47,041 nucleotides of DNA. Source: a virus. A program made the translations under genes and the position numbers. The stretch covers positions 1-47,041 of IMG/VR virus record IMGVR_UViG_3300031552_000009; one strand, 5' to 3'. The number at the start of each line of letters is the position of its first letter. Position 1 is the stretch's first letter. Below are positions 1 to 47,041 of this stretch, piece by piece. Below the pieces are notes generated by a model. It did no database searches. It was given only the letters and a program-made list of their open reading frames with translations, and was not told the origin of the DNA.

Positions 1-21
1 GCTACCAGCTCGCCGACCAGG
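1..21. repeat. terminal direct repeat, left copy
   Basis: These 21 bases are identical to the last 21 bases of the window (47021-47041). A leftward gene reads through the joined ends without a break. The repeat is therefore best read as the overlap left by assembling a circular or circularly permuted genome, not as a biological terminal repeat of useful length. Confidence 0.9.
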
Positions 22-194
22 CCAACAACGGCCTTGGCCTCGTCTGAGTTCTTGTTGAATGCTACCCCGACAGCACCGATGACCGAGCGGCCAGTGTCAG
101 TTGAGGTTTCGCCGTACGAACAATCGTTTTCTTCTGCTTGTTCGATCCTACGAAGGATATCTCGCATCTGCTCTATTTTCTCTCTGCGGTTCAT
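1..194 (-). CDS. small hypothetical protein, N-terminal part (gene spans contig ends)
   Basis: This holds the first 64 codons of a 102-residue protein. After the 21-base overlap is joined, the frame continues into 47020-46906 and stops there with TGA. The start ATG at 194 has GAGGA nine bases upstream. The N-terminus is charged and looks helical (EKIEQMRDILRRIEQAEE). The C-terminal half, on the other side of the junction, carries several cysteines (ALCDFDSLC, VCAADYLEC). No family recognised. It is the last gene of the short leftward operon. The two halves fitting in frame is the best evidence that the contig is circular. Confidence 0.75.
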   Translation of the reverse strand, partial: MNRREKIEQMRDILRRIEQAEENDCSYGETSTDTGRSVIGAVGVAFNKNSDEAKAVVGLVGELV

Positions 195-221
195 AGTCCA
201 TATTCCTCAAACGTGTGGTTC

Positions 222-293
222 TTAGTCGCGCGGATCGTAGATGAGCAGGATCATCAATCCGACTATCGTCGCCGCCAAAATCAGGAAAAGCAT
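222..293 (-). CDS. 23-residue hydrophobic membrane peptide
   Basis: A very short gene of 23 codons plus TAA. The product begins MLFLILAATIVGLMILLIY and ends DPRD: a single membrane span with a short charged tail. Its ATG lies two bases past the stop of the preceding leftward gene (TGA at 296-298). An AGGAG lies eight bases before the ATG, inside the end of that gene, so the two are probably translationally coupled. It could be a holin-, antiholin- or spanin-like peptide, or a membrane modulator; nothing in the sequence decides this. Confidence 0.5.
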   Translation of the reverse strand: MLFLILAATIVGLMILLIYDPRD

Positions 294-295
294 GG

Positions 296-769
296 TCAAG
301 ACTCCTGGGCTAAGGCCAAGGTAGTAAGCACGTGTATTGCGTTAGCGATCGGGCAATCTCCTTGATGTGCTCGCGTCTCGCCTCGCGGCAATCGTCCACA
401 GAATACACAGTCACCGGAAGCATCCTTGTACCTACCATCGAGCACTCGCTCCAGTGCCTGTCGCAGTGTGTTCCGCTCTGTCGTGATTGAGGCGTAGATC
501 GCGGATGCGGTTGCGACCCTTTCGAGCGGAACGGCAATCACCGACACGTTGCCGGCTGTTGATTCGTCCACGGGAGCACCGCATTTTTTGCACGGAGCCC
601 TGTCGTCTTCCTCTGGGGGTTCTTCGACCGTTTCGTGTTCGATATATCTCAGGGTTACGGTGTCAGTATTCGCTGGTAAACCAAGTGGGTCGAGAACGTA
701 GTCATTCCAATGGTCTACGCCGTCGTTGATAAAATCGGACTCTTGCAGAATGATGGTTTTCTGTGCCAT
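296..769 (-). CDS. hypothetical protein with two cysteine pairs
   Basis: 157 residues beginning MAQKTIILQESDFINDGVD. The start at 769 is chosen because GGGAGG lies six to seven bases upstream, directly after a conserved hairpin (783-794). An in-frame ATG further upstream lies inside that hairpin and is not kept in the sister leaders. The protein has an acidic stretch (EEPPEEDD), then CKKCG near the middle and CVFCG followed by H and C near the end, consistent with a small zinc-binding fold. No family recognised. Its stop is two bases from the start of the 23-residue membrane peptide. Confidence 0.65.
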   Translation of the reverse strand: MAQKTIILQESDFINDGVDHWNDYVLDPLGLPANTDTVTLRYIEHETVEEPPEEDDRAPCKKCGAPVDESTAGNVSVIAVPLERVATASAIYASITTERNTLRQALERVLDGRYKDASGDCVFCGRLPRGETRAHQGDCPIANAIHVLTTLALAQES

Positions 770-777
770 GTCTCTAC

Positions 778-802
778 CTCCCGGCCTCGCGGCCATCCTG
801 AT
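778..802 (-). promoter_or_regulatory. tetraloop hairpin leader, copy 1
   Basis: On the leftward strand this reads ATCAGGAT, then GGCC-GCGA-GGCC (783-794), then GGGAG. It is a four-base-pair GC stem closed by a GNRA-type tetraloop, abutting the Shine-Dalgarno sequence of the gene starting at 769. Near-identical leaders occur at 1030-1056 and 1306-1332. A role in mRNA stability, processing or translation control is inferred. Confidence 0.6.
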
Positions 803-807
803 CCTAC

Positions 808-1023
808 TTATTCAATTGGTTCGATGACGACGTTGTGCTCCCATCTGCCGGATTCGTCCGGTGCTGTGCAGATGAGAATGTCGTTGTGTTGCGTCCTGGG
901 CCAATCTCTGGCGATTTCAGGAATCACGTCATGTGGGCTATCAGCCTCCAATTCCTCTACGTAATCGTCTCTGCTCGCGACTCCCTGGTGTCCTCTGCGG
1001 TATTCTATGCGGTACAGTGCCAT
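808..1023 (-). CDS. small hypothetical protein
   Basis: 71 residues beginning MALYRIEYRRGHQGVASRDD. ATG at 1023 is chosen over upstream starts because GGGAGG precedes it by about six bases and follows the second tetraloop hairpin. The region upstream of 1023 reads as arginine/serine-rich shadow sequence. The first ten residues look like a beta strand, followed by an acidic helix (YVEELEADSPHD) and a C-terminal strand (HNVVIEPIE), which suggests a compact alpha/beta fold. No family recognised. Second gene of the leftward operon. Confidence 0.65.
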   Translation of the reverse strand: MALYRIEYRRGHQGVASRDDYVEELEADSPHDVIPEIARDWPRTQHNDILICTAPDESGRWEHNVVIEPIE

Positions 1024-1029
1024 GATTAC

Positions 1030-1056
1030 CTCCCGGCCCGAAGGCCATCCTGATAG
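1030..1056 (-). promoter_or_regulatory. tetraloop hairpin leader, copy 2
   Basis: The leftward strand reads CTATCAGGAT, GGCC-TTCG-GGCC (1035-1046), GGGAGG. The stem is identical to copies 1 and 3, but the loop is a UUCG-type tetraloop instead of GCGA. Exchange of one stable tetraloop class for another with an unchanged stem points to an RNA-level hairpin. Confidence 0.6.
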
Positions 1057-1069
1057 TTGGCGGTTGCTG

Positions 1070-1297
1070 TCACGGGCGATCCGTGAAGTCGATTTCCTCT
1101 TGGATGGCGGCCTGCTCGGAGATGAGCGCCGGATCGTTTTCGAGGTCCAGATCGCGCTCAGAGACGCAGACATCGCCGACGTGTCGCAGGCCGTCAAATA
1201 GACGGACCTCGTACATCCCTCTGTTGTATGGTCGTAGTATTATACCTTGCGGGTTGCCGTTGCATTTGACCTGTTGGCCCTCTCGGTACGTTGCCAT
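1070..1297 (-). CDS. small beta-rich hypothetical protein (SH3/KOW-like?)
   Basis: 75 residues beginning MATYREGQQVKCNGNPQGII. The N-terminal 50 residues have the look of a small beta barrel (hydrophilic turns between short strands, ending with MYEVRLFDG and VCVSERDL), as in SH3- or KOW-type folds. The C-terminus is an acidic helix. Start 1297 has GGGAG eight bases upstream next to the third tetraloop hairpin. It is the first gene of the leftward operon, about 230 bases downstream of a candidate leftward promoter. The fold assignment is by appearance only. Confidence 0.6.
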   Translation of the reverse strand: MATYREGQQVKCNGNPQGIILRPYNRGMYEVRLFDGLRHVGDVCVSERDLDLENDPALISEQAAIQEEIDFTDRP

Positions 1298-1305
1298 ATT
1301 TCTAT

Positions 1306-1332
1306 CTCCCGGCCTCGCGGCCATCCTGATAG
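1306..1332 (-). promoter_or_regulatory. tetraloop hairpin leader, copy 3
   Basis: The leftward strand reads CTATCAGGAT, GGCC-GCGA-GGCC (1311-1322), GGGAGATA. Same stem and GCGA loop as copy 1, ahead of the gene starting at 1297. Confidence 0.6.
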
Positions 1333-1622
1333 TGCCCGCCGCCCGGCGGCTAATCGACGGCTCACAGGGGAGGTCGCGCCGGGCTGGCAGGCGTGATTTC
1401 GTTGGGATTCCTCTGCATTCTCCATGATGACACGGCTCGGCGGGGTCCGCAGACGCACACGCGCGAGACCACGTGCAGGCGAGAGTCAGAGGGATGCGGA
1501 TGTCAATGAGCACGTCGATTAGCTATGTACAGTATCGACTCTGCGCGGCCCGAGTTCAAGCAAAATCTTGAGATTCCGCGAAAATTCTCATAACGCTCGC
1601 GTAAACAAGGAGTTATGAACAC
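1333..1622. promoter_or_regulatory. divergent control region between leftward and rightward operons
   Basis: No convincing gene is seen here. The part from about 1520 to 1620 is clearly more AT-rich than its surroundings. It contains the candidate leftward promoter (1531-1559) and a short dyad, TGAGA (1569-1573) and TCTCA (1586-1590) with 12 bases between, that could be an operator. A GC-rich self-complementary block lies at about 1338-1351. The rightward terminase operon and the leftward small-gene operon both start from this region. Confidence 0.45.
1531..1559 (-). promoter_or_regulatory. candidate leftward sigma70-type promoter
   Basis: The leftward strand shows TTGAAC (1559-1554) and GATACT (1536-1531) separated by exactly 17 bases. 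Each hexamer matches four of six consensus positions. It faces the leftward operon beginning at 1297, which would give a leader of more than 200 bases. Confidence 0.35.
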
Positions 1623-1697
1623 ATGATTGCAAGAATTTCTCGACTCCGTGACATGATTTTGGTGACGTGCAGGTTGACGAGGAGACGAAAACGTTGA
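1623..1697 (+). CDS. possible 24-residue basic peptide
   Basis: An ATG at 1623 sits ten bases after GGAG (from AAGGAG). It opens a 24-codon frame beginning MIARISRLRD and ending in a basic tail (TRRRKR), stopping with TGA at 1697. A three-codon frame (ATG at 1614) lies between. The good ribosome binding site is the only support; it may be a leader peptide or chance. Confidence 0.22.
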   Translation: MIARISRLRDMILVTCRLTRRRKR

Positions 1698-1750
1698 CAG
1701 TAGGTGCCATCACAGATCCAACGACACGTGATTACACGAGGTGTTGGGAG

Positions 1751-2185
1751 ATGAGCAAACAGCAAGGCAGCAAGAGCGCCAAACACCCCGGAGGAGCGCC
1801 GCGCACGAGATCACCCAAGCGGATCAGCGCCAAAATGCTGCACGAGATCGACGCGATGGCGGAGGCCCAGTGCAAAGATGCTTGTATCGCTGAGGCGCTC
1901 GGATTCGAGGTGACGACGTTCAAGGTTCAGTTCTCGCAGAGGTGTCGCCAAAAACGCGCGCAAGGCAAGCAGAAGCTTTATCAGCGGCAGTACGAGAAGG
2001 GCTTGGCGGGCGACGTGACGATGCTGATTTGGCTGGGAAAGCAGCATTTGGAGCAGGCGGACAAACGTGAGATCAACGGCAATGTCAATATCACTCTCAA
2101 CGATGCAGCGGTGGCTCTGCGGGTGGCTCGCGGCGCTGCTGCTGGCAGGATCAGCGATGATGTCCCGGCGCTCAGCCGCAACTGA
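1751..2185 (+). CDS. terS: terminase small subunit
   Basis: 144 residues beginning MSKQQGSKSAKHPGGAPRTR. The terminase small subunit binds phage DNA and recruits the large subunit for packaging. The basic N-terminus is followed by a helix-turn-helix-like stretch (ISAKMLHEIDAMAEAQCKDA, then IAEALGFEVTTF). Next comes the segment typical of small terminases of this class (GDVTMLIWLGKQHLEQADKRE). The gene overlaps the recognisable large subunit that follows, the usual order. ATG 1751 was preferred over GTG 1667 because GAGGT lies eight bases upstream and the extra N-terminus looks non-coding. Confidence 0.75.
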   Translation: MSKQQGSKSAKHPGGAPRTRSPKRISAKMLHEIDAMAEAQCKDACIAEALGFEVTTFKVQFSQRCRQKRAQGKQKLYQRQYEKGLAGDVTMLIWLGKQHLEQADKREINGNVNITLNDAAVALRVARGAAAGRISDDVPALSRN

Positions 2186-3791
2186 GCTGACACCGGAGGA
2201 CATCGGCGATGCGCTGGTCGCCTGCCAGGCGGACCCGGCTCGGTTCGTGTGTGGCGTGCTCGGTGTGCCTGACGATCATCTGTGGGCTAAGCCCCGCGCC
2301 ATCGCGGAGAGCGTGGCTCATCACCAGCTCACGGCGGTCCCCGCTGGCCACAGCGTGAGTAAGACGTGGCTCGCCGGAAGGCTTGTCTGCTGGTTCAAGT
2401 CGTGTTTCCGCCCCTCCACGGTCATCACCACGGCGCCCTCGGACAACCAGGTGCGCAACCAGCTCTGGCGCGAGATCGCGAGTTCCTACCAGGGCGCCCG
2501 GATACCGCTGGGTGGCAAATTGACCGGTCTGCAGTGGGATATGCGGTTGTCTGACGCGGACCTGGCTAAACTCGATCCTCAGGATAGGGACCTGTGGAGC
2601 AAGGATTTCGCCATCGGATTCTCAACCAGTCCTGACTCGGCGACCGAACACGCAACCAAAATGCAGGGCTGGCACAATCGCTACCTGCTCGTCATCCTGG
2701 ACGAAGCGTGCGGCATCATGCCGCAAATCTGGCGCACGGTGATGGATAGCTTGATCGTCAACCAGCGCTGCAAGGTGCTCGCTATCGGCAACCCTACTGA
2801 CCCGGAGAGCGAGTTCGCGGCGGCCTGCCGCCTCGGAGGGCGTCTGGACCACCTGGAGAACGACAGCACCCCGTACACGAGCGACCAGGGCTGGCACGTG
2901 GTGCCAGTGTCGGTCCTCGATACCCCCAACTATCAGGAGGATCGGGAGGTCATTCCTGGTGTGGCTGGCAGGGGCTTCGAGCGGACGATCCTGAGTCGGT
3001 ACGTGCAGGGCTCCGACGGATGGCTGGTGCGTATCCGTGGGGCTTTCCCCAAAGTTCGCGAGGGCACGTATTACGGCAAGGAGCTGGCTGAGTGCCAGCG
3101 GGATCAGCGCATCGGGCATTACCCCTATGATCCGGCGTTTCCTGTATACCGCTTCGCCGACTTCGGCGACGTGTGGACCGCCGCTATGGACGTCCAGTTC
3201 ATCCGGGGCCGCGTGCGGATCATTAACGACTATTGGGACAATGCGGGGGACGCCACCAGTCACGGCGGGACGATCCCGGTGGATGGCCAGGGCGCGCTCG
3301 GTTGCGCCAAAAGCATGCAGGCCATGCCCTACGTATGGGGCAAGGAGCACTACGCCGGCCCGGACCTGGAAGGCAGCAACAAGCACAGCTTCACCGCCAG
3401 CGGGACCACCACGCGGGACGTGATGCGCGGATTTGGATTCAGCTTCCGTGGTGTCCCTGGCATTCCGTTCGCCGAAGGCATACAAGCCGCGCGCCTGCTC
3501 TGGCCTCAACTCGACATCGACGCCAAGGGTGCGAGTACGTTTGTCAAGGCAGCCACCGGATACGGCAAGGTCAAAAACGAGACCATGAGCACAGCCCAGC
3601 AAGCCGAGTACCACGATCAGCCCGCTAAGACGTGGCATCGACACATGATGGACGCCCTACGTCACCTGGCCGTCCAACGTCAGTTCTCGACCATTGCTGA
3701 CGAGTATTTGGGTTCACTCGAAGCGGGTAGAATCTTCTACCAAGAGACAGACTACCGCCCTGGCAATTACGATCCGATGGAATTTATTTGA
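2157..3791 (+). CDS. terL: terminase large subunit
   Basis: 544 residues. ATPase plus nuclease motor that packages DNA through the portal. A degenerate Walker A is at residues 62-70 (PAGHSVSKT), common in phage large terminases. A Walker B with catalytic acid is at 179-184 (VILDEA). The C-terminal RNase H-like nuclease is marked by FADFGD (Asp 335 and 338) and a late MMDAL near residue 499. The start is one of two adjacent ATGs (2157 or 2160) inside the end of the small-subunit gene, after AGGA, so the two are coupled. Length is normal for the family. Confidence 0.92.
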   Translation: MMSRRSAATELTPEDIGDALVACQADPARFVCGVLGVPDDHLWAKPRAIAESVAHHQLTAVPAGHSVSKTWLAGRLVCWFKSCFRPSTVITTAPSDNQVRNQLWREIASSYQGARIPLGGKLTGLQWDMRLSDADLAKLDPQDRDLWSKDFAIGFSTSPDSATEHATKMQGWHNRYLLVILDEACGIMPQIWRTVMDSLIVNQRCKVLAIGNPTDPESEFAAACRLGGRLDHLENDSTPYTSDQGWHVVPVSVLDTPNYQEDREVIPGVAGRGFERTILSRYVQGSDGWLVRIRGAFPKVREGTYYGKELAECQRDQRIGHYPYDPAFPVYRFADFGDVWTAAMDVQFIRGRVRIINDYWDNAGDATSHGGTIPVDGQGALGCAKSMQAMPYVWGKEHYAGPDLEGSNKHSFTASGTTTRDVMRGFGFSFRGVPGIPFAEGIQAARLLWPQLDIDAKGASTFVKAATGYGKVKNETMSTAQQAEYHDQPAKTWHRHMMDALRHLAVQRQFSTIADEYLGSLEAGRIFYQETDYRPGNYDPMEFI

Positions 3792-3798
3792 GAGGTAC

Positions 3799-4044
3799 AT
3801 GATGGATTTGATGGAACAACACGGAGTAACTTATGTCCGGGCCTGCAAGTGCCCGAATCCACCGATCCAATACCCTGGCATCCATCACCGCGTCAATGAG
3901 GACAGGACAATCACGGTGGATGTCCAGACGGTCCCGCGCTGCGCCCGGTGCGGCACGCCGTTCGCTGCTCCACCCGTTGAGGCGGCTACCGCAGACGAGG
4001 CCCCAGCGCCGCCCACGGCGAGCACGAGCCGAAAGAGGACGTGA
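3799..4044 (+). CDS. small cysteine-pair protein after terminase
   Basis: 81 residues starting MMDLMEQHGVTYVRACKC. Two cysteine pairs (CKC near residue 16 and CARCG near 52) flank a beta-like segment with HHRV, consistent with a small zinc ribbon. The C-terminal 25 residues are Ala/Pro-rich and probably disordered. ATG 3799 and ATG 3802 both follow AGAGG; 3802 has the better spacing. It lies between terL and the portal gene. Function unknown. Confidence 0.6.
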   Translation: MMDLMEQHGVTYVRACKCPNPPIQYPGIHHRVNEDRTITVDVQTVPRCARCGTPFAAPPVEAATADEAPAPPTASTSRKRT

Positions 4045-4045
4045 C

Positions 4046-4252
4046 ATGCCCTGGACCCCTGAGGAATTTCGCCGTCACAACCACGAGGCCAGCCCGCACC
4101 AGCTGGAGGTAGGAGCGGAGCGGGCCAACGCCGTTCTGCGCGAGACGGGCGATGAAGGAGCCGCCGTGAGGGCCGGCAATGCGGCGATCAAGGCGATGCG
4201 CCACAACGCCCGGCGCCACATTACCGAAGCGAAAGGCAAGAAGCACCGATGA
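4046..4252 (+). CDS. small helical protein preceding portal
   Basis: 68 residues starting MPWTPEEFRRHNHEASPHQL. The pattern MPW-x-x-x-x-F-x-x-HN, then ANAVLRETGDEGAAVRAGNAA, resembles a widespread small phage protein usually annotated only as hypothetical. The family resemblance is from memory and no function is established. AGAGGA precedes the ATG by six bases. The TGA overlaps the portal start (ATGA). Confidence 0.65.
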   Translation: MPWTPEEFRRHNHEASPHQLEVGAERANAVLRETGDEGAAVRAGNAAIKAMRHNARRHITEAKGKKHR

Positions 4253-6006
4253 CCACCGTCGCCGAAGTCATGGAAGTCATGCAGAACAAGACCCTCTCGG
4301 AGGCCCTGCTCGATGAGCAGAAGAGCTTGGAGATGGCGGCTGATCGGCAGAATTACGAGGCCCTGGCCGAAGAAGTGATCGCTTATGCCCGCCCCGACCT
4401 GACCAATGTCGCGACAGCCCAGCGCGACGATCAGACCCAGAAGAGCGGCAAACGCGGCACGTCGATGAAGACCAGCGAAGTGTACATTGATCTGCTGCTC
4501 GCGGCCTACGGCTTTCAGACGCAGACCGCCAGCCCCAGCCTGGACTGGTTCAGCTACCGCATGGTCGATCCCACCTTGCGCGACGACGACGATGTCCAGG
4601 CGTGGCTGCAACAGCGCGAGCAGGTGGCGTACCAGATGTTCCGGCGCTCGAACTTCTATCCGATCCAGACCAGCGTCTGGAAAGATGGCTTGTCACTCGG
4701 CAACGCCCCGGTGATGATCGAGGAAAACCGCGAGCTGAGCGGGATGACCGTCAAGAAGTTCCATCCGGGCAATACGTACTTCCAGTGTGACGCCGAGGGG
4801 AATTACCTGCTCATGCACCGGCGCTTCTGGCTCTCCGCCGGCGAGGCGTGGAAGCTCTTCGCTCCCTCACGCGAGTTCTTGTCCACGGACCTGCTGACCT
4901 GCCTGCGCAACGGCGATCAATGGCGACGTTTCGAGTTCCTCCAGTGCTATCGGCGTCAAGACGATCTACTGCTGGGCAAGCGTCCCTACGAATATCGCAC
5001 ACGTCTGTGGAACAGTCTCTACCTCCAGGCCCAAAGCGACAAGCATAAGGACGCCGGTTCGCAAGGCATCCTCCGCACGAGCGGCAGGGCGGACGGGCCG
5101 GTGGAAGGCTCGCATCTGTCTCGCTTCGCCAACTGGCGCTATGACTGGGACCCGGAAGAGACGTACGGTCGCGGACCCGGCCAGCATGGAATCGTCACGA
5201 TCAAGCGCCTGCACGGATCGCACGGCGACGTGATGACGGCCGCGCAGCGCGGGCTGAATAGCCCGTTGGTCGCCGACAAGATGCAGAAAGGGCGCCTGGA
5301 TCTCAATCCTGGCGCGGTCAACTGGCGCGACAATCCGGCCCAGCAGATCCAACGCATCTACGACCGCATCGACTATCCTTATGGCGTGGACATGCTGCAA
5401 CGGTTCTCGACCGAGGTCCAGGACCTGTTCCATGTGTCGCTGTTGCGCATCCTCACGCAATCAGAAAAGCCGATGACGGCGCGCGAAGCCACATTGCTCT
5501 ACCAGGAGAAAGCCTCTCTCATTGCCCCGGCCGTCACCAGCCACGAGCGCGACTTCCTCGAACCCTCTCACGCGAACGCTTGGCAGATCGCGGCGGCCGA
5601 GGACCCCGACTATTACAAGTCGATGCCTGATATGCTCAAACGCATCTACGACCAGGGCGGCAAAGGCGAGATCGAGGTCGAGTTCCAGGGCATGCTGGCT
5701 CAGACCCAGCGGGCGATGGTGGGGCTGCGCCGCATGGAAGCGGCGCTCGGTGGCGCCGAAGCGGTGCTCGCCATCGAGCCCACGGTGCGGGACAAGGTCA
5801 ATTGGGACGAAGTGTTCGAGAAGCAACTGGACGATTCCGGCTGGTGGCAGGACACGATCCGCAGCGATGACGAGGTCGCCGCCATCCGCCAGCAACGGTT
5901 GCAGATGCATCTACAGGAAGTGCAGGCGGAAATCCAGCAGCGGCTCGGCAGCGCCGCCAAGAGCTATGCGGGGGCGCAGCGTGACATTCAGGAGGCGGCG
6001 GCATGA
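4249..6006 (+). CDS. portal (head-to-tail connector) protein, podovirus type
   Basis: 585 residues. The dodecameric portal forms the DNA channel at the capsid vertex and is the docking site of the terminase. Position right after terL, length, and segments such as SGKRGTSMKTSEVYIDLLLA and SPSLDWFSYRMVDP match the head-tail connector family of short-tailed phages. A middle region (DLFHVSLLRILTQSEKPMTA) agrees with the channel/stem part. The C-terminus is a long charged helix (QQRLQMHLQEVQAEIQQRLG). ATG 4249 overlaps the previous stop by four bases. Confidence 0.85.
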   Translation: MTTVAEVMEVMQNKTLSEALLDEQKSLEMAADRQNYEALAEEVIAYARPDLTNVATAQRDDQTQKSGKRGTSMKTSEVYIDLLLAAYGFQTQTASPSLDWFSYRMVDPTLRDDDDVQAWLQQREQVAYQMFRRSNFYPIQTSVWKDGLSLGNAPVMIEENRELSGMTVKKFHPGNTYFQCDAEGNYLLMHRRFWLSAGEAWKLFAPSREFLSTDLLTCLRNGDQWRRFEFLQCYRRQDDLLLGKRPYEYRTRLWNSLYLQAQSDKHKDAGSQGILRTSGRADGPVEGSHLSRFANWRYDWDPEETYGRGPGQHGIVTIKRLHGSHGDVMTAAQRGLNSPLVADKMQKGRLDLNPGAVNWRDNPAQQIQRIYDRIDYPYGVDMLQRFSTEVQDLFHVSLLRILTQSEKPMTAREATLLYQEKASLIAPAVTSHERDFLEPSHANAWQIAAAEDPDYYKSMPDMLKRIYDQGGKGEIEVEFQGMLAQTQRAMVGLRRMEAALGGAEAVLAIEPTVRDKVNWDEVFEKQLDDSGWWQDTIRSDDEVAAIRQQRLQMHLQEVQAEIQQRLGSAAKSYAGAQRDIQEAAA

Positions 6007-6338
6007 TGGACTCGATTATCGTTCACGTTTCGCGCGCTAACGCTAGGCTACACCCCCGCTTTGGGCGTTTCCTCAAGGTGGCTTTCAAACGGCGCGCCCG
6101 GCAGGAGATCGAGCGGTACGTGCGCGAGAACGGCCTCTTCACGCGCATCGTCTCTGTTTGTGACCTGGGCTTGACCCGGTGGTATTCCGAGAGCAAGGAA
6201 GAACGCTACGCGCTGCGGATCACCCTCGAACGGGACGGCCGGCTGCCGACGACGCAGGAGGTTGCCGACTTGGCTCCGTTCTACTGGAATTATATCCCGT
6301 CCTGGATACGCAAACAGATGAGGCTAACACTGGCATGA
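6003..6338 (+). CDS. hypothetical protein in head module
   Basis: 111 residues starting MMDSIIVHVSRANARLHP. Basic N-terminal half (FKRRARQEIERYVRENG) and a Trp/Tyr-rich C-terminus (FYWNYIPSWIRKQM). No family recognised. It starts inside the portal stop (ATGATGG) and its own stop overlaps the next start (ATGA), so it is translated as part of the head operon. Confidence 0.6.
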   Translation: MMDSIIVHVSRANARLHPRFGRFLKVAFKRRARQEIERYVRENGLFTRIVSVCDLGLTRWYSESKEERYALRITLERDGRLPTTQEVADLAPFYWNYIPSWIRKQMRLTLA

Positions 6339-6613
6339 CACCCGAACCCAAGACACCGCAGATGATCGCGAAATACGGTTTGCTGTTCAGCACGCCGCTG
6401 GGCATCGACGTCCTGGAGGACATCGGTCGGGACTGCCATTTCGGACAGATGCTGGGCGTGAGCGAGGCCCAGATCACTCTGCACAACTTCTTCGAGCGTC
6501 TCTTGAGTATCATTCGCGGCGGCGACGGCGTCGGTCAGCAGGAGTCGTACATCGCGGAGATCCTCCGAGTTCCGATTTCACCACGGCCTTCCTTCGATGA
6601 GTCAGGAGATTGA
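6335..6613 (+). CDS. small head-module protein (Bbp19-like?)
   Basis: 92 residues starting MTPEPKTPQMIAKYGLLFST. The pattern FSTPLGIDVLEDIGRDC followed by a helix with FFERLLSIIRGG resembles the Bbp19-type small proteins found beside podovirus portal and scaffold genes. The match is by eye and tentative. ATGA overlap with the gene before it; it is followed directly by the scaffold candidate. Confidence 0.55.
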   Translation: MTPEPKTPQMIAKYGLLFSTPLGIDVLEDIGRDCHFGQMLGVSEAQITLHNFFERLLSIIRGGDGVGQQESYIAEILRVPISPRPSFDESGD

Positions 6614-6614
6614 C

Positions 6615-7490
6615 ATGCAGCGCAGACTACTCACCCTTCCGTTCGGCCCGTTCTGGCGGGGCAAACTCCATTTCTGCCGATTCGATGAGCTGGAGCCCGT
6701 CGATCCCACCGCCACCGGCCTGGCCGTCAACGATCCGCATCCGCCGGAGACGCCCTGGTATCAGGCTGAGGATTACCGCGACTTGACGGACGATGAGCGC
6801 CGCATCGCGGCCAAGTGGCAGAGTCCTAATGAGGCCGTCAAGGGCGGCATTCACGCCCATCGCCTCGTCAGCCAGAAGGTCAATCAGGCTATCGCCGCCA
6901 ACCCCGGCCTCTTGCGCGATTCCGGTCTTGAGGCCGCCACGATCCTCAAGGAGTTCGGAGCCGTGGACAACGCCGAGGCCCTGGCCGAGTACGGCGGACC
7001 TTGGCCGAAAGACTATCACCAGAAAATACAGGACAGCTACGACGCGGAAGAAGAGGCGGAGCTGAAAACCCTCTGCGTCACGGCGCACCTGCTCCCCCAT
7101 CAGATCAAGGCCCTGTTCGCCTACCGGGAGACGCAGATGCGCAAACTGGACCGCCTGCTGCGCGAGCAGGATCAGGACGCCAACACGCGCAGCGCCAGCG
7201 CGCTGGAAGCCTTTCAGACGCGGGACGGCTGGGCCGGCGACGCCTTCAAGAACAACCTGAGCCTGTGCGAGCGGGCGGCGCGGCAGTTCGGCGACGACGC
7301 CCTGGCCGACCGGGTCAAGGGCATGCGCGAGGGTAAAAGTCCGTTCGACCCGGCCCTGGTGAACGTCCTGTATGAATTAGGGCAAGCCCGCGTCAAGGAG
7401 GCTGACACGATCACGGGCGAACGCACAGAAAAGGGGACGCCGAAACAGGAAGATACCGTCTGGGATTTCCCGGAAATGGATCAGAAGTGA
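6615..7490 (+). CDS. scaffold-like capsid assembly protein
   Basis: 291 residues. Its place immediately before the major capsid gene, high content of charged helix, acidic character and mixed Ala/Glu/Gln composition fit a capsid scaffold. Visible segments include WQSPNEAVKGGIHAHR, an acidic coiled-coil-like stretch (YDAEEEAELKTL), and a C-terminal helical part (GDDALADRVKGMREGKSPFD). ATG 6615 was chosen because AGGAG lies about seven bases upstream; ATG 6597 lies inside the previous gene without such a site. The scaffold role is inferred from context. Confidence 0.6.
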   Translation: MQRRLLTLPFGPFWRGKLHFCRFDELEPVDPTATGLAVNDPHPPETPWYQAEDYRDLTDDERRIAAKWQSPNEAVKGGIHAHRLVSQKVNQAIAANPGLLRDSGLEAATILKEFGAVDNAEALAEYGGPWPKDYHQKIQDSYDAEEEAELKTLCVTAHLLPHQIKALFAYRETQMRKLDRLLREQDQDANTRSASALEAFQTRDGWAGDAFKNNLSLCERAARQFGDDALADRVKGMREGKSPFDPALVNVLYELGQARVKEADTITGERTEKGTPKQEDTVWDFPEMDQK

Positions 7491-7698
7491 CAGTGCGGCA
7501 CGCAGGCCCGAGCGCAGCCCGGAGACCCTGACGCCGCTTGACAAAACAAAAATGCCGGCCACGCCCGCCCTTGGCGGGTCCCGGCTACGCCTGTGACACC
7601 GGGCCGATCAAGGCACGACACGCCCGAGGCGCGAGCCTGCACGGTGCAGCCACCTCAGCCGAAATCAGACAACACATGATTTTGACTGAGGTGCGAGC
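7491..7698 (+). other. gap before major capsid gene, with a hairpin
   Basis: 208 bases with no gene. It holds a perfect GC hairpin, CCCGCC (7564-7569), loop CTT, GGCGGG (7573-7578), with no T-run after it, so it is more likely an mRNA processing or attenuation element than a terminator. A TTGACA lies at about 7538 but has no good -10 box at 17 bases. The capsid gene ribosome site (GAGGTG) is at the right edge. Confidence 0.4.
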
Positions 7699-8697
7699 AT
7701 GGCAGTATCGTACGTACACCAGCAGTTCAGCATGTTCGAGCGCCTGCGCGGTTCCGATCCGAGCGGCAAGAAGATGCTCCCGATTGTGGAGGCGATCAAC
7801 CAGAACATTGACGACTTTCTCAAGGACATGTACTCGGTCCAGGCGAACATGGGTTTGTGGAACCGCACCCGGGTCCGCAACAGCATCCCGACACCCAGCT
7901 TCGGCCAGTTCTATCGTGGGACAAGCAAGAACAGCACCACGACCCGTTTTATCCCGGAACATGTGTGCGAGATCACCGACCGCAGCGAGGTCGATTGCCG
8001 CGAGCTGGATACCATCCAGAACGGCAAAGAGGAGCGCACCAACATCGTCAAGGCGTTCCTACAGGGCATGGGCCAGAAGATTGTCGATCTCAGTATCAAC
8101 GGCGGCGAGGACGCCACGACCGGCCAGCACGTCAAGGGCCTCCTGGAGCGCCTCAACAGCTTGCAGGTTGCCAGCGCCGACCGCAAGAACGTCATCACGG
8201 CGGGCGGGTCAAGCAACCTGACGGCGATCCTCCTGGTGGAGTGGGGTCCGCAAGCCTATTTCTGTATCTACCCACCGGGCTACGTCAAGAATGCCACCTA
8301 CGGCGTCACGTATCGCAACGAGAAGCGCGAAAAGGTCTATGATGACGACGACAAGCCGTACTACGCCTATGTCGACACCTTCAGCGCCTGGCTCGGCAAC
8401 TGCTGTGCGGACGAACTGAAGATCGCCGCCGTCGTCAACGTCGATTCGACCGCCACATTCAACGAGGACCTCATCATCAAGCTCCTCAACCGCTGCAAGT
8501 TCCGGCGGGGGGTCACGCGCATCTACTGCAACGAGATCATTCGGGGGCAGATCGAGATTCGCGGCAAGGACAAGGCGAACATCCTGTGGGGTACGAACGA
8601 GCTGTTCGGACGCGAGGTCACGACGTTGAGCGGCGGAGCGATCCTCCGCACGGTGGACTCCGAAATCCTCGGCAACGATCTGACCGCCGTGACCTGA
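7699..8697 (+). CDS. major capsid protein (GP7-like, HK97 fold expected)
   Basis: 332 residues. Forms the capsid shell. The N-terminal part has the layout of the GP7-type major capsid family: KKMLPIVEAINQNIDDFL, then MGLWNRTRVRNSIPTPSF, then EHVCEITDRSEVD. Later segments include GWYG-type region equivalents (YPPGYVKNATYGVTYRNE) and CNEIIRGQIEIRGKD. The gene follows the scaffold candidate and has its own strong ribosome site (GAGGTG, five bases before the ATG), in keeping with high expression. The family call is by recalled pattern. Confidence 0.8.
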   Translation: MAVSYVHQQFSMFERLRGSDPSGKKMLPIVEAINQNIDDFLKDMYSVQANMGLWNRTRVRNSIPTPSFGQFYRGTSKNSTTTRFIPEHVCEITDRSEVDCRELDTIQNGKEERTNIVKAFLQGMGQKIVDLSINGGEDATTGQHVKGLLERLNSLQVASADRKNVITAGGSSNLTAILLVEWGPQAYFCIYPPGYVKNATYGVTYRNEKREKVYDDDDKPYYAYVDTFSAWLGNCCADELKIAAVVNVDSTATFNEDLIIKLLNRCKFRRGVTRIYCNEIIRGQIEIRGKDKANILWGTNELFGREVTTLSGGAILRTVDSEILGNDLTAVT

Positions 8698-8699
8698 TC

Positions 8700-8737
8700 G
8701 GTCACATGACGGTACGGGCGGAGCGCCGGATTTGACC
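8700..8737 (+). other. hairpin after major capsid gene
   Basis: Outer arms GGTCA (8700-8704) and TGACC (8733-8737) enclose GGCG-GAG-CGCC (8717-8727). No T-run follows. Probably an mRNA-stabilising or processing structure between capsid and decoration genes. Confidence 0.35.
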
Positions 8738-8765
8738 TGACCCAGAAGAACAAGGAGAAACAGTT

Positions 8766-9209
8766 ATGAACGACCGATTCGCAACATTCTGTGCCGACAA
8801 GAGCATCCTTTCGGGGGTGACGCCGTGCTACGCGCTCGGCAGCGGCAATGAGTTTGATTTGGAGACCTACGCGGCCGCCGACATGCAGGTCACGGGGTGG
8901 CTCAACGTGCGCTTCAGCGAAGACGCCGCGCCCACGGGCGGGACGGAAGGACTGGACATCGCGCTGCACGTGGACGACGACGCCGGCATGGCGTCCGCCA
9001 GCGTGTTGCAAACCATGCACCTCAAAGCGGCCGAGGTCGCCGCCGGCAAGTGCTACTCGATGGGCGTCGCCGTTCAGAGGAACGAAAAGCTCATGGACGT
9101 GTATATCGCGGCCACGAGCACCGAGTTTGGCGGGGTGCTGAACGTGACCATCACGCTAGACGCCTTTCCCCTGCTGAACGAGGTGCATCAGTCCAACCTG
9201 ACCATGTGA
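8766..9209 (+). CDS. capsid decoration-like protein (Bbp16-like?)
   Basis: 147 residues starting MNDRFATFCADKSILSGVTP. Mostly beta strand with Thr/Ala/Asp, including GLDIALHVDDDAGMASASVL and a C-terminal VTITLDAFPLLNE. The position directly after the major capsid gene and the layout resemble Bbp16-type virion proteins, which decorate or cement the shell. The family link is tentative. AAGGAG lies about nine bases before the ATG. Confidence 0.6.
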   Translation: MNDRFATFCADKSILSGVTPCYALGSGNEFDLETYAAADMQVTGWLNVRFSEDAAPTGGTEGLDIALHVDDDAGMASASVLQTMHLKAAEVAAGKCYSMGVAVQRNEKLMDVYIAATSTEFGGVLNVTITLDAFPLLNEVHQSNLTM

Positions 9210-9242
9210 CCCTGACAACCTGAGAAATCCGAACGTCTGCGC

Positions 9243-9273
9243 GGGCGGTCCGCCGTAGTGCGGGCCGTCCGCC
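9243..9273 (+). other. GC-rich intergenic hairpin
   Basis: GGCGG (9244-9248) can pair with CCGCC (9269-9273), enclosing CCGC (9250-9253) and GCGG (9260-9263). It lies in the 92-base gap before the signal-peptide protein at 9302. No T-run follows. Confidence 0.3.
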
Positions 9274-9301
9274 TTGAGAACCAATCAGAAAGGACACTGC
9301 G

Positions 9302-10213
9302 ATGAAACGATGGATTCCTGTAGCGCTCCTGCTGGCCTTGCTCTGCGCGGTCGCGTGGGGTGCGTTCACCAAGTCCGTCACGTCCATAGACTGGCGCTCG
9401 ATTCGCCTGCTCGAAGACGGCGGCGAACTCGATACCTGGATGACGGAGGCCGAGGGCAAGATCAATGCGGCCTCGGGGACGTGGAGCGGTGGGGCCGTCG
9501 CCGCCGACGCCAACCTGGCGGACGGCGTGGTCATCTACACCGCTCCGGAAGTGGCTGATGCCAACAATGCCATCCAGGGCTACGACGTAGATGGGACGGC
9601 GAACGTCGATATTCTGCGGTGGCAGAATGGCAATACGGTCAGTGCCGTGCTCGGCGCCGCGACCGTTCAATTCTCGCTGGCTTCGACCGGACTGGACATC
9701 TCGACGGCGGGCGCGATTTCCAACGCCACCACGGTCCAGGGCACGGGCAACGCCACGATGGCCGGCTACACGTTCAGCACTACGGGGACCTCGGAATATG
9801 TCTCCGTCGTGGACATCAACGACGCGGAACTCGTCGCGCTGCGCGCCACGCCGATGGAGTTGGTCGCTACGCCTGGAGCCGGGGCCTACATCGAAGTCGT
9901 CAGTTGCCAACTCATCTTCGACTACGGCAGCGGCACGGCCTACGCCGAGAGCGCCGATAACCTAATTCTGGGCTACGACGACGGCACGACGCAGATCGGC
10001 AACACGCTCGAAATGACCGGGTTCATCGACCAGGTAAACGACATGGTCCTGTGGTGGGTCAATTCGGCCACAGCGCACAATCCGTCGCTGCTCGTCAACA
10101 AGAACATCGCGATCAAGAACTCCGGCGACGGAGAGATTGTCACCGGGGACGCCAGCGACGGGGCGCTGCGCGTCATTACCACGTACCGCGTCCATACGAG
10201 CCTCAGCCTCTAA
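9302..10213 (+). CDS. signal-peptide-bearing virion-type beta protein
   Basis: 303 residues. The N-terminus is a textbook Sec signal: MKRWIPVALLLALLCAVAWG, probable cleavage after AWG. The mature part is Thr/Ala/Asp/Gly-rich beta structure. Its C-terminal half (ELVALRATPMELVATPGAGA, then DYGSG and EMTGFIDQ) follows a pattern seen in phage head and tail accessory proteins. It sits between the decoration protein and the radical SAM cassette. Virion proteins normally lack export signals, so this is odd; the same applies to four other late genes here. It may be an exported adhesin or a virion part added outside the inner membrane (inference). Confidence 0.7.
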   Translation: MKRWIPVALLLALLCAVAWGAFTKSVTSIDWRSIRLLEDGGELDTWMTEAEGKINAASGTWSGGAVAADANLADGVVIYTAPEVADANNAIQGYDVDGTANVDILRWQNGNTVSAVLGAATVQFSLASTGLDISTAGAISNATTVQGTGNATMAGYTFSTTGTSEYVSVVDINDAELVALRATPMELVATPGAGAYIEVVSCQLIFDYGSGTAYAESADNLILGYDDGTTQIGNTLEMTGFIDQVNDMVLWWVNSATAHNPSLLVNKNIAIKNSGDGEIVTGDASDGALRVITTYRVHTSLSL

Positions 10214-10225
10214 GGGAGAGCGAAG

Positions 10226-10600
10226 ATGACGGTGAAACGCTCATTCAAACAGCTTAGCTGGGCGACGGGCGCCGGCCACGCCGCTCAAACCGATACCATC
10301 GGGGACATTACCGGCAAGCTCCTGCGCGCCAACGTCACTATCTCCGAGGTGACGGGCAACCCCACGAGCGATGTCACTCTGGTCGACGCGCGCGGGGCGA
10401 CTCTGGCCACGTTTAGCACCCTCGCGGATGGTACGGCCCACGTCTTGCTGGCCGAGAGTCATAAGGCCACGCAGGATGCCGATTTCAACCCCATCCCGTG
10501 CGTGGCCGAGACGCTCACGCTGAGTGTCGATCCCAGCGCCGACGCCGGCGGCACGGGCCAAACCTTGACCGTGGACGTGGACCTCTATCTCGAACAATAG
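10226..10600 (+). CDS. small beta-rich structural protein
   Basis: 124 residues starting MTVKRSFKQLSWATGAGHAA. The pattern DTIGDITGKLLRANVTI, then SDVTLVDARGATL, then a final DVDLYLEQ is a compact beta sandwich type found among head-completion or tail proteins of many phages. Exact role unknown. GGGAG lies eight bases before the ATG. Confidence 0.6.
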   Translation: MTVKRSFKQLSWATGAGHAAQTDTIGDITGKLLRANVTISEVTGNPTSDVTLVDARGATLATFSTLADGTAHVLLAESHKATQDADFNPIPCVAETLTLSVDPSADAGGTGQTLTVDVDLYLEQ

Positions 10601-10618
10601 CAAGGAACGGACGGTGAC

Positions 10619-10810
10619 ATGAACATGTTTTGGCTCTATACTCTGACTGCCGTGGCCCTGCCGGCGCTCGGCACGTTGCTGTGGGCGTCTCGCTGCATCC
10701 GCCGACCGGAGAGCCGCTGGGGCTATGCCGGTTTCCTGATTGGCGCGTACTGGCTGGGATGGTTCCTGCACTTCATGCTGTGGACGCAAACGTGGCACGT
10801 AGGGAGGTAG
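10619..10810 (+). CDS. small two-span membrane protein
   Basis: 63 residues. Two hydrophobic spans are visible: roughly residues 3-22 (FWLYTLTAVALPALGTLLWA) and 36-54 (YAGFLIGAYWLGWFLHFML), joined by a short basic turn (RCIRRPESRW). AAGGA lies ten bases upstream. It is the first of three small membrane proteins around the radical SAM gene at 11020. A holin is possible from size and topology, but the linkage to the radical SAM gene suggests a partner role. Neither is proven. Confidence 0.6.
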   Translation: MNMFWLYTLTAVALPALGTLLWASRCIRRPESRWGYAGFLIGAYWLGWFLHFMLWTQTWHVGR

Positions 10811-10812
10811 TC

Positions 10813-11004
10813 ATGCTGGGATTCTACTTTTGGGGTCTGCTTTTGATTATTGGCTTTTACTGGTTCGTCGCTTGGCTGGCCGGGACACATCCCTATCTGT
10901 ATCGCTGGTGGCGTAGATGCTGCCACTGGCTGGGCACAAACACCGCTTCGGACGAGGAATGCCATGAGCATCGCCTCAAAGATCATCATCATCTGTGGTT
11001 GTGA
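10813..11004 (+). CDS. small membrane protein with Cys/His-rich tail
   Basis: 63 residues. One span at the N-terminus (FYFWGLLLIIGFYWFVAWLAG), then a basic turn (YRWWRR) and a soluble tail with CC, EECHEH and DHHHLWL. The cluster of three-plus Cys and five-plus His in 27 residues looks metal-binding, or could be the modification target of the radical SAM enzyme encoded next (inference). GGGAGG lies five bases before the ATG and just after the previous stop. Confidence 0.6.
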   Translation: MLGFYFWGLLLIIGFYWFVAWLAGTHPYLYRWWRRCCHWLGTNTASDEECHEHRLKDHHHLWL

Positions 11005-11019
11005 AAGGACGAGAGTGTT

Positions 11020-11889
11020 ATGTACAACATCGGCCAAGGAATGATGTTTCTGGTGACGTTGCGCTGCAACCTCTCGTGCCCCCGGTGCTTCGTCCGCCAT
11101 CGTCCCCATACCGCCCGTCGCGAAGATATGACGTGGGAGCAGTTCACGCACACCGTAGATCGGTGCGCCGAACTGGGGCTGCACGTCAAATGGCTGCAAT
11201 TCTCCGGCGGCGAGGCGACCCTGTGGCCGCACCTGCGCGATGCCGTACGCTACGTAAAAGCCGCTGGTATTTGCGACCGCGTTCGTATCACCAGCAATGG
11301 TGTCGATCGTAACCTCAGCGACTACGGCGGAGCGGACCTGATCTCCATCAGTCATTACGGCGCCGTGAATCGGGCCGATATGGCGCGCTTGCGCCGGCAG
11401 GCCAAGACCAGCAAGCAACGGGTGGACATCGGCTACGTGGTACACCTGCCGTGGCCCTGGCCCGATCTCGATCAGATTCCTTTGGATGCGCGAATGCCGG
11501 CAGCGTGCAGTTGTGTTCTCTATGCGTTCATTCAGGACCAAGTCTATCCCTGCTCTTTCAGCGCCATCGTCAATCCCAACCATCATCACTGTCATGTAGA
11601 CGAGGACTTCCCCAAGCTGCTGGCGGCGCGCGACCCGCGTTCCCAGCCGCTCTGTGCCGGCTGTCTGAGCAACCGCAAGCTCCGTCATGCGTATGGAGAA
11701 AATCTCACCTTTGAGGCGGGCGTGTGGGACTCTCCGGTTAGCGTTCTGCACAGTTTCCACTACCGGGGCCGTCTGCTGCGCTATCTGCATCGCGCCTATC
11801 GCCGCTGGCGATCCGATCACTTGTGGCGATGTCGCCATGACGAACTTCATGCCGAGGAGGATGTCGCGATCAAGGAGTCCACGACATGA
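11020..11889 (+). CDS. radical SAM enzyme in virion gene cluster
   Basis: 289 residues. Radical SAM enzymes use a 4Fe-4S cluster to cleave S-adenosylmethionine and start radical reactions. The CxxxCxxC motif is at Cys 16, 20 and 23 (RCNLSCPRC) and the SAM-binding GGE at 63-65 (FSGGEATLW). A second cysteine group (Cys 163, 165, 178, 191, 212, 215) resembles a SPASM/twitch-type auxiliary cluster region, as in peptide-modifying members. The C-terminal 40 residues are Arg/Trp-rich (YRGRLLRYLHRAYRRW). ATG 11020. The stop overlaps the next membrane-protein start by four bases. The substrate is unknown; neighbouring small Cys/His peptides are candidates. Confidence 0.85.
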   Translation: MYNIGQGMMFLVTLRCNLSCPRCFVRHRPHTARREDMTWEQFTHTVDRCAELGLHVKWLQFSGGEATLWPHLRDAVRYVKAAGICDRVRITSNGVDRNLSDYGGADLISISHYGAVNRADMARLRRQAKTSKQRVDIGYVVHLPWPWPDLDQIPLDARMPAACSCVLYAFIQDQVYPCSFSAIVNPNHHHCHVDEDFPKLLAARDPRSQPLCAGCLSNRKLRHAYGENLTFEAGVWDSPVSVLHSFHYRGRLLRYLHRAYRRWRSDHLWRCRHDELHAEEDVAIKESTT

Positions 11890-12083
11890 AGTGCAAAGAT
11901 TGGCTGCTGCTGTTCGGGGGGATGCCGCTGGTGGGTGTGAGCTTGACTTGGGCCATCCTGACGTGGCCCCTGCGCGCCTGGCGTCGCCACCGCACCGTGT
12001 CACGGCGTGTCCGCGAAGCGCGTTACCAGATGTGGCTGTCCGAGATGGGCATGGACAGGAAGGCATCGTATTTGAGGCCCTGA
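11886..12083 (+). CDS. small membrane protein coupled to radical SAM gene
   Basis: 65 residues starting MKCKDWLLLFGGMPLVGVSL. One hydrophobic span (about residues 6-28) followed by a strongly basic cytoplasmic-type tail (RAWRRHRTVSRRVREARY). The start overlaps the radical SAM stop by four bases (ATGA). The stop shares one base with the start of the secreted beta-helix protein (TGATG). This tight coupling implies that the radical SAM enzyme, this protein and the beta-helix protein are made together. Confidence 0.6.
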   Translation: MKCKDWLLLFGGMPLVGVSLTWAILTWPLRAWRRHRTVSRRVREARYQMWLSEMGMDRKASYLRP

Positions 12084-13732
12084 TGCGACAGACTCTGCTT
12101 ATCCTGCTGATCTTCGCCGTGCTCGGCGGCTCCGCCTGCTCGGCCCAATGGCTCTTCATCAAGCGCACCGGGGTCTCCCCGCCGGAAGAGCCGAACGAAC
12201 CCAATGAACCGCCGGCGGAGGGCAGCTACTACATCGACCCGTTGAACGGCAGCGACGACGCCAACGGCTTGTCCGTCGCGACCGCCTGGAAGACGGTGCA
12301 GCACGCCGAACAGACGGCCGTCGCCGCCAACGTCTACCTGCTGGACGGTGACTACGAGGCCATCAACATCACGGCCCTGGGCACGCCGCGCAGCTCGTGG
12401 AGCGAGGCCGTCACGTTCCAGCCCTATCCCGGCGACGATCCGAACATCGAGCAGCTTTACATCACCGGGCAGGTCCATCGGTACATGACGTGGGACGGTC
12501 TCGACATCACGTACCCCAATCGCGGGACGGAGACCTGGACCAACGAAGGCTACGTCGTCTGGATTCAAGGCGGCCTATCCATCCGGATCAAGGACTCGGT
12601 CATTACCGGCGTCTTCAACGCCGATCCGAACGACGCCGAGCATCGCAATGCGGCCAAGTATGCGATCTCCAAAATCTTCTTTCTCTCCGAGCCGGACATC
12701 AGCCACGTCGGGGACATTCTCATCGACGGCTGCACCATCCAGAACGGCCGACAAGGTCTCTACTTCGCCACCGATCATCTCGTGGGCCAAGTGACCGTCC
12801 AGAACTCCATCATCCGGTATACGTCCAGCAGTCTGATCGTCATCGTCAACGGGGTCAGCGACTGCACCCCGCCGCAATGGCCGCGCCCCATCTTCCAGGA
12901 CAATCACCTCTACGGCCATTGGGAAGGGTTCGCGAACGATTTCTCCGAGTCCGCGCACGGCAGTGGATTCTATCTGAACTCGGATGGCATCATCATTCGC
13001 CGCAACGTCATCGAGAGCTACGGCACGACGGCGGCCCTGCGGACCTATCCGGTGGGCACGGTCTACTACAAGAACATGACGATTGAGAACAACCTCATCC
13101 TGCACCCGCTCAACATGGCGTTTCAGTTCTACCGTCTCGGCGGCGATTCGATCATCGCCAACAACACCGTCATCGGTGTCCACGACGCGGGGACCAACGG
13201 GTACTATTTCGGCAATAGCAGCTACAACCTGACGAACTCGGTGGAGAGCACGGACGGCGACGTGAGCAACTTGACGATCTGCAACAACCTGTTCCTGGCC
13301 TGTACGGAACAGAACATGCTGGTTGAGGGCGCGCACGAGGAAGGCAACATCTTCTGGTCGATCTACGACTCCGGCTCCGGGTTTATGACGCAGACCACCT
13401 TGACGGCGAACTTTCCCGGCAATCTCGTCTTGGCCGGGGCCGATGACGCCAACCTGCCCGACGTGACCGAAGATATGTTCGCCGGCGGGACATGGTACGA
13501 CAGCTACGCCTTCGCGCCCGCCGTGCAGACCGATCCAAAAACCTCGGTCGAAGACTACAAGTGGAGCGCCGGCGACGGCCACGCCGACCCGGCCCACGCC
13601 TTCGATCTCGTGACCGGAGCGCTGGCCGTGGACTACGGCACGGACGTAGACGTGGATACCGACTTCTGGGGCGACAATCGCGATGCCTCTCCGGACGCCG
13701 GATACGATGAGTACGTAGGAGAATCCCCATGA
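12083..13732 (+). CDS. secreted right-handed beta-helix protein (adhesin or tail spike type)
   Basis: 549 residues. Signal peptide MRQTLLILLIFAVLGGSACS with likely cleavage at CSA-Q, a PEEPNEPNEPP linker near residue 35, then YYIDPLNGSDDANGLSVATA, the usual opening of secreted parallel beta-helix proteins. Repeating coil motifs with Asn ladders follow (DGCTIQNGRQGLYFATD, IENNLILHP, IANNTVIG, ICNNLFLAC). The end (DTDFWGDNRDASPDAGYDEY) is the typical closing segment. Beta-helix folds occur in phage tail spikes and polysaccharide lyases; no catalytic residues could be assigned. GAGG lies five to six bases before the ATG. The export signal is unusual for a tail spike. Confidence 0.75.
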   Translation: MRQTLLILLIFAVLGGSACSAQWLFIKRTGVSPPEEPNEPNEPPAEGSYYIDPLNGSDDANGLSVATAWKTVQHAEQTAVAANVYLLDGDYEAINITALGTPRSSWSEAVTFQPYPGDDPNIEQLYITGQVHRYMTWDGLDITYPNRGTETWTNEGYVVWIQGGLSIRIKDSVITGVFNADPNDAEHRNAAKYAISKIFFLSEPDISHVGDILIDGCTIQNGRQGLYFATDHLVGQVTVQNSIIRYTSSSLIVIVNGVSDCTPPQWPRPIFQDNHLYGHWEGFANDFSESAHGSGFYLNSDGIIIRRNVIESYGTTAALRTYPVGTVYYKNMTIENNLILHPLNMAFQFYRLGGDSIIANNTVIGVHDAGTNGYYFGNSSYNLTNSVESTDGDVSNLTICNNLFLACTEQNMLVEGAHEEGNIFWSIYDSGSGFMTQTTLTANFPGNLVLAGADDANLPDVTEDMFAGGTWYDSYAFAPAVQTDPKTSVEDYKWSAGDGHADPAHAFDLVTGALAVDYGTDVDVDTDFWGDNRDASPDAGYDEYVGESP

Positions 13733-15945
13733 AACGAGTCCTCTTCTTGACTGTGCTCTGTATGACGACGACAGGCTATGCGGGTGCGATCTACGTGAAT
13801 GCGGCAGCCGCCGGTGGGGGCGACGGTTCCACCTGGGCGCAGGCGTGGAATACGGCAGAGTTTGCCGCCGACACGCCCGGCCCCAACGATGTCTACTACG
13901 TGAAAGCCGGCACGACCTACAGCTTCGAGGCTTCTCTGGCGTGGTCCGGGTCCAGCGGAGTCGGGACCGGACCGATCACGCTGATCGGCGTCAAGAGCGG
14001 AACGACGAACGAACCGCCCGTCACCAGCGATTACGCGACCGGTTCCGACCGGCCCCTGTTCGACTTCTATACCCTCGTCTCCGGCCGTCTGATCGTGGGT
14101 GACTACTGGTACGTCAAGAACATGCGGATCATCGGCAACGCCACGACGTCTTTCACGACGACCGAGAAGTGCGTGGTGGAGGGTTGCTACGTCTACAACA
14201 ACAGTGGCAGCGCCGACCGAACCGCCTTGGAACCGGACGCTTACAGCACGATCATCGAGTGCGAACTCATCAGCACCAACGGCGCGGCCCTGGCCCCGGC
14301 GGGCAACGCGGTCCGGGTCACGACCTGCTACATCCACGATAGCGCCACGGGTTACGCGATAGCCGGCTACGGCGCGCTTGTGGACAGCGTCGTCTGGGGC
14401 TGCACCACGGGTGTGACCTGCACGGGGATCGCGCCGCTCGTCTACGGCAACACCATCGGCGGTTGCACCAACAACGTCACCGGATCGGTAGACACCTACG
14501 CTCTCATCAACAACATCATCGTGGACGCCGACACCGCCGAAGTCGCCTGGACGGCCGACGCGACGGGACTTGCCTCGCACAACTGCTGGGGTGCTTCGCC
14601 CACCCTGACCAACTTCACGCTCGGGCTGGACGGCACGAACATTTCGACCGATCCGAACCTCACAGACCCCAACGGCGATGATTTCTCCATCGGGACCGAC
14701 AGCGTCGCCTTCGACGCCGGGGTCCAGGTCGATGCGACCGTGGGAGTTGCCAACACGAACTACGTGAACATCGGCGCCTACCAGACCGATGCCAACACCG
14801 TCGCCAGCGGCGCCACCGCCGAAGAGATCGCGGCGGCCGTGGTCAGCGCCCTGAACGCGACGACCATTCCCGTCAACGTCACCAAGTTCGAGGGCGCCGA
14901 CATCAGCGATACGCTGCTCGACCCCAACGGACTCGTCAAGACCGCCGTGCATGACGTGTCCTCGGCGGCGGGCGTTGCCACGCTGGCCGACTTCTTCGCC
15001 ACCGACACCGGCGATACCTACGCCGGCGCAGTCAGCGGCTCGGTCGTCAAGGAGATCGCCGACAATGCCGGGGGCGGCGGGGGCTTCGATCCCAATACGA
15101 CCCCGGTGCAGGTGAGCACGACCGGCGTCGCCGCCATTCAGTCTGGGTTATCGACCTTCGACCCGAATAGCACACCCGTGACCACCAATAGCACCAGTAT
15201 TGCGGCCATCGCGGCGGCCGTACCATCCAGCAGCTTTGACCCGAATACCACGCCGGTCCAACTCAGTTCGGCGGCCCTTAGCGCCGTCGCCGCCGGGCTG
15301 CATGATTTCGATCCCAATACCACCCCTATCCAGGTATCGAGCACCGGCGTCGCCGCACTGGCCGCGGCGCTGCACGATTTCGATCCCAATAGTCTGCCCG
15401 TGCAAATCTCTTCGACGGCCCTCGCCGCCATCGCGGCGCTGCTGCCCGAGAACTTCGATACCGTCACCGTCGCCGACGCTAAGATTGCGGCCGATGCTTC
15501 GGTGTCCCTGACCGAAGAAGATGTCAACGATATCGCCGACGGCGTCCTAACCGCCCTGGGCGAAGGGATTGCCGTCAACGAGTTCACCGAATCCGCGCTG
15601 GCCGCCATCAACGCTCAAGTCGATACGGCGCTCGAGGATTACAACAGCCCGACGAAGTCCGAACTCGACGCCGGTTTCGCCGCCTTGAATGACCCCAATG
15701 AAGCGGCCATTGCCGCCGAGGTCGTGACAGAGCTGCTGGCCGAGACCTTCGATGGGACGATCAAGGTCGGAGACCTATACGACGGGCTTCTGGCCTTCCT
15801 GACGGGCAAATGCGTCATCGTGGACAATGGGGCCACGAGTACCTACACATTCTACAAAAACGACGGTACGACGATCTCCTATAGCTTGACCAGTGCCGAC
15901 GACGACGGCGCGCGGGCCGTGGGAGCCATCATCAACGAAGAATAG
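13729..15945 (+). CDS. secreted beta-helix/fibre protein with FDPN repeats
   Basis: 738 residues. Signal peptide MKRVLFLTVLCMTTTGYA (cleavage after GYA). It begins AIYVNAAAAGGGDGSTWAQA, as in secreted beta-helix proteins, with coil motifs up to about residue 340. A linker is followed by five tandem repeats of about 24 residues starting FDPN-x-TPVQ at residues 453, 477, 503, 527 and 551, plus a degenerate sixth at 576. The C-terminal domain (GKCVIVDNGATSTYTFYKND) resembles short domains ending phage tail proteins. It starts inside the previous stop (ATGA). Probably a receptor-binding or glycan-binding fibre; export again unusual. Confidence 0.7.
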   Translation: MKRVLFLTVLCMTTTGYAGAIYVNAAAAGGGDGSTWAQAWNTAEFAADTPGPNDVYYVKAGTTYSFEASLAWSGSSGVGTGPITLIGVKSGTTNEPPVTSDYATGSDRPLFDFYTLVSGRLIVGDYWYVKNMRIIGNATTSFTTTEKCVVEGCYVYNNSGSADRTALEPDAYSTIIECELISTNGAALAPAGNAVRVTTCYIHDSATGYAIAGYGALVDSVVWGCTTGVTCTGIAPLVYGNTIGGCTNNVTGSVDTYALINNIIVDADTAEVAWTADATGLASHNCWGASPTLTNFTLGLDGTNISTDPNLTDPNGDDFSIGTDSVAFDAGVQVDATVGVANTNYVNIGAYQTDANTVASGATAEEIAAAVVSALNATTIPVNVTKFEGADISDTLLDPNGLVKTAVHDVSSAAGVATLADFFATDTGDTYAGAVSGSVVKEIADNAGGGGGFDPNTTPVQVSTTGVAAIQSGLSTFDPNSTPVTTNSTSIAAIAAAVPSSSFDPNTTPVQLSSAALSAVAAGLHDFDPNTTPIQVSSTGVAALAAALHDFDPNSLPVQISSTALAAIAALLPENFDTVTVADAKIAADASVSLTEEDVNDIADGVLTALGEGIAVNEFTESALAAINAQVDTALEDYNSPTKSELDAGFAALNDPNEAAIAAEVVTELLAETFDGTIKVGDLYDGLLAFLTGKCVIVDNGATSTYTFYKNDGTTISYSLTSADDDGARAVGAIINEE
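15085..15460 (+). repeat. tandem FDPN repeats within fibre gene
   Basis: Five in-frame repeats of 72 or 78 bases, starting at 15085, 15157, 15235, 15307 and 15379, with a decayed sixth near 15454. Each encodes FDPN-x-TPVQ-hydrophobic-SS followed by a short Ala-rich helix (AALAAALH). They probably form an elongated stalk or trimerising rod. Confidence 0.7.
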
Positions 15946-15954
15946 GAGGCCGTC

Positions 15955-16683
15955 ATGCCGGGAGTGATACCGGTACAATCTATACCCTTGGGAGCGCTGG
16001 CCGCGACCGCCGGCGGCGAGGACTCCGGGACCGGGACGCAGACCATCGAGGTCTATCTGGCCGTCGGCCCGCCCAACGCCACCGACCTGTGCAACGGCGC
16101 GATCGACTTGGTCGGCGCCGGCGTGGAGGCGTACGATCAAATCCTGGATTTCGTGACGGATACGAGCCGCCTGGCGGACCATTGCCGGCGGCGCTTCCAT
16201 CGCGCCCGGCGCCGCGCCTTGCTGAAATGGCCCTGGCCGGAAGCGGGGGCCTACCTGCCTGGCACGGCCGGGGACACCGACTTCATCCATCCGACCTACG
16301 ATTTCACTTACAGTTACCAGATTCCCGTCGGCGCGGGCCTGCTGGCCTTGCGCCGCATCGTGAACGCCAGCGCCCGGCCGCTCCTGTATGACCGGCACGG
16401 CGACCATATATTGACCAACTATCTGCCCAGCGAATTCTGGTGGCACTTCACGCTCGATCTGGCCGGCCCCTTCTCGGAAGGATTGGGCCGCTGCATCGAA
16501 TACGAATTGGCCATTGACCTGTGTGGGCCGTTGCTGCGCGGCGAGGCCGCCTCCAAGCGGCGCGTCGAGCTGCATCAGGAGTACCGCGAGATCGGACTGC
16601 CCGACGCAGCCCGGCAGGCCCAGGACGAGCAGTACGACCAGACCAACGCAGCCGCGCCGATACCCTGGATCGAAATCACGTAG
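15955..16683 (+). CDS. tail adaptor protein (tail tubular protein A-like)
   Basis: 242 residues. In short-tailed phages the adaptor ring sits under the portal and holds the nozzle and fibres. After a variable N-terminus come RLADHCRRRFHRARRRALLK (the usual long basic helix), WPWPEAG, YSYQIPVGAGLLALRRIV and LYDRHGDHILTNY. These match the helix, WNF-type, Y-x-Y-x-L-P and L-L-T-N landmarks of tubular A proteins. The final helix (EYELAIDLCGPLLRGEAASK) also fits. The N-terminal 30 residues are Gly/Thr-rich. GGAGG lies about six bases before the ATG. Confidence 0.75.
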   Translation: MPGVIPVQSIPLGALAATAGGEDSGTGTQTIEVYLAVGPPNATDLCNGAIDLVGAGVEAYDQILDFVTDTSRLADHCRRRFHRARRRALLKWPWPEAGAYLPGTAGDTDFIHPTYDFTYSYQIPVGAGLLALRRIVNASARPLLYDRHGDHILTNYLPSEFWWHFTLDLAGPFSEGLGRCIEYELAIDLCGPLLRGEAASKRRVELHQEYREIGLPDAARQAQDEQYDQTNAAAPIPWIEIT

Positions 16684-16697
16684 ACAGGAGACGAACG

Positions 16698-16916
16698 ATG
16701 CTTCCAATCATGGCACTTATGGCGCTCCTGGCGGCACGCCAAACCTCGTCGGCCCTCCCCGGCATTCCGAATGTGACCAGCCCGGAAGTCACGGAGCCGC
16801 TCTCGCAGAGTCGGCGCCGTCTGGCTTCCATGCAGGGCCGCAAAAATACCCTGTTGACCGGTGGATTGCTCGGCAACCCGCCCTTGCTGCGACAGGGCTT
16901 GGGAGGGATCGCCTAA
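16698..16916 (+). CDS. small structural protein with LLTGG motif
   Basis: 72 residues starting MLPIMALMALLAARQTSSAL. The C-terminal part, RRRLASMQGRKNTLLTGGLL, matches a motif (basic stretch, GR, TLLTGG or TILTGG) common to small podovirus structural proteins encoded near tail-tube and ejection genes. AGGAG lies seven bases before the ATG, and the next gene starts immediately after the stop. Confidence 0.6.
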   Translation: MLPIMALMALLAARQTSSALPGIPNVTSPEVTEPLSQSRRRLASMQGRKNTLLTGGLLGNPPLLRQGLGGIA

Positions 16917-19568
16917 GTGCCTCTGCACAGCATTCAAATGAGCTACGCCGGCGGCGAACTGTCGCCGTTGATCTCCCACCGGTTCGATTTGGAGCCCTAC
17001 GCCCTCGGGGCGCGCACCCTGGAGAATATCATCGTCACGGAGACCGGCGCCCTGACGCGCCGACCCGGCACGTATCATGCCGACGACGCCACCACCAAAG
17101 GCAATGCCCCGGCTTACTTGCTGGCGTGGGTCTACAACCATGAGGATAGCTACGTACTCGAATTTACGCCCCTGAAAATCCGCGTCTATCGCGATCACGG
17201 CTTGGTGGAATCGGCGCCCGGCGTCCCGTTGGAGATCGACACCCCCTTCACAGCGACCGAGTTGCCGTACTTGCAGGTATGGCAGTCAGGGGACGTGCTC
17301 TGGATTCGTTCGCAAAGCCGCTGGAACTATAAGCTGACGCGCACCAGTCACACCGTCTGGACCCTGGCGGACAGCTATCCCGACGATGGACCGTGGCGGC
17401 AGACGAACGTCGCCGCTACGACGATCTATCCCAGCAACGTCGGCAAGCCGGGCACGTACACGGTCCTCCATGCCAGCGCCGACGTGTTTGAACCGGAGCA
17501 CGTCGATTCGGCGTGGCGGCTCGACCATATCCTGCCCGAGCGCGCGCAAGAAAAGACCTTCACCGCCGAGGCCGAGGACACGAACAGCCTGCTCGTGGCC
17601 AAGGGCGGCGAATGGGAGTTCAGCGTCCAGGTTGCCGGCGGCGCTGCCGCCGAAGCGACGATCGAGCTGCAATACTCGCTGGACGGCGCGACGTTCAGCA
17701 CCTATCGCAGTGTCTCCGTCCTGCGCGCTGCGAACGATACCAGTCTGCTCGAAATCATCAAGGACAGGTTTCTGGGTCGCGACGAACGGATCGAGCCGAC
17801 GCCGATGCACACCGGCGAGAATGCCGAGGACCGGGCCATCTACTTGCGCGCCGCCTGCACCAGCCACGCGAGCGGGATGATCAAGACAACCATCAAGGCC
17901 AAGCCCTATACGCACAGCGGTATCATCTGGCTGACCTTCTATACGTCCGCCCGGCAGATGGGCGGAGAGATCGTCGTGTCGCCGGCCAGTACGGACCCGA
18001 CCGCGGATTGGGCCGAGGGCGCGGTCAACGGCGTGCGCGGCTACTGGCGGGCGCTGGGTTTCAATGCCGAGCGCCTCGTCCTGGCGGGCACGGAGGACGA
18101 ACCCCTGCGCATCGACGCGGGCGTGGCCGGTGATTACGACCGCTTCGATCCCGGCTTTGCCGACGACACCGACGCCTTCAATATCACCTTGAGCCAGTCC
18201 CGGCAGAACCGCATCCAGTGGATCAACGGCGAATGGACCAGCTCCATGCTGGTCGGCACCGAAGGCGGCATTGTGGAGCTGCGACCGCTGAGCGGCGCGG
18301 GCGGCTTCACCCCGACGAACTGGCCGGCCATCTACCGCACCCTGCGCCGGCGCATGACGCGCATTCCGCCGGCGATGGTCGATGACGTGCTGATCGCTCC
18401 GGGGGGCGTGGGCGCCCAGCGCTGCTACCAAATCTATCACTCGACCGAGCGCGGCGGCCTGGTGGCAGACGATTTGACCCGCTATGCGCGGCACATCGGG
18501 CGCACCGGTTTCGTGGGCCTGGCCGTGCAAGAGGACCCGGATCAAATCCTCTGGCTGCCGCGCGCCGACGGCGTCATGGCGGCCTGTTCCTTCGCGTACG
18601 GGGCGACCGCTTGGCATCGGCACCAATTCGGGCAGGGCGTGATAAGTCACTGCACGGTCCCGACCCCTACGGGCGATGAACTCTGGCTCTGCGTCGAGCG
18701 CTTGGTCGGAGCGGAAACGCGCTACTTCATCGAGTATATGGGCCTGGTCGATCTCGAAGCCGAGATCGAGGACGGACACTATCTGGATTGCGCGGAGGTC
18801 TGGGACGGGGGCGATCCCGCCGTGGTCTATGCCGTGACACGCACGGACCCGGCCGTCGTGCATTTGGTCACGTGGCCCACCGACAGCAACGGCGACGCCC
18901 TGGCGGACGGCGATACCGTGCGGTTTATCGGCCACACCGACCTGCAACGTCAAATCTTCCAGGTCTACGGGGCCGACGCCGAGGCCCACACCCTGCAACT
19001 GAAAGATGTCACGGGCGCCGTCGTCATCAACGGCGAACTGTTCACGGATGAGAGTACCGACGTTACGCTCGAATGGGTGCGCGCCGGACTGAGCGGGCTG
19101 GCGCATCTGGCGAACCAGACGGAACTGGCGCTGGTCGATGGGCAGGAGCGCCCCATCACCATCGACGCCGTCGGCGCGTTTACGCTCGGCGACACCGTCG
19201 AATACGACTCCTACGCGCGCACCGTCCGGGCCGGCATTTCCTACACAAGTCTCTTCGTCTCCCTGCCGTTGGAATTCTACCTGCGCTCGGGAACCACGGT
19301 GGGCATGCGCAAACAACTGAGTCAGTTGACGTTGAGTCTCTACCGCAGCTACGGGGGTGAGTACGGGGTTTCGACCGAGCAGTATCAGGCGCTGGAGTAC
19401 CGGCGCTCCGCCGCGCAGACGGGGGCGGGACCATTCCTCTGTACCGAGGACAAGAACCTGCCACCCATCGGCGGGATGTTCAGCGGTGAATTGAACGTTA
19501 CAGTGCGTTGCACGGGGGCCTACCCGTTCACCATTCGCGGCATGGCCCCGGTTGTGGAGGTTCATTGA
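16917..19568 (+). CDS. tail nozzle protein (tail tubular protein B-like)
   Basis: 883 residues with a GTG start directly after the previous TAA. GGGAGGG ends about ten bases before it. The opening (QMSYAGGELSPLISHRFDLE, then LENIIVTETGALTRRPGTY) is the hallmark of the large nozzle/tubular B family, which forms the distal tail tube. The middle has the expected beta-rich blocks (ERLVLAGTEDEPLRID, GGIVELRPLSGAGGFTP). The C-terminal region ends with KNLPPIGGMFSGELNVTVR. Length is normal for the family. Confidence 0.8.
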   Translation: MPLHSIQMSYAGGELSPLISHRFDLEPYALGARTLENIIVTETGALTRRPGTYHADDATTKGNAPAYLLAWVYNHEDSYVLEFTPLKIRVYRDHGLVESAPGVPLEIDTPFTATELPYLQVWQSGDVLWIRSQSRWNYKLTRTSHTVWTLADSYPDDGPWRQTNVAATTIYPSNVGKPGTYTVLHASADVFEPEHVDSAWRLDHILPERAQEKTFTAEAEDTNSLLVAKGGEWEFSVQVAGGAAAEATIELQYSLDGATFSTYRSVSVLRAANDTSLLEIIKDRFLGRDERIEPTPMHTGENAEDRAIYLRAACTSHASGMIKTTIKAKPYTHSGIIWLTFYTSARQMGGEIVVSPASTDPTADWAEGAVNGVRGYWRALGFNAERLVLAGTEDEPLRIDAGVAGDYDRFDPGFADDTDAFNITLSQSRQNRIQWINGEWTSSMLVGTEGGIVELRPLSGAGGFTPTNWPAIYRTLRRRMTRIPPAMVDDVLIAPGGVGAQRCYQIYHSTERGGLVADDLTRYARHIGRTGFVGLAVQEDPDQILWLPRADGVMAACSFAYGATAWHRHQFGQGVISHCTVPTPTGDELWLCVERLVGAETRYFIEYMGLVDLEAEIEDGHYLDCAEVWDGGDPAVVYAVTRTDPAVVHLVTWPTDSNGDALADGDTVRFIGHTDLQRQIFQVYGADAEAHTLQLKDVTGAVVINGELFTDESTDVTLEWVRAGLSGLAHLANQTELALVDGQERPITIDAVGAFTLGDTVEYDSYARTVRAGISYTSLFVSLPLEFYLRSGTTVGMRKQLSQLTLSLYRSYGGEYGVSTEQYQALEYRRSAAQTGAGPFLCTEDKNLPPIGGMFSGELNVTVRCTGAYPFTIRGMAPVVEVH

Positions 19569-19570
19569 GC

Positions 19571-20101
19571 ATGCTCAGTCCGGGCTTGGTAGCCAATGTC
19601 GGACAAGCGGCCATCGGCACCGGCGCGCAAGTGCTGGGGGGCAGTCCCGGTGCTGCCGGGGGCGGACTCAGCGCCGGACAGCTTCTCGGCGCCACCGGCG
19701 GTCTGCTGGCCGGTCTGGGGACATTCAGTCAGGCGCAGGGCTACGCCCAGTTCAACGCCACCAGCGCCAAGGCGGCCCGCGCCCTGGCGGCGGAGGCCCC
19801 GAAAGTCGCCGCGTGGCAGATCAGCCGGCTCCGCATCTTCAAGCGGCAAACGCTGGCCAGTCAGCGCTTCGCGGCCGCGCTGTCCGGGGTGCAGGTGATA
19901 GGGACGCCCTCCGATATCAAGCGGTTGACCGAACAGGAGTTCCTGCTGGACGAGCGGAACATCTATCGCGAAGGACAGATCGAGAAGATGACACAGGAAG
20001 AAGCCGCCAGCAGCTATGACGCCGCCGCCAAAGCGAATAGACGATCCGGCTTCTTAGGCATGGTACAAACGGGCATTGGTATAGCGAGCTTGGTACGCTG
20101 A
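19571..20101 (+). CDS. ejection protein candidate (T7 gp14-like)
   Basis: 176 residues starting MLSPGLVANVGQAAIGTGAQ. A Gly/Ala-rich hydrophobic segment (LLGATGGLLAGLGTF) is followed by a long helical region with QTLASQRFAAALSGVQVIGT and LLDERNIYREGQIEK. Size, order (after the nozzle, before two large proteins) and the membrane-active-looking segment fit the smallest internal core or ejection protein of T7-like virions. The stop overlaps the next start by one base. Confidence 0.6.
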   Translation: MLSPGLVANVGQAAIGTGAQVLGGSPGAAGGGLSAGQLLGATGGLLAGLGTFSQAQGYAQFNATSAKAARALAAEAPKVAAWQISRLRIFKRQTLASQRFAAALSGVQVIGTPSDIKRLTEQEFLLDERNIYREGQIEKMTQEEAASSYDAAAKANRRSGFLGMVQTGIGIASLVR

Positions 20102-21942
20102 TGGCATTCGACGCACTCAGAGGCTATACGCGACAGCAAGCGCCGAGCGGCAACGTCCCGGAACAGGGGGCCGTTCAGGGCGGCTACGCCTTGGCTCAGG
20201 CGACGGAGGCTGAAGGGGCGGCCCTGCGCCGCGTCGGTGGGGCCGTCGCGGATCTCGGCCATAATCTCGAAGCCGAGAGCCTGCGTCAGAGCGCGATCAA
20301 TCAGACGTTGGCCCTGGCGGACATCGATGAGAAGAACCGGGTCTTCCTCAGCGATATGTCGCAGCAGCACTGGGTCGAGAACCACGTCGGCCGTTGGGAC
20401 CAAGCCGTGACGGAATGGGACCGGCAGTTCGGCACGCTGCTCAAGAGTCACGCCAAACAACTGCATCCGAAGGATCGCGCCGCGTGGCAAGCCACGATGA
20501 AGGCCCGCGCCAAACAGTGGCAAAATCCCGTCATCGCCAAGGCGGCCGACCTGCGCGAGACCTACGCCAACGAGGCCATCGCCCAGCAGTACGTCAACCG
20601 CTACGCGGCCGGGGATGTCACCGGTGCCGCGCAGCTTGCCGAGCAGGCCCGGACTCTCTTTGCCGACGATGCCTTATGGCGCGCGCGCCTGCAGGACGCG
20701 AACGAGCAGATCGTCTGGAAGGTCGCGTCCCAGGGCGACATCGAGCGCGCCCGCGCGCTCGTGGCCGAGTTGATTCCCGCCCAGCGCCGGGCCAGCCTCG
20801 ATGACAGCCTGAGCAAGTACGGAGAGTACGCGCGCGACCGCTTGAACGAGCAGCGGGCACAGGCACGGGAAAAGGTATTGGAGAACGTCGATGTCAGCCT
20901 GCGCGCAGGCAAGGCTGACAGCGCTCTCGCCGCCCTGGCCGCTGCCCCCGAAGCCAGTCCCGAGGAGATCGGCGGCCAGCGCTGGGAACAAGTGCAGCAA
21001 AAGTGGATCGACCGCGCTCTAAATAGTGCCAAGCCCGCCGAGACGAGTCCCGCCGCGTTCAACGAAGCGGCCCAAGCCCAACTCCAAGCCGCCGCCGGCG
21101 AGACGAAACCCGCCGACGCGCGCGAGACCGCAGCGGGCCTGCGCTTCGATCAGCAGAAACTCTCGCCGGATGACTACGCCCAGATTCGCTCGTGGCAGGA
21201 CGTGGACCCCGTCACCGCGAAGATCATGCTCGGCGCGATCGAGAGCGTCAAAAAGCAGGTCAAGGTGGGCCTGCGCCATCTGGGACTCTTCCAGGCCGAC
21301 ACGGATAAGACGCTGGCCGCCACTACGAAATTCATCGCCGAACGGGCCGCGCAGGCCAAGGAAACCGGCAAGCCCCTGGACCCGGCCGAATTGGACCAAG
21401 CGGCGCGCCAGTTCGCCGCCGCGCAGGGCCAGCAGGCGCTGAAGGACTTTGCCGCCAGCGCGCCGCCGAAAGAGCAGGACATCGACATCAGCGGCGTTCC
21501 CGCACCCCAGCCCAAAGAGAGGCGCGAGAAGGGGCCTGGCTATTTCGGGCCGTTGCCCTTCCACGACGGCCGCACGTCTACGGAACTGTCCATTGGCGTC
21601 GAAATAGACGGCCAGGAGATAGAGATTCCCTCTTTGGTCCCGACATTGACCCGGCCGGAGATTGACCATCTGCTCAGCGGCCAGAAGCCGACCAAGGCCA
21701 TCGTGCGCAAGGCCGTCGATCATGCTCAGAAGAGAATGGCCGAGGGCAAAGATGTTTTTGCCCAAGCCGGCGAGCAGGTTTCCGTGCCGAAGCCGAAGGC
21801 CAAGTCCACCTATCCCCAGATGCGCCGCGACACCCCGCCGGAACTACGCGACCGCATCAAGCGGTTGCTCGACGCCGGGGCCGATCCCGAAGAAGTCTTC
21901 AACGCCGACGAAGTCAAACCGTACGTGCTGAGGTCGCAATGA
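20101..21942 (+). CDS. internal virion/ejection protein (T7 gp15-like)
   Basis: 613 residues, mostly long charged helices with Ala/Gln/Arg, as in inner-core proteins that are ejected into the cell with the DNA. Near residues 475-560 it contains a separate conserved module (GYFGPLPFHDGRTSTELSIG, then EIEIPSLVPTLTRPEIDHLL, then KAVDHAQKRMAEGKDVFA) seen in many phage virion proteins. The C-terminus has a helix with PPELRDRIKRLLDAGADPEE. It starts on the last base of the previous stop, and the next gene starts two bases after its own stop. Confidence 0.65.
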   Translation: MAFDALRGYTRQQAPSGNVPEQGAVQGGYALAQATEAEGAALRRVGGAVADLGHNLEAESLRQSAINQTLALADIDEKNRVFLSDMSQQHWVENHVGRWDQAVTEWDRQFGTLLKSHAKQLHPKDRAAWQATMKARAKQWQNPVIAKAADLRETYANEAIAQQYVNRYAAGDVTGAAQLAEQARTLFADDALWRARLQDANEQIVWKVASQGDIERARALVAELIPAQRRASLDDSLSKYGEYARDRLNEQRAQAREKVLENVDVSLRAGKADSALAALAAAPEASPEEIGGQRWEQVQQKWIDRALNSAKPAETSPAAFNEAAQAQLQAAAGETKPADARETAAGLRFDQQKLSPDDYAQIRSWQDVDPVTAKIMLGAIESVKKQVKVGLRHLGLFQADTDKTLAATTKFIAERAAQAKETGKPLDPAELDQAARQFAAAQGQQALKDFAASAPPKEQDIDISGVPAPQPKERREKGPGYFGPLPFHDGRTSTELSIGVEIDGQEIEIPSLVPTLTRPEIDHLLSGQKPTKAIVRKAVDHAQKRMAEGKDVFAQAGEQVSVPKPKAKSTYPQMRRDTPPELRDRIKRLLDAGADPEEVFNADEVKPYVLRSQ

Positions 21943-21943
21943 C

Positions 21944-24900
21944 ATGCCCACCCTGGCTGAACTGGAAGAGAAGACCTTCACGCCGACCTCGCTGGCCGCG
22001 CTCGAAGCCCGACAGGGCCTGACGCCGGCTGAGCCGCTCAACCCGTACGCGCAGACCTGGCTGGACGAACCCGATCTGGTCGATCGCGCCGGGGCGATGG
22101 GCCGTCTCTCCTGGGACTTGAACGCCCAGCACGGCCTGCCGCTGGACCGCGCCGACGCCTATCAAACCTGCCTCTACGACCTGCTGGACCGGCAGGGTCT
22201 CCAGACGCCGGAAGCGGGCAAGGCCAGTGCGATCAAACAGGCGCTGACCGATCACCTCCAGCGCCTCGAACCCGGCAAACCCGCGTCCCTGCTCGAAGAC
22301 GCGAAGCAATGGATTCGCGAGCGCACCGGCCTGTTCGAGCCGCCGATCTACGGCCGGACCTTCCGGGAGCAAAAACCCTTGCGGACACTGGCCGGGGCGG
22401 CCGCCTACTACGGCGCCGATTATCTCAACGGTCTGGGCCTCTCGATCCCGGACATCGTCGCCAACCAGACCAGCGGCTACGAGAGCCTCAGCGCGATCGT
22501 CGCCGCCGCCACGGGCTTCGAGCCGACGCCGCGCGACATCAAGGCCGGCGAGCAGGTCGAATTCTTCGCCGGACTCGAAACCGCCGGGACCGTCTCCAAG
22601 ACGCTCGTCTCGCGCATCGCCGCCCGCGTCGCGCTCAAACAGGTATTGGCCGCCGGTGTGACGTTCGCCGGCCGCGAACTCAGTGACCAAGTCGCGCAGA
22701 AGATCATCAACGGCGATCCCATCGACGGCAACCAGATATGGCAGGAGGGCGGCGTCGGCGTTCTGTTTGGCATCGGCGAAGTGGCGATCAGCGCCGGCGC
22801 GCAGAAACTCGTCGGCTGGACGCCGGCGAAACTGGCCGATGAATACGTGCGCCGCATCCCCCAACTCAAGACCGTCCCCCGTGCCGACCTGGAAAAGACC
22901 GCGCAGGCCGCCCTGGACAGCTATCAGGTAAGCGGCGGCTGGATGACGATGGATCAGTGGCACGGCAAGTGGGACGGGCACTTGCAGAAATTCTCCGATG
23001 AGCTGCGTACGCTCGGCACGGCGGCGCGGCCGGAGATCGGCGGCGCGGGCCGTCCGGCCCTGCCCGGCGCCCAGTCCCGCGCACCGCGTCAGACGCAGAG
23101 GCCCAGCGCCGCACAAGGTCCACTCACGACGCCCAGCGCCGCGCCGGTCCTACCACCGGCGCCGAAGGCGCAAGTCACCGCCGAGGGCTTGGCTTGGATC
23201 GGCGCGCTACGGGGCAAGGCAGCGCGCGGCGAACCCCTGACGGCGCCCGAGCGCAACTTCCTCGCGAGTATCGGGATCGATCTGACCAACCCGATAGAGA
23301 TGGAGGTGCCCGGTGAAGAAGTCCCCGCCATCACAACCCCACCCGAAGAGCCTGCTGTCGCAGCACCCGGAGAAACTCCCGCCGCCGTGGAGCCAACGGC
23401 ACAGGCGGCCCCGGCGGCCGAGGCCCAGCCGGGCGCAGTGACGCGCGAGCCGTGGCAGATGACGCGGGAAGAAAGAGAAGCAATTCTACATGGTTCTGAT
23501 TTGAATGCCAGAAAGCCTGTGCTTCAAGCGCTATTCCCTGACATTGTAAACAGAGAATCACCCGATCCGGAAGGCGGCGACTTCTCTGTGTCTCTTTGGG
23601 GCGAAGTGAATGAACCGCAGAGGTATGGAGAAGGCAGAGTGCCTTTTCCGTGGGTTGCAGAGGCAGAACGAAGTATGATTCAGCGGGCTGTCGAGGAAGG
23701 CAAGCCCGTCCCCCGTCGCGTCCTCGAAGAGTACAAGTCTGAGCCCTGGGCTGACGAAGCGTTAGCGAAGCTGGAGGCCCAGCCGGGCGCAGTAGGTCAA
23801 ACCTCAGAACAAATACAGGCACGCCTTGACGCCATCGAAGACGACTGGATCAGTAGGTATGGAGAGAAAGCAGCCTTCGACGCCGAAGCTCAAATCAATG
23901 GCACATCTCCGATTCCAGCAACGGAACAGCGCGAGTATGATAGACTTCGAAGGTTGCGAGACTTGGCGGATAAACCGCAAAGAGATCGTGCTCGTTCTAT
24001 CGTGTTCGGAACATTCGCGGAGAACGAAGTCCCGGATGAAATTGCTACCGATGCGGCCAAACGATTCTTTGGCATCGACAGAGAGGACTGGCCGGGATCG
24101 GAAGGAATCTCATCGTATTTTATGGCGACGCACGGACAACGGGTGTTTGACGATCCGGCTGGAACGGCCAAAGCACTGGCACAATATCTCTTACAGCACG
24201 AAGAAGCGGCCAAAGGGCGTGATGCCGATGGGCTGCTGGGACCACAATCCGCTCTTACCGAGCAGGGCAAGAAGGCACTCCTGCAAGGGTATGCCGATAA
24301 GGCCAAGCGCATCGTTGAAACTATCGTGAGTCGGACACGAGCTCTCCGCGTAGAAAGCCAACCGTCCCCGTCCGGGTCCGAGGCCCAGACCCAGACAGAA
24401 AAGCAGCCTCCCGCGACCGCACGGGCGGGGACGGTAGCAAAAGCCACCGCCGAGAAAGCCACTATACGCCCCTCAGAGCCACCGTCCCCCCAGACCACCC
24501 CAGAGTCCGGACAGGCAGGGGAGCCCCCGGCAGGCATAGCCACGGCTACGGGAGAGGCGGTCGTAGCGGAGCAATCACCCGAAGCCAAGCGGGCCGCCGA
24601 AATCTCCCGGCAGCGGGGTTTGGTTGACGTTAGCTACGTCCGACGCGGATTGCAGAGAATCATGGGCTTTGTCGAGCCGACCCTGCCGGTGATTTCCAAG
24701 TATGGGCGTGGTCTCAATGCCGAGGTGCTCAAGGCCATTCACAGCGCCGAAGCGGAGACCCTGAGTTTTGACGATCATCAACTTGAGGCCATCGACCAGA
24801 CCGTGACCGAGCTCGAAAAGATGATCCGGCAATATCCGCGCGAGATCCAGGAAGCGATCATGCTCACGCGCGGGCACGGGTTGGAGGGAGAGGCCCTCGC

Positions 24901-27025
24901 TCTACAAAAGCAGGCATTCGCCAAATTGCCCGCCGAGTTGAAAGACTCGAAGTTGCGCCGCGCGATTGACGAGATCGCCGACTTCAATGACGCCTATCTG
25001 CGAGCCGTCCTGGACGAAGACGCCGGCGATGTCGGCTGGGTGCCCGATTATTTCTATGGGATTTACAAAGGAGGGCGGAAACTCAGCGCCTTCGTCAAGC
25101 ATTGGCAAACCACGGTTCGCTACACGAAGCACAAGGTTTTCCGGACCTATGCCGAAGCCAAGGCGTTCGGCTTGGAGGCGCGCACGGTCAATCCGGTAGA
25201 CAATCTGCGCAAGGAGTTCCAAGCCATCGCTCGGCACGTCGCGATGAAACGGCTGCGCAATCATCTGATGGAACAGGGTGAAGGACTGTATATCGCAAAG
25301 GCCGACCAGGCTCCCGGCGATTGGGACTTCATCGGCGATCCGATGCGGCCAGAGCCGGCCTTCGCCGATGTCCGGGTCGAACCGACCTTGGCCCGCCTCA
25401 TCAACAGCCTGATCTCCACGAACAAGATCACGCAGAACAAGGTGCTCGATACGTTTCGTAAGATCAACAACGGCCTGCGGAGCCTGAAATTCATCGGCAG
25501 CGCCTTTCATGCCATTCAGATCACGAAACAGTCCGTTGCCGACACCGGGTATCTGGGTTTCTACAAAAGGACGTCCGCCACGGGATTCAAGAACCTCTTC
25601 ACGGATATGCGCAACGATCCGGCCTTGCGCGAAATCTACCAGGACTACGTCCTGCACGGCGGCGGTCATAGGTATTCGCTGGATTCACAGGCCCAGCAGG
25701 CGCTCAAGGAATTGCTCTATCAACTCGACAAAGGTTCACAGGTGGCGCTGAAAGCACTGACTACGCCCGCGAAGATACCCGTTGGGTTCGTGAACTGGAT
25801 GTTCGAGCAGTACATTCCCGGCGTCAAATTCGCCAAGTACATGGACGCCGTCGGCGAGCAGGAGGCCAAACTGGGCCGGCAACTCACGTCCGCAGAGAAG
25901 ATCGAGATCGTTAAGGAACAGCAGAACTTCTACGGCATGATGAACGAACGCCTGTTTGGTCGCAGCGGGACGGTGACGACGGCGCTGCGCTTCGTCTTCA
26001 TGGCCCCCGGCTATGCCGAAGGCAACTATCGCACCATCGCGAAGGCCGGTCTGCAGTGGGGCGTCGGTCCCGAGGGCTATCGCGCCTCGCGCTCGCGGGC
26101 GAACATTATCAACTCGTGGATTGTGACTACGGTCTGTGCTACCGTCGGCACCCTCATTATGACTCACAAGTGGCCGAAGAAGCCCGAATCGCTGGAAGAG
26201 GTGCGCGACCTGCTGAAGATCGACACCGGGCGCGATGACGAACATGGCGACCGGATTATGATTGATCTGGCCTCCTACGATAAAGATTACTGGAACGTCA
26301 TTTTCAACACGATGACCGGACGCCCGGACAAGGCCGTCTCCGAGAGCATCAAGCGCATCGGCGGCATGAAGGCCACAACGTTTGAGATGCTCCATGACGT
26401 GATGTCCCTGATGATGGGCAAGGCCCTCTACGACTGGAAGGGTGACGTCGTCTATCACCCGACCGACCCCTTTATGGAGAAGATGACGGAGACCGTGCTT
26501 TATGAGATTCGTCGGCTCGAACCGATCTCGGTCAGCGTGTTCCGACAGTCCGAGGGCAAGGATGTCGATACGGCGGTCGCAGTCATGGAGGCGCTCATCG
26601 GCTTGCGGCCGACGTATGGCGAGGCTACATTGGCCCAGCGGCAGGCCCTACGCGACTGCTGGGACTTGCGTGAGAAGCGCGAAGAACTCTCATGGAGGTT
26701 AGCGGGCTATCAAGATCCGTGGAGCGCTGTGGACTACTACAACAAACAGGTCGTCTCCTTGCTCAACCACAAGTTCGTGCCCGAAGAGATGCGCCAAGAA
26801 TGGCTGGATAAACTGCTGATCGACCCGAAAAAAGTCGTGAATTGGAAGCGGTTTCCGGCGCACGCCATGACGGATGAGCAATTGCGCTTGGCCCTGCGCG
26901 AACACACCTACAAAAGCGCTTACCGACGTAGCGATGGCAAAGTCTATCCTGCCGGGCACGCCAAACAGGGATACGAAGATCAGGTCGCGAGCCTGCGTGC
27001 GGAATTGAAAAAACGCGGCCGCTGA
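21944..27025 (+). CDS. giant internal virion/ejection protein (T7 gp16-like position)
   Basis: 1,693 residues, the largest gene. The N-terminal part (to about 380) is helical with a Gly/Ala hydrophobic segment. Residues about 380-870 are Pro/Ala/Thr/Gln-rich linkers around inserted modules in visibly more AT-rich DNA (about 23480-24360), one of them between exact 20-base direct repeats. The C-terminal half (from about 900) is one large helical domain (RRGLQRIMGFVEPTLPVISK, VKEQQNFYGMMNERLFGRSG, INSWIVTTVCATVGTLIM). No transglycosylase motif was seen. Position and size match the largest ejection protein, and the modular centre resembles large polyvalent proteins. Confidence 0.7.
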   Translation: MPTLAELEEKTFTPTSLAALEARQGLTPAEPLNPYAQTWLDEPDLVDRAGAMGRLSWDLNAQHGLPLDRADAYQTCLYDLLDRQGLQTPEAGKASAIKQALTDHLQRLEPGKPASLLEDAKQWIRERTGLFEPPIYGRTFREQKPLRTLAGAAAYYGADYLNGLGLSIPDIVANQTSGYESLSAIVAAATGFEPTPRDIKAGEQVEFFAGLETAGTVSKTLVSRIAARVALKQVLAAGVTFAGRELSDQVAQKIINGDPIDGNQIWQEGGVGVLFGIGEVAISAGAQKLVGWTPAKLADEYVRRIPQLKTVPRADLEKTAQAALDSYQVSGGWMTMDQWHGKWDGHLQKFSDELRTLGTAARPEIGGAGRPALPGAQSRAPRQTQRPSAAQGPLTTPSAAPVLPPAPKAQVTAEGLAWIGALRGKAARGEPLTAPERNFLASIGIDLTNPIEMEVPGEEVPAITTPPEEPAVAAPGETPAAVEPTAQAAPAAEAQPGAVTREPWQMTREEREAILHGSDLNARKPVLQALFPDIVNRESPDPEGGDFSVSLWGEVNEPQRYGEGRVPFPWVAEAERSMIQRAVEEGKPVPRRVLEEYKSEPWADEALAKLEAQPGAVGQTSEQIQARLDAIEDDWISRYGEKAAFDAEAQINGTSPIPATEQREYDRLRRLRDLADKPQRDRARSIVFGTFAENEVPDEIATDAAKRFFGIDREDWPGSEGISSYFMATHGQRVFDDPAGTAKALAQYLLQHEEAAKGRDADGLLGPQSALTEQGKKALLQGYADKAKRIVETIVSRTRALRVESQPSPSGSEAQTQTEKQPPATARAGTVAKATAEKATIRPSEPPSPQTTPESGQAGEPPAGIATATGEAVVAEQSPEAKRAAEISRQRGLVDVSYVRRGLQRIMGFVEPTLPVISKYGRGLNAEVLKAIHSAEAETLSFDDHQLEAIDQTVTELEKMIRQYPREIQEAIMLTRGHGLEGEALALQKQAFAKLPAELKDSKLRRAIDEIADFNDAYLRAVLDEDAGDVGWVPDYFYGIYKGGRKLSAFVKHWQTTVRYTKHKVFRTYAEAKAFGLEARTVNPVDNLRKEFQAIARHVAMKRLRNHLMEQGEGLYIAKADQAPGDWDFIGDPMRPEPAFADVRVEPTLARLINSLISTNKITQNKVLDTFRKINNGLRSLKFIGSAFHAIQITKQSVADTGYLGFYKRTSATGFKNLFTDMRNDPALREIYQDYVLHGGGHRYSLDSQAQQALKELLYQLDKGSQVALKALTTPAKIPVGFVNWMFEQYIPGVKFAKYMDAVGEQEAKLGRQLTSAEKIEIVKEQQNFYGMMNERLFGRSGTVTTALRFVFMAPGYAEGNYRTIAKAGLQWGVGPEGYRASRSRANIINSWIVTTVCATVGTLIMTHKWPKKPESLEEVRDLLKIDTGRDDEHGDRIMIDLASYDKDYWNVIFNTMTGRPDKAVSESIKRIGGMKATTFEMLHDVMSLMMGKALYDWKGDVVYHPTDPFMEKMTETVLYEIRRLEPISVSVFRQSEGKDVDTAVAVMEALIGLRPTYGEATLAQRQALRDCWDLREKREELSWRLAGYQDPWSAVDYYNKQVVSLLNHKFVPEEMRQEWLDKLLIDPKKVVNWKRFPAHAMTDEQLRLALREHTYKSAYRRSDGKVYPAGHAKQGYEDQVASLRAELKKRGR
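23420..23439 (+). repeat. 20-base direct repeat flanking inserted module, copy A
   Basis: Identical to 23774-23793, start-to-start distance 354 bases (118 codons, so in frame). Both copies encode EAQPGAV. The DNA between them is more AT-rich than the gene on either side. Confidence 0.8.
23774..23793 (+). repeat. 20-base direct repeat flanking inserted module, copy B
   Basis: Second copy of the exact repeat at 23420-23439. A shortened relative (GAGGCCCAG) recurs near 24379. Consistent with domain gain by recombination between linkers. Confidence 0.8.
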
Positions 27026-27039
27026 TAAAGGAGTACACC

Positions 27040-30000
27040 ATGATCCGGATACGTTGGTTCTTCATCACCCTGATCCTCCTGGCGGCGTCCTGCGCCAGCG
27101 CCCAAGTGACCGAAGGCTACATGTGGGAGCAAAAGACCTGCGATGGTTCGGTCAAGAGTTTCACGTTCAGCTTCAAAATCCGGGCCGCGACGGAGGTCGT
27201 CGTGTACGCCATGGACACGACGACGACACCTTACACCAGCGCGACGCTCACGAGCGGCACGGACTATACGCTCAGCGTCTACAACGGCCGGTATCCCGCG
27301 ACCGGCGGCACGATCACGACGACCCTCGCTTATCCGAGCACGACCTACCTCATTATCACCACGGATATCGCCTTGACGCAGTCCGGACAACTGGCCACGG
27401 GCGCCTGGGATCCGCTGACGGTCCAATATATGATCGACAAGAGTCGCGCCATCGACAATGAGCAAGACCGGCGCTTGGCCCAGACGCTGCACAATCCGTC
27501 GACCATCAATCCGAATGTCACCACGGAACTGCCCGGCCTCGGCAGCGCCGGTTATGTCTACCGCGCTGCCAACGGCGTGCCGTCCCTTAAAAGCGGCCTC
27601 ACTCCGGACGCCAACCTCGAAAGACTCGCCACGAACGAGAACATCCAGGACTTCGCCGACTTCGAGCCGAACGATGCCGGCGCTTCCTACCCGGACTATC
27701 CGGCAGTGGCGTGGCTTTGGTTCGACTATACGAAATCGTGGGGCAAGAAGCTCATCAGCGATCTCGGCAGCACCTTGCTGGGCGTGCCCACCGTCCTGGA
27801 CGGACAGCGGGCCCTCGATCTCGAACCCGGCGTGGACGTGCAAGCCTACGACCCGAACCTACAGGCCATCGCGGCGCTGAATACGACCGCGCACGGCCGG
27901 GGCCTGCTCGATGACGCCAACGCGGCCGAATCCCGCGCTTCAATCGACGCCCAGCGCAAGCTCGTCTTCGACGTGAACGAGTACGGGGCGGAAGGGGATG
28001 GCGTCACGGGCGACAGTGCGGCGATCAACGCTGCCTTGGCGGCTGGATCTGGCGCAACGGTTGTTTTTGCGGCGGGCACCTACCTGCTGGACTCCGCGAT
28101 CTCCGTCCCCGACGACGTGACTGTGGAATTCCTGCCGGGGGCGATGATCGACTTGGATGACTACAACTTCGACGCGGACAATGTGATCGCAGGTCGTTAT
28201 CAGATATTCGACTACACGGGTACGGGAGTGGCTCGACTGGGGACGGGATCGGATTATGATTTCAATTTCCATTACCCTGATCCGGCTTACCCACAATGGT
28301 GGGGGGCATTTGGTGATGACGACGTAGATGACGCGGACGCCATCCAAAACTGCCTCAACTCTCTCGGCCTTAGTCTGGCAGCCGGGAATACGATGAGCGG
28401 GCGGGTGGACTTCGGTCCGGGCCGGTTTCTCATTGACCATACCATTCGCATCAACTGGTTCACCACGGACGGCACGGCCGGAGATGATTTCAGTTTGGGC
28501 GGCTTGGACAATCTCTCTTTTGGCGGTTCACCGGCCCGTTGGGGGGCCGTGAATCTGGTGATTCAGGGCAGCGGGGCACGCTATGTCGCGGGCTATGGCG
28601 AGGACGCCGCCGGGGGCACGGAGTTTGAGTGGAATACGACCGACGAAGGGCCGGTCTTCTGGGTAGTCAATGGCCGCGGTGTGCAGTTCCGCGATCTGGC
28701 GATCAACGGTGACAGCCTCACGGCCGATACGGGAATCTGGCTGACGGGCACCACTAGCGGAACGCGGCTCGACAATCTGCAAATCGCAGAGTGCAAAATC
28801 GGTGTGCGGCAGGGCTGTAATGTCCATTGGTCTTTCGATCCGGTGACATTCAGCAATTACGAGACGGCCGGCGTCCAAGCTCAGGGGGGCATGAGCGTGG
28901 ATATGACCTACGGCACGATGGTAATGATGTACAATTGCACCGCCGGTTGGTCCAACGAGTCGAATCAGAGTATACATACAGTGCTGCAACTGTTGGCCGT
29001 GAACGGACCCGACACCGACGACAGTTATGGTATCTATCTGGCCAATGGCAAAATGGACGTGGGGGAACTCTACGTTTCCGAGGTGGAGTACGGATTACGC
29101 GCTCTCGGCGGGTCGTTTACTTTGTCGGGACGCGGTCATTGTGAGGATTTTGCCCCGACGGCCGACGACGCCCATACGATCAAAGCCAACGGCGTAGGCG
29201 TGTTGATCGTCAACGGTCTCGACTGTCCCAATGACGTGACGATCACGGACAGCGGCGGCTACAATTGCTATGCCTATCTCAACGGGCTGGGGATTGCGGG
29301 CGATCTGACTATTGGAGGAGCGGGGTCGGGCAGCTATCGCCATTCCGTCTCCGTTGATAACTGCAAAGTCACCGGTACGCTCGATCTGTCTACCAATTCT
29401 GCCCGACTGGACTACAGTCAGAGGACATGCAATTTCACGGGAGAGTTGGCCTCACCCGTGACGGGGTGGGCCTCGTGCGATAGTTTCAGTCAGGTCGGCT
29501 GCCAGTATTCCAGCAGCTTGACTGACACGGCCCTCGCTTCCGATGTGCACGCGGGCAAGTCGTTATATGCGGCGGCGGGACTGACCGTGGCCAACGGTCC
29601 CACCTCCGCCGGCTATGTGGACTTCTACGACAACGGCAACAACTACATGCGGCAGCAGGCAGCGGCCAGCATAGGGTCTAACTTTACCGTGACCTGGCCC
29701 GACGCCGTTCCCGGCTCTACGAGCTATCTGCAAATGAGCACGGCGGGAGTGCTTGACTACAACACGCCTTCCGGCGCAGGCGATATGGAGAAAGCCACCT
29801 ATGACACCGATGCCAGCGGTTACGCGGACGGCAATGACGCCGTGCCCTATGGCGCAGGATGGGCTGACTCGAACGATGCAGCACCGATGGCCGCCGTCTA
29901 CGCGGCGATCCTTGCAGCCGGGGGGCATGACGCCGTGACGATCTCTGAGGAACTGAACTTTCTCCTGCTGCTGACCGGGCAGGCATTGGATTTCAACGAT

Positions 30001-31185
30001 GTCGCTGCCAACTACGTTCTGGCCGGTCCCACGACAGGAGCGGCAGCAAAGCCAACTCTGCGCGCACTTGTGGCAGGGGATATCCCAGACATCTCAGGAA
30101 CATACCAAACAGTCCTGACCAACTCGGCGGGACTCGCGGGAGCCCTCTCGGATGAAACCGGGTCCGGGGCGGCAGTCTTCGCAGACACCCCCACACTGGT
30201 AACGCCCATCCTCGGAACGCCAACATCCGGTACGCTGACGAACTGCGACGGTACAGCAGCCAGCTTGACGGCAGGTACAGCAACCGTTGCCACGACAGTC
30301 ACCATCACCGACAATGAAGACACGGCAGAAAACAACCCTCTCGTATTTGTCGCCGGGGGGGATTTGGACGGCGGAGATTTGGGTCTTGAATCGGATGGCA
30401 CTACCTACTACACCCCGTCCACCGGTGTTATCACGGCCACGGGGTTCGCCGGGGCTTTGACGGGCAACGTGACCGGGGATGTCTCGGGTTCGTCGGGTTC
30501 CTGCACGGGCAATGCGGCCACGGCCACGACCGCCAGCAACCTGGCCGAAGACGGCGTCGATGCCATCACTGAAATTGCCGCCGCCCTCAAAAGCGGCTCC
30601 GACACGACGCTGGTCACGGGTACGGCAGGCTCAACCGGCAACCTCGCGGAATGGGACGGTAACGGAGACGCTGTCGATTCCTCCCTTGCCACGGCGGACG
30701 TGGTTACAGGGGCCAGCAGCGACACCTTCACCAACAAGACCCTCGACGCCGACGGCTCCGGCAACAGCCTCACCAACATTGACGAGGACAACTGCAAGGA
30801 CGGCTCCGACCTCGTCACTATAGGTGTAGGAGTCGTCATCGACGGAGGTGGAGAAGCCATCAGTACGGGTCTGTATTGCTGGATACAATTCCCCTATAAC
30901 TGCACGATCAAAAGCGTTACCCTTTTGGGAGACCAAGCCGGAGCCATCGTAGTAGACATCTGGAAGTGCTCCTACGCTGACTTCGATCAGTCCACCCACC
31001 CGGTAGATGGTGATTCGATCACGTCCGCTTCGCCGCCCACCATCTCGGCATCCGGGGTCAAAGCGGAGGATTCGACGCTCACCAGTTGGACCACGGCAAT
31101 TACGGCCGGAGACATCTTGGCTTTCAATGTGGATTCCTGTACAACTATCGAACGATGCACACTGACGATTGTGGTGGAGAAGTGA
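27040..31185 (+). CDS. signal-peptide-bearing tail fibre/spike with pectate-lyase-type helix
   Basis: 1,381 residues. The N-terminal signal MIRIRWFFITLILLAASCAS has likely cleavage at ASA-Q. It is followed by a domain laid out like the T7 tail-fibre attachment domain (KSFTFSFKIRAATEVVVYAM, LTSGTDYTLSVYNG, GGTITTTLAYPST, then YMIDKSRAIDNEQDRRLAQ). At about 308-370 comes the pectate-lyase-3 opening (VNEYGAEGDGVTGDSAAINA) and a long beta-helix. From about 900 on there are fibre-type repeats (PTLVTPILGTPTSGTLTN, DTFTNKTLDADGSGNSLTN). GGAG lies about eight bases before the ATG. It is probably the main receptor-binding or glycan-degrading fibre; an attachment domain behind an export signal is odd. 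Confidence 0.75.
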   Translation: MIRIRWFFITLILLAASCASAQVTEGYMWEQKTCDGSVKSFTFSFKIRAATEVVVYAMDTTTTPYTSATLTSGTDYTLSVYNGRYPATGGTITTTLAYPSTTYLIITTDIALTQSGQLATGAWDPLTVQYMIDKSRAIDNEQDRRLAQTLHNPSTINPNVTTELPGLGSAGYVYRAANGVPSLKSGLTPDANLERLATNENIQDFADFEPNDAGASYPDYPAVAWLWFDYTKSWGKKLISDLGSTLLGVPTVLDGQRALDLEPGVDVQAYDPNLQAIAALNTTAHGRGLLDDANAAESRASIDAQRKLVFDVNEYGAEGDGVTGDSAAINAALAAGSGATVVFAAGTYLLDSAISVPDDVTVEFLPGAMIDLDDYNFDADNVIAGRYQIFDYTGTGVARLGTGSDYDFNFHYPDPAYPQWWGAFGDDDVDDADAIQNCLNSLGLSLAAGNTMSGRVDFGPGRFLIDHTIRINWFTTDGTAGDDFSLGGLDNLSFGGSPARWGAVNLVIQGSGARYVAGYGEDAAGGTEFEWNTTDEGPVFWVVNGRGVQFRDLAINGDSLTADTGIWLTGTTSGTRLDNLQIAECKIGVRQGCNVHWSFDPVTFSNYETAGVQAQGGMSVDMTYGTMVMMYNCTAGWSNESNQSIHTVLQLLAVNGPDTDDSYGIYLANGKMDVGELYVSEVEYGLRALGGSFTLSGRGHCEDFAPTADDAHTIKANGVGVLIVNGLDCPNDVTITDSGGYNCYAYLNGLGIAGDLTIGGAGSGSYRHSVSVDNCKVTGTLDLSTNSARLDYSQRTCNFTGELASPVTGWASCDSFSQVGCQYSSSLTDTALASDVHAGKSLYAAAGLTVANGPTSAGYVDFYDNGNNYMRQQAAASIGSNFTVTWPDAVPGSTSYLQMSTAGVLDYNTPSGAGDMEKATYDTDASGYADGNDAVPYGAGWADSNDAAPMAAVYAAILAAGGHDAVTISEELNFLLLLTGQALDFNDVAANYVLAGPTTGAAAKPTLRALVAGDIPDISGTYQTVLTNSAGLAGALSDETGSGAAVFADTPTLVTPILGTPTSGTLTNCDGTAASLTAGTATVATTVTITDNEDTAENNPLVFVAGGDLDGGDLGLESDGTTYYTPSTGVITATGFAGALTGNVTGDVSGSSGSCTGNAATATTASNLAEDGVDAITEIAAALKSGSDTTLVTGTAGSTGNLAEWDGNGDAVDSSLATADVVTGASSDTFTNKTLDADGSGNSLTNIDEDNCKDGSDLVTIGVGVVIDGGGEAISTGLYCWIQFPYNCTIKSVTLLGDQAGAIVVDIWKCSYADFDQSTHPVDGDSITSASPPTISASGVKAEDSTLTSWTTAITAGDILAFNVDSCTTIERCTLTIVVEK

Positions 31186-31186
31186 T

Positions 31187-32563
31187 ATGAAAAACAGAAC
31201 CATGCTTGTATTGCTCTTCTCAGCAATCTTCTGTGCACCGGTGTTGGGTCAGCTTTCCGATACGACCGAGCCCGCGTACTACAAGATCATCACCGCAGCG
31301 GACGCGGACATTCCCGGCAACATCGCCCACGCATTGATTTACGTGCCGTTCGACGATGCGGATTTTCACACCCTTTCAGCGCGAGAGGCGTCTCTGCACG
31401 TCACCGTGGACGGAGAAACGACGGTGCTGCCACGCTATATCAACGCGTGGACGGACGATGGCGATTCGGTGGTAGGCGGTCTCTACTTCACTTCGCCGTT
31501 GACGGATGGGCAAGATAACAAGTTTCGCATCTGGTACGATGCAAACGCCGACAACGACGGCAGCCAGGATGGAGCGGGCATCTGTTCAGCCATCGGGGCA
31601 GAGGTTTTCATTCCGTGCAACGAAGGGACCGGAGGGACAGTGGCCGATATCAGCGGTAACGGTCACAACGGCACACTGGAGGGAGACGCCACATGGAATG
31701 CATCCGGCAAATTGGGACCATGCCTGCAACTCGACGGGACCGATGATTACGTGGATTGCGGGTCTTTTGATTCTCATAGTTGGTCTGCGTACACCTTATG
31801 GTCCTGGGTGAATTACGATTCGTCCGGAACAGACGAGCACAGCGTCATCAGTAATTTCGATAATAGCAATACCCACGGCAGTTTTATCATGCGACTGGAA
31901 CCTTCGAATGATACGATAGAGTCGTATGCGATCATCGTATCCGATACGCAGGTAGGGGCGCAGTTCGCGACAGCGATCACGGCGAATCAATGGCAATCTG
32001 TCGGGGTCACATTCGATTCTTCCCTGGGGATGCACGCGTATCCAGACGGAACGAAAAGCGCCACGTCCGTATCTATCGGGGCCGCTCTGGATGCCGATTA
32101 TTCCAGCAGCGACAACCATCTCTTGCTGGGAAGCTCACCACACGCCGTCACGGATGATCTGACCGGTTATCTGGGTTGCTCCATAGTCTTTACGCGATGT
32201 CTCGATGACATCGAAATGCTGTGGCTGGCCAACAATCAAGATTCGGCTACGGGCCTGTTCTCGTGGGGCAGCGAAACAGCAGCGGATTGGGGTGCGGGAC
32301 CGGCGACACCCGCCCTGCCGCCACCGATCATCTGGTTCAGTGAGACTCTACAGGACTACAACGATCTGAGTGCGTGGTACGATGGCGAGTTGGCCCCGCG
32401 CGTGCATGCGCAGATTCAAGCCGAGAACCGGCAGATGATCGACAGCTTTCTCTCGGCACTGCAACTGTCGCTCTGCCGGAACGAGATCAACATGAGCGTG
32501 ACCGACAGGCAATGGGCCTGGATGCGGGCAAACAAACTCAAGAACCACGGATTATCGGATTAG
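31187..32563 (+). CDS. secreted DUF2341/LamG-type receptor-binding protein
   Basis: 458 residues. Signal peptide MKNRTMLVLLFSAIFCAPVL (cleavage near VLG-Q). The first domain (HALIYVPFDDADFHTLSARE, then DNKFRIWYDAN) resembles DUF2341. A LamG/concanavalin-like sandwich follows (VADISGNGHNGTLEGDATW, CLQLDGTDDYVDCGSF), a fold that binds sugars. The C-terminal 100 residues are helical (HAQIQAENRQMIDSFLSAL). Start 31187 has GGAG about eight bases upstream and follows the fibre stop directly. Likely an accessory fibre or exported glycan-binding protein. Confidence 0.7.
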   Translation: MKNRTMLVLLFSAIFCAPVLGQLSDTTEPAYYKIITAADADIPGNIAHALIYVPFDDADFHTLSAREASLHVTVDGETTVLPRYINAWTDDGDSVVGGLYFTSPLTDGQDNKFRIWYDANADNDGSQDGAGICSAIGAEVFIPCNEGTGGTVADISGNGHNGTLEGDATWNASGKLGPCLQLDGTDDYVDCGSFDSHSWSAYTLWSWVNYDSSGTDEHSVISNFDNSNTHGSFIMRLEPSNDTIESYAIIVSDTQVGAQFATAITANQWQSVGVTFDSSLGMHAYPDGTKSATSVSIGAALDADYSSSDNHLLLGSSPHAVTDDLTGYLGCSIVFTRCLDDIEMLWLANNQDSATGLFSWGSETAADWGAGPATPALPPPIIWFSETLQDYNDLSAWYDGELAPRVHAQIQAENRQMIDSFLSALQLSLCRNEINMSVTDRQWAWMRANKLKNHGLSD

Positions 32564-32575
32564 GAGAGTGAAGCG

Positions 32576-32890
32576 ATGTTTGATATTCTCGCTGCGGTGA
32601 ACTGGGAAGACTTGGTCCTGATGGGGACGGCCGTGGGTGTCTTTGGCGGCGGCAAGGTCGCTTACAACGCGATCAAAGGCAAACCCCCTCATGCATCGAG
32701 AGAGGTCTGTCCTCTACACGAATCGACCATGCAACTGATGAGCGAACGTAAGGAGATGGCCGATCAGGACCGCGCCGAGATCAAGGCCAGCATCAAAGAG
32801 GTCAAGGACAACATGCGTGCGGACTTCGACATCATCTTCCGCAAGCTCGATATCCTCCATGCCAGCGTGAAGAACGGGCAAAAACCATGA
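32576..32890 (+). CDS. small membrane-anchored coiled-coil protein (holin-like candidate)
   Basis: 104 residues starting MFDILAAVNWEDLVLMGTAV. One moderately hydrophobic N-terminal segment (about 11-30) precedes a charged helix likely to be a coiled coil (KEMADQDRAEIKASIKEVKD). Small membrane protein plus coiled coil after the fibre genes is where holins and XhlA-like proteins are often found, but no diagnostic motif is present. The stop overlaps the next start (ATGA). Confidence 0.5.
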   Translation: MFDILAAVNWEDLVLMGTAVGVFGGGKVAYNAIKGKPPHASREVCPLHESTMQLMSERKEMADQDRAEIKASIKEVKDNMRADFDIIFRKLDILHASVKNGQKP

Positions 32891-33120
32891 CGCCCTCGCT
32901 CAAATCCCTCCTAGCCCAATTGGAGGAATGGTGGAAACACGGAAGCCATAACCTGCAACGGCTGCGCGAACTCAAGGAGCAGGTGGTCCTCCACTGTGGA
33001 CTTGAACCCGCCGAAATAGATCGTCTGCCGAACGACCAAATGGATGCGTTCGGTCTCTATCTTGCCCTGTTGGACCATTTGAAAGACGCGCTGGACGAAG
33101 AAATCGTCAAGACGTGCTGA
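32887..33120 (+). CDS. small acidic helical protein
   Basis: 77 residues starting MTPSLKSLLAQLEEWWKHGS. All-helical by appearance, acidic C-terminus (LKDALDEEIVKTC). It starts within the previous stop (ATGA) and is the last gene before the 830-base island. Function unknown; a lysis-timing or tail-assembly role would be a guess. Confidence 0.55.
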   Translation: MTPSLKSLLAQLEEWWKHGSHNLQRLRELKEQVVLHCGLEPAEIDRLPNDQMDAFGLYLALLDHLKDALDEEIVKTC

Positions 33121-33265
33121 CGTGACGTAATGTCACCAATGCCCTACACTTGCGCCGATGGGACACTTGGCGTATTTGACCGCAACACGCCTATTTGTCT
33201 GATGTCTACGGGATTTCTCTTGCAATCAGCGTGCGTGATGCGCACACTGCGAAGCATGAACGTAA

Positions 33266-33336
33266 GGCGAGTAGACAACATGAATCATATTGCACCCACC
33301 CCAAGCAAGCAGCGCGCCCTTCCCTGTCTACTCGCC
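33266..33336 (+). ncRNA. 12-bp perfect inverted repeat (long stem-loop)
   Basis: GGCGAGTAGACA (33266-33277) pairs perfectly with TGTCTACTCGCC (33325-33336) across a 47-base loop. At 12 base pairs without mismatch it is the longest perfect stem noticed in the window. It may close a structured RNA or mark a binding site. Confidence 0.45.
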
Positions 33337-33359
33337 GTAGCATCTGGGCGTCGCTACCA

Positions 33360-33382
33360 TCGGGGGGCCACGCGCCCCCCGA
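33360..33382 (+). other. 9-bp GC hairpin
   Basis: TCGGGGGGC (33360-33368), loop CACGC, GCCCCCCGA (33374-33382). Very stable, with no T-run after it, so not a simple terminator. It lies 24 bases after the long stem at 33266-33336. Confidence 0.5.
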
Positions 33383-33423
33383 ATTGCCAATATCTCCCGT
33401 CCTTGGTATCTCAATTACCCTCC

Positions 33424-33441
33424 GACCCGGGCCGGGTTTTT
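33424..33441 (+). terminator. Rho-independent terminator of the late operon
   Basis: GACCCG (33424-33429), loop GGC, CGGGTT, then more T (five T in a row at 33437-33441). Stem plus T-run in the rightward direction, about 300 bases after the last late gene. Confidence 0.6.
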
Positions 33442-33595
33442 CAGATTGCAACCGCGCCGACGCCAACCAAGGAAGGTCCATCCAGCAGTGTTGCACACGG
33501 CAAGGAAACCATCGGCGCGGCGTCATCATCTTTCTCTGGGGGGCGATTGACCACCGCCCCCACTCCTTTCTGGCTTTTCATCACCTTTTCCTCCG

Positions 33596-33632
33596 AAGGC
33601 AGGATCAGGCCCAGAACCAGTCCTGCCTTTTG
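33596..33632 (+). terminator. second terminator-like stem-loop
   Basis: AAGGCAGGA (33596-33604) pairs perfectly with TCCTGCCTT (33621-33629) around a 16-base loop and runs into TTTT (33628-33631). Nine base pairs with a short T-run; a weaker or backup terminator is likely. Confidence 0.45.
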
Positions 33633-33790
33633 GGAACAGACGGCTGGGGAGATCAGCCGAGATTTCAGTCCGGGCCACTACGACGGGCGGCAGGGAGGCT
33701 GCCCGCCGAATGGCCTACATCGCTCTTTGACAACTATCACCCCGGCCAGCAAGGACGCCGCACGGATGCGCGGACGCGCGGCCGGGTTTT

Positions 33791-33855
33791 GCCAGAGCAG
33801 GTGCATGACGTGTTCATTCATTCACGCCAAGGCTGTTCGAGTCGGCCATCTGGCA
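33791..33855 (+). ncRNA. tRNA-like fold lacking a D-arm
   Basis: GCCAGA (33791-33796) pairs with TCTGGC (33849-33854), in acceptor-stem geometry. A complete T-arm is present: GGCTG (33831-33835), loop TTCGAGT (33836-33842, fits TTCRANY), CGGCC (33843-33847). A four-pair stem CGTG/CACG (33809-33812, 33823-33826) with a ten-base loop stands where the anticodon arm would be. Only 12 bases replace the D-arm and no CCA is encoded. It could be a decayed tRNA, a tRNA mimic, or an old attachment-site remnant. Confidence 0.3.
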
Positions 33856-33949
33856 TTGGGTGTGCGGGCGGATACGAACGCTCGGTAGCGACTGTCCTAT
33901 GCCCGCACGTCCTTATCAACCCCCTTGGAGAAAGCAGAGGTGAGAGATC

Positions 33950-34255
33950 ATGACAACAAAAGTACCGACCCCAGAACTATGGAACGATGACCAATCAGCG
34001 AAATGCACATGCTGTGGCGTCTGGTCGCATTCCGGCTACTGGTACGACGATCAGTTTTTGTGTCCACGCTGCATTGACGACGGTGACGCATTGGCGCTGG
34101 TAGCCTACCGACTGGCCTTCCCCGAGCGCCGAGATGAGGTCCAGGAGATCGAGGATAAGCTCACCACGAATGCGCTGCGCGCCGTGAACGCGGCCCTGCG
34201 CCAACCGCCCCGCGCCACGCCTGCGCAGGTTGCCGCCGTGGCCAGTCCGTTTTGA
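33950..34255 (+). CDS. small zinc-ribbon protein
   Basis: 101 residues starting MTTKVPTPELWNDDQSAKCT. CTCCG near residue 19 and CPRC near 38, separated by an aromatic-rich strand (GYWYDDQF), form a likely zinc ribbon. The C-terminal half is helical (ALALVAYRLAFPERRDEVQE) with a Pro/Ala tail. GAGGTGAGAG ends four bases before the ATG. First gene of the second rightward operon, after the structured island. Family not recognised; a nucleic-acid-binding role is inferred. Confidence 0.65.
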   Translation: MTTKVPTPELWNDDQSAKCTCCGVWSHSGYWYDDQFLCPRCIDDGDALALVAYRLAFPERRDEVQEIEDKLTTNALRAVNAALRQPPRATPAQVAAVASPF

Positions 34256-34263
34256 GGTGACGT

Positions 34264-34524
34264 ATGAGCGACAAGCACTTTATTCGCGCAGACAGCGTCC
34301 CGGCCGGCCGGATCGAGCTTGCCGCCATCGCCTCCGAATCCATGTGGCGGACGCACGGCGAAGCGACCGTCAAGGCATTGGCGCAACTGATTCCCGACGC
34401 CGACCGCATCACGCTGATTCAGTCGGCATATCGCTGTGGCGTCTCGAATACGGTCATCGCCCAGTTGACCGGCGAGTTGCAGTTCGGGGAAAAGCTACCC
34501 GGACAGAAACGGAGGCCGACGTGA
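34264..34524 (+). CDS. small helical hypothetical protein
   Basis: 86 residues starting MSDKHFIRADSVPAGRIELA. Entirely helical by appearance, with a segment (ITLIQSAYRCGVSNTVIAQL) that could be a helix-turn-helix. GAGGTGACGT precedes the ATG. The stop overlaps the next gene's GTG start (GTGA). No family recognised. Confidence 0.6.
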   Translation: MSDKHFIRADSVPAGRIELAAIASESMWRTHGEATVKALAQLIPDADRITLIQSAYRCGVSNTVIAQLTGELQFGEKLPGQKRRPT

Positions 34525-34895
34525 GCCGGAAAGACTGCGTCTGCCCGATCCATCACCTGCCGCTCACGTGGTCCGTGACGCGCTACGGCCTGCGCGGCGA
34601 CTGTCCGCTGCCCAGATGCACCGTGGTCTGGTGGGCTGATGCCCATACCACACCGGCCGACGCCGAGACACGGGCGCTGCGCCAACAGGCCCATGCGCTC
34701 ATTGATCCGCTCTGGAAGGGCCAGCACGTTAAGCGGGGCCGCCTCTATCGAACCTTCAAAAAGCAGTTCCATACCGGGCATATCGGCGAGTCGGATGCCA
34801 CGACCTGCCGCCGGATCATCGCGTGGGCGCTACGCTTTCGTCGCGAGCACGGCCTGCCTGTGCCCCCGACCCAAGAAGAGGCGGTAGCAAAATGA
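34521..34895 (+). CDS. DUF3268-like zinc-finger-containing protein
   Basis: 124 residues with a GTG start overlapping the previous stop. It opens with CVCPIHHLPL and CPLPRC (four-cysteine zinc site). It continues with ETRALRQQAHALIDPLWK and HIGESDATTCRRIIAWALRF, the order of landmarks in the DUF3268 zinc-finger-containing family of phage proteins (LR-x-x-R-x-x-AH, then lW, then HI and C). The role of that family is not established; DNA binding is plausible. Confidence 0.65.
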   Translation: MSRKDCVCPIHHLPLTWSVTRYGLRGDCPLPRCTVVWWADAHTTPADAETRALRQQAHALIDPLWKGQHVKRGRLYRTFKKQFHTGHIGESDATTCRRIIAWALRFRREHGLPVPPTQEEAVAK

Positions 34896-34924
34896 CCAGT
34901 CCAAGCTAAATAGGAGCACGACGT

Positions 34925-35149
34925 ATGAGCCTGACACTTGACGAAGCCTTTGCCCTGATCGAAGCGGCGCCGCAAGGAGACGCACCCTCGCGCTTGAATC
35001 CTTCCCTAACGTTATCACAGGGCCGACAGATAATTCTGAATGCCCTCCAAGAGCAGCGGCGGCAGGGAAGAATGACCGTCGATGGAATCATGGAGAAACG
35101 AGTCTACCAGATCGCGCGCAATCAGCGACGACCGAGGTACAAACGATGA
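34925..35149 (+). CDS. small basic hypothetical protein
   Basis: 74 residues starting MSLTLDEAFALIEAAPQGDA. Helical with a basic C-terminus (YQIARNQRRPRYKR), compatible with DNA or RNA binding. AGGAG lies nine bases upstream. No family recognised. It directly precedes the nuclease gene; its stop overlaps the alternative nuclease start at 35146. Confidence 0.55.
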   Translation: MSLTLDEAFALIEAAPQGDAPSRLNPSLTLSQGRQIILNALQEQRRQGRMTVDGIMEKRVYQIARNQRRPRYKR

Positions 35150-35193
35150 CCCTGACCGTCTCAACCGACCTGCCGCGTGTGACCGACATCCTC

Positions 35194-35213
35194 AAGGAGA
35201 ACCGAACCATGAA
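35194..35213 (+). promoter_or_regulatory. duplicated translation-initiation leader, copy 1
   Basis: A 20-base block containing AAGGAG and the ATG is repeated exactly at 36946-36965, ahead of the annealing-protein candidate. It supports 35209 as the nuclease start and suggests the two genes are tuned for similar translation. Confidence 0.55.
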
Positions 35214-36420
35214 TGAACTTACGACTGCCACCAAACCCGTCATCGTGGAACGTCCGTCGTCGGCCAACCTCCACGCCAAGTGCGTCGCGGCGGCGCATGG
35301 CGCGGAGGATCGCTTCATCATCAACTGGGAGGGCAATGCCGCCAACGTCGGATCGGCCCTACACGTGGCGGCCAAGGCCATCATCGAGAACCAGGAGATT
35401 CCCTACGATGAGATCCAGCGCAGATACGCTCTGACAAAATCGGAGGGTCGAGACCTGGGTATTCTGATCGCGTGCGTGCGCAAGTACGCGGACGAGCAGT
35501 TGCACGGCGGGGGCTGGGCCAAAACGCTCGTCACGGAACAGCGGCTCGAAGGGACCTACGAGACCGACCAAGCCATCTACGATTTGGGTGGCACGATGGA
35601 TGTAGGGGGATTCAGCGCCGACGGTACGATTTGGGGTACGGTCGATTGGAAGACGAGCCGCTTGGAAAATGCCGACTACGCGCCCCAGCAGATGATCTAC
35701 CTCTGGCTCGCGAAACGCTGGATCATGGCGAACTTGCCGCCAAAGAAGTGGCCCCCCTATTATCAGTACCATATCGTCTTTGTCCGGGACTGGACGGAAG
35801 AGGTCTCCGAGGCATACACGGCCGAGCAGATTGACGGTTGGCTCGCGTCCTTCATCGACCGGATTGCAGGGTGGAACGGACGTGAATATCATCCGGGAGG
35901 ACACTGTATTTATTGTCCCCGTCAGGCCGACTGCCCAGCCGTTCACGCGATGGTCAAGGCGATGGCGATAGCGGTGAGCAATGAACAATTCCAGGAGACC
36001 GCCGAGAAAGCCACCGACGATGAACTCGTGGGTTTCTACGTCCAGGCGAACGCCGTCGTGAAGATGCTGGAAATGCACAAGGAATTGCTCAAGGCTCTGG
36101 TCGTCGGTCGGGGCGGCGAGATCGCGACGCCCGAAGGCGTGCTGGCAACGAGTTATCGACCGCTGTGGAACATAGACGCGCTGAAGGCATGGCCTTTGTG
36201 CGAGACGATTCTGACGGAAGAGGAATTGGCGGCCGCGACGCGCCTCAGCAAGACGGCATTGCTGGACGGCGTCGGCAAGCATTACCCGCGCGGCCAGAAG
36301 GGTACGGCCAAAGAGAAGTTCTGGGAGAGCCTGGAAGACGCCGATGCCGTGGAACGCAAGGACAGTTTGATCTTGAGCCTCGAGAAGGCCAGGACCGTTG
36401 AAACCAATCTCGAAGAATAA
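35209..36420 (+). CDS. PD-(D/E)XK nuclease, RecB/Cas4/DUF2800-like
   Basis: 403 residues from ATG 35209 (424 if ATG 35146 is used). Landmarks of the RecB-type exonuclease fold: ERPSSANLHAKC at the start (as in DUF2800 proteins), GSALHVAAKAIIE (the G-x-x-x-H motif), then LGGTMDVGGF and WGTVDWKTSR (catalytic Asp and Asp-x-Lys), with QMIYLWLAKRW after. HCIYCPRQADCPA supplies cysteines like those of the Cas4/AddB iron-sulfur cluster. It probably resects double-stranded ends for recombination together with the protein encoded at 36961. The start is favoured by AAGGAG in a leader duplicated upstream of that gene. Confidence 0.8.
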   Translation: MNELTTATKPVIVERPSSANLHAKCVAAAHGAEDRFIINWEGNAANVGSALHVAAKAIIENQEIPYDEIQRRYALTKSEGRDLGILIACVRKYADEQLHGGGWAKTLVTEQRLEGTYETDQAIYDLGGTMDVGGFSADGTIWGTVDWKTSRLENADYAPQQMIYLWLAKRWIMANLPPKKWPPYYQYHIVFVRDWTEEVSEAYTAEQIDGWLASFIDRIAGWNGREYHPGGHCIYCPRQADCPAVHAMVKAMAIAVSNEQFQETAEKATDDELVGFYVQANAVVKMLEMHKELLKALVVGRGGEIATPEGVLATSYRPLWNIDALKAWPLCETILTEEELAAATRLSKTALLDGVGKHYPRGQKGTAKEKFWESLEDADAVERKDSLILSLEKARTVETNLEE

Positions 36421-36432
36421 AGGAGAACTGCA

Positions 36433-36816
36433 ATGAAGAGGTATGGACTACGAATCGGAGAAACAGGCGTAGAATTCTCAACCAAAGACGATCGGGACAA
36501 AGCCCTGCTGTGTTTCACCAAGGGCGGCACAGTCAAGGTCAACCCGAGGGCGGGCGTCCGGTATCAGGAGGACGGCGACCCGTGTTTCGGCACGTACGAG
36601 CGCGAGAGCAACGAGGTGCTCGTCAACTGCGCAATCTGCGAAGGGACCTTCTCCAGCGATGGCTGCTCGCAGCGGACGTACCCCTACAAGGCCTCGTACG
36701 ACCGAAATTACAGCGACCGGACCGGCCACATCTGCGATGGCTGCTTCGCCAAACAGGTCAAGGATAAGGAACTCCATGAGGCCAAGGAGAAACTCGAAGC
36801 CGCCGGTCAGGCGTAG
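36433..36816 (+). CDS. zinc-binding hypothetical protein
   Basis: 127 residues starting MKRYGLRIGETGVEFSTKDD. The N-terminal half is beta-rich. Then CAICEGTFSSDGCSQ and ICDGCFAKQVKD give two CxxC pairs about 35 residues apart, consistent with a zinc ribbon or treble clef. It ends in a charged helix. AAGGAG precedes the ATG. It lies between the nuclease and annealing-protein genes, which suggests a DNA metabolism role (inference). Confidence 0.6.
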   Translation: MKRYGLRIGETGVEFSTKDDRDKALLCFTKGGTVKVNPRAGVRYQEDGDPCFGTYERESNEVLVNCAICEGTFSSDGCSQRTYPYKASYDRNYSDRTGHICDGCFAKQVKDKELHEAKEKLEAAGQA

Positions 36817-36846
36817 CCCCCGAACCCCATGAACCAGAGTGAAACC

Positions 36847-36937
36847 GGGGATGTAGCGTGACATTGCATGAACCAGCTCGTAAAGGACGAGAGACGCCGA
36901 GATGCAATGCTCCCGCGGTAGGCGGCGGGACATCCCC
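36847..36937 (+). promoter_or_regulatory. three-way-junction leader RNA (riboswitch-like)
   Basis: The 144-base gap before the next gene folds into nested perfect helices. P1: GGGGATGT (36847-36854) with ACATCCCC (36930-36937). P2: CATTGCAT (36862-36869) with ATGCAATG (36902-36909), capped by CTCGT-AAAGG-ACGAG (36877-36891) across an internal loop. P3: CCCGC (36912-36916) with GCGGG (36925-36929), directly stacked on P1. AAAGGAG follows eight bases after P1. The layout is that of a cis-regulatory RNA; it matches no riboswitch class I recognise. Confidence 0.55.
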
Positions 36938-36945
36938 CTTAACCA

Positions 36946-36965
36946 AAGGAGAACCGAACCATGAA
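36946..36965 (+). promoter_or_regulatory. duplicated translation-initiation leader, copy 2
   Basis: Exact 20-base copy of 35194-35213, holding AAGGAG and the ATG of the gene at 36961. It lies just after the three-way-junction RNA, so the RNA could control access to it. Confidence 0.55.
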
Positions 36966-38124
36966 CGGCACAGAGACACTGAGCACGCTACAGCGCCACG
37001 ATGAGGCGGCGGCATTGGCCCCGTCCAGTGGCGGCGGGATCGAGATTGCCGCGAGTCGGGCGGCACAGGAAGTCCAAGCGGCAATGGTCGTCGCGAAGAA
37101 GTTCCCTCGGGATGAGCGGATTGCGCAGGCCCGCATCGAGAAAGCCTGCACGCGCCCGACGCTTGCGGCCATCAGCCAGTATCACTATCCGCGTGGCGGC
37201 CAGGAGATCAGCGGCATTTCGATCCGTCTGGCTGAAGTCATGGCCCAGGCGTGGGGCAACCTCGATACGGGCGTGGTGGAACTGGAACAGCGCGACGATG
37301 AAAGCCTGATGATGGCCTACTGTTGGGACCTGGAAACGAACACGCGGTCCACCAAGATGTTCACCGTCCCGCACTACCGCGAGAAGAAGGGCCGCAACGG
37401 CATGGAGAAGATCGCGTTGGAAGGCACACGCGATGTCTATGAAATGACGGCCAATATGGGCGCGCGACGGTTGCGGGCGTGCATTCTTTCGATCATCCCG
37501 CGCGACGTGCAGGACACGGCGGTGGAGATCTGCAATCAGACCTTGGCCGCCGACTTCACCGAAGAGAAGAAACTGCGGATGATCGCGGCCTATGAAAGCG
37601 ATTTCAGCGTCACGCAAGAGCAACTGGAAACCTTCATCGGCAAGCGGGCCGACAAATTCGACGGAGGTACGTACGTGCGCTTGCGGCGTGTCTACAGCAC
37701 GCTCAAGGATGGATTCGCCGCCGTCCAGGATTTCTTCCCTCCCCCGGCGCAGACCAGCGGCAAGGAACGCAGCAAATTTGGCTTCAAGAAAGGCAAGAAG
37801 GATAAGATCGAACCGGCCAAGGAAGGCGGCGAGTCGGCGCCGGGAATGACAGAGGAGCAAGACCCGCTGTGGCGCTGTTGCGATTGCGGCCATCAATTCC
37901 GACTCAGCGAAGCGCAGACCAAGAAGGCTGGCAAAGAGACGCTGGTGATCTGCCCGAATCAAGACCCGCAATGCGAGAGCGTACAGACCGAGCCGCTCCC
38001 TGCCGATGAAACTCCGGCCCAGTTCGCCTGTCAGCGCTGCGGTGAAGTCTATGAGGCGATGCCGCAGGATGGCAAGTGTCACTGTCTCGGAATTGTCGCG
38101 GCGGTTCCTGGTGAGCCGTCGTGA
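36961..38124 (+). CDS. probable recombination (single-strand annealing) protein with zinc ribbons
   Basis: 387 residues. The core (SRAAQEVQAAMVVAKKFPRD, QYHYPRGGQEISGISIRLAE, MAQAWGNLDTGVVELEQRDD, ANMGARRLRACILSIIP) matches a phage family I recall beside RecB-type nucleases and usually annotated as hypothetical. By that partnership it may be the single-strand annealing protein. A Lys/Pro linker follows, then two C-terminal cysteine clusters (CCDCGHQF with CPNQDPQC; CQRCGEVY with CHC). Preceded by a structured RNA and a strong AAGGAG. The annealing function is inferred, not shown by a motif. Confidence 0.6.
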   Translation: MNGTETLSTLQRHDEAAALAPSSGGGIEIAASRAAQEVQAAMVVAKKFPRDERIAQARIEKACTRPTLAAISQYHYPRGGQEISGISIRLAEVMAQAWGNLDTGVVELEQRDDESLMMAYCWDLETNTRSTKMFTVPHYREKKGRNGMEKIALEGTRDVYEMTANMGARRLRACILSIIPRDVQDTAVEICNQTLAADFTEEKKLRMIAAYESDFSVTQEQLETFIGKRADKFDGGTYVRLRRVYSTLKDGFAAVQDFFPPPAQTSGKERSKFGFKKGKKDKIEPAKEGGESAPGMTEEQDPLWRCCDCGHQFRLSEAQTKKAGKETLVICPNQDPQCESVQTEPLPADETPAQFACQRCGEVYEAMPQDGKCHCLGIVAAVPGEPS

Positions 38125-38348
38125 TCGGTTCTCCTTTACGTGAGCAGGCCCGTCTCTCGGGGCGGGCCTCTCTTAGAACAATACAGCAGGAACGGCAAGG
38201 ACGCGCCGGATGGAAGCAGGCAAACATAAAGCGAAAGGAGGCCCTGACGAAAAACCAAAATCAGATATTGCCAGTTGAATTAGCACGAACAAAAGGGCAC
38301 GGAGGCCCGCCTGCTGTTTCCAATACCATCCGTTTGAGAAAGGAATGA
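38121..38348 (+). CDS. doubtful frame overlapping a hairpin
   Basis: A GTG-start frame of 75 codons overlapping the previous stop (GTGA). The product begins MIGSPLREQARLSGRASLR and ends VSNTIRLRKE. It has no own ribosome site, contains a strong hairpin (38146-38169), and shows no domain. AAAGGAGG near 38237 has no usable start behind it. More likely an intergenic region with a processing or termination structure. Confidence 0.2.
   Translation: MIGSPLREQARLSGRASLRTIQQERQGRAGWKQANIKRKEALTKNQNQILPVELARTKGHGGPPAVSNTIRLRKE
38146..38169 (+). terminator. hairpin after annealing-protein gene
   Basis: AGGCCCG (38146-38152) pairs perfectly with CGGGCCT (38163-38169), loop TCTCTCGGGG. It is followed by CTCTT, only weakly T-rich, so it could be a partial terminator or an mRNA processing hairpin. 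Confidence 0.4.
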
Positions 38349-38350
38349 CC

Positions 38351-38530
38351 ATGAGGAAGAAGAGCAAAGCCGCCCGTCGCTGGACTATCGCTGAGGATCA
38401 GGCCCTGGCCGCCGCCTACAACGGCAGGAACGAATTGTGTTATGAATTCATTAGGCGCAAGGCCCTGGAACGGCGCACGTTCGATGCTTGCAAGAAGAGA
38501 GCGTCGCGGCTGGGCCTGCGCCGTAGGTAG
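38351..38530 (+). CDS. Myb/SANT-like small DNA-binding protein
   Basis: 59 residues starting MRKKSKAARRWTIAEDQALA. The pattern RRW-T-x-x-ED-x-x-L, followed by a second helix and then C-K-K-R-A-S-R-LGL, matches the three-helix Myb/SANT-type domains that phages and bacteria use to bind DNA. ATG 38351 was chosen over 38345 because AAAGGA then has normal spacing. Its leader (TGAGAAAGGA) recurs before the next two genes. Probably a transcription factor for this operon (inference). Confidence 0.65.
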   Translation: MRKKSKAARRWTIAEDQALAAAYNGRNELCYEFIRRKALERRTFDACKKRASRLGLRRR

Positions 38531-38590
38531 ACGGACCACGTTCCCGGCGTCGGGACGAAGATAGAAGCACTTGAGAAAGGAGTCACCATC

Positions 38591-39037
38591 ATGGACGAAC
38601 AGCACCCCACGACCGCAGCACCGCCGCAAGACACCGACGTTCCGACCTGTGCGCCGCCGCCGGAGCAAACAGACCCTGTAATTCAGATCGCTCAAATCTG
38701 TCATGAAGCCAATCGCGCCTACTGTCTAACGCTCGGAGATTCCAGTCAAGTTGCATGGGAAGACGCGCCGGAATGGCAGAAACAATCGGCCATGAACGGC
38801 GTGAGACTTCACCTGTTCAATCCCGACCTGCCCCCGAGCGCGAGTCACGAAGCCTGGATGAAAGAAAAGCTCGCGGACGGATGGCGCTACGGGGCCGTGA
38901 AGGACGCCGAGGCCAAGACCCATCCCTGTATCGTGCCCTGGCATGAATTGCCCGATGACCAGCGGCGCAAAGACGTGCTGTTCGCAGCCATCGTGGAGGC
39001 GATGAGCGCCGTGGCGCCGCAGTGTGAAGCGGAATGA
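38591..39037 (+). CDS. RyR-domain protein
   Basis: 148 residues. A Pro/Thr-rich N-terminus (to about 27) precedes a RyR domain: IAQICHEANRAYCLTLGD, AWEDAPEWQKQSAMNGVRLH, SHEAWMKEKLADGWRYGAVK, THPCIVPWHELPDDQRRKD. RyR domains, named from ryanodine receptors, occur widely as small stand-alone phage proteins. Their phage role is unknown; a nucleotide- or ligand-binding role has been suggested from some structures. AAAGGAG lies about nine bases before the ATG. Confidence 0.85.
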   Translation: MDEQHPTTAAPPQDTDVPTCAPPPEQTDPVIQIAQICHEANRAYCLTLGDSSQVAWEDAPEWQKQSAMNGVRLHLFNPDLPPSASHEAWMKEKLADGWRYGAVKDAEAKTHPCIVPWHELPDDQRRKDVLFAAIVEAMSAVAPQCEAE

Positions 39038-39097
39038 ACCCTGTCCGTGTAGATCAGGGAAGAAATTCAAGAAGTACTGTATGAGAAAGGAACTACC

Positions 39098-39649
39098 ATG
39101 CAATGCAAGAAATGGACACTCATCGGACTGGCGTTCACCTGGCTGGTGCTGACGACGAATCTGGCTCAGGGAGCGGACGTCAATGAACCGGATGCCAGCG
39201 GCTTCAAGGGTATTGTCTGGCCGAACGTCGCCGACACGGTATTCGAGCTGCGTCTCGGCGGGGAGTGGGACAAGACCATCGGTCTGTTTGCCGCGCCGCG
39301 CTACGACCGGGCGCTGGCCGAAGGGGGAGACATTGCCACGGGTTTGCGGGTGTATGCCACGTACAATGCTATCGACGCGGAACTGGCGGCGCGACTGCTC
39401 AAGGCCGAAACGCCACTGCCGGACGGGGCACTCTATGCGGGTCTCTTCGGCGGCTCGAACTTCCGCGGTGACAACATGGAGGGAGGCTGGCTGGTCGGCG
39501 GGGCGCTCGAGGTAGCCAAGATTGCCGAGGGCACGAACAAGGAGCGGACGGTGCTCCTGACGAGCGAATGGCAATACCAGTGGACCAAGCCCGCCGGCGA
39601 GGAGTCTCGTAGCCTGCTGGCCACGGGCCTCAAGATACCGCTATGGTAA
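39098..39649 (+). CDS. secreted protein with outer-membrane-like C-terminus
   Basis: 183 residues. N-terminal Sec signal MQCKKWTLIGLAFTWLVLTT, likely cleaved after AQG. The mature part alternates hydrophobic residues in short strands (ELRLGGEWDKTIGLFAAPRY, GALYAGLFGGSNFRG, VLLTSEWQYQW) and ends SLLATGLKIPLW, an aromatic last residue as in Bam-assembled outer-membrane barrels. It stands alone among cytoplasmic-type genes. It may alter the host surface, for example blocking superinfection. The barrel assignment rests on pattern only; a soluble periplasmic beta protein is the alternative. Confidence 0.6.
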   Translation: MQCKKWTLIGLAFTWLVLTTNLAQGADVNEPDASGFKGIVWPNVADTVFELRLGGEWDKTIGLFAAPRYDRALAEGGDIATGLRVYATYNAIDAELAARLLKAETPLPDGALYAGLFGGSNFRGDNMEGGWLVGGALEVAKIAEGTNKERTVLLTSEWQYQWTKPAGEESRSLLATGLKIPLW

Positions 39650-39664
39650 TGCTCTCTCACCACA

Positions 39665-39698
39665 GGGGCCGTCGCTGCCCGCACTCGGCGGCGGCCCT
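39665..39698 (+). other. intergenic GC hairpin
   Basis: GGGCCG (39666-39671) pairs with CGGCCC (39692-39697), loop about 20 bases, in the 69-base gap before the gene at 39719. No T-run follows. Confidence 0.35.
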
Positions 39699-39718
39699 CA
39701 CCTTAGAAGGGAATGACG

Positions 39719-40165
39719 ATGATCGCAGGACTCATACTCAAGATCAAGCTGGCGTGGAAAGCCTGGAAGTGGCTGTCTGAGGTCGAAAAACGCGGCGTGA
39801 ACTATCTGACCGTCGCCCAGGGCAAAGACGACCGGGTCAAGCTCGAAGACTGGCTCTTCTCTCTCTCGGATGGGAAGGACATGGGGCGACTCGAACGGCT
39901 CCTGCAAGCGCACGAGATCGGCCGGCACGCCCTGCTGTACGGCCAGACTCTCATCAAGTCAAGACGCATAGGCGAGATCACCGGCGAGCCGGACCTTCAG
40001 TATCTCACGAAAGTGGAGGTCGGCAAGTTCCTTCCTATCATGGATCAGAGGGACCTGACGTGGGGGGAGCGGCGACAACGAATCGGCGTCGTTGTGCGTG
40101 ACATTACCGAGGCGCTGAGCACGGGCCGGAAACCCTATCCCGGCTACGGCCGCATCGAAGGCTGA
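39719..40165 (+). CDS. hypothetical protein with N-terminal hydrophobic/amphipathic helix
   Basis: 148 residues starting MIAGLILKIKLAWKAWKWLS. The first 20 residues form a hydrophobic to amphipathic helix with three Trp and several Lys, which could lie on the membrane. The rest is charged and helical (VKLEDWLFSLSDGKDMGRLE, ERRQRIGVVVRDITEALST). AAGGG lies seven bases before ATG 39719; ATG 39713 is less well spaced. No family recognised. Confidence 0.55.
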   Translation: MIAGLILKIKLAWKAWKWLSEVEKRGVNYLTVAQGKDDRVKLEDWLFSLSDGKDMGRLERLLQAHEIGRHALLYGQTLIKSRRIGEITGEPDLQYLTKVEVGKFLPIMDQRDLTWGERRQRIGVVVRDITEALSTGRKPYPGYGRIEG

Positions 40166-40171
40166 CAGCAG

Positions 40172-40522
40172 ATGAAAGTCATTGGCTCCTATGGCTGCGG
40201 ATGCTCGTACGGTCCCATCGAGCGAAAGCGGCGCCTGGACTACTGTGACGTGCACGGCGACGGGATCCGGGAAGAGCATCCAGACGAATTTCCTATCCGG
40301 ACGTGGTATATCGTCTACGCCAATTGCGATTGTTCTTCTGAGACATACGCCAGAATTTCGCGTCCTGGACGAGGTATGTGGGGCGGGGTTCGCTGCCGGA
40401 TGTGCGGTCGGATCATGGGTCCAATCGAATGGGATTTGGTGGGCACAGTCAGAGCCCGAACGGAATATCAGGCAGAGCAGAAGTGGCACCAATCGCAAAG
40501 ACCAAAGACAGGTGACGCATGA
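40172..40522 (+). CDS. cysteine-rich hypothetical protein
   Basis: 116 residues starting MKVIGSYGCGCSYGPIERKR. Cysteines at CGC, YCDVHG, CDCSS and VRCRMCG suggest one or two zinc sites. The ribosome site is weak, so the start is uncertain, but the frame ends in an ATGA overlap with the next gene, supporting translation. No family recognised. Confidence 0.55.
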   Translation: MKVIGSYGCGCSYGPIERKRRLDYCDVHGDGIREEHPDEFPIRTWYIVYANCDCSSETYARISRPGRGMWGGVRCRMCGRIMGPIEWDLVGTVRARTEYQAEQKWHQSQRPKTGDA

Positions 40523-41043
40523 ATCCATCCGAAGTTAACGACAAAGACGCGATGATCGCGACGCAGGAAGCGCAGATCGCGAACCTGGAAGCCGAAAACA
40601 CCAAACTCCGCGAAGAGAACGAGACGCTCAAGGCTGCCCTCGCCGCGCCGGAACGCTACGCGGGCCTGGTCCAACGAGTCTTCGAGGAAGAGCATCAGCG
40701 GACGCTGGATAAGCTCAAGGCGATACGTACCCGGAGCGAACAACCGATAAAACTACAAGAAGTGGAAGCATTCCAGCAGTTTCTCTGCGGTGAGCCGGAA
40801 CCGCACCTGGAATTGCGTATTGCGCCAACTGTTCAACCGCGGCTTTCTCAGGATCAGGCAAACAGCGTGATCTGGTATTTGCAGGAGGTCATGCACGTCC
40901 TATCCGACCGGTGGGAATACTGCGAAGCCTGTGGCGAGCTGTACGACTGTCATCGTTCGGGCTGGGTTAGCGAAGAAGACGACAAGTGCTACTGTGACAA
41001 CCATGGTCCCGAAGACGCGGCCAATAGTGAAGAGAAGCAATGA
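40519..41043 (+). CDS. coiled-coil plus zinc-ribbon protein
   Basis: 174 residues. A coiled coil (ANLEAENTKLREENETLKAA) at about residues 20-45, a helical middle, then a C-terminal zinc ribbon: YCEACGELYDCHRSGWVSEE and KCYCDNHG, whose GW and C-x-x-C spacing resembles zinc fingers of phage regulatory proteins. ATGA overlap with the gene before it. Function unknown. Confidence 0.6.
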   Translation: MNPSEVNDKDAMIATQEAQIANLEAENTKLREENETLKAALAAPERYAGLVQRVFEEEHQRTLDKLKAIRTRSEQPIKLQEVEAFQQFLCGEPEPHLELRIAPTVQPRLSQDQANSVIWYLQEVMHVLSDRWEYCEACGELYDCHRSGWVSEEDDKCYCDNHGPEDAANSEEKQ

Positions 41044-41090
41044 ACCGGATGTGTATCGACTGGACAGGCACAGAGTAGTGGAGGCTGACG

Positions 41091-41861
41091 ATGAACGGAC
41101 CGATCTACGAACCCACGGGCCGGGCGCTCGAATACAGCTATCTGGCGTTGAACCTGTACACCGGCTGCTCGCACGGATGCTCCTACTGCTACGGCCCTGG
41201 TGCGACGCGCAAGAGTCGAACGATATTCCACACGGATGTCAGGCCACGTCCCGGTGTCATCGAGGCCCTGCGCCGGCAAGCGCCGAAACTCGCGGGGACG
41301 AACAAGCGCGTCCTGTTGTGTTTCACCTGCGATCCCTACTGCGACGAAGCGGTCGATAGCGGCGTGACGCGCCAAGCCTTGACGGTCCTGCGTGACTTCG
41401 ATATTCCGTTCCAGGTCTTGACCAAGGGCGGGATGCGCGCAACGACCGACTTCGACCTCTACGGCCCGTACGACGCGTTTGCCACGACGCTGACCTGCGT
41501 GGATTCGCTCTCAAGCGTCCAGCACGAACCCTACGCGCCCCTTCCGAGCGGCCGCATCCAAGCGATTAAGCGCGCCTTTGGCAGAGAGATTACGACGTGG
41601 GTTTCGCTCGAACCCGTTCTCTACCCCGACCAATCGTTAGCCCTGATCCGGTTGACGACCCCCTGGGTGAAGCTCTTCAAGCTCGGCAAGCTCAACCACG
41701 ATCCGCAGCGCGAGGCTCAGATCGACTGGCGGGCCTACGGCCAGGAAGCCATCCGTCTGTGCGAGCGCTTCCGGGTCCCGTACCTCGTCAAGAAGGACTT
41801 GGCCGCGCACCTGCAAGGTCTCACCTGGACGGACACGGAAGCGAGGGTAGTGACGCGATGA
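41091..41861 (+). CDS. second radical SAM protein (SPL-like)
   Basis: 256 residues. CxxxCxxC at Cys 26, 30 and 33 (LYTGCSHGCSYCYGPGA), followed by LLCFTCDPYCDEAVDSGVTR and FQVLTKGGMRATTDFDLY. The sequence TDPY-like, GxTR, TK-G motifs are the order of the spore-photoproduct-lyase-like (SplB/Rv2578c-type) radical SAM family. Extra Cys 77, 80 and 84 lie close to the substrate region. Such proteins are known or suspected to act on nucleic acids; in a phage, repair or modification of DNA or RNA is plausible. GGAGG lies seven bases before the ATG, and the stop overlaps the next gene. Confidence 0.8.
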   Translation: MNGPIYEPTGRALEYSYLALNLYTGCSHGCSYCYGPGATRKSRTIFHTDVRPRPGVIEALRRQAPKLAGTNKRVLLCFTCDPYCDEAVDSGVTRQALTVLRDFDIPFQVLTKGGMRATTDFDLYGPYDAFATTLTCVDSLSSVQHEPYAPLPSGRIQAIKRAFGREITTWVSLEPVLYPDQSLALIRLTTPWVKLFKLGKLNHDPQREAQIDWRAYGQEAIRLCERFRVPYLVKKDLAAHLQGLTWTDTEARVVTR

Positions 41862-42208
41862 CCAGTTGGGACAAGTTGACATTGTGGTTGATCTTATTTT
41901 TCGCATTTTTCGCACTGTGGGCGCTCGTCTATCTTTTCATCTGTGAGCGAACCGAGCGAACCGAGGCGCGAGATGCGTCCATCAAAGCCGGCAATGTCTA
42001 TGCGAAGCCTGTAGTCGGGGGATATGTTCGCGTCTGGATCGTGCAGGAGCGCATAAGGCCGGGGGTTTGGAGATGCGCCGGCCTATTGCTCGGCGGCGGC
42101 GAAGTCGTCAAGTTAGGTGCGATGCCTGTGCCGACATGGTGGCTGCTGGACAAGTGCGTGACGGACTTGACAGCGTGCTGGAGCGACAGACCAAAGGAGT
42201 CTGCATGA
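41858..42208 (+). CDS. single-span membrane protein
   Basis: 116 residues starting MTSWDKLTLWLILFFAFFAL. One strong membrane span (about 7-29) followed by a basic/acidic turn and a soluble beta-type domain (GGYVRVWIVQERIRPGVWRC, LLLGGGEVVKLGAMPVPTWW). It overlaps the radical SAM stop (ATGA) and the next start (ATGA). A membrane partner of the neighbouring gene products is possible; a holin is less likely given the large soluble tail. Confidence 0.6.
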   Translation: MTSWDKLTLWLILFFAFFALWALVYLFICERTERTEARDASIKAGNVYAKPVVGGYVRVWIVQERIRPGVWRCAGLLLGGGEVVKLGAMPVPTWWLLDKCVTDLTACWSDRPKESA

Positions 42209-42948
42209 ACTGTCCCTACCCCGACCGACCCTGCGCCGACCGCCTCTACGGCACGTGCAGCGACTACCGGAATCCGCCCGGCTGCGAGCAGGCCCCCGCC
42301 GGCGTCCCGGTGGAATCCCTGCCGCCACAGGAGTTGAGCGTGCCGAATCAAGTCAAAGTACCCCAGATTAACGACCCGCAGGAAGGGGCCTATATGGCCG
42401 TAGAATCAAAAAAGTCATCCGGAGACCCTACGGCCCGGACAGAGGGTCTACCCGCTACGCCTACGCCAGCGGGCGCAACGGACGGGACGCCTCATGGTGT
42501 GGCCCACAAAACCTGTCTCAGATGCGGCAAAGTCATCCCCGCCCATCAGGTCCACGCCTGCCCGCCGCCGGATCGGTATGGCAATCCGCGGGAATTACCG
42601 CGCGAGCAGGTAGACAAGTTGGTGGACATCTTGCAGGACGAGAACGAATCGCTGCGGATCGACCTGACCAGGACGCTGGCCGAAAAAGACCAGGCCGAGC
42701 GCCTGGTGGAGCTCCTGACGGCTCAGCTCTTGCTGGCGAATACTCGGCTTGATCCCCTTCGCCTGGCGGTCGAAGCGGCCGAAGCCTACGGCTATCGCTA
42801 TCCCGTCCACAGGCCGCGCGCTACGAACGATCCACTCTACAGCATCGTCAACGTGGCCGTCGAGCTGGTCCGCGCATTGCAAAAGCACGACCCGCCCCAG
42901 CACAATGACGCCTGTTGCATCGTCAACCCGACGCCGGGACTGTTCTGA
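42205..42948 (+). CDS. zinc-binding coiled-coil hypothetical protein
   Basis: 247 residues starting MNCPYPDRPCADRLYGTCSD. Two cysteine clusters: the N-terminal C-x-x-Y-x-x-x-x-C-x-x-x-x-x-x-x-C, and CLRCGKVIPAHQVHAC near residue 107. A coiled coil follows (DKLVDILQDENESLRIDLTR) and a helical C-terminus. AAAGGAG is six bases before the ATG. The order of zinc finger then coiled coil resembles phage regulators, but no family was recognised. Confidence 0.6.
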   Translation: MNCPYPDRPCADRLYGTCSDYRNPPGCEQAPAGVPVESLPPQELSVPNQVKVPQINDPQEGAYMAVESKKSSGDPTARTEGLPATPTPAGATDGTPHGVAHKTCLRCGKVIPAHQVHACPPPDRYGNPRELPREQVDKLVDILQDENESLRIDLTRTLAEKDQAERLVELLTAQLLLANTRLDPLRLAVEAAEAYGYRYPVHRPRATNDPLYSIVNVAVELVRALQKHDPPQHNDACCIVNPTPGLF

Positions 42949-42959
42949 AAGGCGCCACC

Positions 42960-43301
42960 ATGAACGATATCATGCGACAGATGATCGAAGACCTGATGCC
43001 GCCAGGCTTCGTCCGGGAGCATCGCTTTCATCCGGTGCGCCGCTGGCGTTTCGACTATGCGTGGCCGCAACACAAGGTCGCGCTGGAGATCGAAGGCGCC
43101 GCGTTCATGCGCGGCCGGCACACGCGGGGCGCCGGCTTTCGGAACGACATCGCCAAGTACAACGCCGCGACGCTGCTGGGTTGGCGGGTCTTTCGCTGCC
43201 TGCCGGAAGAGTTCCAGAGCGCCGAGGTCACACGGTTCATGCGCGAGGCGTTTCTCGCGCTTCGCCTGCCGGTAGACGAGGCGGCGGCGCGTTCACTATA
43301 G
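42960..43301 (+). CDS. small PD-(D/E)XK endonuclease (Vsr/DUF559-like)
   Basis: 113 residues. The core RRWRFDYAWPQHKVALEIEG has the Asp and the E-x-E of the PD-(D/E)XK fold. It is followed by FMRGRHTRGAGFRNDIAKYN and GWRVFRCLPEE, the layout of Vsr/DUF559-type single-domain nucleases (beta-strand with DYAW, ExEG, conserved GxH, D-x-x-K-x-N, GW-x-V-x-R). Probably a structure- or mismatch-specific endonuclease of phage recombination or replication. AAAGG lies about eight bases before ATG 42960. Confidence 0.7.
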   Translation: MNDIMRQMIEDLMPPGFVREHRFHPVRRWRFDYAWPQHKVALEIEGAAFMRGRHTRGAGFRNDIAKYNAATLLGWRVFRCLPEEFQSAEVTRFMREAFLALRLPVDEAAARSL

Positions 43302-43343
43302 CCAACAATCATAACAGGGAAGTTAGACAACAGGAGAACAAGC

Positions 43344-43610
43344 ATGGCAGGAAAAAGGTCATTTGTCACGGTGAAAGGGCAGGCGTCGCTCGTCAAGGCG
43401 GCCAAGCACCTGCCCAACGGGGTCGAAGTCTTCTTGAAGGACTGCCGATTCAGCAAGAAAGATGAGGACGCCCTGAACGGCATGGTCGATGCCGGTTGCA
43501 AGGTCCACGTGACCATCGAAGAGGCCGAGAAGGATCTGCCCGGTATGGAAGGCGTCGGCAAGAAGAAGAAAAAGGGCGGCGACGCCGAAGGCCAGCAGAG
43601 TTTTGCGTGA
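43344..43610 (+). CDS. small lysine-rich hypothetical protein
   Basis: 88 residues starting MAGKRSFVTVKGQASLVKAA. Small alpha/beta core (VEVFLKDCRFSKKDEDALNG, AGCKVHVTIEEAEKD), then a Lys/Gly tail (VGKKKKKGGDAEG). AGGAG is eight bases before the ATG. The basic tail suggests nucleic-acid contact. No family recognised. Confidence 0.55.
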   Translation: MAGKRSFVTVKGQASLVKAAKHLPNGVEVFLKDCRFSKKDEDALNGMVDAGCKVHVTIEEAEKDLPGMEGVGKKKKKGGDAEGQQSFA

Positions 43611-43622
43611 GGGCGCATGACA

Positions 43623-43652
43623 GGCCGGGGCGTGCGCGTGTCCGTCCCGGCC
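43623..43652 (+). other. 7-bp intergenic hairpin
   Basis: GGCCGGG (43623-43629) pairs perfectly with CCCGGCC (43646-43652), loop 16 bases. Located between genes at 43344 and 43674; no long T-run, so possibly an mRNA processing element. Confidence 0.4.
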
Positions 43653-43673
43653 ACTGTTTCCAGGAGCATGAAC

Positions 43674-43904
43674 ATGAACAAGAAACCGAAGCTCGCACGC
43701 GATTCGGTCGGCCTGAAAGTCCGAGCAAAAAGAGACCTATGGAACGGCTACCTCACGATCAAGGCGGGAACCATCCTTACGGTCAGGGAGAAATACGGCA
43801 GCCTCAGGTTAGAGGGTCCGCGCTGCAAGCACTGTGGCGTCGCTGTCTGGATCACGCGCGTGCCCGTGAATGCCGTGGAGATCGTAGCAGCGCGCCGGGA
43901 ATGA
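43674..43904 (+). CDS. small SH3-like protein with cysteine pair
   Basis: 76 residues starting MNKKPKLARDSVGLKVRAKR. Strand-turn pattern (LTIKAGTILTVREKYGSLRL) like a small SH3/KOW barrel, with CKHCG near residue 53. ATG 43674 is best placed (AGGAG seven bases upstream); ATG 43668 is too close to it. The stop overlaps the next start (ATGA). No family recognised. Confidence 0.55.
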   Translation: MNKKPKLARDSVGLKVRAKRDLWNGYLTIKAGTILTVREKYGSLRLEGPRCKHCGVAVWITRVPVNAVEIVAARRE

Positions 43905-44080
43905 AGAACCTGCATTACAACTTCGCCAAGGGCGCCAAGGTCTTCGTCATCCTGCGGACCGGGGAGCGGTTCGTCGCCCACTGGATGCCGCACGACGGGC
44001 GCAAGTTCCGCTTCTCCGATCACGATCCGATCCGGGGCAAGCGGATTCGGTCGGTGTCACTGTATAAACCGCAACGGTAG
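43901..44080 (+). CDS. small basic beta protein
   Basis: 59 residues starting MKNLHYNFAKGAKVFVILRT. A run of short strands (GERFVAHWMPHDGRKFRFSD) suggests a tiny beta barrel. Basic overall. It overlaps the previous stop by four bases. No family recognised. Confidence 0.55.
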   Translation: MKNLHYNFAKGAKVFVILRTGERFVAHWMPHDGRKFRFSDHDPIRGKRIRSVSLYKPQR

Positions 44081-44098
44081 CACAGTCGAAGGAGCGAC

Positions 44099-44818
44099 AT
44101 GGCAGGGTACACCAAGCTCTTCAGCAGTATTGTGACCTCCTCGATCTGGCAGGAGGACAACGCCACGCGCATCGTCTGGATCACCATGCTCGCGACGGCC
44201 GATGCGTGGGGCGTCGTGGAAGGCGCGGTTCCTGGTCTGGCCCACATCGCCCGCGTGGAACTGGACGAATGTCAGCGAGCTTTATTCAAGCTGCAACAGC
44301 CGGACCCCTACAGCCGCACGCAGGACTTCGAGGGCCGGCGCATCGAGGTCGTGGAAGGCGGCTGGCGGATTCTCAACTACGCTTACTACCGGGAAAAGGG
44401 CCGGAGCCGAGACCGGAAAGAGTACATGCGCGAGTACATGCAAGAGCGGCGGAGACGTAAACAATGTAAACCAATGTCAACCGAAGTCAACCGTCGACAA
44501 CCGAAAGCAGAAGCAGAGGCAGTATTAGATACTAACGTATCTTGTGAAAAATCAGCCTCAAAACCTGATACACCCCGCACACCAGAGGAGATTCACTTCG
44601 AGCAGGCCCGCGTGATCTACCCCGGCAAGAAGCGCGGCTTCCGCGTCGAGTTCGAGAACTTCAAGAAGCATCATCGCGACTGGCGGGAGCTACTGGATGA
44701 CGAGGGTCTCAAGAACTGCGTCGAAGCCCTAATCCAACGCAAGGCATACTCCGCCGGCTTCTGGCCGATGTTCCAGACGTTCTGCAACCAGTCGCGGTAC
44801 GAGGAGGCGCTGCAATGA
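44099..44818 (+). CDS. replication initiator (DnaD/phage replisome organizer-like)
   Basis: 239 residues. The N-terminal winged-helix part (MAGYTKLFSSIVTSSIWQED, TRIVWITMLATADAWGVVEG, HIARVELDECQRALFKLQQP, GGWRILNYAYYREKGRSRDR) matches the start of many phage replication initiator/organizer proteins. A low-complexity linker (about 115-155) is encoded by iteron-like repeats and AT-rich DNA. The C-terminal 75 residues (FEQARVIYPGKKRGFRVEFE, FWPMFQTFCNQSRYEEA) form a helical domain. It probably binds the internal origin and recruits host helicase/loader. Stop and next start overlap (ATGA). Confidence 0.75.
   Translation: MAGYTKLFSSIVTSSIWQEDNATRIVWITMLATADAWGVVEGAVPGLAHIARVELDECQRALFKLQQPDPYSRTQDFEGRRIEVVEGGWRILNYAYYREKGRSRDRKEYMREYMQERRRRKQCKPMSTEVNRRQPKAEAEAVLDTNVSCEKSASKPDTPRTPEEIHFEQARVIYPGKKRGFRVEFENFKKHHRDWRELLDDEGLKNCVEALIQRKAYSAGFWPMFQTFCNQSRYEEALQ
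44451..44580 (+). other. candidate replication origin inside the initiator gene
   Basis: Decamer direct repeats stand head to tail from 44461: ACAATGTAAA, CCAATGTCAA, CCGAAGTCAA, CCGTCGACAA, with a weaker one at 44451 and another at 44501. They are followed by the most AT-rich stretch nearby (44521-44580), which includes a perfect 6-base palindromic hairpin AGATAC-TAAC-GTATCT (44527-44542). Iterons plus AT-rich DNA within the initiator's own linker is the arrangement of lambda ori in gene O. Inferred from layout only. Confidence 0.5.
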
Positions 44819-45321
44819 GCCGACTGAGCAAAGCCGCGAAAGCCGCCAGCGCCGGCAAGCCGCGCCGGCTGTGCGGGTACAAGGATGACTTCGGCGATTG
44901 GGATGTGTACGTCGTGCGGCAGGACGATCCCGCGATCCGGAAGCGCCTGATGTATCCCACGCATCGCCAGTGGCCGGACGGGACGGTTGATCGCGCGGCC
45001 TGGACCGAGAGCCTGCTGCTCGATGCGCTACAGCCGGCTTTGACGACGTTCGCGCGCGCCTATGTTGGGCGCTGGTATCTCGATCTGCGTGCGGCCGAGA
45101 AAGAGCCGAAGCCCGGCAATCATCGCGCCCCGTCGTTCGTCCAAGTAACCCAGCAGTTGACGTTTCCATCGGAGCCGCCGCCCAAACGTACGGCGACGCG
45201 CGCCGAGATCGACGCGCTCGATAAACCTCTGCCCCCGGCGGAGCACGAGACACGCACTGACCCGGAGTTTTTCGCGGCCCATCCGGTCGAGGAGGATGAC
45301 GAGCCGTGGGAGCGAGGATGA
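44815..45321 (+). CDS. hypothetical protein after replication initiator
   Basis: 168 residues starting MSRLSKAAKAASAGKPRRLC. Basic N-terminus, aromatic middle (DDFGDWDVYVVRQDD, AYVGRWYLDLRAAEKE), acidic C-terminus (HPVEEDDEPWERG). No family recognised. It starts inside the initiator stop (ATGA), so it may assist replication. Its last bases contain the first copy of the 18-base repeat that flanks the methyltransferase. Confidence 0.55.
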   Translation: MSRLSKAAKAASAGKPRRLCGYKDDFGDWDVYVVRQDDPAIRKRLMYPTHRQWPDGTVDRAAWTESLLLDALQPALTTFARAYVGRWYLDLRAAEKEPKPGNHRAPSFVQVTQQLTFPSEPPPKRTATRAEIDALDKPLPPAEHETRTDPEFFAAHPVEEDDEPWERG

Positions 45322-45325
45322 CACT
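45308..45325 (+). repeat. 18-base direct repeat before methyltransferase
   Basis: Identical to 46274-46291, 966 bases apart start to start. Each copy holds GGGAGCGAGG followed by ATGACACT. The repeat supplies the ribosome site and first codons of the methyltransferase, marking a recombination-type insertion. Confidence 0.75.
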
Positions 45326-46307
45326 ACAGTCGGTTGATCTGTTCAGCGGGATCGGTGGGTTTGCCTTGGCATGCGCGGCCAACGGGATCGAAACCGCATG
45401 CTTTGTGGAAAAAGATCAACGCTGCCGAGACTTTTTGAGCAAAACCTGGCCGGGAGTTCCGATTTATGACGATGTCAAGACCTTCGATGGAACCGAATGG
45501 GCAAATGCTTTTCTGCTTACCGGGGGAGTCCCCTGTCAACCGGCCTCCCGCGCCGGCAAGCAAAGAGGCGCGGCAGACGACCGCTGGCTCTGGCCGGAGG
45601 CTATCCGCATCCTTGGCGAAGTCCGACCCGCTTGGTGTCTTTTCGAGAATCCTCCTGGAATCGGAGACGTGGGCCTCGCCGGAATTCTTGCTGACGTGGC
45701 AGCTCAAGGCTACCAAGTGCGGGTCTTTGGTATACCAGCTTGCGCCGTCGGCGCCCCGCACCGGCGGATGCGCTACTGGATCGTCGGTAGACGGGTGGCT
45801 GACTCCACGAGTGAAGGACGACGGTTCGAGCGTGGAGAGATTCAGAGAACGGATGATAGCCAACTCCGCAAGGGCGCACCAGTACAGCGGACTGACTCAA
45901 CAGGTGAAGACGACTTGGCCGACACCGAACGCGATGGCGGGTGGCTCGACCAGCCGGAGCGGCCAACGCAAGGACGAACCGCTGATGGGTGGTCTGGTGC
46001 GAGTGTGGCCAACACCGAACGTCCCGAATCGAGGGGCGGAACTGAGCAAGGCCCATCGCAAGGACTCGGGCGGGATCGACCTGCAATCGACCGTGCAGGT
46101 CTCTGGTCCGATTTCGTATGGGTGCCTGGCGCGGACGGAAAGCTTCGCCGTGCGCCTGGCGACACTGTCAGCCTGGTTGATGGGCTACACCGCAGCCTAC
46201 TTGGCGGCCTGGGCAACAGCATCTGCTGGCCGGTCGCGGCGGAAATCATCAGAGCCATGCTCCAAACAGACACGGGAGCGAGGATGACACTCGATGGGAG
46301 TCTATGA
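45318..46307 (+). CDS. C5 cytosine DNA methyltransferase
   Basis: 329 residues. Transfers a methyl group from S-adenosylmethionine to cytosine in a specific DNA site. Motif I DLFSGIGG (7-14), catalytic motif IV GGVPCQPAS with Cys 73, motif VI FENPPG (109-114; ENV in most relatives, here ENP), motif VIII RRMRYWIVG (149-157), target-recognition region with repeated ADS/ADTE/ANTE segments, motif X LGNSICWPVAAEI near 297. It starts within the previous stop (ATGA). The 3' half is overlapped by another long frame (45466-46287). Flanked by 18-base direct repeats. It probably protects phage DNA from host restriction; no cognate restriction enzyme is present. Confidence 0.85.
   Translation: MTLQSVDLFSGIGGFALACAANGIETACFVEKDQRCRDFLSKTWPGVPIYDDVKTFDGTEWANAFLLTGGVPCQPASRAGKQRGAADDRWLWPEAIRILGEVRPAWCLFENPPGIGDVGLAGILADVAAQGYQVRVFGIPACAVGAPHRRMRYWIVGRRVADSTSEGRRFERGEIQRTDDSQLRKGAPVQRTDSTGEDDLADTERDGGWLDQPERPTQGRTADGWSGASVANTERPESRGGTEQGPSQGLGRDRPAIDRAGLWSDFVWVPGADGKLRRAPGDTVSLVDGLHRSLLGGLGNSICWPVAAEIIRAMLQTDTGARMTLDGSL
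45466..46287 (+). CDS. overlapping frame inside methyltransferase gene (WPTP-repeat type)
   Basis: 273 codons in the +1 frame of the methyltransferase, first ATG 45466. The segment FLLTWQLKATKCGSLVYQLA, then APRTGG, GWLTPRVKDDGS, TWPTPNAMAGGS, VWPTPNVPNRGA resembles a protein family I recall near phage cytosine methyltransferases, with L-T-W-K-x-x-A-T and repeated WPTP. The WPTP repeats are read from the same bases as the ADTE/ANTE repeats of the methyltransferase. No clear ribosome site at 45466, so translation could need re-initiation or frameshifting, or the frame may be a conserved shadow. Function unknown. Confidence 0.35.
   Translation: MTMSRPSMEPNGQMLFCLPGESPVNRPPAPASKEARQTTAGSGRRLSASLAKSDPLGVFSRILLESETWASPEFLLTWQLKATKCGSLVYQLAPSAPRTGGCATGSSVDGWLTPRVKDDGSSVERFRERMIANSARAHQYSGLTQQVKTTWPTPNAMAGGSTSRSGQRKDEPLMGGLVRVWPTPNVPNRGAELSKAHRKDSGGIDLQSTVQVSGPISYGCLARTESFAVRLATLSAWLMGYTAAYLAAWATASAGRSRRKSSEPCSKQTRERG
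46274..46291 (+). repeat. 18-base direct repeat after methyltransferase
   Basis: Second copy of 45308-45325. Its ATG (46284) is in the methyltransferase frame and would give only seven more codons, like the relic of a gene start displaced by the inserted methyltransferase. Confidence 0.75.
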
Positions 46308-46692
46308 GCAGCGTCTGAAACTGCCGAACATCATTGACGATCCCTACGTCGCCGGGATCGTGCTGGGCAAGCTCGGGTTGGCCGAGGTCGCGCTGCGCAC
46401 GCGCGCGGCACTGCTCCACAGCGAGCAGCGCGATGCTTGGCTCTGGCGGCCAGGGGAACTACGCCGACTCTTTCTCGACGGCATGGCGGAGGCGGAGGAC
46501 TTCACGTTTCTGGACGTCGCGGCGGAGCTGCAATGGATGCGGGCGGGACACGGGGTTTCATTTGACGCCATGCTTTCCCGCTTGCCGGCGGAGGATCAGC
46601 GCGAGATCCGCCTCGCGCTGCGGGCGCGGGTCCGGCCCTTCGAGCCGGGCCATATCCCTACCGCGCTGGAGCGTATGGCCCACTGGAGGTAA
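46294..46692 (+). CDS. hypothetical protein (DnaB N-domain-like?)
   Basis: 132 residues starting MGVYEQRLKLPNIIDDPYVA. The order GIVLGKLGLAEVAL, then a helical part with LRRLFLDGMAEAEDFTFLDV, is faintly like the N-terminal domain of DnaB-type helicases or a helicase-loader protein, but no helicase motifs follow. The ribosome site is not ideal (GAGG about ten bases upstream, in the 18-base repeat). The first 14 bases overlap the methyltransferase 3' end in another frame. Confidence 0.55.
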   Translation: MGVYEQRLKLPNIIDDPYVAGIVLGKLGLAEVALRTRAALLHSEQRDAWLWRPGELRRLFLDGMAEAEDFTFLDVAAELQWMRAGHGVSFDAMLSRLPAEDQREIRLALRARVRPFEPGHIPTALERMAHWR

Positions 46693-46696
46693 TCGC

Positions 46697-46933
46697 ATGG
46701 TCACTGAGCAGGTCAAAGAGGATCGCATGAGCGTCTTGTCGCAGTTGGGGATCGACCTGGAAGAGATCGGGCGGTGCATCCATGATCTGACGCTGAGCCT
46801 CGCGGTCAGCCAGGAGGCGCAGCGTCAGGTACACTTGTATGAGTTGGCTCCCGAAGCGCTGGCGTTGTGGTTCGTTGACTTCTTCGTCCGCTACGATCGC
46901 GCGGATCATTCTGCTTTGGCACATTCCAGGTAG
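46697..46933 (+). CDS. small helical protein, last rightward gene
   Basis: 78 residues starting MVTEQVKEDRMSVLSQLGID. All helical, acidic N-terminal part, aromatic C-terminal helix (EALALWFVDFFVRYDRADHS). GGAGG lies seven to eight bases before the ATG. No family recognised. Its last 28 bases overlap the end of the leftward junction-spanning gene, so the two operons meet head-on with no visible terminator between. Confidence 0.6.
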   Translation: MVTEQVKEDRMSVLSQLGIDLEEIGRCIHDLTLSLAVSQEAQRQVHLYELAPEALALWFVDFFVRYDRADHSALAHSR

Positions 46934-47041
46934 TCGGCCGCGCACACTTTTTCCGCGGGATCGTCCAGGGGTTTGGCGCACAGCGAGTCGAAGTCACACA
47001 AAGCGCGCTCCAAAGACTTGGCTACCAGCTCGCCGACCAGG
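46906..47041 (-). CDS. small hypothetical protein, C-terminal part (gene spans contig ends)
   Basis: Continuation of the leftward gene that starts at 194. After closing the 21-base overlap, 115 bases (47020-46906) complete it, ending in ECAKAE and TGA (46908-46906). The segment reads KSLERALCDFDSLCAKPLDD and DPAEKVCAADYLECAKAE: four cysteines in two CxxxxxC-like groups. Convergent 28-base overlap with the rightward gene ending at 46933. Confidence 0.7.
   Translation of the reverse strand, partial: LVGELVAKSLERALCDFDSLCAKPLDDPAEKVCAADYLECAKAE
47021..47041. repeat. terminal direct repeat, right copy
   Basis: Exact copy of bases 1-21. It marks circular closure of the contig; unit genome length would be 47,020 bp. 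Confidence 0.9.

Follow-up and report, generated by a model that had tools for sequence, protein, structure and literature searches.

An uncultivated podovirus-type phage carries a radical SAM enzyme within a block of five tightly packed genes at positions 10619-13732 of its record (IMG/VR virus record IMGVR_UViG_3300031552_000009), which is 47,041 bases long and is referred to here, at its full length, as the window. We favour the reading that this enzyme acts on a sugar or glycan destined for either a virion appendage or the host surface, although we rate the proposal slightly short of an even chance. The gene is accompanied by three small membrane proteins (sm1, sm2 and sm3) and by an exported beta-helix protein, and the original prediction had seen in this arrangement a cassette that chemically modifies a peptide. 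The evidence from the block itself, from the enzyme and from its remote phage relatives is presented below, together with the alternative roles that the enzyme could play.

The gene block and the slot it occupies

All five genes of the block are encoded on the plus strand. It opens with sm1 (10619..10810), a protein of 63 residues whose two hydrophobic segments give it a holin-like outline, and after a gap of 2 bases continues with sm2 (10813..11004), also of 63 residues, with a single N-terminal membrane segment and a Cys/His-rich tail. A gap of 15 bases separates sm2 from the radical SAM gene (11020..11889), which encodes 289 residues with a PF04055 domain, a compact core and a Twitch-like set of cysteines. 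This gene overlaps sm3 (11886..12083; 65 residues, one membrane segment and a strongly basic tail) by 4 bases (ATGA), and sm3 in turn overlaps the gene for the exported right-handed beta-helix protein (12083..13732; 549 residues) by 1 base (TGATG). The latter protein begins with a signal peptide (MRQTLLILLIFAVLGGSACSAQ) and scores 26.5 bits against Pfam PF13229 (cut-off 25.9); its AF2 model, built without relatives, has a pLDDT of 32. Codon statistics derived from the phage's own genes are positive for the five block genes and negative for the overlapping alternative frames, and a purine-rich Shine-Dalgarno-like stretch precedes each of the five, thus the small reading frames are not chance occurrences. 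Our check of reading frames and codon statistics agrees with the layout, coordinates and overlaps first described, and the coupling of the enzyme to small membrane proteins and to an exported beta-helix protein is borne out by the overlaps, the PF13229 match and the signal peptide. The four-gene order named in the original prediction was seen in no other phage. We also considered whether the stretch from sm1 to sm3 is foreign by its codon usage and rejected the idea: its adaptation lies below that of the flanks, yet among stretches of equal length from other genes 18% score as low.

Topology of the small proteins was derived from hydropathy and the positive-inside rule. Proteins sm2 and sm3 each probably have one N-terminal segment and a basic C-terminal tail in the cytoplasm, and the tail of sm2 contains C36, C37 and C50 as well as seven histidines. 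Homologue searches with sm1, sm2 and sm3 found none, and conserved substrate residues are therefore not recognisable in them.

The source virus is a podovirus-type phage that infects bacteria and is known from metagenomes alone. Its portal (PF12236, E 3e-55), major capsid protein (7699..8697, plus strand; phrog_212, E 8e-20), tail tubular A-type protein (15955..16683, plus strand; phrog_394, E 2.8e-8) and tail tubular B-type protein (16917..19568, plus strand; phrog_376, E 4.7e-115) follow one another in the order of podovirus-type phages with a PF12236 portal, and the terminase is supported by tblastn. The block is surrounded by portal, capsid and tail tubular B genes, and its earlier description as part of a virion gene cluster is correct. 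The nearest relatives found through portal and tail tubular B share just 24-31% identity with the window phage. No close relatives emerged from single-protein scans of IMG/VR with the radical SAM enzyme, portal and capsid protein, nor from a tblastn search of 50,697 phage records with the enzyme and the beta-helix protein as queries.

Within the virion module the block sits in a variable slot that accommodates appendage-like genes, as judged from interval lengths across relatives and from the expansion of the slot in one of them (L199), where it contains LamG and beta-repeat genes. The upstream edge of the slot is a head decoration-type protein (8766..9209, plus strand), which weakly resembles Bbp16 (PF21190, E 1.8e-4, below the cut-off) and has the same position as in relatives; tail tubular A forms the downstream edge. 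In the named relatives the interval between these edges is occupied by one or two small genes. In most relatives the capsid gene and tail tubular B lie 1.4-2.2 kb apart, against 2.7 kb for L012, 6.9 kb for L249 and 8.2 kb for the window. Besides the block, the slot of the window phage encodes, all on the plus strand, a protein with a Sec-type signal peptide (9302..10213; MKRWIPVALLLALLCAVAWGA), a further protein (10226..10600), and a second exported repeat protein with a signal peptide (13729..15945; MKRVLFLTVLCMTTTGYAGA), for which Pfam and PHROG searches found no family. The N-terminal region of the 9302 protein aligns with the product of L249 4252-6789, which also has a signal peptide and lies in the same slot. 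The 10226 protein has a tblastn homologue in the L199 slot (E 5e-7) and by inspection resembles L249 7913-8290. Since L199 and L249 share these neighbouring slot genes and have no radical SAM gene, the enzyme is cargo of the window phage rather than a fixed part of the slot. The idea that the slot normally includes small membrane genes was likewise rejected, for by inspection no membrane segment is seen in the products of the small slot genes of the named relatives.

The radical SAM enzyme and its phage relatives

The radical SAM core is secure, as the original prediction had it. The CxxxCxxC motif is located at C16/C20/C23 and the GGE motif at G63-G64-E65, the score against Pfam PF04055 is 32.1 bits (cut-off 29.5), and further cysteines, including those of auxiliary type, occupy positions 49, 85, 163, 165, 178, 191, 212, 215 and 271. 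An AF2 model built with 62 remote relatives begins directly with the core, with no preceding domain, and is mostly confident over residues 7-141, where strands and helices alternate. Foldseek matches this core to radical SAM structures with a probability of 1.00, and the model and the structural matches together give the partial TIM-barrel (beta/alpha) core of the superfamily. The model is unreliable past about residue 150, and most residues from 157 onwards have a confidence below 50; misplaced auxiliary cysteines in the first multiple alignment may have harmed it in that region. Judged by its cysteine spacing, CxC-x12-C...CxxC, as in a Twitch domain with a single cluster, the C-terminal half is probably of the Twitch type with one auxiliary cluster.

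The nearest solved structure, both by sequence (E 3e-5, 25% identity) and by core fold (Foldseek E 3e-9), is the Twitch radical SAM dehydrogenase SpeY (PDB 7WZV/7WZX/7X0B), followed by BlsE, viperin, SkfB and BtrN. SpeY has in common with the window enzyme the CxxxCxxC core, the GGE motif, a length of about 300 residues and, by the cysteine set, a probable one-auxiliary-cluster architecture. It differs in that no antibiotic pathway genes are recognised in the window and in that the match is confined to the core, approximately residues 7-141; homology to the sugar dehydrogenases SpeY and BtrN does not extend through the whole enzyme. The C-terminal half alone gave no meaningful PDB match (the best, at E 0.86, is an unrelated protein) and no NCBIfam match. 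Across the entire enzyme no NCBIfam family reached its cut-off, all matches being at or below 37 bits and in the core only, and the clear match to a housekeeping radical SAM family that had been named as a ground for abandoning the peptide idea was not found.

A scan of cellular genome contigs gave core-only matches among the matches listed, and cellular homologues may exist. Planctomycetota were considered as a source of the enzyme on account of the DPN-rich exported proteins and were rejected, as about 390 genomes yielded matches at the level of the core only with a single sequence and with a two-row profile. A homology between the basic tail of the enzyme and those of sm2 and sm3 was also dismissed, because it scored no better than shuffles.

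The sole full-length homologue found is a protein of 227 residues on a 50-kb uncultivated phage contig (IMGVR_UViG_3300036979_000962, hereafter L275), which was detected with an alignment tuned to the core of the window enzyme and is 25% identical over residues 8-221 (E 4e-13). The homology runs through the auxiliary region: the L275 enzyme retains CxC-x12-C and PxCxxCLxN, including the CLxN that follows the last auxiliary cysteine, and with them all of C163, C165, C178, C212 and C215, the auxiliary set after the core. It does not have the 65-residue C-terminal extension of the window enzyme. Its gene, too, follows a capsid-like gene and precedes genes for exported and appendage-like proteins, and it belongs to a row of genes for a GT2 glycosyltransferase (E 2.5e-17), a methyltransferase, a cupin and an MptE-like protein (below cut-off). 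Similar neighbours surround other compact phage radical SAM enzymes. The order in L009 is MptE-like, methyltransferase, radical SAM, GT2 and sulfotransferase, followed by tail genes; the L004 enzyme has a weak GT2 and a methyltransferase beside it; and in L006 a GT2 gene lies less than 4 kb away. PF00535 is present in the L275, L009 and L006 records, and GT2 exceeds its cut-off in four of the 17 other virus records with a radical SAM gene against one of 18 podovirus-type comparison records, in what is a small and non-random sample. In the radical SAM tree, L275, L008, L005 (the L004 enzyme), L006 and L009 group together (SH-aLRT 85), and the window enzyme falls near this group with weak support (84) in a tree that is itself weak and has long branches.

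Candidate roles of the enzyme

Modification of a sugar or glycan is favoured by analogy with the nearest solved relatives SpeY, BlsE and BtrN, whose substrates are sugars or aminocyclitols, and with the GT2 and methyltransferase neighbours of phage radical SAM enzymes; the position in the virion module, in an enlarged slot, also speaks for it. SAM cleavage at the C16/C20/C23 cluster would lead to hydrogen abstraction from a sugar-type substrate, resulting in oxidation, epimerisation or deoxygenation, while one further Fe-S cluster would be held by cysteines among C163, C165, C178, C212 and C215. The product could then enter a glycan on the neighbouring exported appendage proteins or on the surface of the infected cell, and sm2 and sm3, with their cytoplasm-facing tails, may serve as anchors or partners that tether the enzyme, or what it produces, to the inner membrane at the point of protein export. 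The window has no GT2 gene (PF00535) and no other sugar gene is recognised near the enzyme, so such a route would need host enzymes. It also counts against a sugar substrate that the L275 link is remote, that the tree is weak and that the family context may not hold at 25% identity, and that, as SkfB shows, such enzymes can act on peptides too. If the sugar proposal is correct, phages have radical chemistry as one more means of altering glycans on the virion or the host surface, and the phage offers a small, testable radical SAM enzyme with a defined genomic slot.

The original prediction placed the chemistry on a membrane or exported virion-associated peptide. On this view a thioether, an epimer or another crosslink would be introduced either into the tail that sm2 or sm3 exposes to the cytoplasm or, before its export, into the beta-helix protein. 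Such modification is possible but not favoured, and we regard it as unlikely, if worth keeping in view. The tight coupling of the genes (the 15-base gap and the 4-base and 1-base overlaps) speaks for it, as do the cysteines of sm2 and its His-rich, presumably cytoplasmic tail, and the presence of the Twitch RiPP maturase SkfB (6EFN), with its radical SAM core and Twitch-type domain, among both sequence and Foldseek matches. SkfB acts on a defined precursor peptide, whereas the window has neither an RRE nor a recognised precursor: three small reading frames adjoin the enzyme as candidates, and no homologues of them were found. A PqqD/RRE domain (PF05402) is absent from the 47-kb record at E <= 1, and all curated RiPP-maturase families stay under their cut-offs, although some RiPP maturases have no recognisable RRE. 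The L275 homologue weighs in the same direction; because it sits among sugar-attaching genes, a sugar or glycan is the more likely substrate. No membrane gene of 63-65 residues was seen beside it, which goes part way towards the finding that was to tell against the peptide idea, a radical SAM gene in relatives without the small membrane genes, but at 25% identity. A fuller version seems to us rather improbable: a Twitch enzyme would act on a membrane peptide (sm3, or sm2 at its Cys/His tail) or on the beta-helix protein, exported and associated with the virion, and radical chemistry would thereby decorate the appendages ahead of their passage across the membrane. If a peptide is indeed modified, we know of no earlier radical peptide maturase linked to a phage virion.

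The enzyme might instead be auxiliary metabolic cargo that alters host metabolism, the small membrane proteins being separate neighbours with roles such as lysis or superinfection exclusion. Phage radical SAM genes in exchangeable modules have been considered metabolic, as in Campylobacter phage CP220 with its 11 copies (PMC2853527), and the holin-like outline of sm1 and a codon adaptation of sm1-sm3 slightly below the flanks, within the range of the phage's other genes, would suit this explanation. It is weakened by the translational coupling of the enzyme to sm3 and to the beta-helix gene. Moreover, a membrane protein with a coiled-coil outline is already encoded at 32576-32890, and three small proteins would presumably not be needed as holins; we consider a metabolic role doubtful. 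The last alternative is a viperin-like enzyme of counter-defence that makes a modified nucleotide during infection. Viperin structures occur among the Foldseek matches, and there is a partial core match to prokaryotic viperin models, but NF038283, whose curated cut-off is 180, gives 34.1 bits and ends at residue 95, and PADLOC pVip gives 34.4 bits. To our knowledge viperins lack auxiliary cysteines, which the window enzyme has in its C-terminal half, and a function of this kind is very improbable.

Comparable phage systems and exported neighbours

Other phages carry radical SAM genes in different settings. Enzymes of Campylobacter phages CP220 and CP21 are structural neighbours of the window enzyme in BFVD, and CP220, which carries eleven radical SAM genes, and CPt10 bear such small enzymes in exchangeable modules (PMC2853527). 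These phages differ in being large and T4-related, with 11-12 copies in modules that include a putative glycine amidinotransferase, and without a slot of membrane and beta-helix genes. In Thermus phages Cumys and phiMa a radical SAM gene and partner genes are likewise conserved as a phage module, but one partner is a DUF483 protein and DNA modification has been proposed (PMC11437467). The literature searched, with subscription journals mostly outside it, holds no report of a virion-linked phage radical SAM enzyme with small membrane proteins, nor of Sec signal peptides on tail proteins of tailed phages.

Whether the substrate is a sugar or a peptide, the exported neighbours pose the testable question of why tail-region proteins carry Sec signal peptides in several tailed phages. 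Among the virion-region proteins of the window, five start with such signals: those at 9302, 12083 and 13729, a LamG protein at 31187, and the product of 27040, a tail spike (PF12708; phrog_2234). A simple heuristic, different from SignalP, was positive for 8 of 615 long reading frames in relatives, six of these being one lysozyme-like family. A signal peptide precedes tail tubular B in three of 86 relatives (L196, L249 and L252), and in L229, L249 and L275 signal peptides are also found on products of tail-region or slot genes.

Signal peptides on tail-associated proteins

The tail spike or fibre protein (27040-31185) has a pectate-lyase-like domain (PF12708) and a fibre-like N-terminal domain, and its C-terminal part has matches to phrog_35197 and to phrog_10330, a family of virion structural proteins. 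At the N-terminus the protein carries MIRIRWFFITLILLAASCASAQ, a signal peptide of the Sec type; fibres of tailed phages are normally located in the cytoplasm before assembly. The spike gene is adjoined by a gene for a LamG-domain protein (31187-32563; PF13385) with the signal peptide MKNRTMLVLLFSAIFCAPVLGQ.

Tail tubular B is a core virion protein, and its N-terminus was signal-peptide-like by a simple heuristic in three of the 86 uncultivated relatives tested: phages L196 (4942-7629), L249 (9917-13549), and L252 (4135-7935). Additional signal-peptide genes are found in the tail regions, or in the variable interval between head-decoration and tail tubular A genes, of phages L229, L249, and L275. 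In the window, the exported repeat protein of this interval (13729-15945) contains recurring DPN(T/S)(T/L)P-type motifs, which presumably resemble those of Planctomycetota exported proteins.

Other radical SAM genes and candidate glycan cassettes

In L275 (4770-9169) and another phage, L009 (498-8175), cassettes adjoining virion genes combine radical SAM with MptE-like, glycosyltransferase, methyltransferase, cupin or sulfotransferase genes, and are candidate virion or surface glycan cassettes. The window itself holds a second radical SAM-like gene (41091-41861; PF04055 at 24.7 bits, below the cut-off; phrog_13321, E 8e-16), different in type from the first and located in the opposite half of the genome.
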